From positions 1 through 64,000 of the forward strand of contig JAGQYP010000008.1 in NCBI GenBank assembly GCA_020436025.1: a stretch of DNA of 64,000 nucleotides, given 5' to 3'. Of the stretch, positions 1-64,000 are shown piece by piece. The stretch's first letter is position 1. Each line of letters begins with the position of its first letter. Both the position numbers and the translations under genes were made by a program. The notes under the pieces were generated by a model. That model searched no databases. It saw nothing but the letters and a program-made list of their open reading frames with translations, and had not been told where the DNA came from. The stretch is from Crocinitomicaceae bacterium (GTDB lineage Bacteria > Bacteroidota > Bacteroidia > Flavobacteriales_D > Crocinitomicaceae).

Positions 1-663
1 TTATTTAACAGGTATCTTCCCAATACCAGGTTCAGACCAATCGAAAAGTCCAGTTTCAAAAAAATAATTTGCCATTTGCAATGAACTATGCTTTGAATTC
101 TTATCTACGAAAACATGATAAGTACCAAGAGAGCTACTGTCAACAACAAAGCTGTTAGTCAAATTAGTTAAAGAGTCCAATTTACTTTTGTCGTTTGGAT
201 TTTTAAGGTTTGCATAGAATACAGCTCCATAGTAGTTAACACATTCTTGACCTAAAGGTTGCCAAATCGCATTTTGACAATCATCTGTGATAACGGTAAA
301 ATCGACATACCTAACAATTGCATTGTTTTCTAAATTCAACATTATCATTTGAATTTCTTCGCAATTTAAATTTTCATTTGTCAATTTGACAACAATGTGT
401 TTGACAGGATAATTATAGTTAGCATGTATGACATTCAAATCAGTTGCCATAATAGAGTTTTGATTGCTAACGAAGTTGTGAATATCACTATTGTTAGTGC
501 TACTATCAAAACCTATGTTAATGTATCGCGTCGACATTTCACCAATGTAATCTCTATCGCCGTCATAATATTTATAGTCGACATAATTGCAATTAGATAC
601 TTCGCTTTCTTTACTACAACCAATTGCGAGAATAATAAAAATTCCAATTATTACATTTTTCAT
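1..663 (-). CDS. Hypothetical lipoprotein
   Basis: A 220-residue protein with a lipoprotein signal: Lys at residue 3, a hydrophobic stretch, then a lipobox ending in Cys16 (LAIGC). It is predicted to be lipidated and held on the outside of the inner membrane or in the outer membrane. The mature part has several Cys residues (for example near 25, 101, 129 and 142), which may form disulfides, and no family I recognise. The stop codon lies at the window edge (TAA at 1-3), so the gene is complete. On its own strand the start codon is only about 20 nt downstream of a GTTGGCA site (683-689), a very short leader like that of an integron cassette gene. Function unknown. Confidence 0.75.
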   Translation of the reverse strand: MKNVIIGIFIILAIGCSKESEVSNCNYVDYKYYDGDRDYIGEMSTRYINIGFDSSTNNSDIHNFVSNQNSIMATDLNVIHANYNYPVKHIVVKLTNENLNCEEIQMIMLNLENNAIVRYVDFTVITDDCQNAIWQPLGQECVNYYGAVFYANLKNPNDKSKLDSLTNLTNSFVVDSSSLGTYHVFVDKNSKHSSLQMANYFFETGLFDWSEPGIGKIPVK

Positions 664-682
664 AAATGTAGTATTTAATTTT

Positions 683-805
683 TGCCAACGTTTAGCTAGC
701 CACCGTAGCGACTACTTTTAAAGTTCGTGTATGAATATACGGATAATGATAGATGTTTTTTGAAAATGAGAACGAGCTATGGGGTGCTAGGTGATGTTGT
801 GTACC
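683..805 (-). repeat. attC-like imperfect hairpin region
   Basis: Read on the minus strand this segment runs from GGTACACAAC (805-796, inside the last codons of the upstream gene) to GTTGGCA (689-683). Between them two stretches are imperfectly complementary: one near 777-790 (CTAGCACCCCATAGC on the minus strand) and one near 694-710 (GCTACGGTGGCTAG). An AAC end, an imperfect stem and a GTT end in about 120 bp is the general layout of an integron attC site. The outer boxes depart from the strict RYYYAAC/GTTRRRY consensus, so the call is tentative. Confidence 0.4.
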
Positions 806-1422
806 GTTTTTCTTCCAAACTTCAAGGTTTTATTATCAATCCATTTCTTAATCAGATAGGATACTACAACAGACACTAATGCTAGCACAAATGACAATCT
901 CTGCACCAAATCATTCTTACCTTCATATCCGATTAAGTCCAGAACTAACATTATCAAATAGATTCCAATTGTAATAAATTGGAAAGGTATCATGACCCTA
1001 TCTACTTTTTGCTTTAGATTCCATCGATACCAATTTGAGAATTTCTCATTGTCAGGGGTTTTAATCAATAAATCCGTAAGTATGCCATTAGACTCATTAT
1101 TTTTTTTAAGCCTACCCAAACAGACAGCTTTCAAGAACATTGTATAATCAAAATGAGGTTTATAATACTTTGAACTTCTCATTTTTTTTAAAGACTCTTC
1201 AATTTCAAGAATAATTTTCAATGCCTTGGTGTAATTGCCCGTCTTAATTAAAGGGTCAGCATATTTCAAAAGCTTAATAGGTAAAAAGACCTCTAAGTCC
1301 TCATTATATCCATTAGAAACAAGCTCTTCAATATAGTCTTGATTGGATTCATACTCTGATATGTATGCTAAGTCAGCTTGGCTGGATCGAAAGAATTTTT
1401 TGAGTTTAGTTTTTCTATTCAT
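787..1422 (-). CDS. Hypothetical protein with two C-terminal membrane helices
   Basis: A 211-residue protein I do not recognise. Residues about 45-125 look helical and TPR-like (a tandem-helix region with LLKYADPLIKTGNYTKALKI). Two hydrophobic segments follow at about 146-165 and 173-192, separated by a short loop, and the protein ends in a basic tail. It has no signal peptide, so the N-terminal part should face the cytoplasm. The gene sits alone between a perfectly complementary 10-bp pair, GTTGTGTACC (minus strand, 1455-1446, about 23 nt before the ATG) and GGTACACAAC (805-796, overlapping the final codons). One gene with a short leader between such boxes is how integron cassettes are built. 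Function unknown. Confidence 0.7.
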   Translation of the reverse strand: MNRKTKLKKFFRSSQADLAYISEYESNQDYIEELVSNGYNEDLEVFLPIKLLKYADPLIKTGNYTKALKIILEIEESLKKMRSSKYYKPHFDYTMFLKAVCLGRLKKNNESNGILTDLLIKTPDNEKFSNWYRWNLKQKVDRVMIPFQFITIGIYLIMLVLDLIGYEGKNDLVQRLSFVLALVSVVVSYLIKKWIDNKTLKFGRKTVHNIT

Positions 1423-1455
1423 GCAAGATAAATGGTCTTAGCGATGGTACACAAC
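796..1455 (-). other. Cassette-like unit bounded by 10-bp inverted repeats
   Basis: GTTGTGTACC at 796-805 and its exact complement GGTACACAAC at 1446-1455 enclose one gene (787-1422, whose stop lies just outside the left copy). In an integrated integron cassette, the start (GTT...) and the R'' box near the end (...AAC) come from the same attC and are therefore complementary. That relation is seen here. The cores do not fully match RYYYAAC, and no integrase is in the window. Confidence 0.4.
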
Positions 1456-1682
1456 GCCACTATATGTTGCGTTTTTAGTTGCTTAAGACTACCAAAGTAA
1501 TGAAATTTTGTAAAAAAACCATTTAGCAGAGAAGGAAATAAGTAAAAATAAAACTTAAAAACCCCACAAGCAAAGTTGAAATTTGCCGCCAACAAGTACG
1601 CACCTACAAAATGAATGGAGCAAACTACCTAAGCCACAAAAAGCAGAACAGTTAGCAACCAAAAAAATGCAATATATAATCT

Positions 1683-2108
1683 GTTAGGTGCATTTTTTAA
1701 AGCCAACCAACCAAAATCCGAAGGGTAAAAAGCAACTAAGTAACGGGTAAGAGTGTAGCAGAAAAGCAGCTTAAAAGTCAGCCCGAAAGAGGGAAAAAGT
1801 TGGAGCATAGCACCAGTACCACAAGAGTAACAAAAGGCACAAAAAGTTGGTTAGCTTACCAACAGGAAAAATAGTGCAAACTGTTTGGTACAAACTTTTA
1901 GAAACCACAAAAAGCAAACGCTATCGAAAAACCAAACTACAAGTAACTAAACTATTTTTGCGTAAAGAAAGCAGAGAAAATTCATCATCGCTTGCTCCGA
2001 AAGTATCAGATAAAGGGCTTTTTCAATTGCTAAAAAACCAAAAAAGAAAAAAAGCTAAAAATTAAAGCAGAAAAGCAATTAAAGACAAACCAAACAATTG
2101 CACCTAAC
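1683..2108. repeat. Inverted 10-mers GTTAGGTGCA / TGCACCTAAC
   Basis: GTTAGGTGCA (1683-1692) and its exact complement TGCACCTAAC (2099-2108) bound the A-rich non-coding block. Both contain full matches to the integron core boxes GTTRRRY (GTTAGGT) and RYYYAAC (ACCTAAC). The right copy is followed directly by the hairpin at 2111-2141. Confidence 0.55.
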
Positions 2109-2110
2109 AA

Positions 2111-2141
2111 TTGTATAAACCACATTATGTGCTTTATACAA
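2111..2141. repeat. 15-bp hairpin next to the AAC box
   Basis: The arms TTGTATAAACCACAT (2111-2125) and ATGTGCTTTATACAA (2127-2141) are complementary at 14 of 15 positions. They begin two bases after the ACCTAAC box. There is no run of T after the stem on either strand, so it does not look like an intrinsic terminator. It fits the folded part of an attC-type recombination site or another structured repeat. Confidence 0.6.
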
Positions 2142-2367
2142 CCTATGTTTTTTAAACTCCTGAGAAGAAAATACTAGTCAGGTTCTCTCAAATTTATAAA
2201 ATCTAATGGATTATTACATTGCTTAGCTTCAAAGGGATTTACCAAAAAATAGCTTCGAATAATTTATAATTCGAAAGCCTTCTTAAATCAAATTTTGACT
2301 TGGCTACTAATGAAATAGGGGACAAAAAGTCACCTAAATGACCTACTAATCCCCTATAATGATGCCC

Positions 2368-5331
2368 TTATTTATTTTTTACTACTCTCAGAATAGCTTT
2401 GTTTTGGTCTGAAGAGATAGTAACAATGTACACTCCTTTTGGTTGGTTGGCAATAGACAGATTGATCTTTTCTTCGGAATCAAATTTGGTAGAAAAAACC
2501 ACCTTACCATCGGCAGTTTTAATGGAAACATCCAAATCCTGATAAACAGTTCCCAAATCAATGTAGAATTCCCCATCCGTTGGATTTGGATACAAAGTCA
2601 TTTGATTCGCAAACGTATTTTCAATAATGCCCACTGTTGATATGTTCACACAATTTGAAGTATCAACACATCCATTTTCGGTCAATTCAACTGCAAAATT
2701 ACCGTTAACGGTAGCTGTAAAAGAAGCACTTGTTTCCCCACTCAATGGTGCATTATTATTGTCACAGTCCAACCATTGATAAGTCGCGCTTGAGTTATTA
2801 GCCGTAATGGTTGTGCTACTAACAGAAGTTGTAAGGTCCGAAACATTGTTGATAGTAAGATTCAGAGTAACAATCGAATCACATCCATTTGCAGCAGCAC
2901 CCGTTAAAGTATGTGTAGCTGAATTATTGCTGGAAGTATAGGTATTTCCATCTATCCAGTCGAAAGTGGCACATGCAGTTTGGACATCAGTACCTGTAGT
3001 AGGTTGTAGAATGGTCAAATCTAAAGTAACAATCGAATCACATCCATTTGCAGCAGCACCCGTTAAAGTATGAGTTGCTGAATTATTACTGGAAGTATAG
3101 GTATTCCCGTCTATCCAGTCAAAAGTCACACAAGCTGATTGTACATCAGTACCTGTTGTAGGTTGTAGAATTGTCAAATCTAAAGTAACAATAGAATCAC
3201 ATCCATTTGCAGCAGCACCCGTTAAAGTATGAGTTGCTGAATTATTACTGGAAGTATAGGTATTTCCATCTATCCAGTCAAAAGTCACACATGCCGATTG
3301 CACATCAGTACCTGTAGTAGGTTGTAGAATGGTCAAATTAAGCGTTACCACAGAATCACAACCATTTGCGGCTCCGGCATAAGTATGTGTGGCAATTGTA
3401 TTATTGGCTGTATATGTATTGCCATCAATCCAATCAAAAGTTTCACATGCAGTAACAATATCGGTATTAAATTTTCGAACACATCCAATTACATAATCAT
3501 GATCAAAATCAGTTGGGGTGAGAACGATACCAGCTAGAGCTGTGGACCAGATTCCTGCTCCATAAGCGCAAGTCCAAGAATGGGGACTACAATATTGTTG
3601 ATAAAAGCTACCAGTGCTGCTATATGGACTATTTCCGTTTGATGCATTATAATAACGTCTTTGACCTCTTATTAAGGAAATATTAAACATTCTTTGCCAA
3701 TCATTGGATCCAATTGTACTAACTAATGGACTTTTTACTCTAAAAGCCTCACTAAGCATGTGTAATCCGAAAATATTCATGCAGCTGGTTTGGTTATGAA
3801 CTCCGGTTGGAGTACTACACAGATAATCTCCGTTTTGCCAAAAACCATCAGCCCAACCAGCCGGATCTGTAAGGTTTGCACCTAAAAATCTGGATTGTAA
3901 AAATGCAAAATAATTGTCATGAGATGTCTTTAATTGTCCTCTTGTAATTCCTGGAGCCTCATTAGGGAAAGGCACCGTTGCATCTGCAGAAGAAAAATTG
4001 TGTATATCTAACCATCGGCATACTCCAATCATACCTGCACTAAAGATAGTACCACTTCCACCAGCAGTTGGGGCAAATCTTCTTGCGCTTCCATCAGTAA
4101 ATTGAGATTGAAGTATAGCGTTTGCGACTCTATATTTAAGATAATTATTTATAACAAGACCATAGCCGGCTGCCTCATCTTCAACTTTGCCTAAGGCTGC
4201 TCCAATGTATATGTTTGCTTCTACCAAGGAGTATGAAGTAGAGCCATTAATCGAGTTATAATTCCATCCTCCAGTTGCATTTCCATCAATCTGGGCCCAT
4301 GCTAAGTAGTCTACCATCTGCTGCATCACAAATTCCATTGATTTACCACTTTGAGAACCAACCTGAATTGGAGTACCACCAAGAGCTGGTAATGTATAGG
4401 ACAATGCCTCTAATAATTCAGAAGTTGCACTAGTCACCCCACGGTCAACTGTTTGATAAGTAGTTTTTACTCCTATACCATCTACTGTACCTGTGATTTT
4501 TGTTCCTACTATGGGATTTTGACTAGCATCGTATCCAATGGTACTATCTTCATATATTCCGATTGGAAAAGTCTCTTGCGTAATTCGGCTACCTAAAACA
4601 GAATTCATCATTCTGGTAACTGTTTCTGCATAGGGGTCGCTATTCCATCTTTGATCATTTTCTGCATCCCAATTTGCAGGAAGAGCCATAGAATAAGGAT
4701 TGATACTACCTGGAGGATAGGCAGGTAAATGGCCATTTTTAATAAATAACTTAATATACTGAGGGTCTGTTAAATTATATGGAGTGGAACCTGTTATCCC
4801 CGAACTATTATATGTTCCTCCAAAGGATGCTAATAGTACATGACACGACCACATGGCTTCACCAGCAGCCACAGCTGACATCACATCTACTTGATATTGT
4901 GTCCAGTTTGTTGGATCATCATCAGGCGTAAAATCATGCACAAATAATTTCATAGTTGCATACGTAAACTGTCCAGTACATGTATTTTCTAATTGAAGCA
5001 TTACATCAATTATAGTATCTTCAGTAACGGAAGGAGTCAAAAACGTTTGACCTAAATCATTCACTCCCATTGTCGCTCCATTCGGAGTAACAGCTCTTCC
5101 GGATTCATCACTAAAATCTCCATCTCTGTCGCGATCCCACTTCAATATATAACTGTTACAAGTTGCATCCCTTAAACTAGCTTTAAGAGCTATCGGTGCT
5201 CCTTCGTAACTTGGATGAGGTAAGTTTGGATTACTTTGGTCAAAAGGAATAATGAGTATGGTATCCTGTCCGAAAGTTGGTAGAAATAATAAGTTTGTTA
5301 AGAAAAAGAGTAGAAGATGTGTAGTTTTCAT
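2368..5331 (-). CDS. T9SS-exported protein with toroid-like N-terminal half and four 53-residue repeats
   Basis: A 987-residue secreted protein. Residues 1-21 are a classical signal peptide ending before Gln22. Residues about 150-610 hold helix-rich stretches with Trp/Gly motifs (GGWNYN near 355 and further Gly/Trp-rich segments towards 610) that resemble the alpha/alpha-toroid repeats of squalene-cyclase or prenyltransferase-like folds. This is a weak resemblance and no enzyme activity is claimed. Residues 624-834 contain four repeats of 52-53 residues with the core FDWIDGNTYT...NGCDS, each with two Cys. Residues about 911-987 are a type A T9SS sorting domain (LYPNPTDGEF ... KGVYIVTI ... VVKNK), which is cut off on export so that the protein ends on the surface or in the medium. 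The function may be adhesion or glycan binding, but that is not shown. Confidence 0.85.
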   Translation of the reverse strand: MKTTHLLLFFLTNLLFLPTFGQDTILIIPFDQSNPNLPHPSYEGAPIALKASLRDATCNSYILKWDRDRDGDFSDESGRAVTPNGATMGVNDLGQTFLTPSVTEDTIIDVMLQLENTCTGQFTYATMKLFVHDFTPDDDPTNWTQYQVDVMSAVAAGEAMWSCHVLLASFGGTYNSSGITGSTPYNLTDPQYIKLFIKNGHLPAYPPGSINPYSMALPANWDAENDQRWNSDPYAETVTRMMNSVLGSRITQETFPIGIYEDSTIGYDASQNPIVGTKITGTVDGIGVKTTYQTVDRGVTSATSELLEALSYTLPALGGTPIQVGSQSGKSMEFVMQQMVDYLAWAQIDGNATGGWNYNSINGSTSYSLVEANIYIGAALGKVEDEAAGYGLVINNYLKYRVANAILQSQFTDGSARRFAPTAGGSGTIFSAGMIGVCRWLDIHNFSSADATVPFPNEAPGITRGQLKTSHDNYFAFLQSRFLGANLTDPAGWADGFWQNGDYLCSTPTGVHNQTSCMNIFGLHMLSEAFRVKSPLVSTIGSNDWQRMFNISLIRGQRRYYNASNGNSPYSSTGSFYQQYCSPHSWTCAYGAGIWSTALAGIVLTPTDFDHDYVIGCVRKFNTDIVTACETFDWIDGNTYTANNTIATHTYAGAANGCDSVVTLNLTILQPTTGTDVQSACVTFDWIDGNTYTSSNNSATHTLTGAAANGCDSIVTLDLTILQPTTGTDVQSACVTFDWIDGNTYTSSNNSATHTLTGAAANGCDSIVTLDLTILQPTTGTDVQTACATFDWIDGNTYTSSNNSATHTLTGAAANGCDSIVTLNLTINNVSDLTTSVSSTTITANNSSATYQWLDCDNNNAPLSGETSASFTATVNGNFAVELTENGCVDTSNCVNISTVGIIENTFANQMTLYPNPTDGEFYIDLGTVYQDLDVSIKTADGKVVFSTKFDSEEKINLSIANQPKGVYIVTISSDQNKAILRVVKNK
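2830..3462 (-). repeat. Four in-frame repeats of 159 bp (first 156 bp)
   Basis: The shared word ACATCAGTACCTG recurs at 2984, 3143 and 3302, exactly 159 bp apart, and a more divergent first unit lies at about 3307-3462. The three inner copies differ by only a few bases even at third codon positions, which points to recent duplication or gene conversion. They encode residues 624-834 of the secreted protein. Confidence 0.9.
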
Positions 5332-5543
5332 ATCAGTTCAGTTTTAAATAAAGAAATCGAAAGTAAATATGAAATTGTTTATATCAAAGGAAAAGTTTTA
5401 AATTAACATATAACGTAACAATATACAGAACGGATTATCTTTTCAATAGATTATTTTTTTCTCCTTGAAGAGGAATGCTGATGCTAAAGAACCGTTTATT
5501 TTTTTAAAGATTTTGCTACAGAGATTAATATTCGTAAAACTCC

Positions 5544-6908
5544 TCACTCCTCACTCGTAATTCGGCTTGCTTCCTTGATCTCCTTAATCAAATTCACTTT
5601 GGCCTGAGTCAGGTCATTAATCGGGATGTATCTTCCATTTCCGAAAGTGGCTACATCGATCATTTCATCACGGGCTCTTTCTGTGTTTTTAATTCCCACA
5701 ACGGAGATGGAAATCCCGCTATTTTTTGATTTTTTGATATAGCGCATATAATCATCCGAATCCTTGTTGAATGATCCATCGGTCACTACAATTACTTGGT
5801 TGTTTCCATCTGGAATTTTAGCAGCTTTGGCTTGTTCAAATCCCAATTTGATTCCTGCTCCTCCGGCGGTAAAACCTTTGGCTACCATGGAGTCGATCAT
5901 GAACTCGATTCTTTCTTTTTGGTCGCCTGATGTGGTATTCAAAATCACACTTGCCGAGTTGGCATAAGAAACCAAGGTGATTTTATCCTGTGGGCGCAAA
6001 ATCTTGGTTAGTTCGTGCAAGGAAAATTTCAATAATTCCAGTTTGCCACGAGAAGCCATGGAAGCGGAATTGTCAATTACAAATACAATATTGTTGGGTT
6101 TGTATTGTCTGAGCGAGAATTCTCCTTCCTCCAATGGAGGAGGAATCGAATCCAAAGGAATTTCCTGAATCTGGAATTCGCTGGAATCTTTTTCTTTGAT
6201 TACGATAACTTCTTCCTCAATGATTTCCTTGGACTCTTCCTTTTTAAATAATTCAATGATGACCAGGTTTTTAGCGTAATTCACCATCTGACCTTTTTCC
6301 GAAGAAAAATAGCCTTCTTTGGAAGCCACAAAATAATAAAAGCCTATTGGGTATTTCTTTTCGATTAATCCCTGACCATTCGTTTTATGGGTGTTGAAAT
6401 AGCGGCCATTAGCATAATAGTCTACTTTCGAACTCGGAATTTCTTCCTTGGTTTTTCCGTCGATTACTTTCACGGTAAAACTAAATTTATTAGGATCAAA
6501 GCGGTTGGTAGAGCCAAAGTCGGGACAAGCTTTCATGACATCCACCACAGCCAAATCACCCTTAAAATTCCCTGTAATGGTGAAAGTCACCGGCTCCATC
6601 ATGGAAGCAAAGTAGACTTGCGGTTTGAAGGTGAATTTTCCGGTCTCACAAGGATTTACCGAGAAACGAATTAAGATGGAGGAATCTTTGTCAATTCTCT
6701 TTTTCGAAAAGAGGTATTTCAAGCAATTGCTTTTGGTATCGATTTTCAAGAGGAAATCTGCACGAGCAGCAGTATTCTTTATTGTAAAATCTACGACCAA
6801 CTTACTTGCATCATCTGTGGTTTCAAATACATGTTTGGTCTCAGAGAACTCCAGTTGACCAAAAACAGTGAATTGAAATAACAGGAATATGAAAAGGATT
6901 CTTCGCAT
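5544..6908 (-). CDS. Secreted von Willebrand factor A domain protein
   Basis: A 454-residue protein with a signal peptide (residues 1-17, ending FTVFGQ). Residues about 20-120 look like an immunoglobulin-type beta domain of the kind that follows choice-of-anchor signals. Residues about 135-225 are a carboxypeptidase-regulatory-like beta domain with the typical TNGQGLIEKKYP and YYFVASKEGY motifs. Residues about 272-450 are a von Willebrand A domain with an intact MIDAS motif (DNSAS starting at Asp279), a TSGDQ segment and VVTDGSF, so metal binding is likely. It acts outside the cytoplasm, probably in protein-protein binding. The upstream gap is about 200 bp, and the gene is followed by the T9SS cargo gene on the same strand. 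Confidence 0.85.
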   Translation of the reverse strand: MRRILFIFLLFQFTVFGQLEFSETKHVFETTDDASKLVVDFTIKNTAARADFLLKIDTKSNCLKYLFSKKRIDKDSSILIRFSVNPCETGKFTFKPQVYFASMMEPVTFTITGNFKGDLAVVDVMKACPDFGSTNRFDPNKFSFTVKVIDGKTKEEIPSSKVDYYANGRYFNTHKTNGQGLIEKKYPIGFYYFVASKEGYFSSEKGQMVNYAKNLVIIELFKKEESKEIIEEEVIVIKEKDSSEFQIQEIPLDSIPPPLEEGEFSLRQYKPNNIVFVIDNSASMASRGKLELLKFSLHELTKILRPQDKITLVSYANSASVILNTTSGDQKERIEFMIDSMVAKGFTAGGAGIKLGFEQAKAAKIPDGNNQVIVVTDGSFNKDSDDYMRYIKKSKNSGISISVVGIKNTERARDEMIDVATFGNGRYIPINDLTQAKVNLIKEIKEASRITSEE

Positions 6909-6960
6909 GCACTAAATATAATTAGATTCTTAGGAATGGATACAAATTCAGTGCCGTTTC

Positions 6961-7000
6961 CCCTGAATAACCCGGGAATTAATTCCTGGGTTATTCGGGA
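6961..7000. repeat. 20-bp palindrome
   Basis: The two halves (6961-6980 and 6981-7000) are complementary at 18 of 20 positions around a central AATTAATT, with cores AATAACCCGGG and CCTGGGTTATT. There is no loop and no T run. It could fold as a cruciform or act as a shared RNA 3' hairpin between the vWA gene and ppa. Confidence 0.7.
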
Positions 7001-7005
7001 GTGTG

Positions 7006-7052
7006 GGCGTTAGAAACGCCAGGAAGATGGTTGCGCGTTGCAAACGCGCAAC
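7006..7052. repeat. Two small perfect hairpins (REP-like)
   Basis: GGCGTT-aga-AACGCC (7006-7020) and GTTGCGCGTT-gca-AACGCGCAAC (7030-7052) are perfect stems of 6 and 10 bp with 3-base loops. Both share the GCGTT/AACGC core, which suggests related copies of a REP-like palindromic element. Confidence 0.7.
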
Positions 7053-7062
7053 AGCTTGAGAC

Positions 7063-7087
7063 AAAAAAAGCGCCCAGAAGGCGCTTT
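7063..7087 (-). terminator. Intrinsic terminator of ppa
   Basis: On the minus strand, 25 bases after the ppa stop codon, the stem AAAGCGCC (7087-7080) loops over 5 bases to GGCGCTTT (7074-7067) and runs into seven T residues (7069-7063). This is a canonical rho-independent terminator. Confidence 0.9.
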
Positions 7088-7111
7088 CAACTTTAAAATC
7101 AAATGAAAATC

Positions 7112-7801
7112 TTATTTCAAAGCTTCTGCGAAAGAAGCCATTAGATTTTCTTTTGCATCTCCATACTTGTCAGCATAATCCTGAGCAGTAAGGTCGATGA
7201 TTTTTTTCGCTTCTTCTGCGCCATAAGTGTGAGTAATCTCCACTTTAGTTGGGTTTCCTGGTAGATCTTTGTAAGTCACAAAAAAGTGCTTTAATCTATC
7301 TACAATTGCAGATGGAAGTTCAGATATATCTTTGACATTCCCATAAGCTTGATCGTCCTTCAAAACCGCGATAATTTTATCATCGGATTCTCCACCATCC
7401 AACATTCTAAATCCACCAACAGGGATTGCTTGTGCAATAATGTCTCCGTGGTCTACTTGTCTTTCCGTAATCACCATGATATCGATTGGATCTTCATCTC
7501 CAACAATACCTGTTCTACCAGTTGCTTCCATGCAGTAAGCCGCGGTCTTGTCTCCACAATAAGTTTTAGGAATAAATCCGTACAATGCCGGTGGGTAAGA
7601 AGAATATTTTTGAGGTCTGTCGATAATTAAATATCCCGACTCTTTATCTACTTCATATTTGATTTTATCTGAAGGAACAATCTCGATAAATGAATTCACC
7701 AAATTTGGGAAATCATTTCCTAGTTCAATCCCATGCCAAGGATGTGACTTAAATCGCATCCCTAAAATATCTATTACGTGCTTTAATTCTTTAGTAGTCA
7801 T
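7112..7801 (-). CDS. ppa: Inorganic pyrophosphatase (family I)
   Basis: This cytoplasmic Mg-dependent enzyme hydrolyses pyrophosphate to phosphate and so drives biosynthetic reactions forward. Taken from the ATG at 7801 it has 229 residues. It carries the family signature DEDPID at 102-107 (Asp102, Asp104 and Asp107 bind metal), an upstream KYE-type segment (KIKYEVDKESG) and the YPALYGFIPKTYCGD region. It is somewhat longer than the roughly 175-residue E. coli enzyme, as is usual in Bacteroidota. An in-frame ATG at 7843 would add 14 residues, but a good promoter -7 element (7830-7837) lies downstream of it, so 7801 is the real start. A strong terminator follows. Confidence 0.96.
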   Translation of the reverse strand: MTTKELKHVIDILGMRFKSHPWHGIELGNDFPNLVNSFIEIVPSDKIKYEVDKESGYLIIDRPQKYSSYPPALYGFIPKTYCGDKTAAYCMEATGRTGIVGDEDPIDIMVITERQVDHGDIIAQAIPVGGFRMLDGGESDDKIIAVLKDDQAYGNVKDISELPSAIVDRLKHFFVTYKDLPGNPTKVEITHTYGAEEAKKIIDLTAQDYADKYGDAKENLMASFAEALK

Positions 7802-7829
7802 AGTTTCAAATTGTTTGAAAAAATTTGCG

Positions 7830-7860
7830 CAAAAGTAATGCATTTCTTGCTTTGAAACAA
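7830..7860 (-). promoter_or_regulatory. ppa promoter
   Basis: On the minus strand TTG (7860-7858), 20 bases, then TACTTTTG (7837-7830) match the Bacteroidota primary sigma consensus (TTG, 17-23 bp, TAnnTTTG). The start codon at 7801 is 28 bases further on. The position excludes the alternative ATG at 7843 as a start. Confidence 0.75.
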
Positions 7861-7990
7861 CTTAAAGCTTGTTGTTGTCCAATTACGGGCGATCTTTCAG
7901 TTGGCCGATGGTCAGGGAAATTTGTTTAATCGACTAAATTTTCGAATCGATAATATTTTGAAAAATATGTGGAAATTACCCGTTAAACCC

Positions 7991-8851
7991 TTACTCGAAG
8001 GAAATTAAATTCTCAGGATCCAGTGAGTTTCCATCCTGCCATAATTCGAAGTGCAAATGAGTTCCGTCTGTGTTTTCTCCAGTATTTCCAATGATGGCAA
8101 TTGGGTCTCCGCTTTTGACCTTTTCGCCCACCTTTTTCAATAATTTGGAGTTGTGTTTGTAAACGGAAATGAGATCACCCCCATGGTAGATTATGATGAC
8201 ATTTCCATCATCTGAAGTCCAGCTCGCAAATAGCACAGCTCCTCCCAAAGTAGAATTGATGGTACTGTTTTTTGGTGCAACAATATCCACTCCAAAATGT
8301 CCTTTTTTTGGATTGTAAGAATTTGATATTTTTCCTTTGATTGGAGAATAGAAAAAGTTGGTTTCCGTCATGTTTTTTTCTCCTAAATCAGAAGGAATCA
8401 CCTCATTTTCCATTTGTTCTCTTAAAATGGAATCTTCTTCTGATTTAATGTCTTTGATCTCATCCACATTGATCTCAATGTCGGGTTGTTTTTTGGAAAT
8501 GGCCGAATCTCCAAAGTTCTCTCCTGCCAGAATTTTTTTAATATCAGTAACATATTGCTCGTTCACACTAACAACCTGGTAAAGTGAATCAATGGTTTTT
8601 CGTTGTTGTTGCAATTGAACTTGAGATTCAGATTCGTAAAGAGTTGGCAGGTATCGCCCCATTGGGGTAAAAATAAAGAGCAAAGAAGTCACGACAGCTA
8701 CTACTAAAACCAGAAGACTTAGCAGGGTCAAGAGATTGTAATTCGACAATCTAAACTCCCACTTTTCTTCAAACGTTTCAGGGTTGATAGCTACAAGGCG
8801 GAAAGGTTTTCTTAACCTCTCCCAAAAACCCTCTTTTTTATCTTCCTCCAC
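7991..8851 (-). CDS. Membrane-anchored M23 family metallopeptidase
   Basis: A 286-residue LytM-type peptidase likely to cut peptidoglycan cross-bridges during growth or division. A short basic cytoplasmic N-terminus (about 1-40) is followed by one membrane helix at about 41-64 and a periplasmic coiled-coil-like linker (about 75-150). The M23 domain lies at about 170-285. Zn ligands His185, Asp189 (GHFGVD) and His267 (THLHFE), and the catalytic His233 and His265, are all present, so the enzyme should be active rather than a degenerate EnvC/NlpD-type regulator. The layout matches the short anchored M23 proteins common in Bacteroidota. It lies alone between ppa and a divergent gene. Confidence 0.92.
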   Translation of the reverse strand: MEEDKKEGFWERLRKPFRLVAINPETFEEKWEFRLSNYNLLTLLSLLVLVVAVVTSLLFIFTPMGRYLPTLYESESQVQLQQQRKTIDSLYQVVSVNEQYVTDIKKILAGENFGDSAISKKQPDIEINVDEIKDIKSEEDSILREQMENEVIPSDLGEKNMTETNFFYSPIKGKISNSYNPKKGHFGVDIVAPKNSTINSTLGGAVLFASWTSDDGNVIIIYHGGDLISVYKHNSKLLKKVGEKVKSGDPIAIIGNTGENTDGTHLHFELWQDGNSLDPENLISFE

Positions 8852-8990
8852 TCAGTTAATGTGTATTACTTATTGCAAATCTAAGGCTTTTAGAAGAAAG
8901 GATTTGTGAAAATTTCAAAATGATTTAAAAATTCAGATTGGAGGGCGTGTTTAGTTATTGATTGAAAGGGCACAATTATTGATTTTGGAT

Positions 8991-9006
8991 AGACAACTAA
9001 TTGTCT
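8991..9006 (+). promoter_or_regulatory. Small inverted repeat upstream of the CHU_C protein gene
   Basis: AGACAA-ctaa-TTGTCT, a perfect 6-bp inverted repeat centred about 28 bases before the ATG at 9027. It could be an operator half-site pair, or chance. Confidence 0.3.
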
Positions 9007-9026
9007 GTAAATTCGTTAAATTATTG

Positions 9027-11459
9027 ATGGCCGTGCTATTAAGATGCTACATACTTTTGATCTTGACTATTTTCTTTTGGGAAAATGGAAGGGCACAATT
9101 GGTTACCAACACTTCTCAGACCCCGCAGCAGTTGGTTCAGAATGTACTAATCGGAAATGGGGTCACGGTTTCCAACATCCAATTTACGGGATCAAGTCAG
9201 GCGATTGGATATTTCAATGGAACCAATAGCAACATTGGATTGAATGAAGGTATTTTGATTACAACGGGAACCGTAGTTGGGAATTCCTCCGGACCCATTG
9301 GCCCCAATAATTCAGATGGGGCAGGAACCGATAATGGTGCACCTGGATATCAGCTACTAGCGAACTTATTGAGTCCAGGAATTTCAACTCATAATGCGGC
9401 CATTTTGGAGTTTGATTTTATTCCTTCTTCGGATACATTGCAATTTCGTTTTGTCTTTGCTTCGGAAGAGTATCCCGAATATGTGTGTTCCGAATACAAT
9501 GATGTATTTGCTTTTTTTATTACCGGACCAAATCCATCTGGAGGAGCCTATGTCAATCAAAATTTAGCTATTGTCCCGGGAACAAGTATTCCGGTTACAA
9601 TCAATAATGTAAATAATGGTTCTTCAGGAGCCAATGGAAACATCATCAATTGTACTGCGCAAGGATTAGCCAACTCAGCTTACTATGTGAACAATCCTTC
9701 TTCTTTTTCGGGTACAGCCGTGCAGTATGATGGTTTTACAGTTCCCATTACATCTTTAGCCAATGTGATTTGCGGGGAAACCTATCACATGCGATTTGCC
9801 ATTGCCGATGCAGGTGACGGTGTTTGGGATTCAGGAATATTTTTGGAAGCCAACTCATTTGATAGTCCGACATCGGTTACCTTAAATGCGGATGTCAATT
9901 TTGTAGGAGCAAACGGAAATTTGGAAATGGCTGAAGGCTGTTCGCAAGCCACGATCCGTATTGAGAGAAATTCTGCCGATCTTTCGGATCAACTTACCAT
10001 TCCATTAAATGTAAGTGGCTCGGCAACCATGGGGACGGATTATTCCAATTTGCCAACAGACGTAACATTTCAGCCCGGACAGTCTTTGATAACTTTGACG
10101 ATTGATGCTTTTGAGGATTTTATAACTGAAGGTTCAGAAAATGTAATCATCAGCATTGATTTTCCCGATCCTTGCGGAAATAGCAATGTACAAACAGTAG
10201 AAATTGCCATCAATGATGTGGCACCTGTGGAAATTCAGGTTTCAGATTATCAAGTGCAATGTCCAAATGATACCGTCAAAGCAACGGCATCTATCTCAGG
10301 AGGCTATCCAGATTATTTTATTTCTTGGAATGGACAACCTTTTCAGCCTTTTGATCCGTTAGAAACCTTCGATGTATCACCAACGACCACAACCAACTAT
10401 ATTGTTAGAGCATACGACGCTTGTGTTGGAGATACAATTGCAGATACTTTTGAGGTTTTTGTCCCTCAATTTGGTCCGATCGTGATTCAGCCTATTGCTG
10501 ATACTTCAACTGCTTGTCCTTTTACGAGTTTCAGTTATACAGCATTTGTAACAGGAGGAGCTGGAACCTACAATTATAGTTGGAATGGTTCTTCGGTTTC
10601 CCAATTGACTTTTCAAGCAGCCCCAGAAACAACAACGAGTTATACTTTGGAGGTCACGGATAACTGCGGAAACTATGCGATGGAAGAATTTCAGATTATT
10701 GTTACGGGAGACATTCTGACTTCACACATTACTCCAGACACTTTGATTTGTCCGGGGGATTCCATGAATTTATCAGCATGGGCAACCGGGGGAAATCCTG
10801 GCTACAGCTATTACTGGCCAGAGGTAGGGGCAAACGAGCAGAATATTACCGTTTTCCCATTGACTACAACCACATATGTAGTGGAAATTCAGGATAGTTG
10901 TCATACTTACACGGTATACGACACCGTAGTGGTAGAAGTCATTCAGCCTAATGCAGATTTTGCTATTTTATCCAATGAGAATACAGAAGGTCTGCAAATC
11001 AACTTTTTAAATACTTCCACAGATGGGAATTTCTGGTTTTGGGATCTTGGAAATGGGGATACCAGTAATGTGATGCATCCGTCAACAGTTTACGATACCG
11101 CAGGATGGTACAATGTGTATTTGTATATAGAAAATGAAATTGGATGTTGGGATACCATTACAAAACCCATCTATATCAACCCGGAAACCTGGATTTACAT
11201 TCCCAATGCATTTACACCAAATGGAGATGGTATGAATGACTATTTCAGTGTTTCAGTAATTGGATCCACTAAATTTCAATTCTTAATCTTCAATAGGTGG
11301 GGAGAACTCATTTATGAAACAGATGATGTCAATTTTAGATGGGATGGAAAATACAAAGGAGAAAAAGTCCAAGATGGGGTATATGTCTACCAAGTTTACA
11401 TCGAAAACATCCGCGATGAATTCATTCAACGACGAGGCCACATTGTAGTTCTAGAATAG
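9027..11459 (+). CDS. Choice-of-anchor L / PKD / CHU_C surface protein
   Basis: An 810-residue secreted protein starting at ATG 9027, which opens a signal peptide (MAVLLRCYILLILTIFFWENGRA, cleaved before Gln). A TTG further upstream in frame would add a charged, non-signal N-terminus and is rejected. Residues about 25-285 match the choice-of-anchor L domain (ILITTG, FRFVFASEEYPEY, AFFITGPN). Residues about 290-400 resemble a Calx-beta domain (GTDY, TEGSENVIISID). Three Ig-like repeats of about 95 residues follow, then a PKD domain at about 645-715 (WDLGNGDTS). The last about 85 residues are the CHU_C domain (FTPNGDGMNDYF, FNRWGELIY, DGVYVY), a type B T9SS sorting signal. It is predicted to be exported to the cell surface, possibly as an adhesin. 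Confidence 0.92.
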   Translation: MAVLLRCYILLILTIFFWENGRAQLVTNTSQTPQQLVQNVLIGNGVTVSNIQFTGSSQAIGYFNGTNSNIGLNEGILITTGTVVGNSSGPIGPNNSDGAGTDNGAPGYQLLANLLSPGISTHNAAILEFDFIPSSDTLQFRFVFASEEYPEYVCSEYNDVFAFFITGPNPSGGAYVNQNLAIVPGTSIPVTINNVNNGSSGANGNIINCTAQGLANSAYYVNNPSSFSGTAVQYDGFTVPITSLANVICGETYHMRFAIADAGDGVWDSGIFLEANSFDSPTSVTLNADVNFVGANGNLEMAEGCSQATIRIERNSADLSDQLTIPLNVSGSATMGTDYSNLPTDVTFQPGQSLITLTIDAFEDFITEGSENVIISIDFPDPCGNSNVQTVEIAINDVAPVEIQVSDYQVQCPNDTVKATASISGGYPDYFISWNGQPFQPFDPLETFDVSPTTTTNYIVRAYDACVGDTIADTFEVFVPQFGPIVIQPIADTSTACPFTSFSYTAFVTGGAGTYNYSWNGSSVSQLTFQAAPETTTSYTLEVTDNCGNYAMEEFQIIVTGDILTSHITPDTLICPGDSMNLSAWATGGNPGYSYYWPEVGANEQNITVFPLTTTTYVVEIQDSCHTYTVYDTVVVEVIQPNADFAILSNENTEGLQINFLNTSTDGNFWFWDLGNGDTSNVMHPSTVYDTAGWYNVYLYIENEIGCWDTITKPIYINPETWIYIPNAFTPNGDGMNDYFSVSVIGSTKFQFLIFNRWGELIYETDDVNFRWDGKYKGEKVQDGVYVYQVYIENIRDEFIQRRGHIVVLE

Positions 11460-11497
11460 TCCCAACTAACCAACTATTCAACAAATCAACTGAAAAC

Positions 11498-13309
11498 CTA
11501 CTTTCTCAAGTAGAACGTAAAGCCAATACCTCCAGAAAGATAATCTTGATACAAGAAATTTTGATCTATGATAGCTCCTTCAATGTAAGGGCTAATTCTC
11601 AATCGATCAAAATAAATGTCAATTCCAGCCGTCCAAGTCATCCAAAATCTTCCTTTGTCAATAGTCATGACCTCATCCGTAGGGACTCCCTCAAAATAGC
11701 CTGTTTGCTCATTTAAGTAAACATATTGATAGATATTGTTTGGATCCCCTCCACCATAATCAAAATTCCAGTTACGCGTTGAGTCTCCTCTGAAAATGAA
11801 ATTATCGAATTCCTCAAAAATGGGGTCTGCATTGTAACCAGGGTAGTCGGATTTATGCTTTCCAGGAGCAATGAAATTGAGATTCACTCCACCGTTCACC
11901 CCTATAAATAATTCCGGAGTAACATCATATTTTACGTTCAATTTTTGACCAATCGAAATGGTATGCAATGTTTGGCGCATAACCGTAGTTCTTTGTAAAT
12001 AAGAAGAAGTATTGTTTACCCAATTGATGTCGTATTTCAACACTTTGGCTTCTGTATCGTATTCAGAGAATTGGTAATTCAAACTCGCTTCGTATGAAAA
12101 ATACTTTACCGGTTCAACTTCAACACCAAAAGAAAGTTTTGGGAAAATACTGATTCTTTTGATACGACCTAATCCAACTAGTGTGTATGCCGTATCGGTA
12201 ACAAATCCACCTGTAGGTCCAACACCAGATTCAACTCTTTGATTGTAGAGGTACACATTTTCAGTAAATGCTGCTCCATTTTCCATGATCAAAACAGTAT
12301 CTTTTGGATATCTTTTATCATATAAACTGTTCACGTTGGTATAAATTGGGACATGTGCACCAACGCTCAATTTGATGATTTTACTTTTCTCTTTAAAATC
12401 ACCCAGAACTTTTAATTCTTCTTCTTTTAGTTTTTTACGATCATCTGCATTTCGAATGTTAAAATTGAAAAGAGAATATTTCAAGAAAAAGCTGATTCCA
12501 GTAATGTTTTTGTACAATTCAGAGTAGGGATTACTTGTTTTATCTACTTCATCTTTAAACTCGTATTCTTGAGTATAACCGACCGATTGTCTCAAATTCA
12601 ATCCAAGTTGCATGTTGTACAGTTCAATACCCGCTCCAATATTGATAAAGAACAAGTGTGAATTCAATCGAGGTAATTTTCTGTACAAAGGTGAATAATC
12701 TTCAATCCAATAGGATGAATAAATCAATGACTGGTAGTGGTTTTTATTTGTTCTTGAATTCCATTCCACTCCCAAAAGGGCAAAAGGACGAAATTTCTTA
12801 GTTCTCAAGAAGGTATATCCAAAATTCAATGCGACATTATTGTACTGGGTAACTTCTTCGTAAGCCACTTGTTCTTCCCAATACTCTTTCTCACGATTGA
12901 AATATTGATCGTAATAATCCAGTCTAAACTGATTTGGATCATTGTAGCCACTATTAGGGTAATCCTGTGTTAGATTATACATTACCCATCCATTAAGTGT
13001 GTAATCACTATAATTCGCAGTTCCGTATCCTTTTGTAGTTAATTTTTCTGTTGAAAAAGAGAGTTCAGTCCAAAAACCAAAATTTGTTCTGAACCGAACA
13101 AATACCGGAATGCTATAAGACATGTTCATTTTCACTTGGTCGAATTTCATGAAAAGTGTATCGTCATAGACATCAACGATTCCGGAAGTAAAGTCATCGT
13201 TGCTTTTCATCCAGTTAAAATTGCCTTTCGCTCCAATCCCCAGTTCAAATCGCTGTCCGAAAGAAAAAGTAGTTGTAAGGAGTACAAGTAGAAGTAGTTT
13301 TTTTACCAT
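11498..13309 (-). CDS. Outer membrane protein with two tandem beta-barrel-like domains
   Basis: A 603-residue protein with a signal peptide (1-18, ending FSFGQ). Residues about 20-285 and about 310-603 each read as a PorT/OmpW-like barrel, with alternating hydrophobic strands rich in Tyr, Phe and Gly (FGYTFLRTKKFRPFALLGVEWN; SFGVEVEPVKYFSYEASLNYQFSE is a second-half example shortened here to its core FSYEASLNY). A charged linker (about 285-310, KKLKEEELK) separates them. The C-terminus IGFTFYLRK is strand-like but does not end in Phe. Its ATG overlaps the last codons of the WD40-caspase gene (ATGGTAA overlap), so the two are translationally coupled. A membrane partner or export role for the caspase protein is an inference. 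The family is not named. Confidence 0.75.
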   Translation of the reverse strand: MVKKLLLLVLLTTTFSFGQRFELGIGAKGNFNWMKSNDDFTSGIVDVYDDTLFMKFDQVKMNMSYSIPVFVRFRTNFGFWTELSFSTEKLTTKGYGTANYSDYTLNGWVMYNLTQDYPNSGYNDPNQFRLDYYDQYFNREKEYWEEQVAYEEVTQYNNVALNFGYTFLRTKKFRPFALLGVEWNSRTNKNHYQSLIYSSYWIEDYSPLYRKLPRLNSHLFFINIGAGIELYNMQLGLNLRQSVGYTQEYEFKDEVDKTSNPYSELYKNITGISFFLKYSLFNFNIRNADDRKKLKEEELKVLGDFKEKSKIIKLSVGAHVPIYTNVNSLYDKRYPKDTVLIMENGAAFTENVYLYNQRVESGVGPTGGFVTDTAYTLVGLGRIKRISIFPKLSFGVEVEPVKYFSYEASLNYQFSEYDTEAKVLKYDINWVNNTSSYLQRTTVMRQTLHTISIGQKLNVKYDVTPELFIGVNGGVNLNFIAPGKHKSDYPGYNADPIFEEFDNFIFRGDSTRNWNFDYGGGDPNNIYQYVYLNEQTGYFEGVPTDEVMTIDKGRFWMTWTAGIDIYFDRLRISPYIEGAIIDQNFLYQDYLSGGIGFTFYLRK

Positions 13310-16275
13310 ATTCTGAAATCACTTTTAAGGTTTTCCACACGAGAATTCGGACTTTGACGTCCACTAGTTAATTCAATCACTCGAATATTCAAATAAGTTT
13401 GCAATTCGGAAAGCATGATTTCCCCATCTCGGTTGAGGTCGGCATGTTTATTTTCCAATCCATCCAAAAGGGTATAGGTAAACACCCCGTTGTTCCATTC
13501 TTTTCCTTCGATGGCATATTCGGTACCAGAAGCCGAAGAAATCACCGTAGCTCCATTTGACTCACGCGTATCAGCAAAAAGCATTTTCGACAGCTGGAAG
13601 GTACTTACGGATTGTCCATCTTTTAAAGCCACACTATTTCCTACAGCTCTAAAAGTGATATCATCTTCATCTTCAACTACATTTTCTGAAATGGCAACCT
13701 CATCTTTATCTACTTCACCAGAGTGACAAGCATCTAAAAGCAATAGTTTTTTTCTTGACTTGGTGGCTTCCAGAATATGCTCAAAAGATTCAAAGGATAT
13801 TCCTCTTTCTTGTGGTTTGTAGAAATCCATGTCGTAGGATGCAAAATAGTAATCCAATTCATCATCCAATACTCCGTGACCCGCAGCAAAAATGATAACC
13901 ACATCGTTGTATTTTGCATTTTTCACAAAATCAGTTAGTGTTGAAATTCGGGCATTTGTAGCATCTGCATCTGAAAGGTTTTTCGTGTAGATATTCTTAT
14001 AAATTTTTGATTTCTCAAATTTGTGAATGACATCTTTGGAGTCTTTCGAGGCATAATTCAAATTGAATTTCTCCATATTGTATTTACTCACTCCGATGGT
14101 CACCAAATACAAATCAGGTTTTCTTTCCTTGAGTTTACTTTCAATAACGAACGACTCTTTCAAGGATTTAATTCCTTTGGCATTCACTGCAAATATTTCA
14201 ATGAAATTATCTCCGGGAGTTAGAGGAACCGTAATCGCAATGTTTACTTCCTGTTTTTTCTCGATCAATTCAGGAGCGTCTTCCAATAATGGAACACCAT
14301 TTACAATCACTTTAAGATCAATAATAGCTTCTTTTGGATCGGTTGCTTTACATTGGAAAGTGATGTTATCTGTGAAGGTATTTTGTTCTTCAGGAGGCAA
14401 CACTTCCAATTGTGGAAGATCCGATGAGATTTTAATATCCTCAATCGTAATTCCTAGTTTTTTCAAACGTTTTTGATAAGCTTTATTCATTTCTACTACC
14501 AAGGATTGTTCAATAAATGGCAGTTTTTCATAAATCAAATCCGGACGATTGTATTTTACATCAAATTGATCAAATGGAAATACATTCCCTTCCCAGCTAA
14601 AGGCTACATTTTCTAAAGCACCTTTGGAGGCAAAATAATAAGATTGCGGGTTTAACCAAAGAAAATCTCTTTGACCAGTTAAATACAAATCAGCAATTCT
14701 ATTCAAATCCTGGCCTTCCCAAAAACGAATCGAACCATCCCAACTGTAAGTAATGGCAACATTGTATTTTTTATTGTAATCTACCCCAGTAATCAAATCT
14801 GAATGCAGCGTTTGAACTCTTTTAGAAACATCTCCCGAAGAGTTATTGAAGGTTTCCAAATGCCCATTTTTCACTCTGAAAAAATCTCCATCATTTAATG
14901 CGGCAGTTTGTTTTGAATTTTCATCCAGGAAGTAAGTCTGCCAAACAATTTGTTTTCCAGAAGCTTGTCTGACGATTAAGCCATTACTTTTGTCCTTGAG
15001 AATTTCTCGAACCAATCTTATTTCATTTTTCTTAATGTCCCATTCGCCTACCCAAATTTCACAAAACGAAAGCTGATTGGTGTTTTCTTCAAAAGGTTTT
15101 GTTTTAAGTGCTTTGAATTTCAGGACATTTCCAACCTGTTCGTCTAAAGAGATAATGGCATATTTCCATCCTTTCAATTTTTTCTCTTGTGGAAAATACA
15201 ATCGGTTGGAAATAACGTTATTACTGATTAGGTTTATTTTTCTAAGAATACCATTGGAGTAACCAATTAACAGTTCATCTTCATCCTGGCTAAATTTTGC
15301 TACATTGATGGGATTCGCTTCACCTTTTAACAATTTGGTCATTTTCTTTGTTTCATCATCCCAAACAATAATATTCCCTTCGATATCGGCCGATACAAAT
15401 GAATTTTTATCTTTTCCAAAACAAACGGAAGTAACTTCAGATAAGTGACCTTTGAAATAGTTGTAAGTTGTAAAATCACGTTTTAGGATTTCTTCTACAA
15501 TTCCATCTGCACGCGCAATCAATATTTTATTTCCGAAAAAACCAACATCATTCACTGCGATCAATGGACTGGGTAAACAATACCTTTTTTCAGTCATCGT
15601 TCGCATATTGTAGTAATAAACTACACCATATAGATCACCAATCACATATTCATTCATGTAAGAATCGATTGAGGTCGCATTTGCTGTAATTGATTTCACA
15701 ATATTCAGGTTGTCTTCCCGAATAATTCTAGTAAACTTATCTTCACGTCCTCCATAGATGATATAGCCTGGCTCATCCAAATAATGAACGGCATCATAGT
15801 GGTCAAAAGAAAGTGCTTTTAAAGTTCTGATATTGAAACTGGAGTCCATTAAATGTAAGAATCGAGTTCCAATAGCCACATTGTGATTTTTTTGGTTAAC
15901 CGCTACTGCTTTACATTTATTTTTAAATGGTCCAATGGTCTTTAAAATTTCCAAATTTCTGGCATCGATCAACTTAACCGTACTATCATCACTACAAGAA
16001 ATCAGTGTAGAGTCGTTATAAAATTCGATTTTATTGATTGCTGCTTTGTGCGCAATGATCTCAGTTTCTTGTTTCCCTGTTTTAACATCCCAAAGAATAA
16101 TTTTGGCATCTTTTCCAGCAGAATAGATTTTAGTATTGTCATGGCTGTAGATCAATGAATTGATTTTTCCAGCATGACCAGTTTGAATGATTACTTCGAG
16201 TTCTTTTTGAGAATTGAGTTTAGTCGTAAAGAAGCAAAGAATCAGCAACGTCGAGTAAAGCGTTAAGAATCTCAT
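13303..16275 (-). CDS. Secreted WD40 repeat protein with C-terminal caspase-like (C14) domain
   Basis: A 990-residue protein with a signal peptide (residues 1-22, ending TKLNSQ). Several WD40 repeats occupy about 28-345 (for example GHAGKINSLIYSHD...AKIILWD and GHLSEVTSVCF...IIVWDD), with a further WD-like stretch near 490-520 (SWDGSIRFWEG). An Ig-like linker at about 630-715 leads to a caspase/metacaspase fold from 718. The catalytic dyad is intact: His800 in FAAGHGV and Cys850 in LDACHSG. A single EF-hand-like loop (DLNRDGEIMLSE, about 946-957) follows, in line with the Ca-dependence known for metacaspases. The protein is predicted to work in the periplasm or at the surface, unlike cytoplasmic caspase-like death effectors. 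It lies 63 bp after the alpha-2-macroglobulin gene and overlaps the barrel gene. Confidence 0.92.
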   Translation of the reverse strand: MRFLTLYSTLLILCFFTTKLNSQKELEVIIQTGHAGKINSLIYSHDNTKIYSAGKDAKIILWDVKTGKQETEIIAHKAAINKIEFYNDSTLISCSDDSTVKLIDARNLEILKTIGPFKNKCKAVAVNQKNHNVAIGTRFLHLMDSSFNIRTLKALSFDHYDAVHYLDEPGYIIYGGREDKFTRIIREDNLNIVKSITANATSIDSYMNEYVIGDLYGVVYYYNMRTMTEKRYCLPSPLIAVNDVGFFGNKILIARADGIVEEILKRDFTTYNYFKGHLSEVTSVCFGKDKNSFVSADIEGNIIVWDDETKKMTKLLKGEANPINVAKFSQDEDELLIGYSNGILRKINLISNNVISNRLYFPQEKKLKGWKYAIISLDEQVGNVLKFKALKTKPFEENTNQLSFCEIWVGEWDIKKNEIRLVREILKDKSNGLIVRQASGKQIVWQTYFLDENSKQTAALNDGDFFRVKNGHLETFNNSSGDVSKRVQTLHSDLITGVDYNKKYNVAITYSWDGSIRFWEGQDLNRIADLYLTGQRDFLWLNPQSYYFASKGALENVAFSWEGNVFPFDQFDVKYNRPDLIYEKLPFIEQSLVVEMNKAYQKRLKKLGITIEDIKISSDLPQLEVLPPEEQNTFTDNITFQCKATDPKEAIIDLKVIVNGVPLLEDAPELIEKKQEVNIAITVPLTPGDNFIEIFAVNAKGIKSLKESFVIESKLKERKPDLYLVTIGVSKYNMEKFNLNYASKDSKDVIHKFEKSKIYKNIYTKNLSDADATNARISTLTDFVKNAKYNDVVIIFAAGHGVLDDELDYYFASYDMDFYKPQERGISFESFEHILEATKSRKKLLLLDACHSGEVDKDEVAISENVVEDEDDITFRAVGNSVALKDGQSVSTFQLSKMLFADTRESNGATVISSASGTEYAIEGKEWNNGVFTYTLLDGLENKHADLNRDGEIMLSELQTYLNIRVIELTSGRQSPNSRVENLKSDFRIW

Positions 16276-16338
16276 CCTTAAAATTTTGACTAAAAATAAT
16301 AATTATGAGATTCAAAACCAATACTCAAAATTGGGTAC

Positions 16339-19300
16339 TTACTCCACCGTCACCCGAATACCTTCTGAATGGCTTGTAAATTCAGGCGCATACATGCATT
16401 GGGCAGTGGTAATTCCATTTGAAAATTTTCCTTTTTGCGTGGCAAACATTTCATATTCGAAAACATAAGTTCCTTTTGGTAATTGTCCAAAGAAGAAATT
16501 TGTTGCCGCATCTTTAGTTGCCTCGTAGTAACCCAGACCATCTTGCCACTTGTACTGAGAAAGTACATTTAACGGTTCGAAGGACGAAGCACGCATGTCT
16601 TTCAAGTGCACATATTCCATGTCGCGATCAACTCGGATTTCAATACGTACTTTGATCTTGTCACCTACTTTGATTGGTTTGGACGTGATCGGTTTCAATA
16701 CAGGTCCGTTATCCGTGTTGGTGACCACAAAAAGATCTTTCTTAATGGAAAGCGGTGTTTCATGGAAAGTGATTTTATCCAGCTGTTCAAAATATTGCCA
16801 GTACAAAGCTCCCCAAGAAACAGTTTTGGAATTGGATTTTACTTTTACTTGTCCCATTTCCGGCTTAATGGCATCGCCTTCCCAGCTGGTTTTGAAATAG
16901 CCTGTTCCGGGTTCTGGCTTCACGTTGTACGGACTTTCTTTTCCTTTTGAATTGTATCGAATTGGCTCATTTCCTATTTGAATATCCGGATAAACAGTCT
17001 CAGAAAGTAAATCATCTCCAGTTAAGAATAAAGCATAACAAGCTTCTGTAGTGGCTTTTGTTGTGGGCCATTCATTGGTCTGTTTTTGTTTGATCAACCA
17101 GGTTTTCATTTCATCCACACTGTTCAAATCCTCCGTGATTTCGTAAAATGCTTCGATCAATAAGGCTTGAGATTCAATTGGAGCTTGGTACCAGTAATAA
17201 CCACTTCCTTTATTTTTCCAGTACATTCCCAATTCATCATGTATGATTGATTTTTCCTTCAAAGATTTCATGATGTCTTGCGCAAAGGCTTTTTGATCAT
17301 TTCGGTGCATTGCCAAAGCCATCATTCCTTGAGAATAAGGGTTAAAGTTTAACCAGAATAGTTTGGCTTGTCTTTCAAAATAATCGATTGCTTCCTGCAA
17401 TTTTTTGGACTTGCTGTGATCAGGGAAGAAGCTACGTGTATACAAATAGTGGATTTCATCATATCCGATCATTTGTACTTTTTCATAATTGTCTACGTGC
17501 TTTTTGATCCATTCATATCTTTCGATGAATTCACCATCAATAAAGGAAATTCCTTTGTTCACCATGGTTTTGATCTCGTAATTTGATTTGATGCTTTTTA
17601 CCCCAAGCTTATCCAAATGCCCGAATCCACACATGATGTGTTTCGTAATGTAATAGCTTTCCGGCCCATTTTTAAACCAAGGCCATCCACCATTGTACTT
17701 TTGGTTTTGCTTCAATTTTCTCAAGGCACGATCTAATTCGTTCGACATTCTATTCAAATCAAATAAAACACCGATTCTTCTTTTTCTTGCTGATTCATCT
17801 TTAGCGTTCAAAAGCCATGGAGTTTCTTCCAACATGACTCCCTTCAATTCCTGATTTTTCTCCAAATTGGATAAGAAGGCTTCCGGAGAATAGTTTTTCC
17901 AAGCATCAAAAATCTCTTTGATCTTTGGGTTGGAGTTCATGATGTGACTAGCAATCGAATTCGAATAGAATCTAGAGAATGTTTGCTCGTTACATTCATA
18001 GGGATATTCCATGATATACGGCATGGCCTGAATCGCATACCAAGCTGGATTTGGAGTGTATTCCAAGGTTAATCGATGGCTTTTTAATGTAGAGCTTGGC
18101 TGAGATTTAAACAGTTTCTCAAAAGTGAAAGTTTTTGATTTTCCAGCTTTCAAACTCATTGGCATGGATTCCGTTACCAGCATTCTGTTCGTTAAAACTG
18201 GAATTGGTTTTTCTTCCCCATCAGAAAATTTGGCAGTTTGAGCAACCACTTTGTATTTTACTGCTCCTATTCCTTCCGGAATAATCAATTTCCATTCAAC
18301 GCTGGTACTCAATTTTGCTTTTGTTTCGAAGCTCTGAGTTTGGTTTTCCATTTTGAAATCACCACTCACTTCATTTCCTGTAAACGGATCGATTAGTTCC
18401 AATTTGATGTTTCCAGATTGTACTTCATCCGTTAGGTTGGAGATTTTTGTATTGAAATAAATGGTATCCATTTCTCTAAAGAATCTTGGATCATTTGGGA
18501 AAACCATCAAATCTTTCTGAGTAACAATTTCTTTTTGAATCGTTCCAATTTTAAGATCTTGAGTATGAGCCAATGCCAGGAATTTCCACTTTGTCAGGGC
18601 ATCAGGCATGGTGAATTTAATCTTCACAGTTCCATCAGCTTCCGTATATAAATTCGGATAGAAGAATGCGGTTTCATTAAAATTCTTTCTGATTTGAACA
18701 GATTTTCCGCCTTCCCTGTTATCCATTCGGCTATCCAATTGACCATTACCATCAAGTGCAACCGTAAAGGCATCAGCTTTACCCGATTTGTCTTGATCTT
18801 TAAAGTCACCTTCTCCATAGGCAAAAGCAGCATCTTCTGAAACAGAAAGCTCTTCTTCAGCTACTTCATCCATCATCACTACTCCGCCAACAGCAGGTGC
18901 AGCATTGTAGGCTTCTTTGGCTTCCATTTTCTTCATTTTTTCTCCGCCACCACCGTTACGAGAATAATTTCCCGTTGAGGTAGATCTCCATTTGTAAGTA
19001 TAGTAGGAGTCGTAGTAACTTGGATTGAAATAGAACCAATTGAGATTGTAATAGCTTACTCCGTATGCGTAAACATATGGATTCCAGCTGTGTTGTCTTA
19101 GTGAACCACTTTGTGCCATGGTTCCAAATCCTACTTGCCATCTTAGTTTTTGATAGTAGGAATCTCGAACATTCAAATAGAAAGAGTTACTTGCAAATTC
19201 ATCTAAGGAAGCATCGTACATGGTTGCTAAAACTTCAGCCAAGACGCCTTTGTTTTCATTGTCTTTAATCTCCAAAGTCCACTCTTCTTCTGTTCCAGGA

Positions 19301-22300
19301 TATAACTTATCTCTGAAAGTAGAGAATTTAAGATCGAGATCCTTGTTGGTATAGGGAACCGAAATAGTTGTATTGTAATTGAATTCTCGGTTGTTGTAAT
19401 TTGTATTGAAGGAGAAAGCAATATTCCCTCTATACTCTTCTTTGATTGGAATTCGAATCACTTTTGCATTTTCGTTTAAATCGATCCATTTGCGTTCCAC
19501 CAATTTGCCTTTAACTTCCAATTCGTAAAGAACCTTCAGATTTTTTCCTTTGGTTCCCACCATGATTTGTAGTTCCTCTCCCGGTTCAATCCATGTTTTG
19601 CTGGTTTGAACATATAAAACCACATTATTCGGAATTGTTTTTGATTCGAAAGAGATCACCGTGAAATATTGGATATCTTCTATGGTATTTCCATATTTAT
19701 CCGTGCTTTTTGCTGAATATTTATAGGTTCCGGTAACCAATCCTTTCACCTTTTTAAGATCCATGATGTTTTTGTCTTCTCCCTTGGTGGAAAGTGTCTT
19801 GGCATAAACTTCTTTTTCAACTTCCCACTTATGTACTTGGTTTTCGTCGTCGTATTCGTACCCTGAGAATTTGGTTTTGAAGTTTTCCTTGGTCCAACCT
19901 CTCTGTCCCGGTTTGTCAAATAAATAAGCCTTCATTGGTTCATTTGGAACCTTGAGTTTCTCGATTTTAACATTGACATCCGTCTCCACTTTCTCTCCAT
20001 TTAGATTTAGTGCATTGACATAATATTCTAATTTTTTGTTTCCAAGATTTACCTGAGATGGTAAGTTTGAGCTTAATTCAAATCCAGTATATCCAGCATA
20101 AACAACCTTCGAAGCTGAATGCGTTTCTCCATTAATATCAGTCACAGTAGCATAAATGGTATACGAATATTTTGGTTGAAATTTCTGCTCTACACTTTCA
20201 TCTGGCTTGGCTGTAAATCGAATTTTAAATTCGCCTTTATCGTCCGTTTCGATATCGCCATTTTTAATTTCAAACGAAGTGCTTCGAGGTGAATAGCCCC
20301 ATCTCCAGTAGCACCAGCTTGGGAAGTAAGCGTTTCTGGTTACTCGGTAGTTTACTTTGGCACCGTCCAACATATTTCCGGCAAAGGCTTTTGCAAAACC
20401 AATCACTTCAATCTCATCTCCTACACGGAATTCTCCTTTTACCTTTTTGTAATCGACTTCAAATTTTGGTCTTTTGTATTCCTCAACTCTTATATTTTTC
20501 GATCCATAACTGGTATAAAGTGTCATGTTTCCGGTAACAACACCTTGAGGAGCTGTGAAAGTCCCTTCAAAAGTTCCGTATTCGTTGGAAGTCACATCTA
20601 CATCTGCAATTTTTTGATAGTTGTAATCTTTCAAAGTCACTGTTGTTTTAAACCCAGGAACAATCTTCGGATCTTTTCGATCCCCGTTCCAAACAATTCC
20701 TTTGAAATAAACCTCTTGTCCGGGTCTGTAAATGGCTCTGTCCGTAAAAATTTGGATTTGATTTCTTAAATAAGGTTTCGAATTGTATGGCTGATACAGG
20801 TAGCCACTCGAAGGAATGAAATCATCTTTATACTTTACCTCGTATTGGTAATTTTGATAGCGTTTTCCTCGAGCAGTGATCATTCCATTTTCGTTGGTAG
20901 TGTAGTTTCCAAGAGTTTTTTTAGTGTACTTTCTTAGTTTGTAATTGTACTCTCTTGAAAAAACTTCCACATTAGCTCCAACAATAGGTGCACCATTCAT
21001 TCTGTCATTAACAAATACTTCTATTTCTTCGGTTTCCTGATTGGTTCTTTGTTTCGACATCAAACCAGTAGATCTGTAGGTGGAATAAGACCAGGCTTCT
21101 TTTTCTTCATCCAAAGTCTCGCTTGAAGAAAAGGTAATGATATAATGTCCTTTTGGCAAACCAGGAATTTCATATTCAGTAGTATGCCAGTTGTAATCTT
21201 TGATGTCTTTTAATTCGATGATTTGGGTGTGTTCTGGTTTTTGACCATTCAATATTTTTGCTGCTTTTTCGAAATCATCGCTCTCCCATTTTTCTTGGTC
21301 GTAAGCATAAATTCGATAGTATACTTTTGGAACGTTTTTATAAGAAAATCTCACCATTCCCGGAGTATTTGGAAGAGCTGCTGATTCATTCTGGTGACTC
21401 ATGCTTTTATTTTCGATCTCATTTTGCAGTTGTTTGCAGAATTGTGCACCTATGGTTCCGTCATATTTTTCAATAATTTCCGTACAAATTTCGTGGGCTC
21501 TTGCCTTGTCTTTTTTGTGTTCATCTCCTTTTTTCTCATCGTATAAATTCCCGTCGGCACTGATCTTCTGGGCAATTTTATACATGATTTCGGGATACAT
21601 GATTTTATGATCGGCATAGGTTTTCGACATGGCTCTTAAGGTGTTCATATACAAATCTTCCTTATTCTCAACTGTAGAAGAATTCTTAGCCCAATCCAAT
21701 CGCTTTAATGTAAGGTCAATCAAGGCAATTGGATCTTTGTCATCCATGTGTTGTTTGGTTAAAAACTGATATACTTTTAATGCAAAAAACTTGGTAGATA
21801 AACTATCGTTGGTCACAATATAGGTGTCAGCAAATCGCTTGGCATCTTCCAAAAAGTAAGGCTTGTTGAAATTGAAAGTTTCAGCTGTACGAGTAGGCAC
21901 ATCAAATTCAGTATTCTGGAAAAAATCGATGGCTCGGTGTCCAACAAGATCCAAAAGAGTAGGTCTACGAAGAACATTCTCCTTATTTAAAGTTGTAAGA
22001 ATGGCAGAATAATCAGCGATATTATTTTCCTTCAAAACTTCCAGATTGGAAACCGATAACATGTAGTGATTTCTGGTTTGCTCAGCAATCGTTTTCAAAT
22101 CCCAGGTTTCAATGTCTTCAATTTTCATGTCCACCACCTGAGTACGATTGTAAATTCGCCATCTGTTTCGCTGATAGTATCCCCAATACACTTCAGCAAG
22201 AATAGAATGAGCTACCGATTTTGCAGGCTCCGGAAAAGTTTCTACTAAAAGGCGAAGATCATTTACCGCCGTTGGATAATCGTCTTCTCTCAAATAAGAA

Positions 22301-22650
22301 TTGAATTTAATGGTGAAAACAGTCGCTTTGATAATTTGAGGATAGTTTTTATCCTTCAAAGCTTTTTCCTTGATCTTAAGTACTTCATCATAACAAGATT
22401 TCACCAACCCCTTTTGCTCGAGAGAATCTACAATAGCCCATTCTTTTTCGTAGCGATCAAAACGCTCTGGACGTTCTCCTTTAGGAAAAATCGCTGGCTT
22501 GCCTTGAGTGGTATTTTGAATAATCATTTCTGTATCACTCTCAATATTTTGCCTTTTGAACTTTGCATTTTGCATTTTGAAAACGATCGTGGCGGATCCG
22601 ATTCCTAAAACAGAAATAATAAGTGCAAGTGCTAAAATCTTAATTTTCAT
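16339..22650 (-). CDS. Bacterial alpha-2-macroglobulin with intact thioester motif
   Basis: A very large (2103-residue) protease-trap protein. From the ATG at 22650, residues 1-27 form a hydrophobic signal-anchor (ILALALIISVLGIGSATIVF) without a lipobox Cys. An in-frame start 25 codons upstream would put a polar stretch before it and is less likely. Residues about 50-450 are helical and TPR-like. Macroglobulin beta domains follow, with the MG2 hallmark FTDRAIYRPGQEVYFKG near 630. A Gly/Ala/Asp/Glu-rich flexible segment (about 1230-1330) is a likely bait region. The A2M domain (WKFLALAHTQDL) follows, then the thioester CNEQ at 1553-1556 in the alpha/alpha complement-like toroid. It is predicted to be periplasmic and to trap proteases covalently. 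No pbpC neighbour is present, unlike the E. coli-type arrangement. Confidence 0.93.
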   Translation of the reverse strand: MKIKILALALIISVLGIGSATIVFKMQNAKFKRQNIESDTEMIIQNTTQGKPAIFPKGERPERFDRYEKEWAIVDSLEQKGLVKSCYDEVLKIKEKALKDKNYPQIIKATVFTIKFNSYLREDDYPTAVNDLRLLVETFPEPAKSVAHSILAEVYWGYYQRNRWRIYNRTQVVDMKIEDIETWDLKTIAEQTRNHYMLSVSNLEVLKENNIADYSAILTTLNKENVLRRPTLLDLVGHRAIDFFQNTEFDVPTRTAETFNFNKPYFLEDAKRFADTYIVTNDSLSTKFFALKVYQFLTKQHMDDKDPIALIDLTLKRLDWAKNSSTVENKEDLYMNTLRAMSKTYADHKIMYPEIMYKIAQKISADGNLYDEKKGDEHKKDKARAHEICTEIIEKYDGTIGAQFCKQLQNEIENKSMSHQNESAALPNTPGMVRFSYKNVPKVYYRIYAYDQEKWESDDFEKAAKILNGQKPEHTQIIELKDIKDYNWHTTEYEIPGLPKGHYIITFSSSETLDEEKEAWSYSTYRSTGLMSKQRTNQETEEIEVFVNDRMNGAPIVGANVEVFSREYNYKLRKYTKKTLGNYTTNENGMITARGKRYQNYQYEVKYKDDFIPSSGYLYQPYNSKPYLRNQIQIFTDRAIYRPGQEVYFKGIVWNGDRKDPKIVPGFKTTVTLKDYNYQKIADVDVTSNEYGTFEGTFTAPQGVVTGNMTLYTSYGSKNIRVEEYKRPKFEVDYKKVKGEFRVGDEIEVIGFAKAFAGNMLDGAKVNYRVTRNAYFPSWCYWRWGYSPRSTSFEIKNGDIETDDKGEFKIRFTAKPDESVEQKFQPKYSYTIYATVTDINGETHSASKVVYAGYTGFELSSNLPSQVNLGNKKLEYYVNALNLNGEKVETDVNVKIEKLKVPNEPMKAYLFDKPGQRGWTKENFKTKFSGYEYDDENQVHKWEVEKEVYAKTLSTKGEDKNIMDLKKVKGLVTGTYKYSAKSTDKYGNTIEDIQYFTVISFESKTIPNNVVLYVQTSKTWIEPGEELQIMVGTKGKNLKVLYELEVKGKLVERKWIDLNENAKVIRIPIKEEYRGNIAFSFNTNYNNREFNYNTTISVPYTNKDLDLKFSTFRDKLYPGTEEEWTLEIKDNENKGVLAEVLATMYDASLDEFASNSFYLNVRDSYYQKLRWQVGFGTMAQSGSLRQHSWNPYVYAYGVSYYNLNWFYFNPSYYDSYYTYKWRSTSTGNYSRNGGGGEKMKKMEAKEAYNAAPAVGGVVMMDEVAEEELSVSEDAAFAYGEGDFKDQDKSGKADAFTVALDGNGQLDSRMDNREGGKSVQIRKNFNETAFFYPNLYTEADGTVKIKFTMPDALTKWKFLALAHTQDLKIGTIQKEIVTQKDLMVFPNDPRFFREMDTIYFNTKISNLTDEVQSGNIKLELIDPFTGNEVSGDFKMENQTQSFETKAKLSTSVEWKLIIPEGIGAVKYKVVAQTAKFSDGEEKPIPVLTNRMLVTESMPMSLKAGKSKTFTFEKLFKSQPSSTLKSHRLTLEYTPNPAWYAIQAMPYIMEYPYECNEQTFSRFYSNSIASHIMNSNPKIKEIFDAWKNYSPEAFLSNLEKNQELKGVMLEETPWLLNAKDESARKRRIGVLFDLNRMSNELDRALRKLKQNQKYNGGWPWFKNGPESYYITKHIMCGFGHLDKLGVKSIKSNYEIKTMVNKGISFIDGEFIERYEWIKKHVDNYEKVQMIGYDEIHYLYTRSFFPDHSKSKKLQEAIDYFERQAKLFWLNFNPYSQGMMALAMHRNDQKAFAQDIMKSLKEKSIIHDELGMYWKNKGSGYYWYQAPIESQALLIEAFYEITEDLNSVDEMKTWLIKQKQTNEWPTTKATTEACYALFLTGDDLLSETVYPDIQIGNEPIRYNSKGKESPYNVKPEPGTGYFKTSWEGDAIKPEMGQVKVKSNSKTVSWGALYWQYFEQLDKITFHETPLSIKKDLFVVTNTDNGPVLKPITSKPIKVGDKIKVRIEIRVDRDMEYVHLKDMRASSFEPLNVLSQYKWQDGLGYYEATKDAATNFFFGQLPKGTYVFEYEMFATQKGKFSNGITTAQCMYAPEFTSHSEGIRVTVE
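18655..18965 (-). other. Candidate bait region of the alpha-2-macroglobulin
   Basis: Residues about 1230-1330 contain four consecutive Gly, then Lys/Met/Glu-rich, Ala/Val/Gly-rich and acidic low-complexity stretches (EKMKKMEAKEAYNAAPAVGG, GEGDFKDQDKSGKADAF). They sit directly before the conserved NETAFFYP segment that opens the A2M domain. A flexible, protease-accessible stretch here is where bait regions lie in this family. Confidence 0.55.
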
Positions 22651-22679
22651 GGGGATTGATTTTATTTTCGTTGAAATTA

Positions 22680-22734
22680 CAAATTTATTTACTGAGCTGT
22701 ACAGTCGACTTTTGAAATGGTTCAATTATTTTTG
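22680..22734. promoter_or_regulatory. Divergent promoter elements for A2M and the 83-residue protein
   Basis: TAAATTTG on the minus strand (22687-22680) lies 29 bases before the A2M start. TATTTTTG on the plus strand (22727-22734) lies 14 bases before the ATG at 22749. Both match the -7 element TAnnTTTG. I see no well-spaced TTG at -33 for either, so they are half-supported. Confidence 0.45.
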
Positions 22735-22748
22735 TCTCAAAAAAGAAG

Positions 22749-23000
22749 ATGCGACACTTAGAGGATATTCCACATCATACATTCAAAATAAGTCTACACA
22801 ATTACAATTCGAAATACCTCGTACAGATCGAATGGGGGCAATATGTGCAAACATTCAAGATCAATGAAGGCGATGTCATGGGGAAAAATCATGTCAAAGA
22901 TTTGATCACCGATGAGCTACTTGAAAACTGTATGCGAAGATTCAAACAAATGCATGAAGACTGGTACAAGGCTTTTAATGGGAAGGATTTGAAGGAGTAA
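22749..23000 (+). CDS. Small conserved-looking hypothetical protein
   Basis: An 83-residue soluble protein, no signal peptide. The N-terminal half looks like beta strands (TFKISLHNYNSKYLVQIEWGQYVQTFKI) and the C-terminal half like an amphipathic helix rich in charged and aromatic residues (ENCMRRFKQMHEDWYKAF). A TATTTTTG promoter element lies 14 bases before the ATG and the gene is divergent from the A2M gene. The composition is protein-like rather than random. I do not recognise the family and give no function. Confidence 0.65.
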   Translation: MRHLEDIPHHTFKISLHNYNSKYLVQIEWGQYVQTFKINEGDVMGKNHVKDLITDELLENCMRRFKQMHEDWYKAFNGKDLKE

Positions 23001-23380
23001 GAGTTTGTAGAAAAGATCGTTCGTTCCTCACTTAAAGACACTAGACGCAAGACGCAAGACACAAGACACAAGACACAAAATACAAGACACAAGACACAAG
23101 ATACAAGACAACAGATTTTTTAAATTTTCAGAAAACTGAAATACAAAAGAAATTGCTTCAGCAAACTGGAAACAGCCAAAGTCTGAAAGCGCAGCGATCT
23201 TTTATCTAAAAGCGACGGCAGGAGCGATCTGATGGTCTGTAAAAGACACAAGACACAAGACTTTTTTGAGTTCATGTGGATGAAATACAAAAGAAATTGC
23301 TTCAGCAAACTGGAAACAGCCAAATTCTGAAAGCGCAGCGATCTTTTATCTAAAAGCGACGGCAGGAGCGATCTAATAGT
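23001..23380. other. 380-bp repeat-filled gap
   Basis: This stretch contains no gene. It holds a degenerate array of a 7-bp unit (23037-23109) and two near-identical 102-bp direct repeats 144 bp apart (23137-23238 and 23281-23382). The second copy runs up to the stop codon of the nitroreductase gene. A few more 7-bp units (GACACAA) lie between the two copies, near 23245-23262. Confidence 0.85.
23037..23109. repeat. Heptanucleotide tandem repeat GACACAA
   Basis: About ten tandem 7-bp units, mainly GACACAA with variants GACGCAA, AATACAA and GATACAA. The period of seven is kept throughout. Confidence 0.9.
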
Positions 23381-23382
23381 CT
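23137..23382. repeat. Two 102-bp direct repeats, 144 bp apart
   Basis: Copies at 23137-23238 and 23281-23382 differ at only about three positions. Each contains GCTTCAGCAAACTGG and the segment AAAGCGACGGCAGGAGCGATCT. The right copy touches the nitroreductase stop codon (23381-23383). The high identity means a recent duplication. Confidence 0.9.
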
Positions 23383-24058
23383 AATAAACCACCATCACAT
23401 CCTCCAAACCTTTTCTACTCAAGTTTGGAACATGTGCATCATCTGCTGGATAGCCAACTGGAATCAGCAAAAAGGGTTTTTCATTTTCTGGGCGATCTAA
23501 AATTTTCGTTAGAAACCCCATTGGAGAAGGAGTATGTGTCAAAGCTACTAAGCCGGCATTGTGAATTGCTGTGAGCAGGAATCCAGCCGCCAAACCAACA
23601 CTTTCATTGACATAATAATTCTTGGCTTTTCCACCATCTTCTTCCAAATCATAAGACTTTTTACAAACGATGATGAGGTAAGGAGCAACAGTTAAAAATT
23701 CTTTCACTTCGTTGGTGGCAAATACTTTGAGATCATCCAACCATTCGTCACCCATTCGACCTGAATAATTGATTTTTTCCTCTTCTTCGGCAGCTTCCCG
23801 AATTTTACGTTTCATTTCCTGATCCTTTACAATACAGAAAGTCCAGGGTTGTTTGTGCGCACCGGAAGGAGCTGTAGACGCTGTTTTAATGATATTTTCA
23901 ATTACTTCAAAAGGGACTTCTTTGTCTGAAAATTCCCTTAAGCTTCTTCTTTGATCAAAGTATTCGTAGTAGTCTTTCGACCTTTGAATCATTTCTTCTT
24001 TGGAGTATTGTTGAGCTTTGTAGGGGATAAAATCTTCAGTTCTATTCGAAGTCTTCAT
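23381..24058 (-). CDS. Nitroreductase family flavoprotein, iodotyrosine deiodinase-like
   Basis: A 225-residue FMN enzyme. The N-terminal FMN phosphate-binding motif is RRSLREFS (from about residue 37), followed by TAPSGAHKQPWTF, which contacts the flavin. The central AAEEEEKINYSGRMGDEWL segment resembles the active-site lid of the iodotyrosine deiodinase (IYD) branch rather than the NfsB branch. Whether the protein dehalogenates tyrosine derivatives cannot be told from sequence. No signal peptide, so cytoplasmic. The start codon overlaps the 3' end of the upstream NamZ gene by 17 bp, so the two are co-transcribed. The C-terminus is bounded by a repeat copy, but the reading frame is complete. 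Confidence 0.88.
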   Translation of the reverse strand: MKTSNRTEDFIPYKAQQYSKEEMIQRSKDYYEYFDQRRSLREFSDKEVPFEVIENIIKTASTAPSGAHKQPWTFCIVKDQEMKRKIREAAEEEEKINYSGRMGDEWLDDLKVFATNEVKEFLTVAPYLIIVCKKSYDLEEDGGKAKNYYVNESVGLAAGFLLTAIHNAGLVALTHTPSPMGFLTKILDRPENEKPFLLIPVGYPADDAHVPNLSRKGLEDVMVVY

Positions 24059-25226
24059 ACAATAAATATTTTTTCCTTTTCAGTTTGAATTTTTCCAATC
24101 CGGTGGTCCATTTGGCTCGGATTTCGGCTTCGGTTTTGCCAGCCATGATTTCCTGTTGAATACCGTAAACGCCCAACAATTTATTAAAAAAACCGGTCTT
24201 CTTGAAGAAGTTCTTGCCTAATTTGGTTTCATGATAAAGCTCCAAAAGCCAGTGAAGAGTCACTTTTTTCTGACTCCTTGCAAACTGATATCCATAATTG
24301 GTGAGATCATATCCTTTACAAAGTTCTCCTTCCAATTTGGGTTTTTTCGATCCAAAACTTGGAGTGGGAGTAAATTCGTAAGTGCCTTTTGAGAATTTCG
24401 GATGACCAATGATTTGAAAAGGTTTGTCTGTTCCACGACCCACACTAATTTCCGTACTTTCAAACAGACAAATGGAAGGGTAGAGGTAAATGGAACTCAT
24501 GGTTCTTAAATTGGGTGAAGGAGGAATAGGCAAGCGATAGAATTTTTTGTGATTGTAATTTTTCATTTTGATCACTTTCAAGTCCGCTTTCAAAGAATCG
24601 CCCAACCAACCTTCGCCATTGATCATTTGTGCGTATTCGCAAATCGTCATTCCGTGTACAATGGGAACAGGATGCATTCCAACAAAAGATTGCAATTTAG
24701 GATCGAGTACAGGCCCATCCACATAATGCCCATTTGGATTAGGACGATCCAGAACAATGAATTTTTTCCCTTTTTCAGCGCAGGATTGCATCACATAATG
24801 CATCGTAGAAATATAAGTGTAGAATCGCACACCCACATCCTGAATGTCAAAGAGAATCACATCCAATGAATCCATGTCTTCCGCTTTCGGCTTTTTGTTT
24901 TTTCCATAAAGTGAAACAATTCGAATCCCTGTTTTGGCATCTTTTTGTGAAGCTACTTTTTCTCCCGCATCCGCAGTCCCTCGAAAACCATGTTCAGGGG
25001 CAAAAACCAAACGAATATTCACCCCTTCCTTCAAAAGTCGATCGACCAAATGTTCCTTTCCAACCATGGATGTTTGATTGGCCACAATTCCTACTCTTTT
25101 ATCTTTTAAATCCGGTAAATATTGATCCAAAAGCTCTGCAGCAACAGTAATGTCATTGTCAAAGTACTGAGCCTGCAAAAGACCTGAAAAAGAAAGGAGT
25201 AAGGAGAAAAACAGCAGTCGAATCAT
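24042..25226 (-). CDS. Exo-beta-N-acetylmuramidase NamZ-like (DUF1343)
   Basis: A 394-residue protein with a signal peptide (1-19, ending LLQAQ). It has the full DUF1343 pattern: GIVANQTSMV near 45, FAPEHGFRG near 75, the DVILFDIQDVGVRFYTYISTM segment (given here in part as FDIQDVGVRFYTY), LDRPNPNG and VHGMTICEYA. The family founder NamZ releases terminal N-acetylmuramic acid from the non-reducing ends of peptidoglycan fragments, so a role in cell wall recycling or scavenging outside the cytoplasm is likely. No MurNAc uptake or catabolism genes are nearby. The gene overlaps the nitroreductase gene by 17 bp at its 3' end. Confidence 0.9.
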   Translation of the reverse strand: MIRLLFFSLLLSFSGLLQAQYFDNDITVAAELLDQYLPDLKDKRVGIVANQTSMVGKEHLVDRLLKEGVNIRLVFAPEHGFRGTADAGEKVASQKDAKTGIRIVSLYGKNKKPKAEDMDSLDVILFDIQDVGVRFYTYISTMHYVMQSCAEKGKKFIVLDRPNPNGHYVDGPVLDPKLQSFVGMHPVPIVHGMTICEYAQMINGEGWLGDSLKADLKVIKMKNYNHKKFYRLPIPPSPNLRTMSSIYLYPSICLFESTEISVGRGTDKPFQIIGHPKFSKGTYEFTPTPSFGSKKPKLEGELCKGYDLTNYGYQFARSQKKVTLHWLLELYHETKLGKNFFKKTGFFNKLLGVYGIQQEIMAGKTEAEIRAKWTTGLEKFKLKRKKYLLYEDFE

Positions 25227-25435
25227 AGTTATTGTTTGTAACCTCTAAAGGTAAGAACGAGAAAGGAGGCGTTTTTGCTGATTCACATTAAGTTAGTAAC
25301 GAGTAAATGTGAATACATAAAGAGTATTATTGTGATAGGCCACTTCGCGAAACTTCGCGTCTTCTTCGTGCTACTTTGCGCAAGATTTCAACCACTTTCA
25401 TCAATTTCTATCAGTTGCCAGTTCGCAGCTCCCCG

Positions 25436-25472
25436 TTGATAATTGATAATTAATAATTGATAATTGATAATT
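25436..25472. repeat. Heptanucleotide tandem repeat TTGATAA
   Basis: Five 7-bp units TTGATAA (the third is TTAATAA) plus two bases. The array ends 22 bp before the ATG of the downstream permease gene. Confidence 0.9.
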
Positions 25473-25489
25473 CCAAAACCCTATCTTAG
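25457..25489 (+). promoter_or_regulatory. Possible promoter partly made of the TTGATAA repeat
   Basis: TATCTTAG (25482-25489) differs from TAnnTTTG at one position. A TTG in the heptamer array (25457-25459) is 22 bp upstream, within the usual range, while the next (25464-25466) is 15 bp away, too close. The ATG follows at 25495, leaving almost no leader. Confidence 0.4.
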
Positions 25490-25494
25490 CACCA

Positions 25495-27207
25495 ATGAAT
25501 ACAGAACTCTTCATAGCGAGGAAAGTCATTAAAGGCGAGAGAGAAGGCAAAAGGGTATCCAAACCCATTGTCAATATTTCGGTTTTGAGCATCATATTGG
25601 GAGTGGCGACCATGATTGTGACCATTTCCGTGGTAACTGGTTTTCAGCAGGAAGTTCGAAACAAAGTGATTGCTTTTGGATCGCATATTCAAATTTTCGA
25701 GCAGTCGGAATATTCTTCGCAGGAGTCCAAACCCGTGTTACGTGAACAAGATTTTTATCCTTCGATAACCGAGGTGGAAGGAGTTAAGCACATTCAGGTT
25801 TTTGGATATAAACCGGCTATTTTTCAGTCTAAAATTGATACGGTAAAGTATACTTCCTACAAAAATGGAATAGCCAAAGACACCTTTAGATATCAGAAAG
25901 AAATTCAGGGAGTCATTGTAAAAGGAGTAGGAGCAGATTTTGATAAATCCTATTTTGAATCCAAACTTTTAGAAGGTCATTTCCCCAATTTTGAGAGCGA
26001 TTCATCTCGAAATCTAATTGTGATTTCTAAGACTATAGCGGATCGACTCAATTACCAAGTGGGAGATAAAATCACCGCTTACTTTATTCAGGATGCCGGG
26101 CCAAATCCAGAGAAAATGGTGGTTGCAGGAATTTATAAAACCGGTTTAGAAGATTTTGATGACGACATTGTTTTTGGGGACATTCGATTGATTCAAAAAT
26201 TGAATGTTTGGGGGATTCATGCAGTTTTGGCCATAAAAGACACCTGTTACGATCATAAATTATTGATCAATGCTCTGGTCAAAGGAGGCAATTTGAATTA
26301 CGAATACGATTTTGGATACGGTTTTACTCCAATTAATACCATTCCCTATTTTGTAGATCAGGACACCCTGTTCAAGGTTGTAATTTCTGATTTTCCACTC
26401 AAAAGAACAGCTGCAAACAAACCCATTTCAATACCCGATACGGCTTGGATCGAAATCAAAGTGGAGAAAATCAATGATGGTCCGCTAGTAGCAAAATACG
26501 ATGACAACAATTTTATTGTGAAAGAATTCCTAAATGAGGAAGGATCGCATTACAAAATGGATTTAGGGTCCAGGATTCTAGAAGTAAAAATGTGGAATTC
26601 AGGAGGTTCAGAAGAATTTTATGTTGGTGGATTCGAGATCTTGATTGATAAATGGGAAGATCTGGAAAAGATGGACGAGATTATTGCCAAAGACATTAAA
26701 TTGGGCAAAGACGTCAATAAATCAAGCAAATTAAAGGCAGTTACCATTAAAGAAATGCATCCGGATATCTTTTCATGGCTGGATTTTCTCGACACCTTGG
26801 TGGTCATCATTATTTCCCTCATGCTCATCATCGCCATCATCAATATGGGTTCAGCTTTACTCGTTTTGATTCTGGAAAACACGAATATGATAGGTCTTTT
26901 AAAAGCCATGGGAGCCACCAATTGGAGCATCAGAAAAATTTTCATGTACAACGCGACTTACCTGATTCTAAAAGGATTGATTTGGGGAAATATGATTGGA
27001 ATTGGTATTTGTTTGATTCAGTTGTATACAGGTATTATTCCGTTAAATCCAGAAATCTATTATTTGGATCGGGCGCCCATCAATTTGGATATTTGGCATA
27101 TTGTTCTGATCAACATGATCACGATTATTATTTGTGTTATCTCACTAATGTTGCCAAGTTATATTGTAACGAAGATTAGACCAATAAAGAGCATAAAGTT
27201 TAATTGA
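25495..27207 (+). CDS. LolC/LolE-like FtsX-family ABC transporter permease
   Basis: A 570-residue inner membrane protein of the MacB/FtsX permease class. The first membrane helix is at about 28-50 (SVLSIILGVATMIVTISVV), followed by the motif GFQQEVRNKVIAFGSHI, typical of lipoprotein-releasing LolC/E proteins. A large periplasmic domain spans about 55-420. The FtsX domain with three helices lies at about 425-565 (DTLVVIIISLMLIIAIINM, GLLKAMGATNWSIRKIF). It should work with a separate LolD-type ATPase to pass lipoproteins to the outer membrane. At 570 residues it is longer than the roughly 400 of E. coli LolC because the periplasmic domain is enlarged. No ATPase gene is adjacent. Confidence 0.88.
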   Translation: MNTELFIARKVIKGEREGKRVSKPIVNISVLSIILGVATMIVTISVVTGFQQEVRNKVIAFGSHIQIFEQSEYSSQESKPVLREQDFYPSITEVEGVKHIQVFGYKPAIFQSKIDTVKYTSYKNGIAKDTFRYQKEIQGVIVKGVGADFDKSYFESKLLEGHFPNFESDSSRNLIVISKTIADRLNYQVGDKITAYFIQDAGPNPEKMVVAGIYKTGLEDFDDDIVFGDIRLIQKLNVWGIHAVLAIKDTCYDHKLLINALVKGGNLNYEYDFGYGFTPINTIPYFVDQDTLFKVVISDFPLKRTAANKPISIPDTAWIEIKVEKINDGPLVAKYDDNNFIVKEFLNEEGSHYKMDLGSRILEVKMWNSGGSEEFYVGGFEILIDKWEDLEKMDEIIAKDIKLGKDVNKSSKLKAVTIKEMHPDIFSWLDFLDTLVVIIISLMLIIAIINMGSALLVLILENTNMIGLLKAMGATNWSIRKIFMYNATYLILKGLIWGNMIGIGICLIQLYTGIIPLNPEIYYLDRAPINLDIWHIVLINMITIIICVISLMLPSYIVTKIRPIKSIKFN

Positions 27208-27225
27208 TCTTTGAACCTTCAGTTC

Positions 27226-27350
27226 GCTGCGGAGGATTCCCAAATCCTACGCAAAACTTTGAGTGGGGCTGTGACACGGAGTTACACGGCGAAGCACGGC
27301 GATACACGGAGAAATTACTCCTGCTGCGGAGGATTCCCAAATCCTACGCA
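27226..27350. repeat. Two 28-bp hairpin units
   Basis: Identical copies at 27226-27253 and 27323-27350. In each the arms GCGGAGGATT and AATCCTACGC pair at 9 of 10 positions around a short loop. Confidence 0.85.
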
Positions 27351-27426
27351 CACTCCATAAGAAAGACAATTCCACCACCAATTTCCTCCGTGAAACTCTG
27401 TGTATTCTCTGTGCCCTCTGTGTAAC
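27271..27426. repeat. Long imperfect inverted repeat (ACACGGAG / CTCTGTGT type)
   Basis: The left arm (27271-27317), with recurring ACACGG words, and the right arm (27380-27426), with recurring CTCTGTG words, are roughly complementary over about 46 bp. The second 28-bp hairpin unit lies in the loop. Similar CTCTGTGT-rich repeats occur between genes in many bacterial genomes. A related CTTCGCG/CTTTGCG-type stretch lies at about 25345-25385. Confidence 0.6.
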
Positions 27427-27563
27427 ATAAGAATCCCCCAACTCAAAAGAATCAGGGGATCAACCCAAAATCCGTGCTTGCTTTATAAAGACAAATTGCT
27501 ACCTTCTATAATTGGGTTTTGGGAATTTTAGAGGTCATCGAGCGCGAGCCGAGATGCCGGCTG

Positions 27564-29447
27564 TTATTTCTCTGCCAGATTGAGTTCGTACATCTCCATT
27601 AATCGAATAAACTCTGCTCTGTATCCGTTTTCGTCTTTTCCTTTTCCAGCTTTTGCTAACTCAATGGCTTCGTCGATATTGGAGTTTCCTTTGAACTTGG
27701 ATTTTCTCAAAATCAGCCCAAATTCTGCTACTGCCAAAACAAATTTGAAATCTTCACTTAATTCTTCTTTTGGATCGTAAATCACCGGTACTTCAAACTC
27801 CTGGCTGGTATTTTCATCGGGCTTTTTATATCTGAGTTTGATGGTTAATAATTCATTTTCAAAACCTTCTTTAATGCTTGAATTTTGGTATTTCAATCCA
27901 TTGTTGAACTCGTCTTCATCCTTTTTCAATTCGACTTCATAAATCGCTGTTACGGTATGTCCAGCGCCTAATTCACCAGCATCTTTGGTATCATCCAGAA
28001 AATCTTCTTTTTTGAGCATTCGGTTGTCGTACCCGATCAATCTGTAAGATTTGACATGAGATGGATTGAATTCTACTTGAATTTTGACGTCTTTGGCAAT
28101 CGTGTGAATCGTTGAGGTAAAATCTTCCTGAAAGACTTTTTTTGCTTCTAATAAATTATCGATATAGTAATAATTTCCATTTCCCTTATCTGCCAAAGTT
28201 TCCATGTATTGATCCTGTAAATTCCCCATTCCAAATCCACAAACCGTCAAGAATACTCCTGTTTTTCGTTTTTTCTCAATTAGTTTCTCCAGTCCTCCAT
28301 TGGAAGATACTCCCACATTAAAATCTCCATCGGTACAAAGAATAATTCGATTGTTTCCATCTTTCATGAAGTGCTTTTCAGCTAAATCATAGGCTTGGTT
28401 GATTCCACCTTCTCCATTGGTGCTTCCTCCGCTGGTTAGCCCATCGATTGCTTCAAAGATTTTATCGATCTGATCGCAGCTTGTTGGTTTTAATGGCGTA
28501 GCGGTATATCCCGCATAAGTCACAATGGCTACTTTGTCATTTCCTGAAAGACTTTTTACCAGCATTTTCATGGATTTTTGAACATAACCCAATTTATCTT
28601 CTGATCCCATCGACCCGGAGACATCTAAAAGGAAAACCAGATTGTTTCTTGGGGCTTTTTCATTTTCAAAAGTTTTTCCCTTCAAACCAATTTTTACAAT
28701 CTTATTTGCACTCCAAGGTGAATTCCCTATTTCAGTATGAACTGCAAAGGCTTCATCATTTTTTGGAGAAGCATAATCGTATTTGAAATAATTAATCATT
28801 TCTTCAATTCGAACTGCCTGTTCCGGTGGCCGAGTCCCACTATTGATCTGCTTTCGAATGATGGAATAGGAGGCATTATCAACGTCGATTGAAAAAGTAG
28901 AAAGCGCTTCTGAGGCTACTTTTACGAATTCGTTTTCTGTAAATTCTGAGTATTTGTTTCGATTGGTTTTCGAAATGTTTGCATTACCGCCACCGATATA
29001 ATTTTTTTTGATTGTCCCCTTGCTTTTTGATGCTACTTTATAAGATGGAAGTGACTTGTTTGCAGCCATTTTAATATCGGCAGATTTTATTTTTCTAACG
29101 CTGTAATTTACTACTTCGACACATTCAAGCATTTTAGCGGATTCAAATTCATGATCGATAATGATCACCGAACTCTCATTTACAATAACATTGGTAATTT
29201 TGTGAGGCTCATATGCTACAAACCTAAATTCAAGATCATAGGTTCCGGCAGGCAAGTTGGAAAAACGAAATTTCCCATTAAAATCAGTAACGCATCCTTG
29301 TATGGTGGAATCATGATGAACCAACAAGACAGAAGCACCGAGAATTTCTTCCCCTGTATCTTTATCTGTGACTTTCCCTCTGATTTCTCCTTGAGCCGAG
29401 ATCCAAGTCATCAAGCTCATTGTCGCGATCAATAATACTGTTTTCAT
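27564..29447 (-). CDS. YfbK-like von Willebrand A protein with N-terminal carboxypeptidase-regulatory domain
   Basis: A 627-residue secreted protein from the ATG at 29447 (a TTG two codons upstream is less likely). Signal peptide 1-18 (ending TWISAQ). Residues about 20-105 are a carboxypeptidase-regulatory-like domain (GKVTDKDTGEEILGASVLL, FRFSNLPAGTYDLEF). The YfbK-type N-terminal region follows (FSIDVDNASYSIIRKQI, RIEEMINYFKYDY near 215). The vWA domain has an intact MIDAS (DVSGSMGS near 275, with CTDGDFNVG later). The remaining C-terminal part matches the DUF3520 region of the same family. It is predicted to be extracytoplasmic. It resembles the vWA protein at 5544-6908 only in the shared domains. 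Confidence 0.9.
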   Translation of the reverse strand: MKTVLLIATMSLMTWISAQGEIRGKVTDKDTGEEILGASVLLVHHDSTIQGCVTDFNGKFRFSNLPAGTYDLEFRFVAYEPHKITNVIVNESSVIIIDHEFESAKMLECVEVVNYSVRKIKSADIKMAANKSLPSYKVASKSKGTIKKNYIGGGNANISKTNRNKYSEFTENEFVKVASEALSTFSIDVDNASYSIIRKQINSGTRPPEQAVRIEEMINYFKYDYASPKNDEAFAVHTEIGNSPWSANKIVKIGLKGKTFENEKAPRNNLVFLLDVSGSMGSEDKLGYVQKSMKMLVKSLSGNDKVAIVTYAGYTATPLKPTSCDQIDKIFEAIDGLTSGGSTNGEGGINQAYDLAEKHFMKDGNNRIILCTDGDFNVGVSSNGGLEKLIEKKRKTGVFLTVCGFGMGNLQDQYMETLADKGNGNYYYIDNLLEAKKVFQEDFTSTIHTIAKDVKIQVEFNPSHVKSYRLIGYDNRMLKKEDFLDDTKDAGELGAGHTVTAIYEVELKKDEDEFNNGLKYQNSSIKEGFENELLTIKLRYKKPDENTSQEFEVPVIYDPKEELSEDFKFVLAVAEFGLILRKSKFKGNSNIDEAIELAKAGKGKDENGYRAEFIRLMEMYELNLAEK

Positions 29448-29572
29448 AATCAAGTTTTATTTTGATGATGAACCAGAATATTGATTTCCACAAAAAGGGT
29501 TGAAACTTAATGATTTGGTAACATTAGGGGTGGAGTTAAAAGTGCAAAATGCAAAGTGAAAAGTGTTTCTTT

Positions 29573-29653
29573 GAATTACGAATTACGAATTACGAATTAC
29601 GAATTACGAATTACGAATTACGAATTACGAATTACGAATTACGAATTACGAAT
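29573..29653. repeat. Heptanucleotide tandem repeat GAATTAC (11 copies)
   Basis: Eleven perfect tandem copies of GAATTAC (29573-29649) and a partial twelfth. On the minus strand (unit GTAATTC) the array contains the stop codon (29641-29639) and the last codons of the bcp gene. Confidence 0.97.
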
Positions 29654-30100
29654 CCCTTCCAGAGCTTCCGAAACGTGTTTTTCTGCTTGAATCTGGGAAT
29701 TAAAGATTTTGGCCACTTTTCCTTCTTTGTTGATAATGTAGGTGACTCTCCCGGGCAAAAGTCCTAATAGATTGGTTGGGACACCGAATTGTTTTCTGAT
29801 TTTATTGCCTTCATCCGCCAATAACTGAAAAGGAAGACGATGTTTTTCCTTAAACTTTTTGTGCTTGGCAACTGAATCTCCAGAAATCCCAAAAACTTCG
29901 CATCCAGCATCCGTAAAAGCTTCATACGAATCCCTAAAACTACAAGCTTCACGCGTACAACCAGGTGTGTCATCCTTTGGATAAAAGTAAATCACCAAAG
30001 GGCGACCAATATAATCCTTGATCTTCACAAGTTCCCCCTCCTGATTCTTCAACTCAAATTCTGGCAACGAATCTCCCTCAACTAATTTTTCATTTTTCAT
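29639..30100 (-). CDS. bcp: Thioredoxin-dependent peroxiredoxin, Bcp/PrxQ type
   Basis: A 153-residue cytoplasmic thiol peroxidase that reduces hydrogen peroxide and organic hydroperoxides using thioredoxin. The active site is DDTPGCTREAC, with peroxidatic Cys48 and resolving Cys53 five residues apart, as in atypical 2-Cys PrxQ enzymes. Other family landmarks are the YFYPKD strand and the VFGISGDS segment. The length is normal. The last residues (IRNS) and the stop codon are written by the GAATTAC tandem repeat. It lies 9 bp downstream of the second carotenoid desaturase gene on the same strand, so it may be co-transcribed with the pigment genes and share a role in oxidative stress protection. 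Confidence 0.95.
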   Translation of the reverse strand: MKNEKLVEGDSLPEFELKNQEGELVKIKDYIGRPLVIYFYPKDDTPGCTREACSFRDSYEAFTDAGCEVFGISGDSVAKHKKFKEKHRLPFQLLADEGNKIRKQFGVPTNLLGLLPGRVTYIINKEGKVAKIFNSQIQAEKHVSEALEGIRNS

Positions 30101-30109
30101 TTTGCACTT

Positions 30110-31585
30110 TTAATTTCGAACTTCCCTCATGTTTTCCACCATGATCTTCGAAGATAATACACTTAATGGAATTCCTCCACCAGGATGTACACTTCCTCCT
30201 GAGAAATAAAGCCCTTTTATTTTTTTACTGTAGTTCGAATGTCTGAAAAAAGCACTCATTTTTGCATTCGAACTGGTTCCGTAAATCGATCCCTGGTAAG
30301 AATTTGTCCGCTCTTTTATTTTAGGAGGATTCAAAAAGGTTTTGGTCTCGATGTATTGTTCCACATCAGTTCCTAGTTGCTTGGATACTTTATCCAGCAT
30401 TACTCTGTATGCTTTTTCAGTTTGCTCATCCCAGTCTTGAGATCCATCGTTGGCGGGTGCATTCATCATCAAAAACCAGTTTTCACAACCTTCAGGCGCA
30501 TCGTCCTTATTGTACTTGGAGGTTATATTAATGTAAATACTAGGATCATCATACACTATTTTCTTATTGAAAATATGATCGAATTCTTCTTCCATGTTAT
30601 CGGAAAAGAAGAAATTATGTAAACCTAATTCTTTAAATTCCTTCTTAATTCCTAAATAGAAAATGATGCCAGAAGAAGATCTTTCTTGCTCAGCAGCCTT
30701 ACTTTTGATTCCTTGATTTTTCAAGAGTTCGTTGTAGGTAAAATAAACATCTGAATTACTCACAACAACATCTGCATCATATTTTTCTTGTCCAATACGT
30801 ACACCTTTTACCTGTTTGTTTTGAACCACTATCTCATCTACTTTGGTATTCATTATAAATTCTACACCAAGGTCTTTAGCCAATTTCACAACACTATTGG
30901 TAATGCCGATCATCGAACCCTTTGGGAAATATGTTCCTATTCTGGATTCGAGATGAGATATCATATTCAGTACCCCTGGAGCCATGAAGGGATTCGAACC
31001 ATTGTAGGTGGCAAATCGGTCAAACATCTGAACTAGTTTAGGGTGTTCAAAATGCTTGACATTGGCTTCATGCATGGTTTTGAAAAGATCGAATCGATGC
31101 AAATGAGGCAAAGTTGCAATCGCTTCTTTTGAAAAATAGGTTCCTATTTTGTGTAGTGATTTTTCCAGGAACAACGGATAGTTTTTTTCGAAGAGAAGAG
31201 CGGCTTTTTCTTGATATTTGGCAACAGGCTCGAAACTTGTATTCAATTTTGTTTCGATCTCTTGCTTCAACTTTGCCTGATCATGGTAATAGGTTAAACG
31301 AGTACCATCCACCCAAAAATAGCGGAAGGACTCGTCCAACTTTTCATAGTCAAAATAATCTTTTGGATTTTTTCCAGCATACTGAATTAATTCGTCAATG
31401 ATTTGTGGTAAGGTAAAAACCGAAGGGCCTGCATCAAAACGGTATCCGTCTTGTTCGATCTGACTTAATTTTCCGCCTAGGAATTCCTTAGCTTCAAATA
31501 CTTTTACGTCAAATCCCTTTGCTGCGAGTCGGACAGCGGCGGATAATCCCCCAATTCCTGATCCGATAACAATGGCTTTTTTCAT
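30110..31585 (-). CDS. Second CrtI-family carotenoid desaturase
   Basis: A 491-residue FAD-dependent phytoene desaturase-type enzyme. The N-terminal dinucleotide-binding motif GSGIGGLSAAVRLAAKG (residues about 8-24) is followed by an acidic Glu and the GGKLSQIEQDGYRFDAGPSV segment. The C-terminal family motif SGGSVHPGGGIPLSVLS is present. In flavobacterial clusters a second desaturase often acts later in the pathway (a CrtD-type 3,4-desaturation of a monocyclic carotenoid) while the one next to crtB is CrtI. I infer but cannot prove that division here. It overlaps the cyclase gene by 4 bp (ATGA-type coupling) and is followed after 9 bp by bcp. Confidence 0.88.
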   Translation of the reverse strand: MKKAIVIGSGIGGLSAAVRLAAKGFDVKVFEAKEFLGGKLSQIEQDGYRFDAGPSVFTLPQIIDELIQYAGKNPKDYFDYEKLDESFRYFWVDGTRLTYYHDQAKLKQEIETKLNTSFEPVAKYQEKAALLFEKNYPLFLEKSLHKIGTYFSKEAIATLPHLHRFDLFKTMHEANVKHFEHPKLVQMFDRFATYNGSNPFMAPGVLNMISHLESRIGTYFPKGSMIGITNSVVKLAKDLGVEFIMNTKVDEIVVQNKQVKGVRIGQEKYDADVVVSNSDVYFTYNELLKNQGIKSKAAEQERSSSGIIFYLGIKKEFKELGLHNFFFSDNMEEEFDHIFNKKIVYDDPSIYINITSKYNKDDAPEGCENWFLMMNAPANDGSQDWDEQTEKAYRVMLDKVSKQLGTDVEQYIETKTFLNPPKIKERTNSYQGSIYGTSSNAKMSAFFRHSNYSKKIKGLYFSGGSVHPGGGIPLSVLSSKIMVENMREVRN

Positions 31586-32280
31586 GGTGTGTGGTGTTTG
31601 TAAGTATTCCTAAATTTTTCAAAGAGTGTAATATTGATCAAAAGCAGGGCATAATTGTAAATGAAATCATCTAATGGAATCCGCATCAATCGTATTCCCA
31701 AATTTTCAGCATCATTATACCATACAATGGGTTCTTCGCTAAAACTTCCAGTCAGAATACCATTTGTGAGAATAAATGGAAGCATCAGAATGAGGTAACT
31801 CAGGTAAAATCTGGACATAAAAGTGGATCGGTTAATGATATTTATCATCGTAATTAAAAATCCGGCTAATGATGCCCAGAAAGTATATTCCTTACCCAAG
31901 TTGAAAAGTGCAAGAGTTAAAAACAATAGAGCTAGTACATAACTCAAGCCTAGCGAATTAAAATTAAATGCTTTCCAATGCCCAAAAAAATGTTCCATTA
32001 CCAAATAGCTAAAAATGCAAGCATAGGGGACAGTCAGAAAAAACAATATTTCCGAAATAGGTAAATCAAATATCAAAAAATCAAGATGATATTTCGGATT
32101 AAAACCCCAAACTCCAGTCTGAGTGAAATGAATATCCCATAGAAGAAATACTAGGGAAGTAATTCCAATTGCCGACCAAATTGCGCGATGGTTTTTATAG
32201 ACCCCAACTCTTGGGTCAAAACTCCGCCATAATGGAATCGACAGAACTGCTATATTGATCATCAAATAGGCGTAGGGCAT
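31582..32280 (-). CDS. Lycopene cyclase, CrtYcd-type membrane protein
   Basis: A 232-residue integral membrane protein with about six or seven hydrophobic helices. Two tandem lycopene cyclase domains (CrtYc-like and CrtYd-like) appear fused. The first carries WDIHFTQTGVWGFNP followed by LPISEILFFLTVPYACIF, the family hallmark. The second repeat is more divergent (IMLPFILTNGILTGSFSEEPIVWYN with NLGIRLMRIPLDDFIYNY). These enzymes close the beta-ionone rings of carotenoids such as lycopene in the membrane without a bound flavin. The gene overlaps the next desaturase by 4 bp and starts one base after the crtB stop, so it is tightly coupled. Confidence 0.9.
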   Translation of the reverse strand: MPYAYLMINIAVLSIPLWRSFDPRVGVYKNHRAIWSAIGITSLVFLLWDIHFTQTGVWGFNPKYHLDFLIFDLPISEILFFLTVPYACIFSYLVMEHFFGHWKAFNFNSLGLSYVLALLFLTLALFNLGKEYTFWASLAGFLITMINIINRSTFMSRFYLSYLILMLPFILTNGILTGSFSEEPIVWYNDAENLGIRLMRIPLDDFIYNYALLLINITLFEKFRNTYKHHTP

Positions 32281-32281
32281 C

Positions 32282-33121
32282 TTATATCAAATTCACTTTA
32301 TGTCTGACATAGGAACTCAAAAAGATTCTGTATTTCTTCTGATTTGGTATTCGAATTCGAGTATCAGCTATTTTCTCAGCTGGTGTTTTCTTGATCTTCA
32401 TCAGCAGATTTTTGTAATAGATATAAGCCACATACACGCCAAATCTGGAGTTTTTTGGAAGTTTCAGAATCCCTTCATACCCTTTCAGAAAATCTCTTTC
32501 AATGTCTTGAATGATTTCTTTTTTCGTTTTCTCATCGAAATCATGAATGGTATCCAATTCAGGGAAATAACTTCTTCCTAAAGCATGAAAATCTGCTTTC
32601 AAATCTCTTAAAAAGTTAACTTTTTGGAAGGCCGATCCCAATCCCATCGCATAGGGTTTTAATTCTTGGTATTTCTTTTCATCTCCGTGAACAAAAACCT
32701 TCAAACACATTAAACCGACTACTTCAGCTGAACCCAAAATGTACTCCTCATATTCACCTTCAACATAGTTGTTCATGCTCAAGTCCATCTCCATGGATTT
32801 TAAGAAGGTATCGATTAAATCCATATCAATATTGTACTTGTGAACTGCCCATTGGAAGCTATTCAAAATTGGGTTCAATGAGATTTTATCTTCGATGGCA
32901 CGATAGGTGTCTTCTTTAAATCTGTAAAAAAGATCTGCTTTGTTGTAGTCATGAAATGTGTCTACAATTTCATCTGCAAATCTCACAAATCCATAAATCG
33001 AATAAATCGGTTTTTGAATTTGCTGGGAGAGCAAGCTTATCCCAATCGAAAATGATGTGCTGTAGTTTTTGGTGACAATTTTACTGGCTTTTTGCCCTAC
33101 TTCATCAAAAAGTTCTTTCAT
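32282..33121 (-). CDS. crtB: Phytoene synthase
   Basis: A 279-residue cytoplasmic or membrane-peripheral enzyme that condenses two geranylgeranyl diphosphates to phytoene, the first committed carotenoid step. It belongs to the squalene/phytoene synthase family. Two Asp-rich Mg-diphosphate motifs are visible: DEIVD at 50-54 and DLKAD at 173-177 (in NFLRDLKADFHALGRSYFP). Residues YSTSFSIGISLL near the N-terminus match the substrate flap. Length is normal for the family. It sits between the crtI gene (6 bp upstream) and the cyclase gene (1 base downstream) in the same transcription unit. Confidence 0.96.
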   Translation of the reverse strand: MKELFDEVGQKASKIVTKNYSTSFSIGISLLSQQIQKPIYSIYGFVRFADEIVDTFHDYNKADLFYRFKEDTYRAIEDKISLNPILNSFQWAVHKYNIDMDLIDTFLKSMEMDLSMNNYVEGEYEEYILGSAEVVGLMCLKVFVHGDEKKYQELKPYAMGLGSAFQKVNFLRDLKADFHALGRSYFPELDTIHDFDEKTKKEIIQDIERDFLKGYEGILKLPKNSRFGVYVAYIYYKNLLMKIKKTPAEKIADTRIRIPNQKKYRIFLSSYVRHKVNLI

Positions 33122-33127
33122 GATTTT

Positions 33128-34594
33128 CTATTTTTTAGTGATTAATGTTGCTGCTATTTTTCCACTTATAATCGCTGGAGGTACTCCAGGCCCGGGTACT
33201 GTCAAATGCCCTGTATAAGTGAGGTTTTTTACTTTTTTCGAGGTCATTTTAGGTTTTAGAAATGCGGTTTGTTTAAGCACATTTGCCAAACCATATGCAT
33301 TCCCTTTGTATGAATTGTATGTTTGAATAAAATCTTTGCCTGTCATACTATGTTTTACAAGAATGGAATCTTGAATAGAAACTCCGGCTAGCTTTTCAAT
33401 TCTATGAATTACTTGATTAAAAAGTATTTCGGCAGTTTCTTCCTCATTCTCGTGATAACCAGGAGGAGTCGGGATCAAAATCATTAGATTTTCTTTACCC
33501 TCAGGTGCTGCCGTTGGATCTGATTTAGAAGTACAGTTCACATAAAATGCTGGCTTATCTGGCCATCCTATGTCACCATAAATCTTTTTCGCATGCTGAT
33601 CGAGGTCTTCGTCAAAAAATAAGTTGTGATGCTGTAGATTGGGAATTTTTTTATCTACTCCAATATAATACAAGAAGGAAGACGGAGCCAGAACTCTGCT
33701 GTCCCAGTATTTTTCATCATAACTTCTAAATTCTTTGGGTAGAATGTGTTGCTCAAAAGCATGATAATCCATGCTTACCAATAGTTCATCTGCCGGATAT
33801 GTTCCTGAGTCAGTTTTGATGGCCTGAATCTTATTGTCTTCAAAAATTACCCCTTGAACTGATTCCCCAGTGTGGAATTCGACGCCTAATTCTTTGGCTA
33901 AACTTTCCATGGCTTTTGAAATCTGATACATTCCACCCATTGGATAGAAAGTTCCAAGATCTAAATCCGCATGATTCATTAAGGTATATAGCGCTGGAAT
34001 GTCATTAGGCATCGCTCCAAGAAACAATACCGGAAATTCTAAGGACTGAACGATTTTTGGATTTTTAAATTTTTGACGAATCAGCTTGGATACAGATTTA
34101 AAAATATCCAACTTGATTCCTGCTTTGATGGTTTGATAGTCGGCAAATTCTAAAATGCTCTTACCTGGTTTGTGAACCATTTTACGCATTCCGATTTCAT
34201 ACTTGATCTTCGCATCATCTAAAAATTCAAACAGAGCTTTTTTCGCACCTTTTTCATGACTTTCAAAAAAATCTCCTAATTTTTCTCTATCTGCATAAAT
34301 ATCCCAAGTCTGATCATCCCATATAATTTGATAACTCGGATCTAATTTGATCAATTGATAGTAATCGTTGGTATGCTTTCCAAAATCCTTGAAGAAATCT
34401 TCAAACACTTCAGGCATCCAGTACCAGGAAGGACCCATGTCAAAATTGAATCCTTGGTCTTGAAGTAAGTTCATACGACCTCCAAGCTGTGGATTTTTTT
34501 CAATCACTACTACTTGGTGACCTTCTTTTGCCAGATAACAGGCTGATGATAAACCTGAGATCCCTCCTCCAACAACGACTACTTGTTTTTTCAT
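33128..34594 (-). CDS. crtI: Phytoene desaturase
   Basis: A 488-residue FAD enzyme that introduces double bonds into phytoene to give lycopene. The N-terminus carries GGGISGLSSACYLAKEG and GGRMNLLQDQGFNFDMGPSWY, and the C-terminus TYTGHLTVPGPGVPPAIISG (the bacterial phytoene desaturase signature). It is the first of the structural pigment genes after the sigma factor and is directly followed by crtB, the usual pairing, so I assign it rather than the paralogue at 30110 as the main phytoene desaturase. The two proteins are clearly homologous but well diverged. Confidence 0.93.
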   Translation of the reverse strand: MKKQVVVVGGGISGLSSACYLAKEGHQVVVIEKNPQLGGRMNLLQDQGFNFDMGPSWYWMPEVFEDFFKDFGKHTNDYYQLIKLDPSYQIIWDDQTWDIYADREKLGDFFESHEKGAKKALFEFLDDAKIKYEIGMRKMVHKPGKSILEFADYQTIKAGIKLDIFKSVSKLIRQKFKNPKIVQSLEFPVLFLGAMPNDIPALYTLMNHADLDLGTFYPMGGMYQISKAMESLAKELGVEFHTGESVQGVIFEDNKIQAIKTDSGTYPADELLVSMDYHAFEQHILPKEFRSYDEKYWDSRVLAPSSFLYYIGVDKKIPNLQHHNLFFDEDLDQHAKKIYGDIGWPDKPAFYVNCTSKSDPTAAPEGKENLMILIPTPPGYHENEEETAEILFNQVIHRIEKLAGVSIQDSILVKHSMTGKDFIQTYNSYKGNAYGLANVLKQTAFLKPKMTSKKVKNLTYTGHLTVPGPGVPPAIISGKIAATLITKK

Positions 34595-34629
34595 TTTAAG
34601 ATTGTTTAATGAATAAGATTAAAAGTTGA

Positions 34630-35139
34630 TCAATTACTAGATTCATAACCATTGCGAAGAAGGTCATCAGAAAGTGTTTTTCGAGCATTAAAAATTCTTG
34701 ATTTTACGGTACCCATTGGAATCCCCATTTCATCTGAAATTTCCTGATAAGAAAATCCCTCATAATTCATCAAAAATGGTTTTCTGATGGATACATTTAG
34801 TGCATCTATTTTCTGTTGAATTTCTTTCTCTTCCAGTTCATCCATTTCAAAAACTCTGTTACCTGAGCTAACTCTATCAGAATAAGCTATTTCATCACCA
34901 TTTTCAACGAATCTTTTATTCTTGTTGTACTGGTTTAAAAAGGCATTTTTCATGATGGTATAAACCCATGATTTTAAGTTTGTTCCAGGCTTGTATTTAC
35001 TTCTGTTTGTCAAAGCTCTGTATATAGCTTCTTGACTTAAATCTTCAGCTGTAAAATCATTTTTTGTAAATCGATATGCCCAAGTTTTTAAGTCTCCTTG
35101 TAGGGCACAAACTGCAGTATTAAATTCTAAAGCGGTCAT
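34630..35139 (-). CDS. ECF RNA polymerase sigma factor of the carotenoid cluster
   Basis: A 169-residue sigma-70 family protein with only regions 2 and 4. Region 2 is at about 15-75 (WAYRFTKNDFTAEDLSQEAIYRA, then LKSWVYTIMKNAFLNQYNK, shortened here to AEDLSQEAIYRA and SWVYTIMKNAF). Region 4 is at about 110-160 with a helix-turn-helix (YEGFSYQEISDEMGIPMGTVKSRIF core GIPMGTVKSRI). No anti-sigma gene is adjacent. It lies between the CarH-like regulator and crtI, 35 bp before crtI, and has a good housekeeping promoter. It probably drives pigment genes here or elsewhere in the genome. The light-dependent link to the regulator is an inference from gene order. Confidence 0.92.
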   Translation of the reverse strand: MTALEFNTAVCALQGDLKTWAYRFTKNDFTAEDLSQEAIYRALTNRSKYKPGTNLKSWVYTIMKNAFLNQYNKNKRFVENGDEIAYSDRVSSGNRVFEMDELEEKEIQQKIDALNVSIRKPFLMNYEGFSYQEISDEMGIPMGTVKSRIFNARKTLSDDLLRNGYESSN

Positions 35140-35174
35140 AATTTTAATTTAAAAAATGTTTAACAAAAAACTTT

Positions 35175-35291
35175 AAAGACTAAACAAAAATAAATCAAAA
35201 TTTTGTAACGTTCAAAGAAAAATCAAAAAAAGTGAACAAAATATGTTTATGTTGAGAAAAAGATTAACAAAAAACAAAAAAGATTAAACAA
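35175..35291 (-). promoter_or_regulatory. Three copies of AAAGAYTAA(A)CAA upstream of the sigma factor gene
   Basis: On the plus strand AAAGACTAAACAA (35175-35187), AAAGATTAACAA (35259-35270) and AAAGATTAAACAA (35279-35291). The first overlaps the -7 element of the sigma factor promoter and the other two lie upstream. They are candidate binding sites for the CarH-like regulator encoded next door. Confidence 0.45.
35185..35216 (-). promoter_or_regulatory. Promoter of the sigma factor / crt operon
   Basis: On the minus strand TTTG (35216-35213), then 20 bases, then TATTTTTG (35192-35185) fit the Bacteroidota consensus. The start codon at 35139 is about 45 bases downstream of the -7 element. 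Confidence 0.7.
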
Positions 35292-35377
35292 TAATTATGC
35301 AGTCGAAAGCCTGTAAATCTGAGGCATTTGAGATTTCAATGCAACAAGAGAAGAGGGAAATTTTTTTTTTGAATTTT

Positions 35378-36250
35378 TTAGATATCCAACAAAATTCCTG
35401 TAGAAAGTATTTTTTTGACCCCAGTTGGAAGTTCATCATCAGCTAGACTATCAATTTGAAATCCTCCAGCGTAGATCGATGTTTTATGCTTAGGTTTTGT
35501 TTGAATGGATTTAAGATGGCTGATTATATGGCTTTTGTTTATTCTGGTAATAAATGAAGTCACAATCGCATCGGGCTGGACTTGATCAATAGCTTTAATT
35601 AGATCGTTTAATGGAACGGTTTGCCCTAGATAATAAGTATATTTTCCTGTAGATCTGATAATATAATTGTATAAAAGAACAGAAATCTCATGTAATTCAT
35701 GTTCAGGAAGGTAAATCAAGATTTTTCGATGATTCTTATTCGGGATTTTCAATTGGTCAATACGACTTACTAGCTTTTGTCTAATCAAATTGGTAATGAA
35801 ATGTTCCTGAACCGGAGTGATGGATCCCACCTTCCACATGATACCAATGCGCTCAACGAACGGAAACAAATATTTGATGAAAGTATCTAGAACTCCAAAA
35901 GTGTCAAACAAATATTCTAGTTCAGATGAAAATTTCTCTTCGTCCAATTCAATCATGGAAAGAATCAGAATATCAAATATGGCATCTTGTTCTCCACGAA
36001 CATGGAGATTATCTTCCAATAGTTGAATTCTTTCTTCTTTTGGCATTTCCACAATTTTGGAAATTTTATGCCCATTTTTATTAAGAATTGCTACCAATAA
36101 CAAATTCTTCAGATCTTTGTCTGAATACAATCTAATATTCGTATCCGTGCGGTCAGGAGAGATCAGATTATAACGTCTTTCCCAAATACGAATCGTATGC
36201 GCTTTGATCCCAGAAAGTTGTTCTAAGTCTTTTATTTTATAATTTCCCAT
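35378..36250 (-). CDS. CarH/LitR-type MerR regulator with B12-binding photoreceptor domain
   Basis: A 290-residue transcription factor. Residues 1-70 are a MerR-type winged helix (YKIKDLEQLSGIKAHTIRIW, RRYNLISPDRTDTNIRLYS). A helical bundle follows with W139-x9-E149-H150 (MWKVGSITPVQEH), the exact Wx9EH cap motif that shields adenosylcobalamin in CarH. The cobalamin-binding fold starts near 175. His187 in ELHEIS is the likely lower axial ligand, 41 residues separate the following Ser from the SxT-position Ser, and a GG pair ends the pattern (YAGGF). In CarH, dark tetramers repress pigment genes and light breaks the Co-C bond to free them. Its place directly upstream of the sigma factor and crt genes fits that role. 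Confidence 0.9.
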   Translation of the reverse strand: MGNYKIKDLEQLSGIKAHTIRIWERRYNLISPDRTDTNIRLYSDKDLKNLLLVAILNKNGHKISKIVEMPKEERIQLLEDNLHVRGEQDAIFDILILSMIELDEEKFSSELEYLFDTFGVLDTFIKYLFPFVERIGIMWKVGSITPVQEHFITNLIRQKLVSRIDQLKIPNKNHRKILIYLPEHELHEISVLLYNYIIRSTGKYTYYLGQTVPLNDLIKAIDQVQPDAIVTSFITRINKSHIISHLKSIQTKPKHKTSIYAGGFQIDSLADDELPTGVKKILSTGILLDI

Positions 36251-36441
36251 ATCACGTTTCCAAAATCTCTGTTTCGAAAAAATTCAATTCAGTATTTTAG
36301 CAGTTCCTTGAATAACAATAAAGTTTAAAAATTGTTCAATTTCATTTTTCTGAATTAAGAGAGAACAAAAAATTCCTGATTCTCTTTCCATAGTTCCTTC
36401 GGTTTCAGTTCAAAAAGGCCAAAAGAATCTAAAGTTTCACC

Positions 36442-36470
36442 TTGAGGTAAATTGATTATTTATATCTTTG
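36442..36470 (+). promoter_or_regulatory. Promoter of the lipoprotein gene at 36486
   Basis: TTG (36442-36444), 18 bases, then TATCTTTG (36463-36470), a full match to the Bacteroidota consensus. The ATG follows 15 bases later at 36486. Confidence 0.75.
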
Positions 36471-36485
36471 TTCAAATTTTGAAAC

Positions 36486-37052
36486 ATGAAGAAGTTTGCC
36501 ACATTAATCGTAGTTGCATCTATTGGGTTTTTCACTGCCTGTGGAGGCGAAGAAGATATGCCGAAAAAAGAAGGCGGAGAAGAACAAGTTGATTTGGATG
36601 GTTTTGAAGAACTACCAATGAAAGAATATGATCTGAATATTTCTTTGATGTTGCCTACCAAAGAAACTGCTGTAGGAACGGTTAAGCCTCAAGTGGATCA
36701 CGAAGATGGTGGTTTTAAGTGGGTGGTTTCGGTTGGACCAACGTTCGGATTTACAATTGAAGATTTTGGTAGTGAAGGAAATCTTATCCAAAGACATAAA
36801 GAAAGATTAGCCGAAAAAGAATTTTTTCATGTGGAATATGTTCAAGAAGAAGGAAATGTGATTCTCTACAAAAGACTACTTAAATACGATGGAAAGGTGG
36901 AAGACACTGAAAAGAAAAACGTCTATTTTGTATTCGGAGAATTCCAGATTGGAAATGTAAACTACAATATTAAATCTACGGAAGAAGGTTTGTTCAAGCC
37001 TGAAGCAGAGGAATTAATGAATACTATCAAATCGATCAAAGTAAACGAGTAA
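36486..37052 (+). CDS. Hypothetical lipoprotein
   Basis: A 188-residue lipoprotein: basic start (MKK), hydrophobic segment and a lipobox ending in Cys19 (FFTAC), followed by GG and acidic residues (GGEEDMPKKEGGEEQ). The mature part has alternating beta strands (VGTVKPQVDHEDGGFKWVV, NVILYKRLLKYDG) and reads as a single soluble domain of unknown family. It has its own well-formed promoter and is convergent with the adenylate cyclase gene, which ends 10 bp away. Function unknown. Confidence 0.8.
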   Translation: MKKFATLIVVASIGFFTACGGEEDMPKKEGGEEQVDLDGFEELPMKEYDLNISLMLPTKETAVGTVKPQVDHEDGGFKWVVSVGPTFGFTIEDFGSEGNLIQRHKERLAEKEFFHVEYVQEEGNVILYKRLLKYDGKVEDTEKKNVYFVFGEFQIGNVNYNIKSTEEGLFKPEAEELMNTIKSIKVNE

Positions 37053-37062
37053 TTCACTCTAA

Positions 37063-39156
37063 TTACTTTATCCCTTCTACAAAGTACATTTTGATTTTAC
37101 CTTTGTTCTTGGCCTCGATTTCACCGCGGAATGTGCAGTTGAAATGATCTTTCACTAAAATATAGGTGTTTTCCGAGATGTTTACTTTACTCGGTTCACC
37201 ACTACTCTCCATTCTGCTTGCCACATTTACAGCGTCCCCCCAGATATCATAAGAGTATTTGTGTTTTCCAATTACTCCTGCTACAATGTGGCCTGTATTG
37301 ATCCCCACACGAATATCCCATTCGGGTAATCCAAGTTCTTTTTTCTCACGATTAAATTCTTTCATGAACTCAACAATCTCTAGTCCAGCTTTTACCGCAT
37401 CGATTGGATTGGTTTCATTTATCTCTGGGATGCCACCTGCAGCCATATAAGCATCTCCAATGGTTTTAATTTTTTCGAGTGTGTTATTTTTACTAATCTC
37501 ATCAAATTTTGCAAAACAGGTATTCAGCTCTTTTACCAATTCTTCCGGAGTCAAACTTTCTGCGATTTTCGTAAACCCTTTAAAGTCGGTAAAGAGTATG
37601 GTGGATTTTTCGAATTCATCAATGATGATAGGGTCCTTTTGCTTCACCAATACTCCAAATGGACCTTTGGATTTGATCCTAACTGCAATGGATTCTGGAA
37701 GAATGTTTAATATGAGTTCTTTATTTCTTTTGTTCGACTTTTTTACATAAAGGAAGAGGATTATGAAAAAAATGGCTAAAACTCCTATAAACCAATTAAC
37801 ATACATTCTAAGTCGATTCCTTTCTTCAGCTAATTCCTTCTCGGTCTGTATTTGCCTTAATGCAATTTCTTTTTCCTGAATTTGTTCTTTTTGAGAATTT
37901 ACTAATTTGTAGCCATCTTTCTTAGATTTATATTCCACCACATTTTTGGCTTCACGGAACCAATGAATGATACTCTCTTTATTTCTTTCCTTAAACTTCC
38001 TTAGTTCATCTAACTCAGATTTTTTTTCGATATAGCTTTTCAAATAGATAATGGCTTTGTTTTTTTTCCCTATTTCTTCAGCACAATACCCTAGATTTCC
38101 CAAAACTTCCAGTTCCTCCTCTGGGCTTAGATTTTCTTTAAACTTCTCAAATATTTTTTCATAATTAACGTAAGCCTTTTTGTAGTTTTGATTTACAAAG
38201 TACATATTCGCCGTATACATCAGGATCTTCTTGTAAGAATCATCCCCTTGAGAGTTTGCAAAATTATTGAGATAGGATTGAACTAGATCCGGAAGATTAT
38301 CATACAATTTGTTCTCAAACGAAAATTTAATTTTGGCTTCCAATATTTTTCTTTTGGACCTTTCATCTTTCGAGTTAGACCTTTCCAAAATATCAAATAA
38401 ATATTTGTATTTCAGTCCTCTGTCAAGTTTTAACTGAGCTAGGTTGACATAAGCTTCAATCTTTTTGTCGATTGACAGTTTTGTAGAATAACCTCGTACA
38501 TTTTGTTCAAGTAGTGCCAAACATTCAACATATTGTTTTAACTCGTAGTTTGCCCGAACTAGAAGCTTATTGAATTCATACAAAACGGAATCTTTTACAT
38601 TTTTCTCATCTGCAGCTAATTCAATTTCCTTCATGTTCGATTTGATCACGGTAATTGTACTTCGTACAGACTGATCCATGAGTAAAAAACAATTCGCATA
38701 TTCATATATTTCCTGAAGGAATAAACTGTCTTTTCTTTTTAAATCGAGTTTTCTCTTGAAATAAATCGTAGCATATTCATAAATACCTAGACCATAAAGT
38801 CCATGAGCTATATTTCCAAATCCAAATGCTAAATTTTCTTGGTCTTTTTCAATTTCCCAATTATCAATAATCTGAAGATTTGCAATCAAATAGGTGGCAG
38901 TTCCGGTAAATCGAATGGAATCTATTTTTCCAGTTCTCCGTATTTTAACCTGATTAACCGCGTAATCTGCAAGGGATTTTGTGCTTTTTGTATATTTTTC
39001 TGATTCTCTCTTTAATCGACCAATTTCCTTTAAATCAGTAAATTTGCTATCGTAAGAAATTTTAATCAACCTATTCCTTAATTCAGCTTCTGAGTTTTGA
39101 GAGTAGAGTAGACTCTGACTTAAGATTAAAAATAGTATCAGAGATAATAATTTCAT
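37063..39156 (-). CDS. Adenylate cyclase (class III) with TPR sensor region
   Basis: A 697-residue membrane protein. It has a signal peptide (1-19, ending LLYSQ). Residues about 90-410 are TPR-like helical repeats in the periplasm. A coiled coil at about 415-455 and one membrane helix at about 458-478 (WFIGVLAIFFIILFLYV) lead to a cytoplasmic class III cyclase domain at about 515-697. The metal-binding Asp524 (FTDFKGFT) and Asp568 (IGDAYMA) are present. Lys564 and Asp637 (YDIWGDAVN) are the adenine-selecting pair, so ATP rather than GTP is the likely substrate and cAMP the product. The gene starts 2 bp after the moxR stop, so it should be co-expressed with moxR. Confidence 0.9.
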   Translation of the reverse strand: MKLLSLILFLILSQSLLYSQNSEAELRNRLIKISYDSKFTDLKEIGRLKRESEKYTKSTKSLADYAVNQVKIRRTGKIDSIRFTGTATYLIANLQIIDNWEIEKDQENLAFGFGNIAHGLYGLGIYEYATIYFKRKLDLKRKDSLFLQEIYEYANCFLLMDQSVRSTITVIKSNMKEIELAADEKNVKDSVLYEFNKLLVRANYELKQYVECLALLEQNVRGYSTKLSIDKKIEAYVNLAQLKLDRGLKYKYLFDILERSNSKDERSKRKILEAKIKFSFENKLYDNLPDLVQSYLNNFANSQGDDSYKKILMYTANMYFVNQNYKKAYVNYEKIFEKFKENLSPEEELEVLGNLGYCAEEIGKKNKAIIYLKSYIEKKSELDELRKFKERNKESIIHWFREAKNVVEYKSKKDGYKLVNSQKEQIQEKEIALRQIQTEKELAEERNRLRMYVNWFIGVLAIFFIILFLYVKKSNKRNKELILNILPESIAVRIKSKGPFGVLVKQKDPIIIDEFEKSTILFTDFKGFTKIAESLTPEELVKELNTCFAKFDEISKNNTLEKIKTIGDAYMAAGGIPEINETNPIDAVKAGLEIVEFMKEFNREKKELGLPEWDIRVGINTGHIVAGVIGKHKYSYDIWGDAVNVASRMESSGEPSKVNISENTYILVKDHFNCTFRGEIEAKNKGKIKMYFVEGIK

Positions 39157-39158
39157 TA

Positions 39159-40121
39159 TTACAATAATTCTTGGATGATTCTTTCAATGGAATAACCTTC
39201 TGCCTCAGCCTTGTAATTTCTTACAATTCTGTGTCTCAAAATAGGCTCTGCAACTGCCTTCACATTTTCTATGTCTGGAGAGTATTTCCCATTAATTGCG
39301 GCATGTGCTTTTGCTCCTATGATCAAATATTGTGAAGCTCTTGGTCCTGCTCCCCATGACAAATATTTTTTAGTGATTTCCGGAGAAGTTTCCAGATTTC
39401 TAGTCTTATTCGAGAGTCTTACTGCATATTCTATCACGTTATCAGCTACAGGCATTCTACGAATCAAATCCTGAAAATAAAGTATTTCCTCTCCGCTGAT
39501 AATTTCCTTCTTTTCTATCTCTAAATTGGAGGTAGTGGCTTTAACAATTGTAATCTCGTCTTCTATGGATGGATAATCTACCCAAATGTTGAACATGAAA
39601 CGGTCCAACTGAGCCTCAGGCAGGGGATAAGTTCCTTCTTGTTCGATGGGGTTTTGTGTAGCCAAAACAAAAAATGGCTTATCCAATTCATGTTTTATCC
39701 CGGCAGTGGTTACATTTTTTTCCTGCATTGCTTCAAGAAGTGCAGCTTGCGTTTTGGGAGGAGTTCTATTGATCTCATCCGCCAAAATAATATTAGAAAA
39801 AATAGGCCCCTTAATAAATTTGAATTGTCTGTTTTCATCCAATATTTCGGAACCAATAATGTCTGATGGCATCAAATCCGGTGTAAACTGAATTCTCTTA
39901 AAACTTAACCCTAAAACATCGGAAATCGTACTAACTAACAAGGTTTTAGCCAGACCAGGCACTCCAACAAGCAAGCAATGCCCTTTACTGAAAATTGAAA
40001 TCAAAACTTGATCAACAACATCGTCTTGCCCAATGATCACTTTATGAATTTCACCTTTAAGATCCTTGTATTTTTGAACTAATGCATCAAGTTCTTCTGC
40101 GTCTGATTTGTATGCTGCCAT
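39159..40121 (-). CDS. MoxR family AAA+ ATPase
   Basis: A 320-residue cytoplasmic ATPase. Walker A is GVPGLAKT (near residue 54), Walker B is IILADEIN (near 113), and sensor 1 is FFVLATQNPIEQEGTYPLPE. The lid domain is at about 215-320. MoxR proteins act as chaperones that mature partner proteins, often von Willebrand A proteins encoded close by (BatA/DUF58 operons). Here the usual DUF58 and Bat genes are missing from both sides. Instead the gene lies between surA and an adenylate cyclase gene, 65 bp after the former and 2 bp before the latter. The partner is therefore unknown. Confidence 0.92.
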   Translation of the reverse strand: MAAYKSDAEELDALVQKYKDLKGEIHKVIIGQDDVVDQVLISIFSKGHCLLVGVPGLAKTLLVSTISDVLGLSFKRIQFTPDLMPSDIIGSEILDENRQFKFIKGPIFSNIILADEINRTPPKTQAALLEAMQEKNVTTAGIKHELDKPFFVLATQNPIEQEGTYPLPEAQLDRFMFNIWVDYPSIEDEITIVKATTSNLEIEKKEIISGEEILYFQDLIRRMPVADNVIEYAVRLSNKTRNLETSPEITKKYLSWGAGPRASQYLIIGAKAHAAINGKYSPDIENVKAVAEPILRHRIVRNYKAEAEGYSIERIIQELL

Positions 40122-40186
40122 AATTGTAAAATGTTCCTAAAAATAATGAAATTCAAATAGTAAGCTGAATCATTTTAATCTAAATC

Positions 40187-41548
40187 CTAATCGATGGTCT
40201 TAAACCAGTTGTACTTAAATGGACAATTTTTATAATCTTCATCCATGTAAATAAAGATATTTTGAATATTCTCGTTGATCCAATCGTCTATAACTTTTTG
40301 TTTTTTCTCGTTGAGTGTCGCATCCTGAATCAAACTGTAATCGTCACGCATGTTGGCTCGATGAGGTTTTGTACGATCATCCAGTCTTAGAATTCTGATC
40401 CCGGGCTTTCTTTGAACTAAATCCATGTATTGTGTGGGCTTAGAAATCTCACCCAATTTTAGCTGATCCACTAAGATACTCATCTCGGGATCCATCTGAT
40501 TTAAATCCTGAACGTCCCATTTAATATCTCCTGTATAAGGATTCATCAACATTCCTTTGGTTGCCTTATTGTCTGCATCGTTCGAATATTCCTGAATGGC
40601 TTCCTCAAAGGTTATTTCTCCTTTTTTAATTCGGCTGTAAGCTTCATTCATGGTTTTGTTTAATCGCATGAACTCATAATCCGAAACTTGAGCTGTAATC
40701 AGGATATGACGACAATGGTAATCGTCTCCTCTTCTTTCAATCAGCTCTAAAATGTGAAAACCAAAGGATGACTCGAAAACTTCCGAAATTTCACCTTCAC
40801 CCAAAGTAAATGCCACTTCTTCAAATTCTGGAACCATGCTTCCTCGAGTTGCCCAACCTAAATCCCCTCCATTTCTGGCACTTCCTGGGTCTTCGGACCA
40901 TATGTGTGCACCTCCTGAAAAGGAAATATCTCCTGATACAATCTGTTTTCTATAGCCGTTCAGCTTATCTCTCGCATAGGCCTTGTCTTCATTACTGATT
41001 TCTGGAAAAATAGTAATCTGTGAAAGGGTCACATGAGAGTTGATCAACGGAAGGCTATCCAGTGGAACTGCATTGTAAAAATCCTCAATTTCCTTGGGTG
41101 TTACAACAACATTTTCAGTAATGGTTCCTTGCATTTGTTGGGCCGTCATCATGTCACTGATTTGTACTCTAAATTTGTCCTTGATCTGTGCGATAGACAT
41201 TCCGTAAAAATTTTCCATCTCATCTTTTCCTCCTGGAAACTTTTGCATGATCATGTTTACTCTGGTATTCAATTCTTGCTCCACTTGCCCTTCTGGCGCA
41301 TAAATAGAATCGATTTCTGCCCGAGCCAACATAAGCTTTTGAATCATGATTTCTTCCAGGATGTAACAATCACTTTCATCATTGACATTGATGTTTTCCT
41401 TAATCGCCTGAAGTTTTCTGGCTTGGATGTCTGAAAGCATAACTATTTTATCCGCTGCACGCGCAACAATCTTATCAATGATGAGTTTTTGCCCCGCAGC
41501 ATAGCTCAATGGAAGTAATAGTATGAATAAACTAACGTATCGTAACAT
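40187..41548 (-). CDS. surA: SurA-like periplasmic peptidyl-prolyl isomerase
   Basis: A 453-residue periplasmic chaperone with a signal peptide (1-19, ending SYAAG). Residues about 20-165 are the SurA N-terminal helical domain (IVARAADKIVMLSDIQARKL core). Two parvulin (PpiC) domains follow: about 170-272 (GGDLGWATRGSMVPEFEEVAF, SSFGFHILELIERRG in part) and about 275-380. It should help outer membrane proteins fold on their way to the Bam complex. The gene's first bases overlap the end of the preceding SurA-N-like lipoprotein gene by 17 bp. The first parvulin domain is the better conserved of the two. Confidence 0.92.
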   Translation of the reverse strand: MLRYVSLFILLLPLSYAAGQKLIIDKIVARAADKIVMLSDIQARKLQAIKENINVNDESDCYILEEIMIQKLMLARAEIDSIYAPEGQVEQELNTRVNMIMQKFPGGKDEMENFYGMSIAQIKDKFRVQISDMMTAQQMQGTITENVVVTPKEIEDFYNAVPLDSLPLINSHVTLSQITIFPEISNEDKAYARDKLNGYRKQIVSGDISFSGGAHIWSEDPGSARNGGDLGWATRGSMVPEFEEVAFTLGEGEISEVFESSFGFHILELIERRGDDYHCRHILITAQVSDYEFMRLNKTMNEAYSRIKKGEITFEEAIQEYSNDADNKATKGMLMNPYTGDIKWDVQDLNQMDPEMSILVDQLKLGEISKPTQYMDLVQRKPGIRILRLDDRTKPHRANMRDDYSLIQDATLNEKKQKVIDDWINENIQNIFIYMDEDYKNCPFKYNWFKTID

Positions 41549-42389
41549 TTCCCTTTTCGTATTCTTTTTGAATAATATCTTCTTTTATCTTTTTCCGAAC
41601 TTCCTTTTGCCGAATGTTCAAGATCTTCTTACGAATATTGTCTCGCTCAAAGTTTAACGGCGAAAGCGCATCTTTTAGTTTATAATCCAATACATTTAGG
41701 AAATAAACATAGTTTCCGTCGTCAAAATACAATTTCTTTTTCTGTGTTATAAATCTTTCTTCGATAACATCCTTCAAAGGAACTTCCTTCAAAATATCAT
41801 CAAAATAAATCCAGTTTTCTTCGTCGTAATAAAAGTTGTTGGAATAAATTTTAGCATATTGAATTATTTCCTCGATATCTTTAGGATTTTTTAACAGGTA
41901 AATCCGCTTGATTTTCTCTAAATCAGGAGCATCCATTCCCACTTTTAAGTACAAAACTTTCACTAAAAAATCTTTCAGCAAAAATTCTTCTTTATGAGTG
42001 TTATAGTATTGTTGAATCTCTCTTTCCGACACATTCGTGTCAATTTCCTCTTTTAACAATAATTCTTCCAAATAATAATAGTAAAGATCCTTTCTGAAAT
42101 CATCGACCTGATGCTGAATTTCATTCTGATCTATGCGCGCATCTGTTCGCGCTCGATAATACAAAATTTGCCTTTCAACCCATTGGTTAACATAAATATC
42201 TAGTTTGACCTCGTCTTCCAAAATATCTTCCGGAATATCGCTTTTATAGAGGCGTTCGTTGTAAACTTGTGCAATATATTCTCTCTCTTCCTTGTCGGAT
42301 TGACAGGATTGAAAAATAAAAAAGCCACTCATGAAAAGAGTGGCCCATATTCCAGGTTGAATATTATTTAACGAGCGAATACAGAACAT
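41532..42389 (-). CDS. SurA-N-like lipoprotein chaperone
   Basis: A 285-residue protein with a lipoprotein signal: Arg5, a hydrophobic core (IWATLFMSGFFIF) and a lipobox ending in Cys29 (FQSC). The later Met20 would give a signal without basic residues, so the first ATG is preferred. The mature part is strongly helical and charged, with a SurA/PrsA N-terminal-like pattern (YIAQVYNERLYKSDIPED, VNQWVERQILYYRA) but no complete parvulin domain. It is probably a membrane-tethered periplasmic folding factor. It overlaps the preceding PpiC gene by 26 bp and surA by 17 bp, so the three are translationally linked. Confidence 0.82.
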   Translation of the reverse strand: MFCIRSLNNIQPGIWATLFMSGFFIFQSCQSDKEEREYIAQVYNERLYKSDIPEDILEDEVKLDIYVNQWVERQILYYRARTDARIDQNEIQHQVDDFRKDLYYYYLEELLLKEEIDTNVSEREIQQYYNTHKEEFLLKDFLVKVLYLKVGMDAPDLEKIKRIYLLKNPKDIEEIIQYAKIYSNNFYYDEENWIYFDDILKEVPLKDVIEERFITQKKKLYFDDGNYVYFLNVLDYKLKDALSPLNFERDNIRKKILNIRQKEVRKKIKEDIIQKEYEKGNVTIR

Positions 42390-44316
42390 CTTCGTGTATC
42401 ACAACATTGTATTTCTTTTCCAGACTTGAAATCCATTCTTTTTCCAATTGTTCCTGATAGGCAGCAATTACTTGACCCCTGCACTCGCTCAACTCTTTCG
42501 GTCCAGGAGGAATGTTGTTGAGCACTTTAACAACGATATATTTCCCATCTTTTTCATAGGACGGATTCAATCCTTTATTGAAATTATGACCTTTCAAAAT
42601 ATCTTTGTCTTCAACTACAAACTTCCCAGTGTTTACTCTAACATTCAATTGAGATTTTGCATTCACACTATCTCTGATGGCTTCAGCAGAAAGATCTGTT
42701 TTTAGAAGTTCTTCCACCTGTTTCAAAGCATCCGGATTAAAACACTCATAAACTTCAGCTTCTATTCTGTCAGGCCATTGATAATTTGCATTGTTCGCCT
42801 CAAAGAAGTTTTTTAATCCGGTTGTGTCTTCAATAGCTTTCTTCCAAACATTTCTGTTTTTTAATTCGAACAATAGAACTCCCTCCCTGTACTCCTTCAT
42901 TAAGGCATTGTATTTAGGGTATTTTCTCGGAAGCTGAGTTTTTTCAAACTCCTCCAAATAGTAGTTCACAACGTCATTATATTTCTTATTTACATAGACT
43001 TGGATGTCTTGTTCTTCTTTCTGATCCTGATTATTCACTAAATAGGCCATGAACATGGATTGAGTATATGGAGTTTCTTGTCCTTTGAACTTAAACAGAA
43101 CTAAATCTTTCTCCAGATTGAATTTTTTGAAATTCCCTTTAAAGATATCTTTCGAAACACTGTCGTAAAACACCTTCAAGTTCTTAGAAGCATAGTCCTT
43201 AAACTTATACTCTTTCTTAAGTTTATTAAAAAATGATGCTTCGGATATTTCCGATCTCGAATCTCTGGAAACTTTCAATTTAATCTCTCTTTCCATCACT
43301 TCAAAAGGTTTGATTGGCGTCCATGAAATTCTTCTCACAATATGCCAACCGAAATCAGATTGAAATGGCTCTGAAATATCTCCATCGTTCTTCAAGTTAA
43401 AAGCAACTTCTTCAAATTCTGGTACCATTCTAATTTGTGATCCAGTTCCAAATTCAGGAAGAACACCTCCTTGTTTTTTAGACTGAACATCTTCTGAGTA
43501 CAACATGATGGCCTGCTTAAAATCTAATCCTTTTTGAATCGTGTCGTAAATCTCTTGGATCATTCTCTCATTTTTGGCAGATTTTTCATTCTTTTTTGCC
43601 ATCAACATGATGTGATCCACTTTAATGGTACCTCTTGCAGGTCTTCTGTCTGTCACTTTAATGATGTGATATCCAAATTTCGTTCTGATGGGCATGGAAA
43701 CATCGCCCACTTTGGTGTTAAATGCGGCTTTCTCAAACGGATAAACCATTTGGAATGCACCAAAGAATCCTAAATCGCCTTTATTGGCCTGTGCCGAAGG
43801 ATCCTCGGAACCACCAACACCCGTACAAACTTCTTCAAATGTTCTTTTGCCTGTTACAATTTCTTCTCTCAACTTCATGATCTGATTGTAAACAGCCAAG
43901 GTGTCTGCAGGACTTGCATCCGGACCTAATTTTTTCAATAAGTGGCTTGCTCTTACTTCTTCCTTTAAATGGTCGTATGCCTCCTTGATTAAAGCGTCTG
44001 TAGCATTGTTGTCAGTTAAATATTGCTCAGCCAATTGTCTTTCATATCCTTTTAACTCAATATCAAGTGATTTGATAGTATCCATTTGAAGTCTTTCGGC
44101 TTCGGTAACGATCAATTGAAATTTGCGATAAAGATCCATGTACTCATCCAGCGAGGCTTTATCGTATTTCGGATCATTATTGTTCTTAAGATAGACTTCT
44201 AAAAATTCTGACTTTGTAATATTCTTTCCTTCGATAGTTAATATGATATCATCCTTTTGTCCAAATCCTACAAATGATACAATTAACCCAAAAATCAAAA
44301 TGGTTTTTTTCATCAT
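42364..44316 (-). CDS. Periplasmic PpiC-type peptidyl-prolyl isomerase with two parvulin domains
   Basis: A 650-residue protein with a signal peptide (MMKKTILIFGLIVSFVGFG). Residues about 20-120 are a helical SurA/PpiD-like N-terminal domain. Two parvulin domains follow at about 122-225 (RASHLLKKLG, NKGDLGFFGAFQMVYPFEKAAF, TKFGYHIIKVTDRRPA in part) and about 228-332 (VDHIMLMAKK, GGVLPEFGTGSQIRMVPEFEEVAF, SDFGWHIVRRIS). The rest (about 335-650) is helical and less conserved. It should catalyse proline isomerisation and chaperone outer membrane proteins. It lies 13 bp downstream of guaB and overlaps the next gene by 26 bp. It is a paralogue of the SurA two genes downstream. Confidence 0.9.
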   Translation of the reverse strand: MMKKTILIFGLIVSFVGFGQKDDIILTIEGKNITKSEFLEVYLKNNNDPKYDKASLDEYMDLYRKFQLIVTEAERLQMDTIKSLDIELKGYERQLAEQYLTDNNATDALIKEAYDHLKEEVRASHLLKKLGPDASPADTLAVYNQIMKLREEIVTGKRTFEEVCTGVGGSEDPSAQANKGDLGFFGAFQMVYPFEKAAFNTKVGDVSMPIRTKFGYHIIKVTDRRPARGTIKVDHIMLMAKKNEKSAKNERMIQEIYDTIQKGLDFKQAIMLYSEDVQSKKQGGVLPEFGTGSQIRMVPEFEEVAFNLKNDGDISEPFQSDFGWHIVRRISWTPIKPFEVMEREIKLKVSRDSRSEISEASFFNKLKKEYKFKDYASKNLKVFYDSVSKDIFKGNFKKFNLEKDLVLFKFKGQETPYTQSMFMAYLVNNQDQKEEQDIQVYVNKKYNDVVNYYLEEFEKTQLPRKYPKYNALMKEYREGVLLFELKNRNVWKKAIEDTTGLKNFFEANNANYQWPDRIEAEVYECFNPDALKQVEELLKTDLSAEAIRDSVNAKSQLNVRVNTGKFVVEDKDILKGHNFNKGLNPSYEKDGKYIVVKVLNNIPPGPKELSECRGQVIAAYQEQLEKEWISSLEKKYNVVIHEDVLYSLVK

Positions 44317-44329
44317 GATAGTTAGTTTT

Positions 44330-45853
<1,524 letters not shown>

Positions 45854-45960
45854 TTAAAAACTCTGTATTGCACTAGAGAATATAGGTTAAAAAAGATTAA
45901 AATTTTTGTTAATTTACTTTAGGGCTCACAAAAAAAGACGAAATTTGTCGTTATTGACGT

Positions 45961-46635
45961 ATGAGATATTTTGCTTTAATATTAGTTATTCTTTCCTCTT
46001 TACAGATAAGTTCTGCTTTTGGACAAACGGAAGGAGTAGGAAAAAACGGAGAACGGGACTCTCTTTATTATCAGGGGTTAGTGCAATTCTCTGGAGTTGT
46101 AGTATCAAGCGATAGCTTGCAGCCTGTTCCTTTTGCAAACATATTTGATCGTACAACAAGAAGAGGAACTGTTAGTGATTATTACGGTTATTTCTCATTC
46201 GTTGCGGGGTATGGAGATACCATTATGTTCTCCTTTGTTGGATACAAGAAATCATATTTTATTATTCCGGATTCTTTGACGGATTCCCGATATTCGATTA
46301 TCCATATGATGGAAAAAGATACGGTGCTTCTTAAAGAAACGCGTGTATATCCTTGGCCATCAAAAGAGGAATTCGCAGATGCATTCTTAAATATGGATAC
46401 GAAGATGGATGATTTGTCAAAAGCCAGACAAAACCTTTCAGGAGACAATATGGCTTTTGCTTCTGCCAGACTCCCTTCGGAAGGAAGTATGACTTACAAA
46501 TGGGAGCAACAGCAATTCCAAACCCGAATTTATACCAATGGACAGGCTCCGTCCATCAATATTCTTAACCCAATTGCCTGGGGTCAGTTTATCGACTATT
46601 GGCGAAAAGGGAAATTCAAGGACAAAAATAAATAG
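45961..46635 (+). CDS. Carboxypeptidase-regulatory-like domain protein
   Basis: A 224-residue secreted protein. Signal peptide about 1-21 (ending SSAFGQ). Residues about 40-125 are a carboxypeptidase-regulatory-like beta domain (FSGVVVSSDSLQPVPFANIFD, GTVSDYYGYFSFVAGYGDTIMFSFVGY in part), of the sort that starts many TonB receptors but here stands alone. The C-terminal region (about 130-224) is polar with no recognisable fold and has the sequence YPWPSKEEFADAFL. It precedes a TonB receptor gene by 67 bp and is divergent from guaB. A role with that receptor is plausible but not shown. Confidence 0.8.
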   Translation: MRYFALILVILSSLQISSAFGQTEGVGKNGERDSLYYQGLVQFSGVVVSSDSLQPVPFANIFDRTTRRGTVSDYYGYFSFVAGYGDTIMFSFVGYKKSYFIIPDSLTDSRYSIIHMMEKDTVLLKETRVYPWPSKEEFADAFLNMDTKMDDLSKARQNLSGDNMAFASARLPSEGSMTYKWEQQQFQTRIYTNGQAPSINILNPIAWGQFIDYWRKGKFKDKNK

Positions 46636-46679
46636 TCTTCTTTTGCAATAAATGGGATATTTTTAAGTTTTTAATTCCC

Positions 46680-46687
46680 TACTTTTG
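46680..46687 (+). promoter_or_regulatory. Possible -7 element for the TonB receptor gene
   Basis: TACTTTTG, an exact match to TAnnTTTG, 15 bases before the ATG at 46703. No TTG lies at the expected distance, so the promoter is weakly supported. Confidence 0.4.
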
Positions 46688-46702
46688 TGATTTTTTTAAA
46701 GT

Positions 46703-49384
46703 ATGAGGAGTACCCTTTTTGTTGTCATTTTACTTTTAACTGCTTCGGTTTTTGCACAATCTACCGCTAAGGTGGAAGGAAGCATTTATGGGGATGATGC
46801 TCCTTTAAGTGATGTCCATATCTATCTTAAAGGAACCAACAATAGTACAATTACAAACTCAGCCGGTTATTTTTCTTTAAACGTTGAGGCAGGTAAGAAA
46901 GTCATTCTCCGAATTTCCTACTTGCAAAAATCAAAAGAATTAGAAATCAAAAAACTAAAGGAAGGGGAGGTTCTAAATTTAGGAAAACTGGATATTGGAT
47001 CTTTTACCTTGAAAACCGTAGATCTCTATGCGGATACAACGGTAGAAAACAAAAGGCCTAATGATTTCATGAGCAAAATCCCAAAGATTGACTACGGGAA
47101 AATAGCTCTTCCAACAGATGTTTTTGAAAAAACTCTTGCCTACACAACCGTGGCGGTGAGCAACAACGAATTAACTGCGAATTATAATGTTCGTGGAGGG
47201 AATTATGACGAAAACTTGATTTATGTTAACGACATTCAAATTTACAGACCTTTCCTAATTCGAAGTGGACAACAAGAAGGACTCAGTTTTATAAATTCTG
47301 ATTTGGTACAGGATGTTGGTTTCTCAGGAGGAGGTTGGGAGGCCAGATTTGGAGATCGACTCTCTTCTGTGCTGGATATAAAGTATAAGAAACCTAAAAC
47401 TTTTGGCGGTTCGGCAATGGCCTCTTTCATGGGAGTCAAATCGCATATCGAAGGTTCATTTCGAAAGAATATTGCCACCTTTTTAATTGGGGCGCGCTAT
47501 AGAGCGAATGGATATTTGTTGAATGCCTTGCCAACAGAGGGAGAATACATGCCTCAGTTTTTTGATGTTCAAGGACTCTTCGACTTCAATATTTCGGAAA
47601 AAGTTTCATTGACTATTTTGGGTCATTATTCCAGTAATCTTTATCATTTTATTCCACAGACAAGAGAAACTACTTTTGGAACTGTGAATCAAGCTTTAGC
47701 TCTTAAAGTTTATTTTGATGGTCAGGAAAAGGATCAATATAAAACGGGAACAGGAGCGATTAACTTAAATTGGAATGTCAATAAAAACTTAAGTCTGCGC
47801 TTTTTCGGTACTTCTTTTATTACGGATGAAACGGAATACTATGACATCCAAGGTCAATATTTTATAAACGAATTAGAAACCAATTCCGGATCGGATAATT
47901 TTGGTGACTCGATCAATAATATTGGAATCGGAACTTATTTGGATCATGGTCGAAACGATCTAACTGCTTTTATTAATACGGTCTATCACAAAGGAAGCTA
48001 CAACTTCACTTCAGAAAATGAAGAGACAAGTTTGAATCGAATCTTTTTGGATTGGGGTGTAAAGTATGAACATGATGAGTTTCAAGATAATCTCAGTCAA
48101 TGGATGATGCAAGATTCGTCGGGATATAGTATTCCTTATGACCCAAACAAGATTGAACTGAACAATATTTTAAAGGCTAACAACCGGATTTCTTCCAACA
48201 GATATACAGGCTATGCCCAGTCATCATTTGAATTTTATTTCAAAAAGGATACCGTGCCATTGAAGTTTAAGAAGAAAGTATTCTTAAATGATTCTGTAAA
48301 AACGGTCGAAACCTATATGGATACAGCGTTTAATTCGAATTCTAAACTGGTTTTAAATATTGGACTTAGAGGAGGATATTTGGACATCAATAATGAAGGC
48401 TGGTTAACACCAAGAGTTGTATTGTCTTATTTTCCAAGATCCTACCTATACGAGGAGGGTAGATTGAAAAGAAGATTAGTCGAGTTGCGATTAGGTACAG
48501 GTCTTTACTATCAACCTCCTTTTTATAGAGAATTTAGAAGATTGGATGGTACGCTAAATACGGGAGTCAAAGCACAGAAATCTTTCCACGCCGTGGCGGG
48601 AGCAGATATCTATTTCAGCATGTGGAGCAGAAAGTCACCTTTTAAGTTCACTGTTGAGGCCTACTACAAATACATTTGGGACCTTAACCCCTATCAAATT
48701 GAAGAAGTTCAGATAGAATATTTGGCGCATAACGATGCAAGAGCATATGCCTACGGTATCGACTTCAAAGTAAACGGGGAGTTTATTCCTGGAATTCAGT
48801 CCTTCTTGAAAATGGGATTCATGCAAACAAAGGAGGATATCCTAACGGATTCATACATTCGCTATTTTGATGCAAACAATGTGGAAGTATTTGATCCCGC
48901 TGACGCAGTAACTCAGGATACAGTGCAACCAGGTTATATCCCCAGACCAACAGATCAGTTATTTAATATTGGAGTACTATTCCAGGATCAAATGCCAAAA
49001 GTAGAAGCTTTGTCTGCTTCCCTCTCTCTTTTATTTGGTTCCAGATTGCCTTTTGGGCCTCCCAATTCTCAGAGATATCAGGACACATTAAGATCCCCTT
49101 CTTATTTTAGAGTCGATTTAGGAATAGCGTATAATTTCATGTACAATAAGCCTAGAGTAAAGAAGTTTTGGAGAGCCTTTTCTGATATCACACTTAGCTT
49201 TGAAATCTTCAATCTTTTCGGGAAAAACAATGTCATTTCCTATACATGGGTTCAAGATATCAATGCGAGAAGTTATGCCATTCCAAATCATTTGACAAAT
49301 AGAAGATTCAACCTCAAACTACAATTTAGGTTTGACACCACGAGAAACAAAAATCCGATACCTGAGAAAAAGAAGAAGAGGTAA
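46703..49384 (+). CDS. TonB-dependent outer membrane receptor
   Basis: An 893-residue outer membrane protein with a signal peptide (1-18, ending SVFAQ). Residues about 20-105 are a carboxypeptidase-regulatory-like domain (KVEGSIYGDDAPLSDVHIYL, TITNSAGYFSLNV). The plug domain follows at about 120-235 (NYNVRGGNYDENLIYVNDIQIYRP in part, FINSDLVQDVGFSGGGWEARFGDRLSSVLDI in part, the usual RGG...NDI...FG.R signature). The rest is a 22-strand-type barrel. The substrate is unknown. The stop codon is immediately followed by the convergent stop of the Rieske-like lipoprotein gene, with no gap at all. Confidence 0.92.
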   Translation: MRSTLFVVILLLTASVFAQSTAKVEGSIYGDDAPLSDVHIYLKGTNNSTITNSAGYFSLNVEAGKKVILRISYLQKSKELEIKKLKEGEVLNLGKLDIGSFTLKTVDLYADTTVENKRPNDFMSKIPKIDYGKIALPTDVFEKTLAYTTVAVSNNELTANYNVRGGNYDENLIYVNDIQIYRPFLIRSGQQEGLSFINSDLVQDVGFSGGGWEARFGDRLSSVLDIKYKKPKTFGGSAMASFMGVKSHIEGSFRKNIATFLIGARYRANGYLLNALPTEGEYMPQFFDVQGLFDFNISEKVSLTILGHYSSNLYHFIPQTRETTFGTVNQALALKVYFDGQEKDQYKTGTGAINLNWNVNKNLSLRFFGTSFITDETEYYDIQGQYFINELETNSGSDNFGDSINNIGIGTYLDHGRNDLTAFINTVYHKGSYNFTSENEETSLNRIFLDWGVKYEHDEFQDNLSQWMMQDSSGYSIPYDPNKIELNNILKANNRISSNRYTGYAQSSFEFYFKKDTVPLKFKKKVFLNDSVKTVETYMDTAFNSNSKLVLNIGLRGGYLDINNEGWLTPRVVLSYFPRSYLYEEGRLKRRLVELRLGTGLYYQPPFYREFRRLDGTLNTGVKAQKSFHAVAGADIYFSMWSRKSPFKFTVEAYYKYIWDLNPYQIEEVQIEYLAHNDARAYAYGIDFKVNGEFIPGIQSFLKMGFMQTKEDILTDSYIRYFDANNVEVFDPADAVTQDTVQPGYIPRPTDQLFNIGVLFQDQMPKVEALSASLSLLFGSRLPFGPPNSQRYQDTLRSPSYFRVDLGIAYNFMYNKPRVKKFWRAFSDITLSFEIFNLFGKNNVISYTWVQDINARSYAIPNHLTNRRFNLKLQFRFDTTRNKNPIPEKKKKR

Positions 49385-49816
49385 CTAGTTGGTAATGTAA
49401 AGTATCGAAAAACCATCAAAATTAGTTTGGTAGGCTTTCAAAGGGTATACCGCACTTCCTGAAACAACTGATCCGTCCAAAAGAGAATAGACTGCGTCTG
49501 AACAAGAATCGTTAAGAAAAAGGAAATTATCAGGGTCTACTTCTAGAGGGAAACATTGATCTCCACCATCCGCAGTAGACATTCTATCATAGCAAACAAA
49601 CTGATCATAGGTGCTTCTGTATACAATCAGCCCTTTCACTCCTCCATTGACATAGGCATATCCACCTACCGATTGCAAGTTAGAGTAGGATGGAAGCATG
49701 ATATTGATTTGCACACTTACCGGAACATTAGGTACCGGGTGATTGCCTAACTTTTGACATGCGGAAGTAAAAAGCAATAAAAAAATCGATATTTTCGTTA
49801 GAACTAGATAGCGCAT
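49385..49816 (-). CDS. Lipoprotein with Rieske-like fold lacking cluster ligands
   Basis: A 143-residue lipoprotein with a lipobox ending in Cys20 (LFTSAC). The mature part follows the layout of small Bacteroidota lipoproteins with a Rieske-like fold: NLQSVGGYAYVNGGVKGLIVYR, FVCYDRMST, then SCSDAVYSLLDGSVVSGSA and PLKAYQT. True Rieske proteins bind a 2Fe-2S cluster through CxH and CxxH. Here FVCYDR and DSCSDA keep Cys but have no ligand His, so cluster binding is unlikely, and the Cys may form disulfides. Its start codon at 49816 is directly next to that of the divergent small protein, and its stop abuts the TonB receptor stop. Confidence 0.7.
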   Translation of the reverse strand: MRYLVLTKISIFLLLFTSACQKLGNHPVPNVPVSVQINIMLPSYSNLQSVGGYAYVNGGVKGLIVYRSTYDQFVCYDRMSTADGGDQCFPLEVDPDNFLFLNDSCSDAVYSLLDGSVVSGSAVYPLKAYQTNFDGFSILYITN

Positions 49817-49840
49817 TTGAATAATTTAAAAGTAAATTCT

Positions 49841-50116
49841 GTGAGACTCAAACTCTTTTTTTTCATTTTTATTGTATCCCTTTCTTATTGCAATATAGGT
49901 TTTTCACAAGATGCTGACAAGCGTACCACAGTTAAATCTGCCAAAGAAAATCTAGCCAAAAAGAAACGGAAAGATGCCAAACTGAAGAAAAAAGCCATGA
50001 AACAAGCCAAAAAGAATTGGCTGAAACTACAATCAAAAGGGACTCAGAAAAGAATTAAAAAAAATGAAAAAATGAACAACCGAAGAAGAAAAGGGAAAAA
50101 GTATAAAATTTATTAA
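49841..50116 (+). CDS. Small secreted lysine-rich protein
   Basis: A short protein of 91 residues from a GTG at 49841, which gives a clean signal peptide (RLKLFFFIFIVSLSYCNIGFSQ in part). A TTG start at 49817 would add eight polar residues. There is no ATG in the region. The mature part (about 65 residues) is extremely basic, with runs such as KKKRKDAKLKKKAMKQAKKNW and RRRKGKKYK. It is probably helical and could bind acidic polymers (teichoic-like sugars, DNA or lipopolysaccharide) in the periplasm. I do not recognise a family. The gene is divergent from the Rieske-like lipoprotein with essentially no intergenic space. Confidence 0.6.
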   Translation: MRLKLFFFIFIVSLSYCNIGFSQDADKRTTVKSAKENLAKKKRKDAKLKKKAMKQAKKNWLKLQSKGTQKRIKKNEKMNNRRRKGKKYKIY

Positions 50117-50226
50117 TCCCTTTTCTATCCTAAAAAACTCGGTTTCATAGGTCATCTCAAAAATTAGACCTGTATATTTTAATGTGTTTCTTTCTTTTTT
50201 AGATTTTTTATTCCAAGTTACTGATA

Positions 50227-50234
50227 TATATTTG
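50227..50234 (+). promoter_or_regulatory. Possible -7 element for the three-gene TonB/T9SS/PorV-like unit
   Basis: TATATTTG matches TAnnTTTG but lies about 120 bp before the ATG at 50357, and no TTG is well placed upstream. The gap is AT-rich, so the match may be chance. Confidence 0.25.
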
Positions 50235-50356
50235 CTTCAATGAGTGTTCCATTTTTTTTGGGATATTTATTTATGCTGAGCAGTTTGATAGAAATATTTT
50301 TTTCTATATTTACGGGCTTTGTTGCTTTATAAAGACTTTAAAAATACATTTTATTT

Positions 50357-53300
50357 ATGTTACGGAAGTTAATGTTGTTGTTCGTATGTGTCTTATTTTC
50401 AGGCGCATACGTGTTCTCGCAAGTAGGTGCAGGTACAGTTAAAGGTACAGTAAAAGACGACAGTGGTGAACCTTTACCATTCGTAAATGTCGGACTGTTT
50501 CAAAATGGGGTAGCTAAAGGTGGAGCTCCAACTGATATCAATGGTAAGTTTATTATTCAAGGTGTAACGCCTGGGGAATATGATGTTGAGGTGACTTTTG
50601 TAGGTTACGCTCCAACAAAAATGACCGGTGTTGTTGTGAACTCGGGTAAGATTACTTTCCTAGACAAACTTGTTCTTCACGAAGGAGAAATGTTGGATGT
50701 TGTAGAAGTTATCGAATACGAAGTTCCTTTGATTAACAAGGATGGTGGTTCATCCGGAGGAACCGTAACGAGAGAAGATATTTCTAAAATGGCCACAAGA
50801 TCTGCAAGTGGAGTTGCGGCAACAGTAGGAGGTGTAGTGGATAACGGGAATGGACTTTCTGTGAGAGGTTCTCGTTCAGAAAACACTTATTACTACATAG
50901 ATGGTATTAAAGTAAGAGGGTCAACAAACCTTCCAAAATCGGCACTTCAAGAGGTTACTGTAATTACTGGTGGTTTACCAGCAAACTATGGTGACGTAAC
51001 AGGAGGGGTGATTTCGATTACAACAAGAGGACCTTCTTCTAGATTCTTCGGATCTGTTGAAGCGGTTACTTCAGGTTTTTATTTTAAAGGAAAAGAAGCA
51101 AGAGGATATGATGGAAAATCAATCGGTTTAGATCCTTATGCATACAACTTGGTTGAAGGAATGCTTTCGGGACCAATGTTCTTTAAGAAGGATTCAACTG
51201 GTAAGAAGACTAGACCTATTTTAGGTTTCTTACTTTCTGCAAACTATACTGATCAATTAGATCCAAGACCTGTAGCTGGTGGAATGGAAAGAATTAAGCA
51301 AGATGTTCTTGATGATATCCTTGCAAATCCACTAAGAGCAACTGGAACTGGACAAGGAACTTATTATAATTCTTTCTTCTTGAATACAGATGATTTCGAG
51401 AAAGTAAAGTACAGAACAAATGCTAGATCTAGAAATATTTCGGCTGCTGGTAAAATTGATGTAAATGCTGGTCCTTCGATCAACTTAACTTTTGGTGGAT
51501 CTTTGAACTATAACTGGGCTAAGATTCATGACTACACGAATTCATTATTCAACTTCTATAATTTTGGTGATCAAACAGCATTCGACTGGAGAGTTTACGG
51601 TAGATTTTCTCAAAGATTTTCAGCGGATAAGGATTCTAAGTCTAAAATTAAATCGGCTCAGTATTCTATCATGGTGGATTATAGCCAAACAAATAGACTA
51701 TTCCAAGATGATGATCACGAAGATAGATTCTTTAACTATGGATATGTAGGTAGATTCAAAACGTATAAAATCCCTACTTATGCATATACTGGAAACGGTT
51801 ATAACGATTCCTTGATTCATGATGGATTTAAAGATACATTGGTTGAATTTACTCCTTCAGAAGTAAACTCGGCTTTCGCAGCTGTTACTTCTCAGTATTA
51901 TTCAATCTATGCTGATAATCCTTACGGAAACTATGAGAACCTAACTCAGATCAATGGAGGTAACGCACTACGAAATGGAGACGCTCCTATTTCTGTGTAT
52001 GGAATCTGGTCTAATGCTGGTACTCCTTACAATGGTTACGGTAAATACCAAACTGAGCAGTTCAGAGTTACAGCTTCTGGTACCATGAACATTGGTGACC
52101 ACGCTTTCTCTTTAGGTTTCGAATACGAGCAAAGATGGGATAGAGGATTTGAGTCTGGTCAAAGTGGTCCAATCAGCTTATGGACAGTTGCTAGACAATA
52201 CATGAATGATCACATTAAGGAGCTTGATGAGAATAACGCTACATGGGATTTCTACGGAACTTTCCCAAGAGTAACTTATGAGAGATTGAATGCTGGATAC
52301 GGTGCGCAAACAGGATCTTATGGTGGAGCTGAAAATTCAGATGCCCAGTACTTCTTTGATTACAATGTAAGAAATGCTTTAGGATTGAATCCTTTTGGTA
52401 ATGATTGGGTGGATATTGATGATATCGATCCAAACCTTTTCACTTTGGATATGTTCTCTGCTGATGAATTGTTCAATTCAGGGAATACATTCTTTGAATA
52501 TTGGGGATACGACCACACTGGAAAAAGAATTAAAACTACTACAGACATCAACAAATACTTCAATGATTTTGATGATAATGGGAACTACAGAAGAACAATT
52601 GGTTCATTCCAACCTATTTATATTGCAGGTTACTTGATGGATAAATTTGCCTTCGATGACATTATCTTTAACGTGGGTGTTCGTGTGGATGTGTTTGATG
52701 CGAACCAACCAGTATTGAAAGATCCTTATTTGGTGTATACTGCGAAAACAGCTGGTGAAGTATCTCAATTCTCTGATGGTACAGATATTATTCACCCTTC
52801 TTCTATTGGAAGTGATTATGTAGTTTATGTTGATAACGTTACAGATCCTAAGTCCATTAGAGGATATAGAAGCGGAAATACTTGGTACGATGCAGATGGT
52901 GTGGAGATTACAGATCCAAAAACTATTGAAGGACCAAATGGAATCGCTCCATGGCTTCAAGATCCAACAGCAAAAACTCCAACTGGAGATGCTTTTGAGG
53001 ATTATAAGCCACAGATCAATATCATGCCTAGGGTTGCTTTCTCATTCCCAATTTCGGATGAAGCATCTTTCTTTGCTCACTATGATATCTTGACTCAAAG
53101 ACCAACTACAGGATTTAGATTTAATCCAATTGATTACCAATTCATGGTAGCTAGAAACGTGATTATCAATAATCCAAATTTGAAGCCTGAAAGAACAGTG
53201 GATTATGAAATTGGATTCCAACAAGTTTTAGGAAAAACTTCATCTCTTAAAATTTCTGCTTTCTATAAGGAAATGAGAAATCAAATCCAGTTACAAAATG

Positions 53301-54085
53301 TATTCTCAGCTTACCCTGTAACTTACAGAACTTATGGTAACAGAGACTTTGGAACTGTAAAAGGGATCACTGTTTCTTATGACTTAAGAAGAACTAAGAA
53401 TATCAGAATGACTGCAAACTATACACTTCAGTTTGCTGATGGTACTGGTTCAAACGCAGGATCAGCTTTGAATCTTGTAAACTCAGGTCAACCAAACTTA
53501 AGAGTAATTTTCCCTCTTGATTACGATAGAAGACACAATTTCAATATCGTATTTGACTACAGATGGGGAGAAGGAAAAGATTACAATGGACCAACAACGA
53601 AAAAAGGTGGTCAACCATTGGCTAACTTTGGATTTAACGTGACTGCTAACTTAGGTTCAGGATCTCCTTATTCTTCTGCTAGATTGCCTTATGCGGCAGC
53701 TTTAATAAGCCCAGGTTCTGCTACTACAAAAGGTTCTGTTAATGGTTCAAGATTGCCATGGAACTACAGACTTGATATTCAGATTGACAAATCGTTTGCT
53801 CTAGGTGGAAAAGAGAAAGCTGATGGGTCTAAAGGAAGAGTGAGCTATCTTCAAATTTATTTGAGATTGACTAACATTTTAGGTACTCGTAACGTGATCG
53901 GTGTTTACAGATATTCTGGAACAGCTGATGATGACGGGTATTTAGCTGCAGCACAATTCCAATCTGCAATTCAAAACCAGTTGGATGAGCAATCTTATAG
54001 AGATTTGTATTCTCTTAAGGTTCAAAATCCATACAATTGGTCAGTGCCAAGAACAATAAGACTAGGATTAAAATTTGATTTTTAA
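50357..54085 (+). CDS. Giant TonB-dependent receptor
   Basis: A 1242-residue outer membrane protein. Signal peptide 1-21 (ending AYVFSQ). Residues about 26-112 are a carboxypeptidase-regulatory-like domain (GTVKGTVKDDSGEPLPFVNV, INGKFIIQGVTPGEYDVEVTF in part). The plug is at about 130-218 (GGVVDNGNGLSVRGSRSEN, YYIDGIKVRGSTNLPKSALQEV in part, NYGDVTGGVISITTRG). The barrel runs to the terminal LGLKFDF, ending in Phe as outer membrane barrels usually do. There is no SusD-like gene next to it. Instead it is followed after 34 bp by a huge T9SS cargo and a PorV-like gene on the same strand. Arg is mostly AGA, which suggests codon use of a highly expressed gene. Confidence 0.93.
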   Translation: MLRKLMLLFVCVLFSGAYVFSQVGAGTVKGTVKDDSGEPLPFVNVGLFQNGVAKGGAPTDINGKFIIQGVTPGEYDVEVTFVGYAPTKMTGVVVNSGKITFLDKLVLHEGEMLDVVEVIEYEVPLINKDGGSSGGTVTREDISKMATRSASGVAATVGGVVDNGNGLSVRGSRSENTYYYIDGIKVRGSTNLPKSALQEVTVITGGLPANYGDVTGGVISITTRGPSSRFFGSVEAVTSGFYFKGKEARGYDGKSIGLDPYAYNLVEGMLSGPMFFKKDSTGKKTRPILGFLLSANYTDQLDPRPVAGGMERIKQDVLDDILANPLRATGTGQGTYYNSFFLNTDDFEKVKYRTNARSRNISAAGKIDVNAGPSINLTFGGSLNYNWAKIHDYTNSLFNFYNFGDQTAFDWRVYGRFSQRFSADKDSKSKIKSAQYSIMVDYSQTNRLFQDDDHEDRFFNYGYVGRFKTYKIPTYAYTGNGYNDSLIHDGFKDTLVEFTPSEVNSAFAAVTSQYYSIYADNPYGNYENLTQINGGNALRNGDAPISVYGIWSNAGTPYNGYGKYQTEQFRVTASGTMNIGDHAFSLGFEYEQRWDRGFESGQSGPISLWTVARQYMNDHIKELDENNATWDFYGTFPRVTYERLNAGYGAQTGSYGGAENSDAQYFFDYNVRNALGLNPFGNDWVDIDDIDPNLFTLDMFSADELFNSGNTFFEYWGYDHTGKRIKTTTDINKYFNDFDDNGNYRRTIGSFQPIYIAGYLMDKFAFDDIIFNVGVRVDVFDANQPVLKDPYLVYTAKTAGEVSQFSDGTDIIHPSSIGSDYVVYVDNVTDPKSIRGYRSGNTWYDADGVEITDPKTIEGPNGIAPWLQDPTAKTPTGDAFEDYKPQINIMPRVAFSFPISDEASFFAHYDILTQRPTTGFRFNPIDYQFMVARNVIINNPNLKPERTVDYEIGFQQVLGKTSSLKISAFYKEMRNQIQLQNVFSAYPVTYRTYGNRDFGTVKGITVSYDLRRTKNIRMTANYTLQFADGTGSNAGSALNLVNSGQPNLRVIFPLDYDRRHNFNIVFDYRWGEGKDYNGPTTKKGGQPLANFGFNVTANLGSGSPYSSARLPYAAALISPGSATTKGSVNGSRLPWNYRLDIQIDKSFALGGKEKADGSKGRVSYLQIYLRLTNILGTRNVIGVYRYSGTADDDGYLAAAQFQSAIQNQLDEQSYRDLYSLKVQNPYNWSVPRTIRLGLKFDF

Positions 54086-54119
54086 TTAAGTAAAATATTT
54101 ACAGGAAAAAACAAAGATT

Positions 54120-57100
54120 ATGAAGGGAGTGATTTTAGTATTAACGTTGGGATGGTTAAGTTCGACTTTCGCATGGAAAAGTTTGACAATTACTGACGAA
54201 GGAGAGGATTACAAAAAGACAAACTGTGTGCCATCTACTTCTAAGTTGACATTATCTTTTAATAATGTTGCATGTTATGTGGAAACTGGAGGGATTATGT
54301 GGACAAACCGTGCAGAAGGTGCTCCAGCTTATGAGGTACCAAAAGATGGTGGTCGTCACGTAATTTATTCAGGATCTCTTTGGATGGGAGGTACGGATGT
54401 AAACGATCAGTTGAGAATTGCGGCTCAGTTATTTAGAGCTGGTGCAAAAAACGACTTCTGGCCTGGTCCGCTTACTATCAATCAAGGAACTGGAAATTAC
54501 GATCCTTCATCACCTGGTGGATCTAACTTGGTTAGAGGATATGGTTCTGCTGTAATTTCACCATCTGAATGTTCTTTATACGATCAATTCTATACTATTA
54601 AAAAGGTAGATGTAGAGACATTTAGAATCTACATGTTATGCCAGTTTGGTGACCCTTCAGTTACTCAGAGTACTTGTGATGCACTTGATTTAAGTAATTC
54701 AGCTTTAGAAACGATTATCAACTGGCCGGCTCACCCATACAATTGGCAAGCTGAGTCACAAGATTATTATTTAGCTCCTTTCTATGATAATCCAGATGCT
54801 CCAGACGGAAACGGTGCGGACGGAAATTATGATCCTTTAGTGGATGGTGATTATCCTTGGTTTGACCTAGAAGGTGATATCGATTGTAGAAATGACAGAA
54901 GAATTACATTGTTTGGGGATGAAACGAACTGGTGGGTATTTAACGACAACGGAAACATCCATACAGAGACAAACGGTGATCCTATTGGAATGGAAATTAG
55001 AGCTCAGGCGTTCGCATTTGCTACGAACGATGAAGTAAATAACATGACATTCTATAACTATGAATTGATTAACAGAGGGACTCAGACATTAGCCAATACT
55101 TACTTTGCTCAGTACGTTGATTCAGACGTTGGAGGTGCATTTGATGATTATGTTGGTTGTGATGTTACAAGAGGACTAGGATTCTGTTATAACGGAGATT
55201 TATTCGACGAAGATTATGGTGGATCTATTGGATATGGGTCTTTCCCTCCTGCCGTAGGTGTGGATTTCTTCGAAGGACCATATATGGATGATGATGGAAA
55301 AGATAATGTTGGTCCTTACATCGACAGTATTACAAGTCAATGGGTGATTCCAAATGTAAACGATGCCCTTGCTGATGATGGTATTGTTTATGACGGAATT
55401 GGAATTGGATATTCTGATGGTGTAGTAGATAACGAAAGATATGGAATGAGAAAGTTTGTATACTATACTAACAACGGTCCAAACTACGCTCAAGATCCAG
55501 ATCAAGCTTCGCGTTTCTACAACTACCTTCAAGGTATTTGGTATGATGGACAAGGAATGGTTTATGGTGGAACTGGACACCCAACAGATGCGACAACTAC
55601 GATCCCAACGGATTATGCATTCCCTGGTGATTCAGATTCATTGTTCTGGGCTACTCAGGGTCTAGATCCAGGATTTGCTTGGTCAGAAGAAACTAATAAC
55701 AACCCAGTTGGAGATAGACGTTTCGTTCAGTCTGCTGGTCCATTTACTCTTTTACCAGGAGCCGTAAACAACATTACTGTTGGGGTGGTTTATGCTAGAG
55801 GTTCGGAGGGAGACTTGAACTCTTCAGTAAGAGCGTTGAAAAAAGCAGATACAAAAGCACAGGCATTGTTTGATAATTGCTTCGAAATTTTGGATCCACC
55901 TGTTGCTCCAATCTTGACTATTAGAGAATTGGAGAATGAGTTGATTCTTTTTATTTCAAACAGACAAGGAACGAATAACTATGTGAATGAGCCAGAGGAT
56001 TATGAAGAAGAGGATGATATCAACATCCCAAGACTTGATGATCAAGGTAATCCATATGATAGATATTATAGATTCCAAGGATACCAAATCTTCCAGATGG
56101 TTGATGCGGATGCTTCGGTGGCAGATTTGGATGATATCGACAAAGCTAGATTAGTAGCTCAAGTAGATATTAAAGATGGTGTTGGTAGATTGATTAACTA
56201 TGATTTCAATGATGAGTTGGGAGTGTCTGAACCAACATTGAAAGTAGATGGAGCAGATGAAGGAATTAGCCATTCATTCTCGATTACAGATGATCAATTT
56301 GCGGCTACTTCTAAAACTTTGGTAAATCACAAAAAGTACTATTATATTGCTGTAGCTTATGCGTACAACAACTATAAGACTTATGATCCCGAAGATCCAT
56401 TGGCTTTAGATGGTCAAAGAAAGCCTTATTTGAGATCCAGATTGAGCTCAACAGGAAATGAAATTTCAACTGTTACAGGTATTCCACATGATCCTTCATT
56501 CGATGGACAAGGAACGTACTACAATTCTTCTTATGGAGATGGTCCGAAAATTACTAGAATGGAAGGTCTAGGAAATGGAGGTCTATGGACAGAATTAGAT
56601 GATGCAACTCATGACGAGATTGTGGCGAATTATACAATTGACAATCCAACTTATAAAGGAGGAGCAGGTCCGTTGGATATTAAAATCGTTGATCCATTGA
56701 ATGTTCAACCAGGAACATATACAGTTGTTTTCGATCAGGCTGCAAATTTAGATACTGCACATTGGATGATCATCAGAGATTATACTGATGCAACTGGTAT
56801 GCAAACCCTTGACACAGTGACTTCTTTGAAAACAATTGAATTGGGAACTGAGCAATTGATTTTGGATTGGGGTATTTCTGTTACAATTGATCAAGTTGAA
56901 TACGACGGAAATTACACCGCACCAATTGATGCTGTAATCGAATTCGAAGATTCATCAAAAATGTGGTTAGCAGGTATTCCTGATAATGACGGACAATATC
57001 CAACGAACTGGATTAGATCTGGAGAATTCCAGCCTGGTTCTGGTACGCCTACAGATTTTTACGATCCATTGTGTTATAATGATTGGGTTGGTAGAGATGA

Positions 57101-58238
57101 CGATAAAACGTATCAAACTTTATTGGGTGGAACAATCGCTCCGTTCAGACTGGTCGGATACGAATGTGAAGCAATGCCTTTTAGAGACAAGAGTCCATTC
57201 TACGATAAAACCGCAATTGATCAAAATAAATTAATCCAATTGAACGGTGTGGATGTTTACATTACTTCAGATAAATCAAAATGGACAAAATGTCCCGTAT
57301 TTGAAATGTGTGATGATGCGAACCAATCCATTGGAGGTGTAGAACCAATGTCGCTTAGAGCTAGTCCATCTATTGATATGGATGATAATCAAATCGGTGG
57401 AACAGGTATGTCTTATTTCCCTGGTTATGCTATTGATGTGAACACTGGAAAAAGATTGAACATGGCCTTCGGTGAAAATTCGGGGTTGTACACTGGTGCG
57501 GATAATGGTAGAGACATGAAATGGAATCCAACTTCAACTTTTGCTAACAGTAATGGGTATCCAATTTTCGGTGGTCAACACCCGATTTATATTTTCAAAG
57601 CTGAAACTAATAATGTAGCATCTACAGATAGTATGCCTTATTACGACGAAGGAAATTATCTTGTAACGCAATTAGATCAGTCACAAGGTGGATTTAATGT
57701 ATTGTTTACAAGAAAGGTGTTTAGATCTTGTATGTGGGTATTATATCCATTCTTAACTCCAGGACAGGAATTTATGTCGAATGATGTAAAGATTTCGGTT
57801 CGTGTAGAGAAGAAATATGAAAAGTATGCGGTTAATGGTGAGAACAATTCCTACCCGATTTATCAGTTTACTTTGGATAATGAGAGAACGATTAGAGATG
57901 ATCAGCAAGCTGTTGCGGATGAATTCTCTAAAATCAATGTTGTTCCGAACCCGTACTATGCTTATTCAGAATACGAAGCAGATCGTTTGGATACAAGAGT
58001 GAAGATTACAAACCTTCCACAAACTTGTACAGTTACGATTTACAATATTCGAGGAAAATTGATTCGTCAATTCAAGAAAGATGATCCACTAACATCTTTG
58101 GATTGGGATATCAAGAACCATACTGGAATTCCTGTGGCAGGAGGTGTTTACCTTATCCACGTAGATATTCCAAATGTTGGAGAGAAAGTACTGAAGTGGT
58201 TTGGTGGATTAAGACAACCAGATTTAGAGAACTTCTAA
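54120..58238 (+). CDS. Very large T9SS-exported surface protein
   Basis: A 1372-residue secreted protein. A signal peptide is present at about 1-18 (MKGVILVLTLGWLSSTFA). The body is rich in Asp, Gly, Asn and Tyr and contains several DGNGADGNYDPLVDGDYP-type stretches that could bind Ca2+. I recognise no catalytic domain. The final about 95 residues (NVVPNPYYAYSEYE, VTIYNIRGKLIRQF, GGVYLIHVDI) are a T9SS type A sorting domain variant, so the protein is exported across the outer membrane and processed. The gene lies 34 bp after the TonB receptor and 28 bp before the PorV-like gene, so the three are likely one operon. It may form a surface complex with the receptor. Confidence 0.9.
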   Translation: MKGVILVLTLGWLSSTFAWKSLTITDEGEDYKKTNCVPSTSKLTLSFNNVACYVETGGIMWTNRAEGAPAYEVPKDGGRHVIYSGSLWMGGTDVNDQLRIAAQLFRAGAKNDFWPGPLTINQGTGNYDPSSPGGSNLVRGYGSAVISPSECSLYDQFYTIKKVDVETFRIYMLCQFGDPSVTQSTCDALDLSNSALETIINWPAHPYNWQAESQDYYLAPFYDNPDAPDGNGADGNYDPLVDGDYPWFDLEGDIDCRNDRRITLFGDETNWWVFNDNGNIHTETNGDPIGMEIRAQAFAFATNDEVNNMTFYNYELINRGTQTLANTYFAQYVDSDVGGAFDDYVGCDVTRGLGFCYNGDLFDEDYGGSIGYGSFPPAVGVDFFEGPYMDDDGKDNVGPYIDSITSQWVIPNVNDALADDGIVYDGIGIGYSDGVVDNERYGMRKFVYYTNNGPNYAQDPDQASRFYNYLQGIWYDGQGMVYGGTGHPTDATTTIPTDYAFPGDSDSLFWATQGLDPGFAWSEETNNNPVGDRRFVQSAGPFTLLPGAVNNITVGVVYARGSEGDLNSSVRALKKADTKAQALFDNCFEILDPPVAPILTIRELENELILFISNRQGTNNYVNEPEDYEEEDDINIPRLDDQGNPYDRYYRFQGYQIFQMVDADASVADLDDIDKARLVAQVDIKDGVGRLINYDFNDELGVSEPTLKVDGADEGISHSFSITDDQFAATSKTLVNHKKYYYIAVAYAYNNYKTYDPEDPLALDGQRKPYLRSRLSSTGNEISTVTGIPHDPSFDGQGTYYNSSYGDGPKITRMEGLGNGGLWTELDDATHDEIVANYTIDNPTYKGGAGPLDIKIVDPLNVQPGTYTVVFDQAANLDTAHWMIIRDYTDATGMQTLDTVTSLKTIELGTEQLILDWGISVTIDQVEYDGNYTAPIDAVIEFEDSSKMWLAGIPDNDGQYPTNWIRSGEFQPGSGTPTDFYDPLCYNDWVGRDDDKTYQTLLGGTIAPFRLVGYECEAMPFRDKSPFYDKTAIDQNKLIQLNGVDVYITSDKSKWTKCPVFEMCDDANQSIGGVEPMSLRASPSIDMDDNQIGGTGMSYFPGYAIDVNTGKRLNMAFGENSGLYTGADNGRDMKWNPTSTFANSNGYPIFGGQHPIYIFKAETNNVASTDSMPYYDEGNYLVTQLDQSQGGFNVLFTRKVFRSCMWVLYPFLTPGQEFMSNDVKISVRVEKKYEKYAVNGENNSYPIYQFTLDNERTIRDDQQAVADEFSKINVVPNPYYAYSEYEADRLDTRVKITNLPQTCTVTIYNIRGKLIRQFKKDDPLTSLDWDIKNHTGIPVAGGVYLIHVDIPNVGEKVLKWFGGLRQPDLENF

Positions 58239-58266
58239 TCCGAATTGTATAAATTGAAATTATTTC

Positions 58267-59352
58267 ATGATGAAAAGAATATATAACTTCATTTTAAAAT
58301 CTTCTCTTGCTGCTGCAGTAGCAATGTCAACGACATATTCCATTGCAGGAAATGAAGATCGTGTTGGATCTGCAGGAGCATCTGAATTGTTAATTAACCC
58401 ATGGGCAAGAAGTTTAGCTTTTGCTGATGCTGGGGTAGCAAGTGTGAGAGGGTTAGAAGCTTCTTATACCAACATTGCTGGATTGGCATTTACAGGTAAA
58501 ACGGAGATTAAATTTAATTCTACTCTTTGGTTAGGAAATTCTGGTGTGAAAATTAATTCAGCTGGGATCGCTCAAAGAATATCCGATGCAGATGTAATTA
58601 CTGTTGGAATGACAGCATTTTCATTCGGTGAAATCGATATTACTCAAGTGGATTTACCAGAAGGAGGAATTGGAACTTTCAAACCAAGTTACATTCAGAT
58701 TAATGTTGGTTATGCAAGAGCATTCTCTAATTCGATTTACGGGGGAATTAACGTGAAGTTAGTTTCTGAATACATTTCTAACGCTTCTGCTATTGGCGTT
58801 GCGATTGATGCGGGTATTCAATATGTAACTGGTGAAAAGGATCAGTTTAAGTTTGGAATTGCTCTTAAGAATATTGGTCCAAAAATGAAATTCAAAGGAG
58901 ATGGTTTTTCTTATCAAGTAAATTATTCCAATACTGGAGTTCTTGCAACACTTGAGCAAAAAGGAGCTGGATTTGAGATGCCTTCTTGTTTGTACATTGG
59001 AGCAGCTTACGATGCCATTTTCAACGAAAGTAATAAGCTAACTGTAGCGGCTGCTTTTCAAGCTAACTCATTTTCTTATGACAACTACAGATTAGGATTG
59101 AACTATGCATTTAGAGCTAAGAAAGTTGGTTTCAATGTTGCTGCTGGTTATGTATTTGAAAAGGGAATTTTCAAAGCTGATAGCAGAGCCAATGCACTTA
59201 CTGGATTTACTGCTGGAGCTTCAATCGATGTTCTTTGGGGTAAAGAAAAAGAAATTAAAGATAAGTCTGGATTCGGAATTGAATATGCGATGAGACTTTC
59301 AAATCCATTTGGGATTGTTCACACATTCGGTGTGACTTTCGACATCAGATAA
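58267..59352 (+). CDS. PorV/PorQ family outer membrane protein
   Basis: A 361-residue protein with a signal peptide (1-27, ending TYSIAG). It begins RVGSAGASELLINPWARSLAFADAGVAS (family pattern AG...L...ARS.A..GA..A), followed by about 14 beta strands and a terminal strand (IVHTFGVTFDIR). This PorV/PorQ type fits the FadL-like barrel. PorV carries T9SS cargo from the SprA translocon to the attachment complex. Its place directly after a giant T9SS cargo gene suggests a dedicated partner rather than the housekeeping PorV, but that is inference. It is followed by a terminator hairpin (59380-59401). Confidence 0.9.
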   Translation: MMKRIYNFILKSSLAAAVAMSTTYSIAGNEDRVGSAGASELLINPWARSLAFADAGVASVRGLEASYTNIAGLAFTGKTEIKFNSTLWLGNSGVKINSAGIAQRISDADVITVGMTAFSFGEIDITQVDLPEGGIGTFKPSYIQINVGYARAFSNSIYGGINVKLVSEYISNASAIGVAIDAGIQYVTGEKDQFKFGIALKNIGPKMKFKGDGFSYQVNYSNTGVLATLEQKGAGFEMPSCLYIGAAYDAIFNESNKLTVAAAFQANSFSYDNYRLGLNYAFRAKKVGFNVAAGYVFEKGIFKADSRANALTGFTAGASIDVLWGKEKEIKDKSGFGIEYAMRLSNPFGIVHTFGVTFDIR

Positions 59353-59364
59353 TTTATATTTTAT

Positions 59365-59372
59365 TATATTTG
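59365..59372 (+). promoter_or_regulatory. Possible greA -7 element upstream of the leader hairpin
   Basis: TATATTTG matches TAnnTTTG. It lies 8 bp before the hairpin at 59380 and 55 bp before the greA ATG. No TTG sits at the expected spacing. Confidence 0.35.
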
Positions 59373-59379
59373 TGTAACG

Positions 59380-59411
59380 AGAGAGCCTTAGCGGGCTCTC
59401 TTTGTTTGTTT
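59380..59411 (+). terminator. Intrinsic terminator after the PorV-like gene
   Basis: AGAGAGCC (59380-59387), a 6-base loop and GGCTCTCT (59394-59401), then TTGTTTGTTT. It ends the upstream three-gene unit. It may also sit in the greA leader if transcription starts just upstream. Confidence 0.8.
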
Positions 59412-59426
59412 AAAATGAACTGAGCT

Positions 59427-59900
59427 ATGTCAGATATTAGATATTACACGAAAGAAGGTTTACAGAAATTAAAGGATGAATTGCATGAAATGAAAGCAGT
59501 TGAACGTCCAAGAATTTCTCAGCAGATTGCAGATGCCCGAGACAAAGGTGATTTGTCAGAAAATGCAGAGTATGATGCTGCCAAAGAGGCCCAGGGGCTA
59601 TTGGAGATGAAAATTGCCAAGATGGAGAATATCGTCGCAAATGCTCGTATTATTGATGAATCTCAGATCGATGATTCTAAAGCTTTAATCCTTTCCACGG
59701 TTAAGATTAAAAACACCAAAAACGGAATGGAAGTGAGTTATACCTTGGTTGCCGAAAGTGAAGCGAATCTAAAAGAGAAAAAAATCTCAGTTGATTCTCC
59801 AATTGGAAAAGGGCTTTTAGGTAAAGAAGTGGGCGACATCGCCATTGTTGAAGCGCCAGGAGGAAAAATGGAATTTGAGATCATTGAAATCACTCGTTAA
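59427..59900 (+). CDS. greA: Transcription elongation factor GreA
   Basis: A 157-residue cytoplasmic factor that rescues stalled RNA polymerase by stimulating transcript cleavage. The N-terminal coiled coil spans about 5-75, with the conserved ARDKGDLSENAEYDAAKE tip segment, whose Asp and Glu residues reach the polymerase active site. The FKBP-like C-terminal domain follows at about 80-157 (SPIGKGLLGKEVGD). Length is normal. The stop codon shares its last A with the start codon of the HIT gene (TAATG), so the two are co-translated. Confidence 0.98.
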   Translation: MSDIRYYTKEGLQKLKDELHEMKAVERPRISQQIADARDKGDLSENAEYDAAKEAQGLLEMKIAKMENIVANARIIDESQIDDSKALILSTVKIKNTKNGMEVSYTLVAESEANLKEKKISVDSPIGKGLLGKEVGDIAIVEAPGGKMEFEIIEITR

Positions 59901-60286
59901 TGGCCACCATTTTCTCTAAGATAATTGAAGGATCTATTCCATGTCATAAGATTGCTGAGAACGATCAATTTCTTGCTTTTTTAGACATTTCTCCACTTCA
60001 GAAAGGACATACTTTAGTTATCCCTAAAAAAGAAGTAGATTTTATTTTTGATTTAGAAGATGATCTTTTAGCTCAGATGATGGTTTTTGCCAAACAAACT
60101 GCACACAAAATAAAGAAAGCATTTCCTTGTGAAAAGATTGGTGTTGCGGTTATTGGATTAGAAGTTCCACATGCACATATTCATTTGATTCCAATCAATA
60201 AAATGGACGACATGAATTTTGCGAATGAGAAATTAGTCCTATCCCAGAAAGAACTTTCGGAAATCGCTTCAAAAATTAGAGATTAG
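59900..60286 (+). CDS. HIT family nucleotide hydrolase
   Basis: A 128-residue cytoplasmic protein of the histidine triad (Hint/Fhit) superfamily. The N-terminus is FSKIIEGSIPCHKIAEND, followed by LDISPLQKGHTLVIPKK. The catalytic triad HAHIHLIP lies at about 97-104 (pattern HxHxHxx). Hint-type members hydrolyse nucleoside phosphoramidates. The first codon overlaps the greA stop. The 3' end overlaps the convergent ruvC gene by 4 bp. Confidence 0.96.
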   Translation: MATIFSKIIEGSIPCHKIAENDQFLAFLDISPLQKGHTLVIPKKEVDFIFDLEDDLLAQMMVFAKQTAHKIKKAFPCEKIGVAVIGLEVPHAHIHLIPINKMDDMNFANEKLVLSQKELSEIASKIRD

Positions 60287-60837
60287 TTCTTTTTACGATC
60301 TGGATTATTCGCGATAAATGCCTTCCAGGATCCCGATTTAGATTTGTTATGTTCACCTACACCTTTCTGAAAGTGATGACAAACTGCTACCGCAAGTCCA
60401 TCGGTTGAGTCCATGTACTCCGGTTCTTCCTTAAAGTTTAAAAGATTCATTAACATGGAAGCTACCTGCTCCTTGCTTGCATTACCGTTTCCTGTAATCG
60501 CTTGTTTTATCTTTCTAGGAGAATATTCCTCAAAAGGCAGATTTCTATTCAAGGCGGCGCCTATTGCAACTCCCTGAGCCCTCCCTAGTTTTAGCATGGA
60601 CTGAACATTTTTACCAAAGAATGGGGCTTCGATAGCCATTTCATCAGGTTTGTACTCTTGTATCAGCGCATCTACCTTTTTCTGAATTCGTAACAATTTA
60701 TCTGCATGATTCGTTAATTTATTGAGTTTAATCACCCCTAAAGTGACCAAACTCATTTTTTTACCCTGGATATGAATAATGCCATAACCCATAATATTGG
60801 TTCCCGGATCAATTCCCAGAATTATCTTATCTTGCAT
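60283..60837 (-). CDS. ruvC: Holliday junction resolvase RuvC
   Basis: A 184-residue endonuclease that cuts Holliday junctions made by RuvAB in recombinational repair. Asp7 in GIDPGTNIMGYGI is the first catalytic acid. The second is Glu in AIEAPFFGKNVQSMLKLGRAQGV. The last pair is in the C-terminal DSTDGLAVAVCHH segment (the family D..DA.A.A..H pattern, with Gly for Ala). The length is typical. It is convergent with the HIT gene (4-bp overlap), and its start is only 13 bp from the start of the divergent membrane protein gene. Confidence 0.97.
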   Translation of the reverse strand: MQDKIILGIDPGTNIMGYGIIHIQGKKMSLVTLGVIKLNKLTNHADKLLRIQKKVDALIQEYKPDEMAIEAPFFGKNVQSMLKLGRAQGVAIGAALNRNLPFEEYSPRKIKQAITGNGNASKEQVASMLMNLLNFKEEPEYMDSTDGLAVAVCHHFQKGVGEHNKSKSGSWKAFIANNPDRKKN

Positions 60838-60850
60838 AGTTCCGACTGTG

Positions 60851-61771
60851 ATGTACTTGTCTAAAGCTACTCAAAATATAATCATTCGCTCTCTTAAGAT
60901 TCTTTTTTTTGTCTTATGCGGGTTCTATGTCATTAATAAAATACGCCTGGAAGGATTTCAGTTTTCTTATTTTTTGAGCCATGCTGATTTTCTTCTTTTT
61001 GGAGCATTGATGCTTCTAAATTGGTATTTGGAATCATTGAAATGGAAGTTTTTAGTAAGAGGCATTGAAGATATCAGTCAAACACAAGCCATAAAAGCTA
61101 CATTAGCCGGAATGTCATTTGGTTTGCTCACTCCCAATCGAATGGGGAATTTTATTGGAAAGATCATTTATTTGCAACCAGGTAATAGATTGGAAGGTAC
61201 ATTATTTGCACTTTATGGAAATTTTAGTCAGATGTTGACCACCTTTTTATTTGGTTCGTTTTGTTTCCTATTCACCTTTGAAAATTACTATTCTCAGACC
61301 AATGTTTTTATGGCTGTATTGCCTTTCGCTTTTAGTTTGGGATTAGCATTTTTATTTCTATTTCCGCAGAAATTAAATTTGAATTTTGCGGAAAGAGTTT
61401 TATCCCAGGAACTTTTTGGAGCATTTAACAGACTAATTCATTTTAAAGGAAAAGAGGTCGTTTTAGGCTATTCAATACTGAGACATTTAGTTTTTACTAT
61501 ACAATATTTAATAGTGCTCTTTTATTCCCCAGTCTTTGAATTTTGGTCTTCATTTATGGCCATTCAGATGATATTCTTCCTAACCACAATCATTCCAGGA
61601 CTAGTATTTGGAAAGATGATGGTGCGTGGTCCAGTAGCCATATTTGTGCTCGGAATCTTAGGCTATTCTACTTCCTTTGCTATTAATGCGATACTCTTCA
61701 TTTGGTTGATCAATATCGCTTTACCATCTTTGGTAGGATCATTTTTGTTTATGATCAAAAAAAGAGGCTAG
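60851..61771 (+). CDS. Flippase-like (LPG synthase TM-type) membrane protein
   Basis: A 306-residue inner membrane protein with about eight hydrophobic helices (for example near 14-30, 40-55, 120-142, 150-170, 215-235, 240-260 and 275-300). The start at 60851 is chosen because an earlier ATG at 60797 lies inside ruvC and adds a poor N-terminus. Motifs AGMSFGLLTPNRMGNFIGK and TTIIPGLVFGKMMVRGPVA fit the UPF0104/lysylphosphatidylglycerol synthase transmembrane family, whose relatives move or modify lipid-linked compounds. The next gene is a glycosyltransferase whose ATG directly follows this stop codon, so the two likely act on the same lipid-linked glycan. The exact substrate is unknown. Confidence 0.82.
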   Translation: MYLSKATQNIIIRSLKILFFVLCGFYVINKIRLEGFQFSYFLSHADFLLFGALMLLNWYLESLKWKFLVRGIEDISQTQAIKATLAGMSFGLLTPNRMGNFIGKIIYLQPGNRLEGTLFALYGNFSQMLTTFLFGSFCFLFTFENYYSQTNVFMAVLPFAFSLGLAFLFLFPQKLNLNFAERVLSQELFGAFNRLIHFKGKEVVLGYSILRHLVFTIQYLIVLFYSPVFEFWSSFMAIQMIFFLTTIIPGLVFGKMMVRGPVAIFVLGILGYSTSFAINAILFIWLINIALPSLVGSFLFMIKKRG

Positions 61772-62824
61772 ATGTTTTTATTCTGGATCATATTTCTTTG
61801 TTCTTATTTCCTAGTGATCTTATTCTTTTTGATCCGATTTTTTACGGCTCAAAAATATCCAACTGGGAACATTCCAAATTTGCCTAATGTGGTTATCCCT
61901 GTTCGCAATGAAGAAGATAACCTGAAGGTATTACTGTTGGCAATAGAGCAATTCAGACTTCCTAAAGAGCAATTTATTTTTGTGGATGATCATTCAGAAG
62001 ATGCAACGGTGACCCATTTAATTGAAAATGGGTTTGAGCCTATTCATCTTTCTTCAGAACACGGTAAAAAAGCGGCAATGGTATTAGGGGTTCAAAAAGC
62101 GGCATCCGAATATGTATTGTTTAATGATGCTGATGTTATTTATGATTCGGAATACATTGAACTATTTACAGGAATTACAAATGCTGAATTTGATATCATG
62201 GTATTGCCGGTATGGATTAAAAAGAAGACATCATTGCTCAATGCTATTGTGAGGTTGGATCAGGCACAACTTCAGTTCTTGACTTTTGGAATGAGAGGTA
62301 ATTTGGGAAATGGGGCAAATCTGATAGTTCGAAAAGAATCCTTTCTGAAATACCAAAAGGGATTGCAAAAGGACCTATTGTCCGGGGATGATTATTTTTT
62401 GCTTAAAGAAGGGAAAAAACAAGAGGCAATTGTTAAGTATTGTTTGAGTACTGAGTTTTCTCTTGAAACGAACGGACCAGATTCTTTAAAATCATTATTA
62501 ATGCAAAGAAGAAGATGGATTAAAAAAACTTTTCAGCGAGGAGGAATCATAGAAATTATTAGTTCATTGTTATGGGTAGTTCTAAGTATTATTCCTTATT
62601 TATTGATATTCAATTGGTTGTATTTTAACAAAATCGAATTTTTATATTTCTTTGGAATGAAATTGGGAATAGACCTACTCATCTTTGCTCCCCCATTAGT
62701 TCTAAACAAAAATCTAAGATTATTATATTTACTCCCCATATTGGAATTCTTATACCCTTTTTACTATCTTTCGGTACTTATTGGACTAGGATTCAAAAAC
62801 AATTGGAAAGGACGTGATCTTTAA
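61772..62824 (+). CDS. GT2 family membrane glycosyltransferase
   Basis: A 350-residue glycosyltransferase. An N-terminal membrane helix (about 2-22) is followed by a GT-A catalytic domain at about 40-255: VVIPVRNEEDNLKVLL, IFVDDHSED, then NDADV (the DxD metal site). SGDDYFLL holds the catalytic base region and QRRRW near 249 is the QxxRW motif of processive enzymes. Two or three membrane helices close the protein (about 265-345). It should transfer a sugar to a lipid or growing chain at the inner membrane. The ATG directly follows the stop of the flippase-like gene. An OppC-type permease gene starts within its last codons. Confidence 0.93.
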   Translation: MFLFWIIFLCSYFLVILFFLIRFFTAQKYPTGNIPNLPNVVIPVRNEEDNLKVLLLAIEQFRLPKEQFIFVDDHSEDATVTHLIENGFEPIHLSSEHGKKAAMVLGVQKAASEYVLFNDADVIYDSEYIELFTGITNAEFDIMVLPVWIKKKTSLLNAIVRLDQAQLQFLTFGMRGNLGNGANLIVRKESFLKYQKGLQKDLLSGDDYFLLKEGKKQEAIVKYCLSTEFSLETNGPDSLKSLLMQRRRWIKKTFQRGGIIEIISSLLWVVLSIIPYLLIFNWLYFNKIEFLYFFGMKLGIDLLIFAPPLVLNKNLRLLYLLPILEFLYPFYYLSVLIGLGFKNNWKGRDL

Positions 62825-64000
62825 AAGAAAACCAACAAATAACGAGCTATCCAGAAGCTTATCAAAAGTGGCGTGGCGTAAATTTAGAAGAAATTCTATT
62901 GCGATGTTTGGTTTGACAATTATCGCCTTTTCTGTATTTATTTCTGTTTTTGGTTCATTGATACGTCCGGATGATACTGAATTCGCCAATAATCAAATTA
63001 AATCTATAGCTAGAAAGAGTCCGGGGTTTAGTTGCTACATTATCCATGTTCAAGCCAACGCGGAGGTGGAACAACCCTCTTGGTATTCAAGGATGTTTTT
63101 CGGAGGTAAAAAATTGGAAGAAGATTTAGTTCCTATTGAATGGTATAACTTCGATGAAGCAGGCTATATTACTTTCAAAAAGTACGAATCTTCAGAACAA
63201 AAGATTTCATTGGCTGATGTAGTATACAAATTGGATCCGGCTGTCAAGCCAGTAGTAGAAGGGAGTTCTATTAAGTTTACTACACTGGAAGGAGAACAAA
63301 AGTCTGAAAGTATTTCCGATCTGCAGTCAAAAGTAGAAGGAGAGTTTATTAAAGAGGACACTTTTTGGTTAGGTACCGATGCGGTTGGTAGAGATGTCTT
63401 GTCGCGCTTGATGTCAGGTACGATCATTTCTTTATTAGTTGGATGTATATCGGTGTTCATTTCATTGTTGGTTGGAATAACATTGGGTGCTGCCGCTGGT
63501 TTTTTCAGAGGAGCAGTGGATGATGGAATCATGTGGTTGATCAATGTGGTATGGTCGATTCCAACTCTGTTGTTTGTTATTGCATTTTCAATGGCTTTCG
63601 GGAAAGGGTATTCGAGCGTTTACATTGCCGTTGGACTCACAATGTGGGTAGAAGTTGCAAGAATTGTGAGAGGACAAGTACTTACCATCAGAGAAAAAGA
63701 ATTCATTGAAGCGGGAAGAGCGTTGGGTTACAAACCATTTAGAATCATCTTCAGACATGCCTTACCGAATGTGATGGGGCCTGTAATCGTTATTGCTGCA
63801 GCCAATTTTGCCTCAGCTATTTTGATAGAAGCCGGGTTGTCGTATTTGGATTTAGGTACTCAAGCACCTCAAGCTTCTTGGGGAAAGATGATTTCAGATT
63901 ACAAAAGCTTCATTGATAATCCGGAGCTTGCCTATTTACCTATTCTTCCAGGTATCTGCATTGTAATCATGGTACTCGCTTTCATGCTTGTAGGAAATGG
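62814..64000 (+). CDS. OppC/DppC-type peptide ABC transporter permease (partial)
   Basis: The first 395 codons of a permease cut by the window end. It starts with a GTG at 62814 (IFKRKPTNNEL follows), overlapping the glycosyltransferase gene by 11 bp. A cytoplasmic stretch and membrane helix 1 (about 30-51) are followed by a long soluble segment (about 52-195) that is absent or short in E. coli OppC. The binding-protein-dependent permease domain then begins (TFWLGTDAVGRDVLSRLMSG in part). The EAA loop, which docks the ATPase, is EAGRALGYKPFRIIFRHALPN in part (near 300-320). It imports oligopeptides or similar solutes together with partner genes beyond the edge. Confidence 0.93.
   Translation, partial: MIFKRKPTNNELSRSLSKVAWRKFRRNSIAMFGLTIIAFSVFISVFGSLIRPDDTEFANNQIKSIARKSPGFSCYIIHVQANAEVEQPSWYSRMFFGGKKLEEDLVPIEWYNFDEAGYITFKKYESSEQKISLADVVYKLDPAVKPVVEGSSIKFTTLEGEQKSESISDLQSKVEGEFIKEDTFWLGTDAVGRDVLSRLMSGTIISLLVGCISVFISLLVGITLGAAAGFFRGAVDDGIMWLINVVWSIPTLLFVIAFSMAFGKGYSSVYIAVGLTMWVEVARIVRGQVLTIREKEFIEAGRALGYKPFRIIFRHALPNVMGPVIVIAAANFASAILIEAGLSYLDLGTQAPQASWGKMISDYKSFIDNPELAYLPILPGICIVIMVLAFMLVGN

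Follow-up and report, generated by a model that had tools for sequence, protein, structure and literature searches.

A probable remnant of an integron-like cassette array at a contig edge in a Crocinitomicaceae bacterium

Layout of the left edge of the window

The window, a stretch of 64,000 nucleotides from a Crocinitomicaceae bacterium (G000:C181:1-64000), starts at the edge of its contig (position 1). Its first 2224 positions hold the following features, all on the minus strand and given here from right to left.

2145..2224, minus strand: decayed, truncated 3' end of a XerA-like integrase gene, identified by local DNA alignment to the intact gene on contig C175 of the same genome
2106..2150, minus strand: attI-like site; a palindrome ending ..TTTATACAATT^GTT, with 88% identity to its counterpart at the 3' end of the intact gene, and aligned with 19 relatives
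1456..2108, minus strand: cassette B; first bases GTTAGGTGCA at 2108, perfect 10-nt reverse-complement ends, no convincing ORF in the ORF list
1446..1692, minus strand: attC-like site of cassette B; 247 nt, with R boxes and inner arms TATATATTGC..GGTTGC / GCAACT..GCAACATATA
690..1455, minus strand: cassette A; first bases GTTGTGTACC at 1455, perfect 10-nt reverse-complement ends
787..1422, minus strand: cassette A gene, 211 aa
683..805, minus strand: attC-like site of cassette A, for which the plus strand is the folding (bottom) strand
1..689, minus strand: cassette C; first bases GTTGGCAAAA at 689, cut by the contig edge
1..663, minus strand: cassette C gene, a 220-aa putative lipoprotein with no Pfam or NCBIfam match

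The alignment to the C175 gene spans window positions 2224..2096, from the last codons through the palindrome to the crossover. The hairpin at 2111-2141, which the sequence-only reading had noted next to an AAC box, is real, with one internal mismatch; it is part of the attI-like site next to the stub of the recombinase gene and not a cassette element. An imperfect hairpin had also been noted at 694-790; it folds with -38.0 kcal/mol on the plus strand and -16.9 kcal/mol on the minus strand. The product of the cassette A gene has no Pfam or NCBIfam match, and remote homologues were found in only 2 of 148 other relatives, none of them of the same genus. Start codons had been placed 20-23 nt after the GTT boxes; the measured distances are 26 nt in cassette C and 33 nt in cassette A.

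The two perfect 10-mer pairs of the sequence-only reading are both present, at 796-805/1446-1455 (GTTGTGTACC/GGTACACAAC) and 1683-1692/2099-2108 (GTTAGGTGCA/TGCACCTAAC); the strict pattern GTTRRRY/RYYYAAC fits only the second, as that reading held. By dinucleotide shuffles, the probability of finding two pairs of this kind within the first 2.2 kb is ~0.0015. Lone 10-mer pairs also arise by chance elsewhere in the 64 kb, so that the argument is carried by the comparison with relatives, the pairs by themselves being judged insufficient. Within the window, the support for the sites consists of the two 10-nt pairs and one model match: covariance model R1 (see below) gives the attC-like site of cassette A 40.9 bits, this site being among the 36 training sequences of the model. 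The site of cassette B is atypically long, and R1 does not detect it. No Rfam family scores above its gathering score in the window, no plasmid DNA with direct similarity to the region was found, and a search of the bacterium's own genome for the exact long site pattern gave no match; the sites are too diverse.

The sequence-only reading had named three observations that would speak against an array: a lack of further attC-like sites, a genome without an integrase, and the same hairpins scattered singly as REP-like elements. None of these was made. Further attC-like sites are found in the same genome (C18:1176-1303, C18:720-845 and C21:2593-2715), a recombinase gene flanked by the same hairpin lies at C175:469-1668:-, and the hairpin occurs in two copies only, next to the intact recombinase and next to the window remnant. 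The proposal that the left edge belongs to a cassette array is thus supported, with the correction that the cassettes run on the minus strand. The suggestion that the array is decaying also fits, since the recombinase gene is reduced to its 3' end at 2145-2224. To the right of this region, positions 2368-5331 encode a secreted protein of 987 aa; it has a type IX sorting-like tail, and its internal repeats (..TFDWIDGNTYTSSNNSATHTLTGAAANGCDSIVTL..) are near-identical.

Cassette arrays and attC-like sites in relatives

Relatives were sampled as one genome per species. At about 20 loci an attI-like site lies directly 3' of a recombinase gene and is followed each time by a different, unrelated gene. 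In 10 relatives a 10-nt reverse-complement partner of the GTT at attI, perfect or with one mismatch, lies one cassette downstream and is followed by a stem; in some relatives no partner is detectable at attI. A wider set of XerA-like loci with enough downstream DNA gave a perfect partner in 9 of 33 (17 of 313 control windows), a figure that is low because many of these loci are array-less homologues. Many recombinase-bearing contigs stop within ~2 kb of the recombinase stop codon, probably because repeated sites break assemblies.

Chaining of sites yielded 84 attC-like sites in 22 arrays. The cassette ORF runs in the direction of the recombinase at 79 of these sites and is reversed at 4, and one site has no ORF; the median distance from GTT to start codon in the chained cassettes is 32 nt. 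The longest view is provided by the closed chromosome of G061, with at least 21 consecutive cassettes. In that array a 787-bp cassette occurs in exact tandem copy (0 mismatches), cut at C|GTT, and identity continues only 3-4 bases past the unit. Similarity also breaks at the GTT when the attI loci of two congeners are compared, with identities of 0.56-0.83 upstream and 0.38-0.58 downstream (shuffled, 0.46). The split is clear for most pairs, and small or absent with G001 C243, where no recombinase lies beside the site. The exact tandem copy and the sharp breaks at GTT, read as footprints, suggest that cassettes have moved. At the G001 C243 locus an attI-like hairpin without a recombinase (L040:2036-2090) adjoins a gene that by eye is DUF262/GmrSD-like, and direct repeats of ~100 bp occur at about 730 and 1920.

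A palindromic attI is specific to the clade of the window, with a mean folding z of -4.0 there and of -0.4 in other clades, where attI is unstructured. At their ends the attI hairpins have a conserved GTT and no T-run.

The attC-like sites that bound the cassettes have R''-L'' / L'-R' boxes and fold as single strands. An alignment of 36 of them (bottom strand) gives a 21-pair structure with compensatory changes in 15 pairs. In this alignment 92.8% of cells are paired, and the covariation score is 0.516, as against 0.06-0.16 for slid partners; none of 500 shuffles reached it. G.U pairs occupy two positions almost invariably and a third one commonly. Such pairs become A.C mismatches on the opposite strand, which would favor the bottom strand. 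The more stable fold is that of the bottom strand at 65 of 84 sites and that of the top strand at 16. AAC-to-GTT lengths do not vary freely but cluster near 54, 117, 153 and 182 nt (84 sites, 22 arrays).

Covariance model R1, trained on those 36 sequences, detects sites at E<=1e-4 in 93 of 119 relatives (~78%). Downstream of recombinases that had no part in training, e.g., L130 and the Persicobacter plasmid L176, the model likewise detects sites, and it had no match at E<=0.01 in 20 non-Bacteroidota genomes. The R1 counts are lower bounds, since the model misses G004, G025 and G041 (one genus); the G004 sites belong to the 150-186-nt class.

The recombinase and its divergent partner

The intact gene on C175 carries the same attI palindrome at its 3' end and encodes a 399-aa tyrosine recombinase with the invariant catalytic residues R237, K262, H326, R329, H352 and Y361. 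Full-length homologues with at least 51% identity were found in about 25 of 199 relatives. The XerA model NF040815 gives the enzyme P0001 235 bits (cut-off 220), and enzymes of other clades score 196-243 bits, some of them under the cut-off. With the integron integrase model TIGR02249 the same enzyme reaches 193 bits, below the cut-off of 265. The spacing from GKG to RHSFA is 68-73 residues in all array recombinases tested, as in array-less XerA, and 110 in IntI1; a comparison with IntI4 2a3v shows the same gap. The additional domain that IntI proteins carry near patch III is absent from all array recombinases tested. Structure prediction for the Winogradskyella enzyme (pLDDT 85.6) gave XerA 5hxy and IntI4 2a3v as the best structural matches. 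The recombinase tree, in which the placement of IntI1 is not resolved and one row from this genome is mis-framed, carries no claim on origin.

These enzymes have an N-terminal extension of 75-110 aa with a predicted beta-beta-alpha-beta-beta-alpha-beta order. Pfam HARP exceeds its cut-off in one relative only (L123, 26.2 versus 25). Foldseek matches of the N-terminal domain include the XPB N-terminal domain (E 0.05), MutS and SMARCAL1-HARP (E 0.56), none significant alone. The predicted fold weakly resembles HARP/XPB-like domains of the structure-recognition type.

A gene of ~120 aa with the treble-clef motif C..C..GR.DK.(F/Y)C...CKS lies directly upstream of the recombinase gene, in divergent orientation, at most loci of the window's clade. 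In this genome it is found at L038:1765-2136 (G000:C175), divergent from the recombinase. The best matches (E<1e-28) number 17, and 16 of them are within ~600 bp of a recombinase gene and divergent from it; paralogues occur in most genomes. The only Pfam match of the protein is sub-threshold, to the treble-clef family DUF2116. It is possible that the protein acts as a regulator or accessory factor.

It is improbable that these arrays belong to a canonical IntI integron whose integrase is absent from the assembly or hidden in it, with the XerA-like gene a bystander. The layout of the sites (R''-L''..L'-R', bottom-strand preference) is close to that of canonical attC, and the XerA-like enzymes do score 191-212 bits on TIGR02249. 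No protein in 149 relatives exceeds the IntI cut-off, however, in a set that holds no positive-control genome, IntI1 itself scoring 508 bits as a control on the model. At each of the ~20 loci inspected, attI is directly flanked by the XerA-like gene, and the attI palindrome tracks the recombinase by clade. Equally doubtful is the shuffling of chromosomal arrays by the host XerC/XerD at dif-like sites. The core of the recombinase is Xer-like, but the gene next to attI is distinct from the other Xer-like genes of the genome (on C115 and C128), and the sites are long covarying stem-loops, unlike the short dif-type sites. Small accessory genes separated by ordinary REP-like hairpins or by terminators would account for hairpins in intergenic gaps and for chance single 10-mer pairs, but this is the least probable explanation of all, given, across the genomes compared, ends that match within cassettes and not between neighbors, co-directional ORFs, similarity that stops at GTT, the exact cassette copy, long multi-cassette arrays beside a recombinase, attI hairpins without a T-run, and, in place of the dispersed single hairpins of REP/BIME elements, which do not bound genes, a hairpin confined to two recombinase loci and attC-like sites that bound cassettes.

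Interpretation, known systems and cargo

The best explanation for the left edge of the window (probability about 0.86) is that it is the surviving end of an integron-like cassette array, of a type found widely among Bacteroidota. The intact platform would consist of a tyrosine recombinase of the XerA type whose N-terminal domain is HARP-like, a divergent treble-clef gene, and an attI at the 3' end of the recombinase gene. Downstream of attI, the array would be built of one-gene cassettes co-directional with the recombinase, each ending in an attC folded as a single bottom strand. The recombinase would cut at G|TTRNN, and the cassette would leave in circular form, its attC perfectly paired at the foot, to be reinserted at attI or at another attC. 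Such a mode of excision and reinsertion would explain why every cassette retains complementary ends. The window copy has no recombinase of its own, and so would be mobile only if the intact C175 enzyme acts in trans.

Integrons are defined by IntI (PMC9668308, PMC2426708, PMC8138268). The additional domain of IntI is described as essential for integron function in a statement of PMC8138268 that cites MacDonald 2006, and likewise by Messier and Roy 2001 as cited in PMC2426708. Classical integrons use bottom-strand attC (PMC2727003), and in reverse integrons the integrase is co-directional with the cassettes (PMC6557892). In Bacteroidota integrons are reported to be rare: the IntegronFinder 2.0 paper mentions In0 elements and one complete integron, that of Salinibacter (PMC9024848).

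The arrays share several traits with the reverse chromosomal integrons of Treponema denticola and Blastopirellula marina (PMC6557892), namely an integrase co-directional with the cassettes (here for 79 of 84 ORFs), an adjacent attI, and one-ORF attC cassettes. Reverse integrons, however, have IntI, whereas the enzyme here is of the XerA type, lacks the IntI insertion, and has in addition an N-terminal domain and a divergent treble-clef gene. With canonical IntI integrons, such as class 1 and the V. cholerae superintegron, they share complementary cassette ends, the G|TT junction, diverse accessory cargo, and an attC stem with R/L boxes, an unpaired spacer and bottom-strand bias. An attI directly beside the integrase gene is likewise found. 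The arrays differ in the absent additional domain (68-73 versus 110 residues), an R-box match of ~10 nt, near-invariant G.U pairs, clustered AAC-GTT lengths and, in this clade, a palindromic attI. From XerA recombinases (NF040815; 5hxy, 4a8e), with which they share catalytic core and fold, the enzymes differ in being tied to attI/attC arrays and in the N-terminal extension of ~75-110 aa. The window copy resembles a CALIN (a cluster of attC sites lacking an integrase), as it holds two attC-like sites and only a stub of the integrase gene, the nearest intact one being on another contig; unlike a CALIN, it retains attI and this 3' stub, with an intact copy elsewhere in the genome. Judged from sequence, such an array would function like a reverse integron with bottom-strand attC, yet it lacks the IntI by which integrons are defined.

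Two points go beyond the sequence-only reading: the recombinase is no canonical IntI, and systems of this kind are very common in the order. The chances are slightly better than even that Bacteroidota have an integron class of their own, order-wide and largely missed by IntI-based tools, in which folded attC is recombined by a XerA-type enzyme that lacks the additional domain of IntI and is paired with a dedicated treble-clef protein; the HARP/XPB-like domain may read the folded site, and G.U wobbles may enforce the choice of strand. No earlier description of such a system was found in the open-access literature, which was the scope of the search. Cassette capture without the IntI domain, with attC in ~78% of the relatives searched, would expose a hidden reservoir of mobile genes in bacteria from the sea, soil and gut, with functions in restriction, metal and stress response and phage-defence-like roles. 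The system would also make it testable which protein feature enables a tyrosine recombinase to act on folded single-stranded DNA.

The cassette proteins are diverse accessory functions. Apart from the exact tandem copy, all 79 cassette ORFs differ from one another, and there is no homologous pair between arrays. The 76 that were scanned include a HaeII endonuclease, a D12 methyltransferase, GmrSD, a GajB-like helicase and Schlafen AlbA, as well as superoxide dismutase, MerT, a cation efflux protein and a beta-lactamase fold. By eye, SIR2-type and STAND/NTPase-type genes adjoin attC-like sites at L039:8170 onwards (G001:C206) and L182:1111-2571 (G000:C21), which suggests phage-defence cargo at these sites.

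A relative of the recombinase has also been found on a plasmid of Persicobacter sp. JZB09 (CP012862, L176), with attC-like sites at 16191 and 20402; this is possibly a mobile version of the platform. Outside the Bacteroidota, recombinase relatives with possible cassette ends were seen in a Spirochaetota MAG (L123) and a Firmicutes MAG (L127), where they could reflect transfer or a binning error.

Follow-up and report, generated by a model that had tools for sequence, protein, structure and literature searches.

Three genes lie side by side on the minus strand of a 64,000-nucleotide stretch of Crocinitomicaceae DNA (the window), encoding an alpha-2-macroglobulin (A2M), a WD40 protein with a caspase domain and a barrel protein, and the question raised by this locus is which of them form a functional unit. 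The preliminary description combined all three into one operon. ORF calls confirm the genes at the places it gave, and the coordinates bear out both the 63-bp spacing between A2M and caspase and the overlap of the caspase stop with the barrel ATG:

11498..13309, minus strand: tandem barrel gene, 603 aa (ORF call)
13303..13309, minus strand: overlap of caspase stop and barrel start, 7 bp
13303..16275, minus strand: WD40-caspase gene, 990 aa (ORF call)
13726..13728, minus strand: codon of catalytic Cys850 (DACHSG), invariant in both caspase alignments
13876..13878, minus strand: codon of catalytic His800 (AGHG), invariant in both caspase alignments
16276..16338, minus strand: gap between A2M and caspase, 63 bp
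16339..22650, minus strand: A2M gene, 2103 aa from the ATG at 22650, frame open to a TTG at 22725
17983..17994, minus strand: thioester motif CNEQ, CxEQ in 16/16 aligned sequences

The caspase and barrel proteins

The middle gene encodes a signal peptide, two propellers (residues ~28-540), an Ig-like segment (~620-713) and a caspase domain (~720-990), signal peptides and lipoboxes being called by eye throughout. Pfam finds WD40 as well as Peptidase_C14, the latter at 47.4 bits against a cut-off of 21.4, and H800 and C850 are invariant in 8/8 and 22/22 aligned sequences (the window protein counted in), so that a C14 profile above cut-off coincides with the His/Cys dyad and the earlier assignment as a signal-peptide-bearing WD40 protein with a caspase domain is well supported. 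The EF-hand-like loop that had also been pointed out is present in the window caspase, but its positions vary across homologues. Gln23 is likewise invariant, in 22/22 aligned sequences (for the Q-rule, see PMC5837995, in extract). The structure model (pLDDT 80.5) has a low-confidence stretch at residues 852-905, and its residues 28-540 match 2ymu with a Z of 37.7 (VIA-align), indicative of a double propeller. Structure searches with the whole caspase returned propellers throughout and the fold matches thus speak for the propeller half; the caspase domain alone gave no match in the PDB at E 0.1. The matches include the twin WD40 propellers of Apaf-1 from the animal apoptosome (3shf, 3j2t), but this likeness is common to many twin-propeller proteins found in the same way (UAF1, Pwp2), and the window caspase differs from Apaf-1 in being exported and in lacking an NTPase domain among the matches listed.

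Furthermore, the NCBIfam model of EACC1-associated caspases (NF047832) scores the window caspase at 69.3 bits, below its curated cut-off of 140, and PADLOC matches it with a generic caspase model (30.7 bits) and in the WD40 region (27.8 bits), A2M and barrel being without a PADLOC match at E 0.1. The C14 domain, the His/Cys dyad and the WD40 repeats are all shared with the prokaryotic WD40 metacaspases; the available sections of PMC3501461 report WD40 in 73 (10.9%) of the metacaspases of prokaryotes and describe helices at the N terminus as possible signal peptides. The window caspase differs from these in its N-terminal double propeller, its export and its overlapping barrel gene, and a caspase-barrel pairing is absent from the account of prokaryotic metacaspases in those same sections. 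Most WD40-caspases with a visible N terminus at the loci examined look exported by eye, and as many as ten occur per genome (up to 14 candidates scored in each).

The barrel protein is modelled by AlphaFold, at moderate confidence (pLDDT 72.4, pTM 0.62), as two eight-stranded barrels at residues ~17-285 and ~306-603. The first matches NspA (Z 16.3), OmpW (15.9) and OprF (16.2) and the second OmpA (1qjp, Z 14.7) and a designed barrel (6x9z, 15.6; all VIA-align), and since the model thereby aligns as two separate small barrels, the label of double barrel fits. A signal peptide, recognized by inspection, ends ahead of Gln19, which is invariant in 7/7 and 10/10 aligned sequences, and together with the closed antiparallel barrels of the model this makes the protein a predicted outer-membrane double barrel. 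Each half resembles barrels of the OmpA/OmpW/NspA class, but the window protein departs from this class by having two barrels in one chain and no Pfam family found; its halves share no detectable likeness (hhalign 13%). Foldseek matches to large TonB-type barrels were set aside for their low TM-scores. Outer-membrane chains with several barrels in tandem have earlier been predicted; a search of the open-licence literature listed no paper on them.

A2M as a probably independent neighbour

The A2M product has MG2, A2M and bMG10 domains above the Pfam cut-off, the bait-region model A2M_BRD reaching 19.6 of the 22.7 bits of its own cut-off, and shows a variable stretch at ~1251-1350 (TTG numbering) in the alignment. 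The thioester CNEQ is indeed at 1553-1556, as first described, when counted from the ATG at 22650 (1578 from the TTG), and CxEQ is found in all 16 aligned A2M sequences (the window protein and 15 relatives). With this motif and the three domains the protein resembles the type I bacterial A2Ms, for which an adjoining pbpC gene is described in various bacteria (PMC5764988, in part), but no pbpC was found beside the window A2M. A pbpC-type partner had been named in advance as an observation that would separate A2M from the caspase, and one protein with BiPBP_C does occur on another contig of the genome, but it is beside neither A2M in the stretches read.

The preliminary description went on to suggest that A2M, caspase and barrel make up a single system of the surface or envelope, with the trap restraining the caspase or being triggered by it. 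This notion, which we now regard as decidedly unlikely, agrees with A2M lying upstream of a caspase in both genus genomes available and with the window gap, where no terminator-like hairpin was found (promoter-like matches showed no excess over shuffles). It agrees poorly, however, with the rest of the order: both families occur in 28 other genomes, and in none of these does a caspase follow A2M directly in the same direction (two candidates scored per genome in the scans behind this count), a gene being visible 3' of A2M in 25 of them; a convergent caspase paralogue lies within the flank in one of the 28. The order A2M-caspase-barrel is thus not conserved beyond the genus, and among 78 named caspase loci, many with short flanks, a clear A2M is found solely in the sister species. 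There, moreover, a terminator-like hairpin separates A2M and caspase (L117:2093-2114) and the caspase copy nearer to A2M is interrupted by an in-frame stop. At locus L105 two ORFs separate A2M from a convergently oriented caspase, a proximity taken as chance because that genome (G037) has about eight caspases.

At the level of whole genomes the two families do co-occur, A2M being present in 30/40 genomes with a caspase and 56/359 others, figures not corrected for kinship and genome size. The same is seen by genus (13/17 with caspase, 13/53 without), in a set of 59 genomes (12/16 and 6/43, genome G021 with a lone weak C14 counted as a caspase genome) and in the larger genomes of that set (10/13 and 1/13), all in tests that ignore kinship. 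Against a common system speaks that caspase number also tracks genome size and SpoIIE-phosphatase number in the 59-genome set. On the linkage counts and the sister-species hairpin we reject A2M as an operon member, and the proposed operon of all three genes is therefore not upheld; of the conserved neighbourhood, the absence of which had been named in advance as refuting, the caspase-barrel part is kept and the A2M part is seen in 0/28 genomes beyond the genus. Nonetheless, the lack of a hairpin in the window gap and the genome-level co-occurrence mean that co-transcription of A2M in the window, or a looser link between A2M and caspase, may hold. The window A2M is probably a type I-like, independent neighbour of the caspase-barrel pair.

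The caspase-barrel gene pair

Two groups of the caspase tree, the larger with moderate support (SH-aLRT 81), hold the window caspase type in 21 rows, 20 of them with downstream sequence, the contig ending at the remaining locus, L165. In 18 of the 20 a co-directional ORF for an exported protein of 247-650 aa lies at -62 to +3 bp downstream; at L118 (1/20) the barrel is convergent to the caspase and at L142 (1/20) no such partner is found downstream. A barrel relative is detected downstream by HMM or hhalign in 15/20; at L126, L127, L080 and L081 the protein encoded downstream fits in size and position, with no barrel kinship detected. These 19 partnered caspases were chosen out of 28 rows with the help of the tree, the first L117 row being the longer open piece of the caspase copy with the in-frame stop. 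Nine rows of similar length elsewhere in the tree (L145, L148, L149, L154, L156, L161, L169, L189, L191) have no adjoining barrel relative that we could find, the N17 neighbours of L156 and L191 reaching <1% by hhalign, and 62 of 96 caspase rows, including the other five of the window genome, have no barrel relative nearby, some of them being at contig ends. A search of 399 genomes of the order (three candidates scored per genome) places the tandem barrel at 13 sites in 11 genomes, 12 of the 13 adjoining a caspase and the last sitting at a contig start. In the sister species the pair occurs twice in succession, and a further instance, at L120, comes from Reichenbachiella faecimaris. Pairwise distances computed over 10 caspase-barrel pairs are correlated (r 0.88), as common descent would also bring about. 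Judged from gene order and sequence, caspase and barrel are a conserved, overlapping, exported gene pair, and the earlier suggestion that the barrel is the membrane partner of the caspase is therefore well founded.

A related arrangement is found at 12 further loci, where 13 other WD40-caspases have a single-barrel relative at position -2 and, in 13/13 cases, a lipoprotein at -1 (8 of family N1, 5 of family N3). The lipobox Cys of N1 is invariant in 10/10 aligned members; a ZU5 reading of this lipoprotein, made by eye from a GPEGG motif, found no Pfam support. The single barrel matches the first half of the tandem barrel (hhalign 98.8%, E 5e-17) and weakly the second (62%), 5 of 12 single-barrel relatives match OMP_b-brl_2 in Pfam, and its profile gave one weak match in 395 genomes of the phylum (with no more than six candidates considered in each). 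The caspases concerned fall elsewhere in the caspase tree.

It might be argued that caspase and barrel are merely co-transcribed envelope proteins with housekeeping tasks and no physical or catalytic coupling, since an overlap of genes by itself argues for co-expression only. We find this quite improbable, as the association is found again in separate caspase lineages, there with a different gene order, and as the tandem barrel is not seen apart from a caspase, 12 of the 13 copies adjoining one and the other sitting at a contig start.

A possible tethered envelope caspase

The reading that we prefer, and to which we give an even chance, is a two-gene module in which the exported WD40-caspase is tethered to the outer membrane via the tandem barrel of the overlapping gene, with A2M independent of it. 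The barrel would hold the caspase at the periplasmic face of the outer membrane, with the propellers as a putative docking or sensing surface, and the caspase would probably be kept inactive until an envelope signal arrives; residues 852-905 are a likely activation loop, and the active caspase would cut an envelope substrate. A single barrel plus lipoprotein would replace the tandem barrel in other Bacteroidota lineages, and A2M would be an independent periplasmic protease trap, placed beside the pair in one genus.

The intact dyad and the export of the caspase are also what one would expect of an envelope executioner of cell death, with the barrel as its substrate or as a pore that it opens, so that the outer membrane of the own cell or of a neighbour is permeabilised. 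Overlapping genes suggest matched protein amounts, in line with such a role, and the portion of PMC3501461 available suggests that extracellular metacaspases of prokaryotes may act at the surface or in fratricide. We nonetheless consider an executioner unlikely, given that a Pfam search of the window proteins found no toxin domain among the matches listed and that the presence of as many as ten WD40-caspases in one genome is equally compatible with a family devoted to housekeeping or signalling. Barrels of the size of OmpA and OmpW are furthermore poor pores.

The barrel could alternatively be a delivery device that helps the caspase to reach or stay on the surface, akin to two-partner secretion or a T9SS accessory. 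Signal peptides on both proteins are consistent with this, as is one weak match (E 6e-4) that the window barrel gave to PorT/SprT, but the match scores 19.2 bits against an NCBIfam equivalog cut-off of 125 and is seen in 1/10 homologues, so that a T9SS PorT/SprT identity was rejected. In addition, no T9SS tail is found in the caspase among the best 25 of 40 family matches, and eight-stranded barrels are too narrow for the passage of a protein, all of which makes delivery distinctly improbable.

In the literature, caspase-like proteases of bacteria mostly figure as switches within the cytoplasm, for cell death or for phage defence. The combination of alpha-2-macroglobulin, caspase, WD40 and Bacteroidetes returned nothing in the open-licence literature, and the caspase-barrel pair was not found in open-licence titles and abstract starts. 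The first reading of the locus is corrected in that A2M is taken out of the caspase-barrel unit, and gene order links one type of WD40-caspase with an outer-membrane barrel, which gives this caspase type a concrete, testable partner. On a wider and rather doubtful view, these loci may represent a Bacteroidota family of outer-membrane-tethered caspases gated by a dedicated barrel, single with a lipoprotein or tandem. Such a family would be the periplasmic equivalent of caspase-activation platforms, and A2M would serve the same envelopes in trans as a safety trap.

The caspase and barrel proteins

Three genes that a preliminary description had joined into one putative operon, suggested to serve surface defence or envelope surveillance, were all found where it had placed them:

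16339-22650, minus strand: alpha-2-macroglobulin (A2M)
13303-16275, minus strand: WD40-caspase, 990 aa
11498-13309, minus strand: barrel protein, 603 aa

The domain make-up of these proteins and the pairing of the caspase and barrel genes can be regarded as demonstrated at the level of sequence. WD40-metacaspases have already been catalogued, going by the available text of PMC3501461, and the window's WD40-caspase scores above the cut-off of Pfam C14 and carries an invariant His/Cys pair. Its model, built from 22 sequences (pLDDT 80.5), holds two predicted propellers (2ymu, Z 37.7 across residues 28-540), along with a beta-sandwich segment and the caspase half; confidence is low in the latter at 852-905, immediately past the catalytic Cys. 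A Pfam search of the barrel protein returned no family, and its model, built from 10 sequences (pLDDT 72.4, pTM 0.62), resolves into two putative small barrels, of which residues 17-285 align with a Legionella porin (Z 17.1), NspA (16.3), OprF (16.2) and OmpW (15.9), and residues 306-603 with a designed barrel (Z 15.6) and OmpA (14.7). No sequence likeness between the two halves was detectable by hhalign (13%). In caspase and barrel protein alike, an invariant Gln comes after a hydrophobic N terminus, reminiscent of the Bacteroidetes 'Q-rule' for signal peptidase I as it appears in the excerpted text of PMC5837995, and on inspection both are probably exported. Convergent with the barrel gene lies a gene (8958-11459, plus strand) whose product combines Calx-beta and PKD domains with a type IX secretion tail of the CHU_C kind. 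The product of a further gene of the window (37063-39156, minus strand) has an adenylate/guanylate cyclase domain at its C terminus and also matches TPR.

Recurrence of the caspase-barrel pair

A scan of GTDB species genomes, from which the best 80 of 352 matches were kept, gave 78 named caspase loci, with flanks of at most 10 kb that often end at contig edges. Together with the window and seven others they make up a table of 96 caspase rows. In a tree of these rows the window-type caspases split into two groups, one of 18 (SH-aLRT 81) and one of three (SH-aLRT 100); one locus, L165, was left out of the downstream count since its contig ends there, leaving 20. An exported ORF of 247-650 aa follows on the same strand at -62 to +3 bp in 18 of the 20, while in L118 caspase and barrel are convergent and overlap by 4 bp, and in L142 the caspase has no partner of this kind. 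Relatives of the barrel were recognized by HMM or hhalign next to 15 of the 20: HMM searches found tandem barrels, i.e. two 8-stranded barrels in one chain, beside ten (L118 among them), single barrels accompany the caspases of Reichenbachiella faecimaris (L120) and L121, and the downstream proteins of L123, L128 and L136 match the barrel by hhalign at 95-96%, where control comparisons with TPR-SpoIIE neighbours and N3 lipoprotein neighbours gave at most 2.3%. For the downstream proteins of L126, L127, L080 and L081, kinship to the barrel was not established by either method. The tandem barrel family is rare: in a set of 399 genomes of the order it occupies 13 sites, spread over 11 genomes, and of these sites 12 adjoin a caspase and one lies at a contig start. 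Among 59 genomes (the window's, G000, and 58 relatives) the barrel is present in G000, its sister species G001 (two copies, same genus), G004, G008, G020 and G025, each time adjoining a full-length relative of the window caspase, and in the last four genomes A2M either lies 0.4 Mb from the pair or belongs to a different contig. We conclude that the unit very probably consists of caspase and barrel, without A2M.

Furthermore, 13 caspases (12 loci) are directly preceded by a lipoprotein, of family N1 in 8 and N3 in 5, and before that by a single barrel; these loci belong by title to Bacteroidales, Chlorobi/Chlorobiota, Acetofilamentum and unplaced Bacteroidetes. In hhalign comparison the single-barrel profile hits the tandem barrel's first half at 98.8% (E 5e-17) and, more weakly, its second (62%). 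That the pairing recurs in another gene order and in separate caspase lineages is the strongest reason for believing that the two proteins function together. Against a general rule speak the 62 of 96 rows with neither arrangement and a phylum-wide search with the single-barrel profile that found almost nothing; in two further rows, L150 and L173, a barrel match lies three genes upstream of the caspase. A lipoprotein family with a GPEGGxINFY motif, 3 of 10 members matching PepSY_like, adjoins single barrel and WD40-caspase (L160:5993-6763, L166:7059-7808, L120:13674-15239 and relatives).

The A2M gene and its linkage to the caspase

A2Ms are studied proteins (PMC5764988, as far as its available text goes). 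The mechanical ORF of the window's A2M opens at TTG 22725, making the start ambiguous, and the alternative ATG at 22650, source of the preliminary residue numbers, is more plausible. The thioester CxEQ is kept in 16 of 16 aligned sequences, as CNEQ in the window and CAEQ or CSEQ in 15 relatives. The Pfam bait-region model scores under its cut-off, and the least conserved stretch past the first 100 residues, about 1251-1350 in TTG numbering, lies directly before the A2M domain, as would be expected of a bait region. Immediately upstream of A2M, genes for a NamZ exo-muramidase (24042-25226) and a nitroreductase (23381-24058) overlap by 17 bp, an overlap also present in the sister species.

The order-wide survey (cut-offs E 1e-100 for A2M, 1e-60 for caspase) found A2M of the window's family in 86 of 399 genomes, the caspase in 40 and both in 30. 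The surroundings of A2M were compared in all 28 both-family genomes beyond the genus (20 + 8), in three of which no gene is visible 3' of A2M, and the proposed membership of A2M in the operon did not hold up: a co-directional caspase beside A2M occurs in none of the 28, a caspase of any orientation in one (G037), and a barrel within these stretches in none. Among 15 A2M neighbourhoods of relatives, that of G037 is likewise the one with a WD40-caspase, which is convergent. Within the flanks retrieved for the 78 loci named in the GTDB scan (top 80 of 352 matches), a clear A2M stands near the caspase solely in the sister species (L117); matches of 19-20 bits in 211-aa proteins of L149 and L154 were judged spurious. 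Elsewhere, A2M genes of this family form tandem pairs (L213 in G289, L212 in G244), and a protein of about 650 aa lies directly 3' of A2M on the same strand in L096, L099 and L101 (G025, G004, G008), that of L099 having been checked as TPR-SpoIIE.

A2M in the sister species is followed by caspase copy 1, a barrel, caspase copy 2 and a second barrel, and the window caspase is nearer copy 2 than copy 1 (77% vs 57%). The A2M-proximal copy (L117:2181-5141) has an in-frame stop, unlike the second caspase-barrel copy, whose reading frames are uninterrupted. After the A2M stop of the sister species comes a hairpin (L117:2093-2114) of nine pairs, one G-T, with a TTCG loop and then seven T. Taken as a whole, terminator-like sites show no excess there (8 vs 6.6 expected from shuffles), and this hairpin tops the scan list with five G-C pairs against three in the other sites. 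No terminator-like hairpin was found in the window's 63-bp gap between A2M and caspase, and read-through from A2M to caspase is therefore possible in the window species.

Genome-wide association and a possible mechanism

Speaking for a link between A2M and caspase, A2M is present in 30 of 40 caspase genomes against 56 of 359 others (odds ratio 16), and in 13 of 17 genera with the caspase against 13 of 53 without, neither figure allowing for kinship. The number of caspases rises with genome size (rho 0.51) and with the number of SpoIIE phosphatases (Spearman 0.66, or 0.50 with genome size removed by ranks; G000 and 58 relatives), of which the window genome has 35. A shared lifestyle fits the co-occurrence as well as a shared pathway does. 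In 7 loci a total of nine TPR-SpoIIE genes from a single cluster (two Pfam-checked) lie at most two genes from a WD40-caspase; one of the nine belongs to the window genome and follows its caspase by 2 bp (C170, L082). The G000 assembly (192 contigs, 98% complete) has a single A2M of the window's family, a second A2M (1858 aa) elsewhere, six WD40-caspases and one PbpC-type protein, the last on a third contig apart from those of both A2Ms.

The caspase-barrel pair has no description in the titles and abstract openings of the open-licence literature searched. In the reading favoured here, whose tethering, gating and substrate are inferences, the exported caspase would be tethered at the outer membrane, its propellers may offer a docking or sensing surface, and upon a signal it would cleave an envelope substrate, a mechanism to which we give even chances, and A2M would most likely be a separate periplasmic trap.
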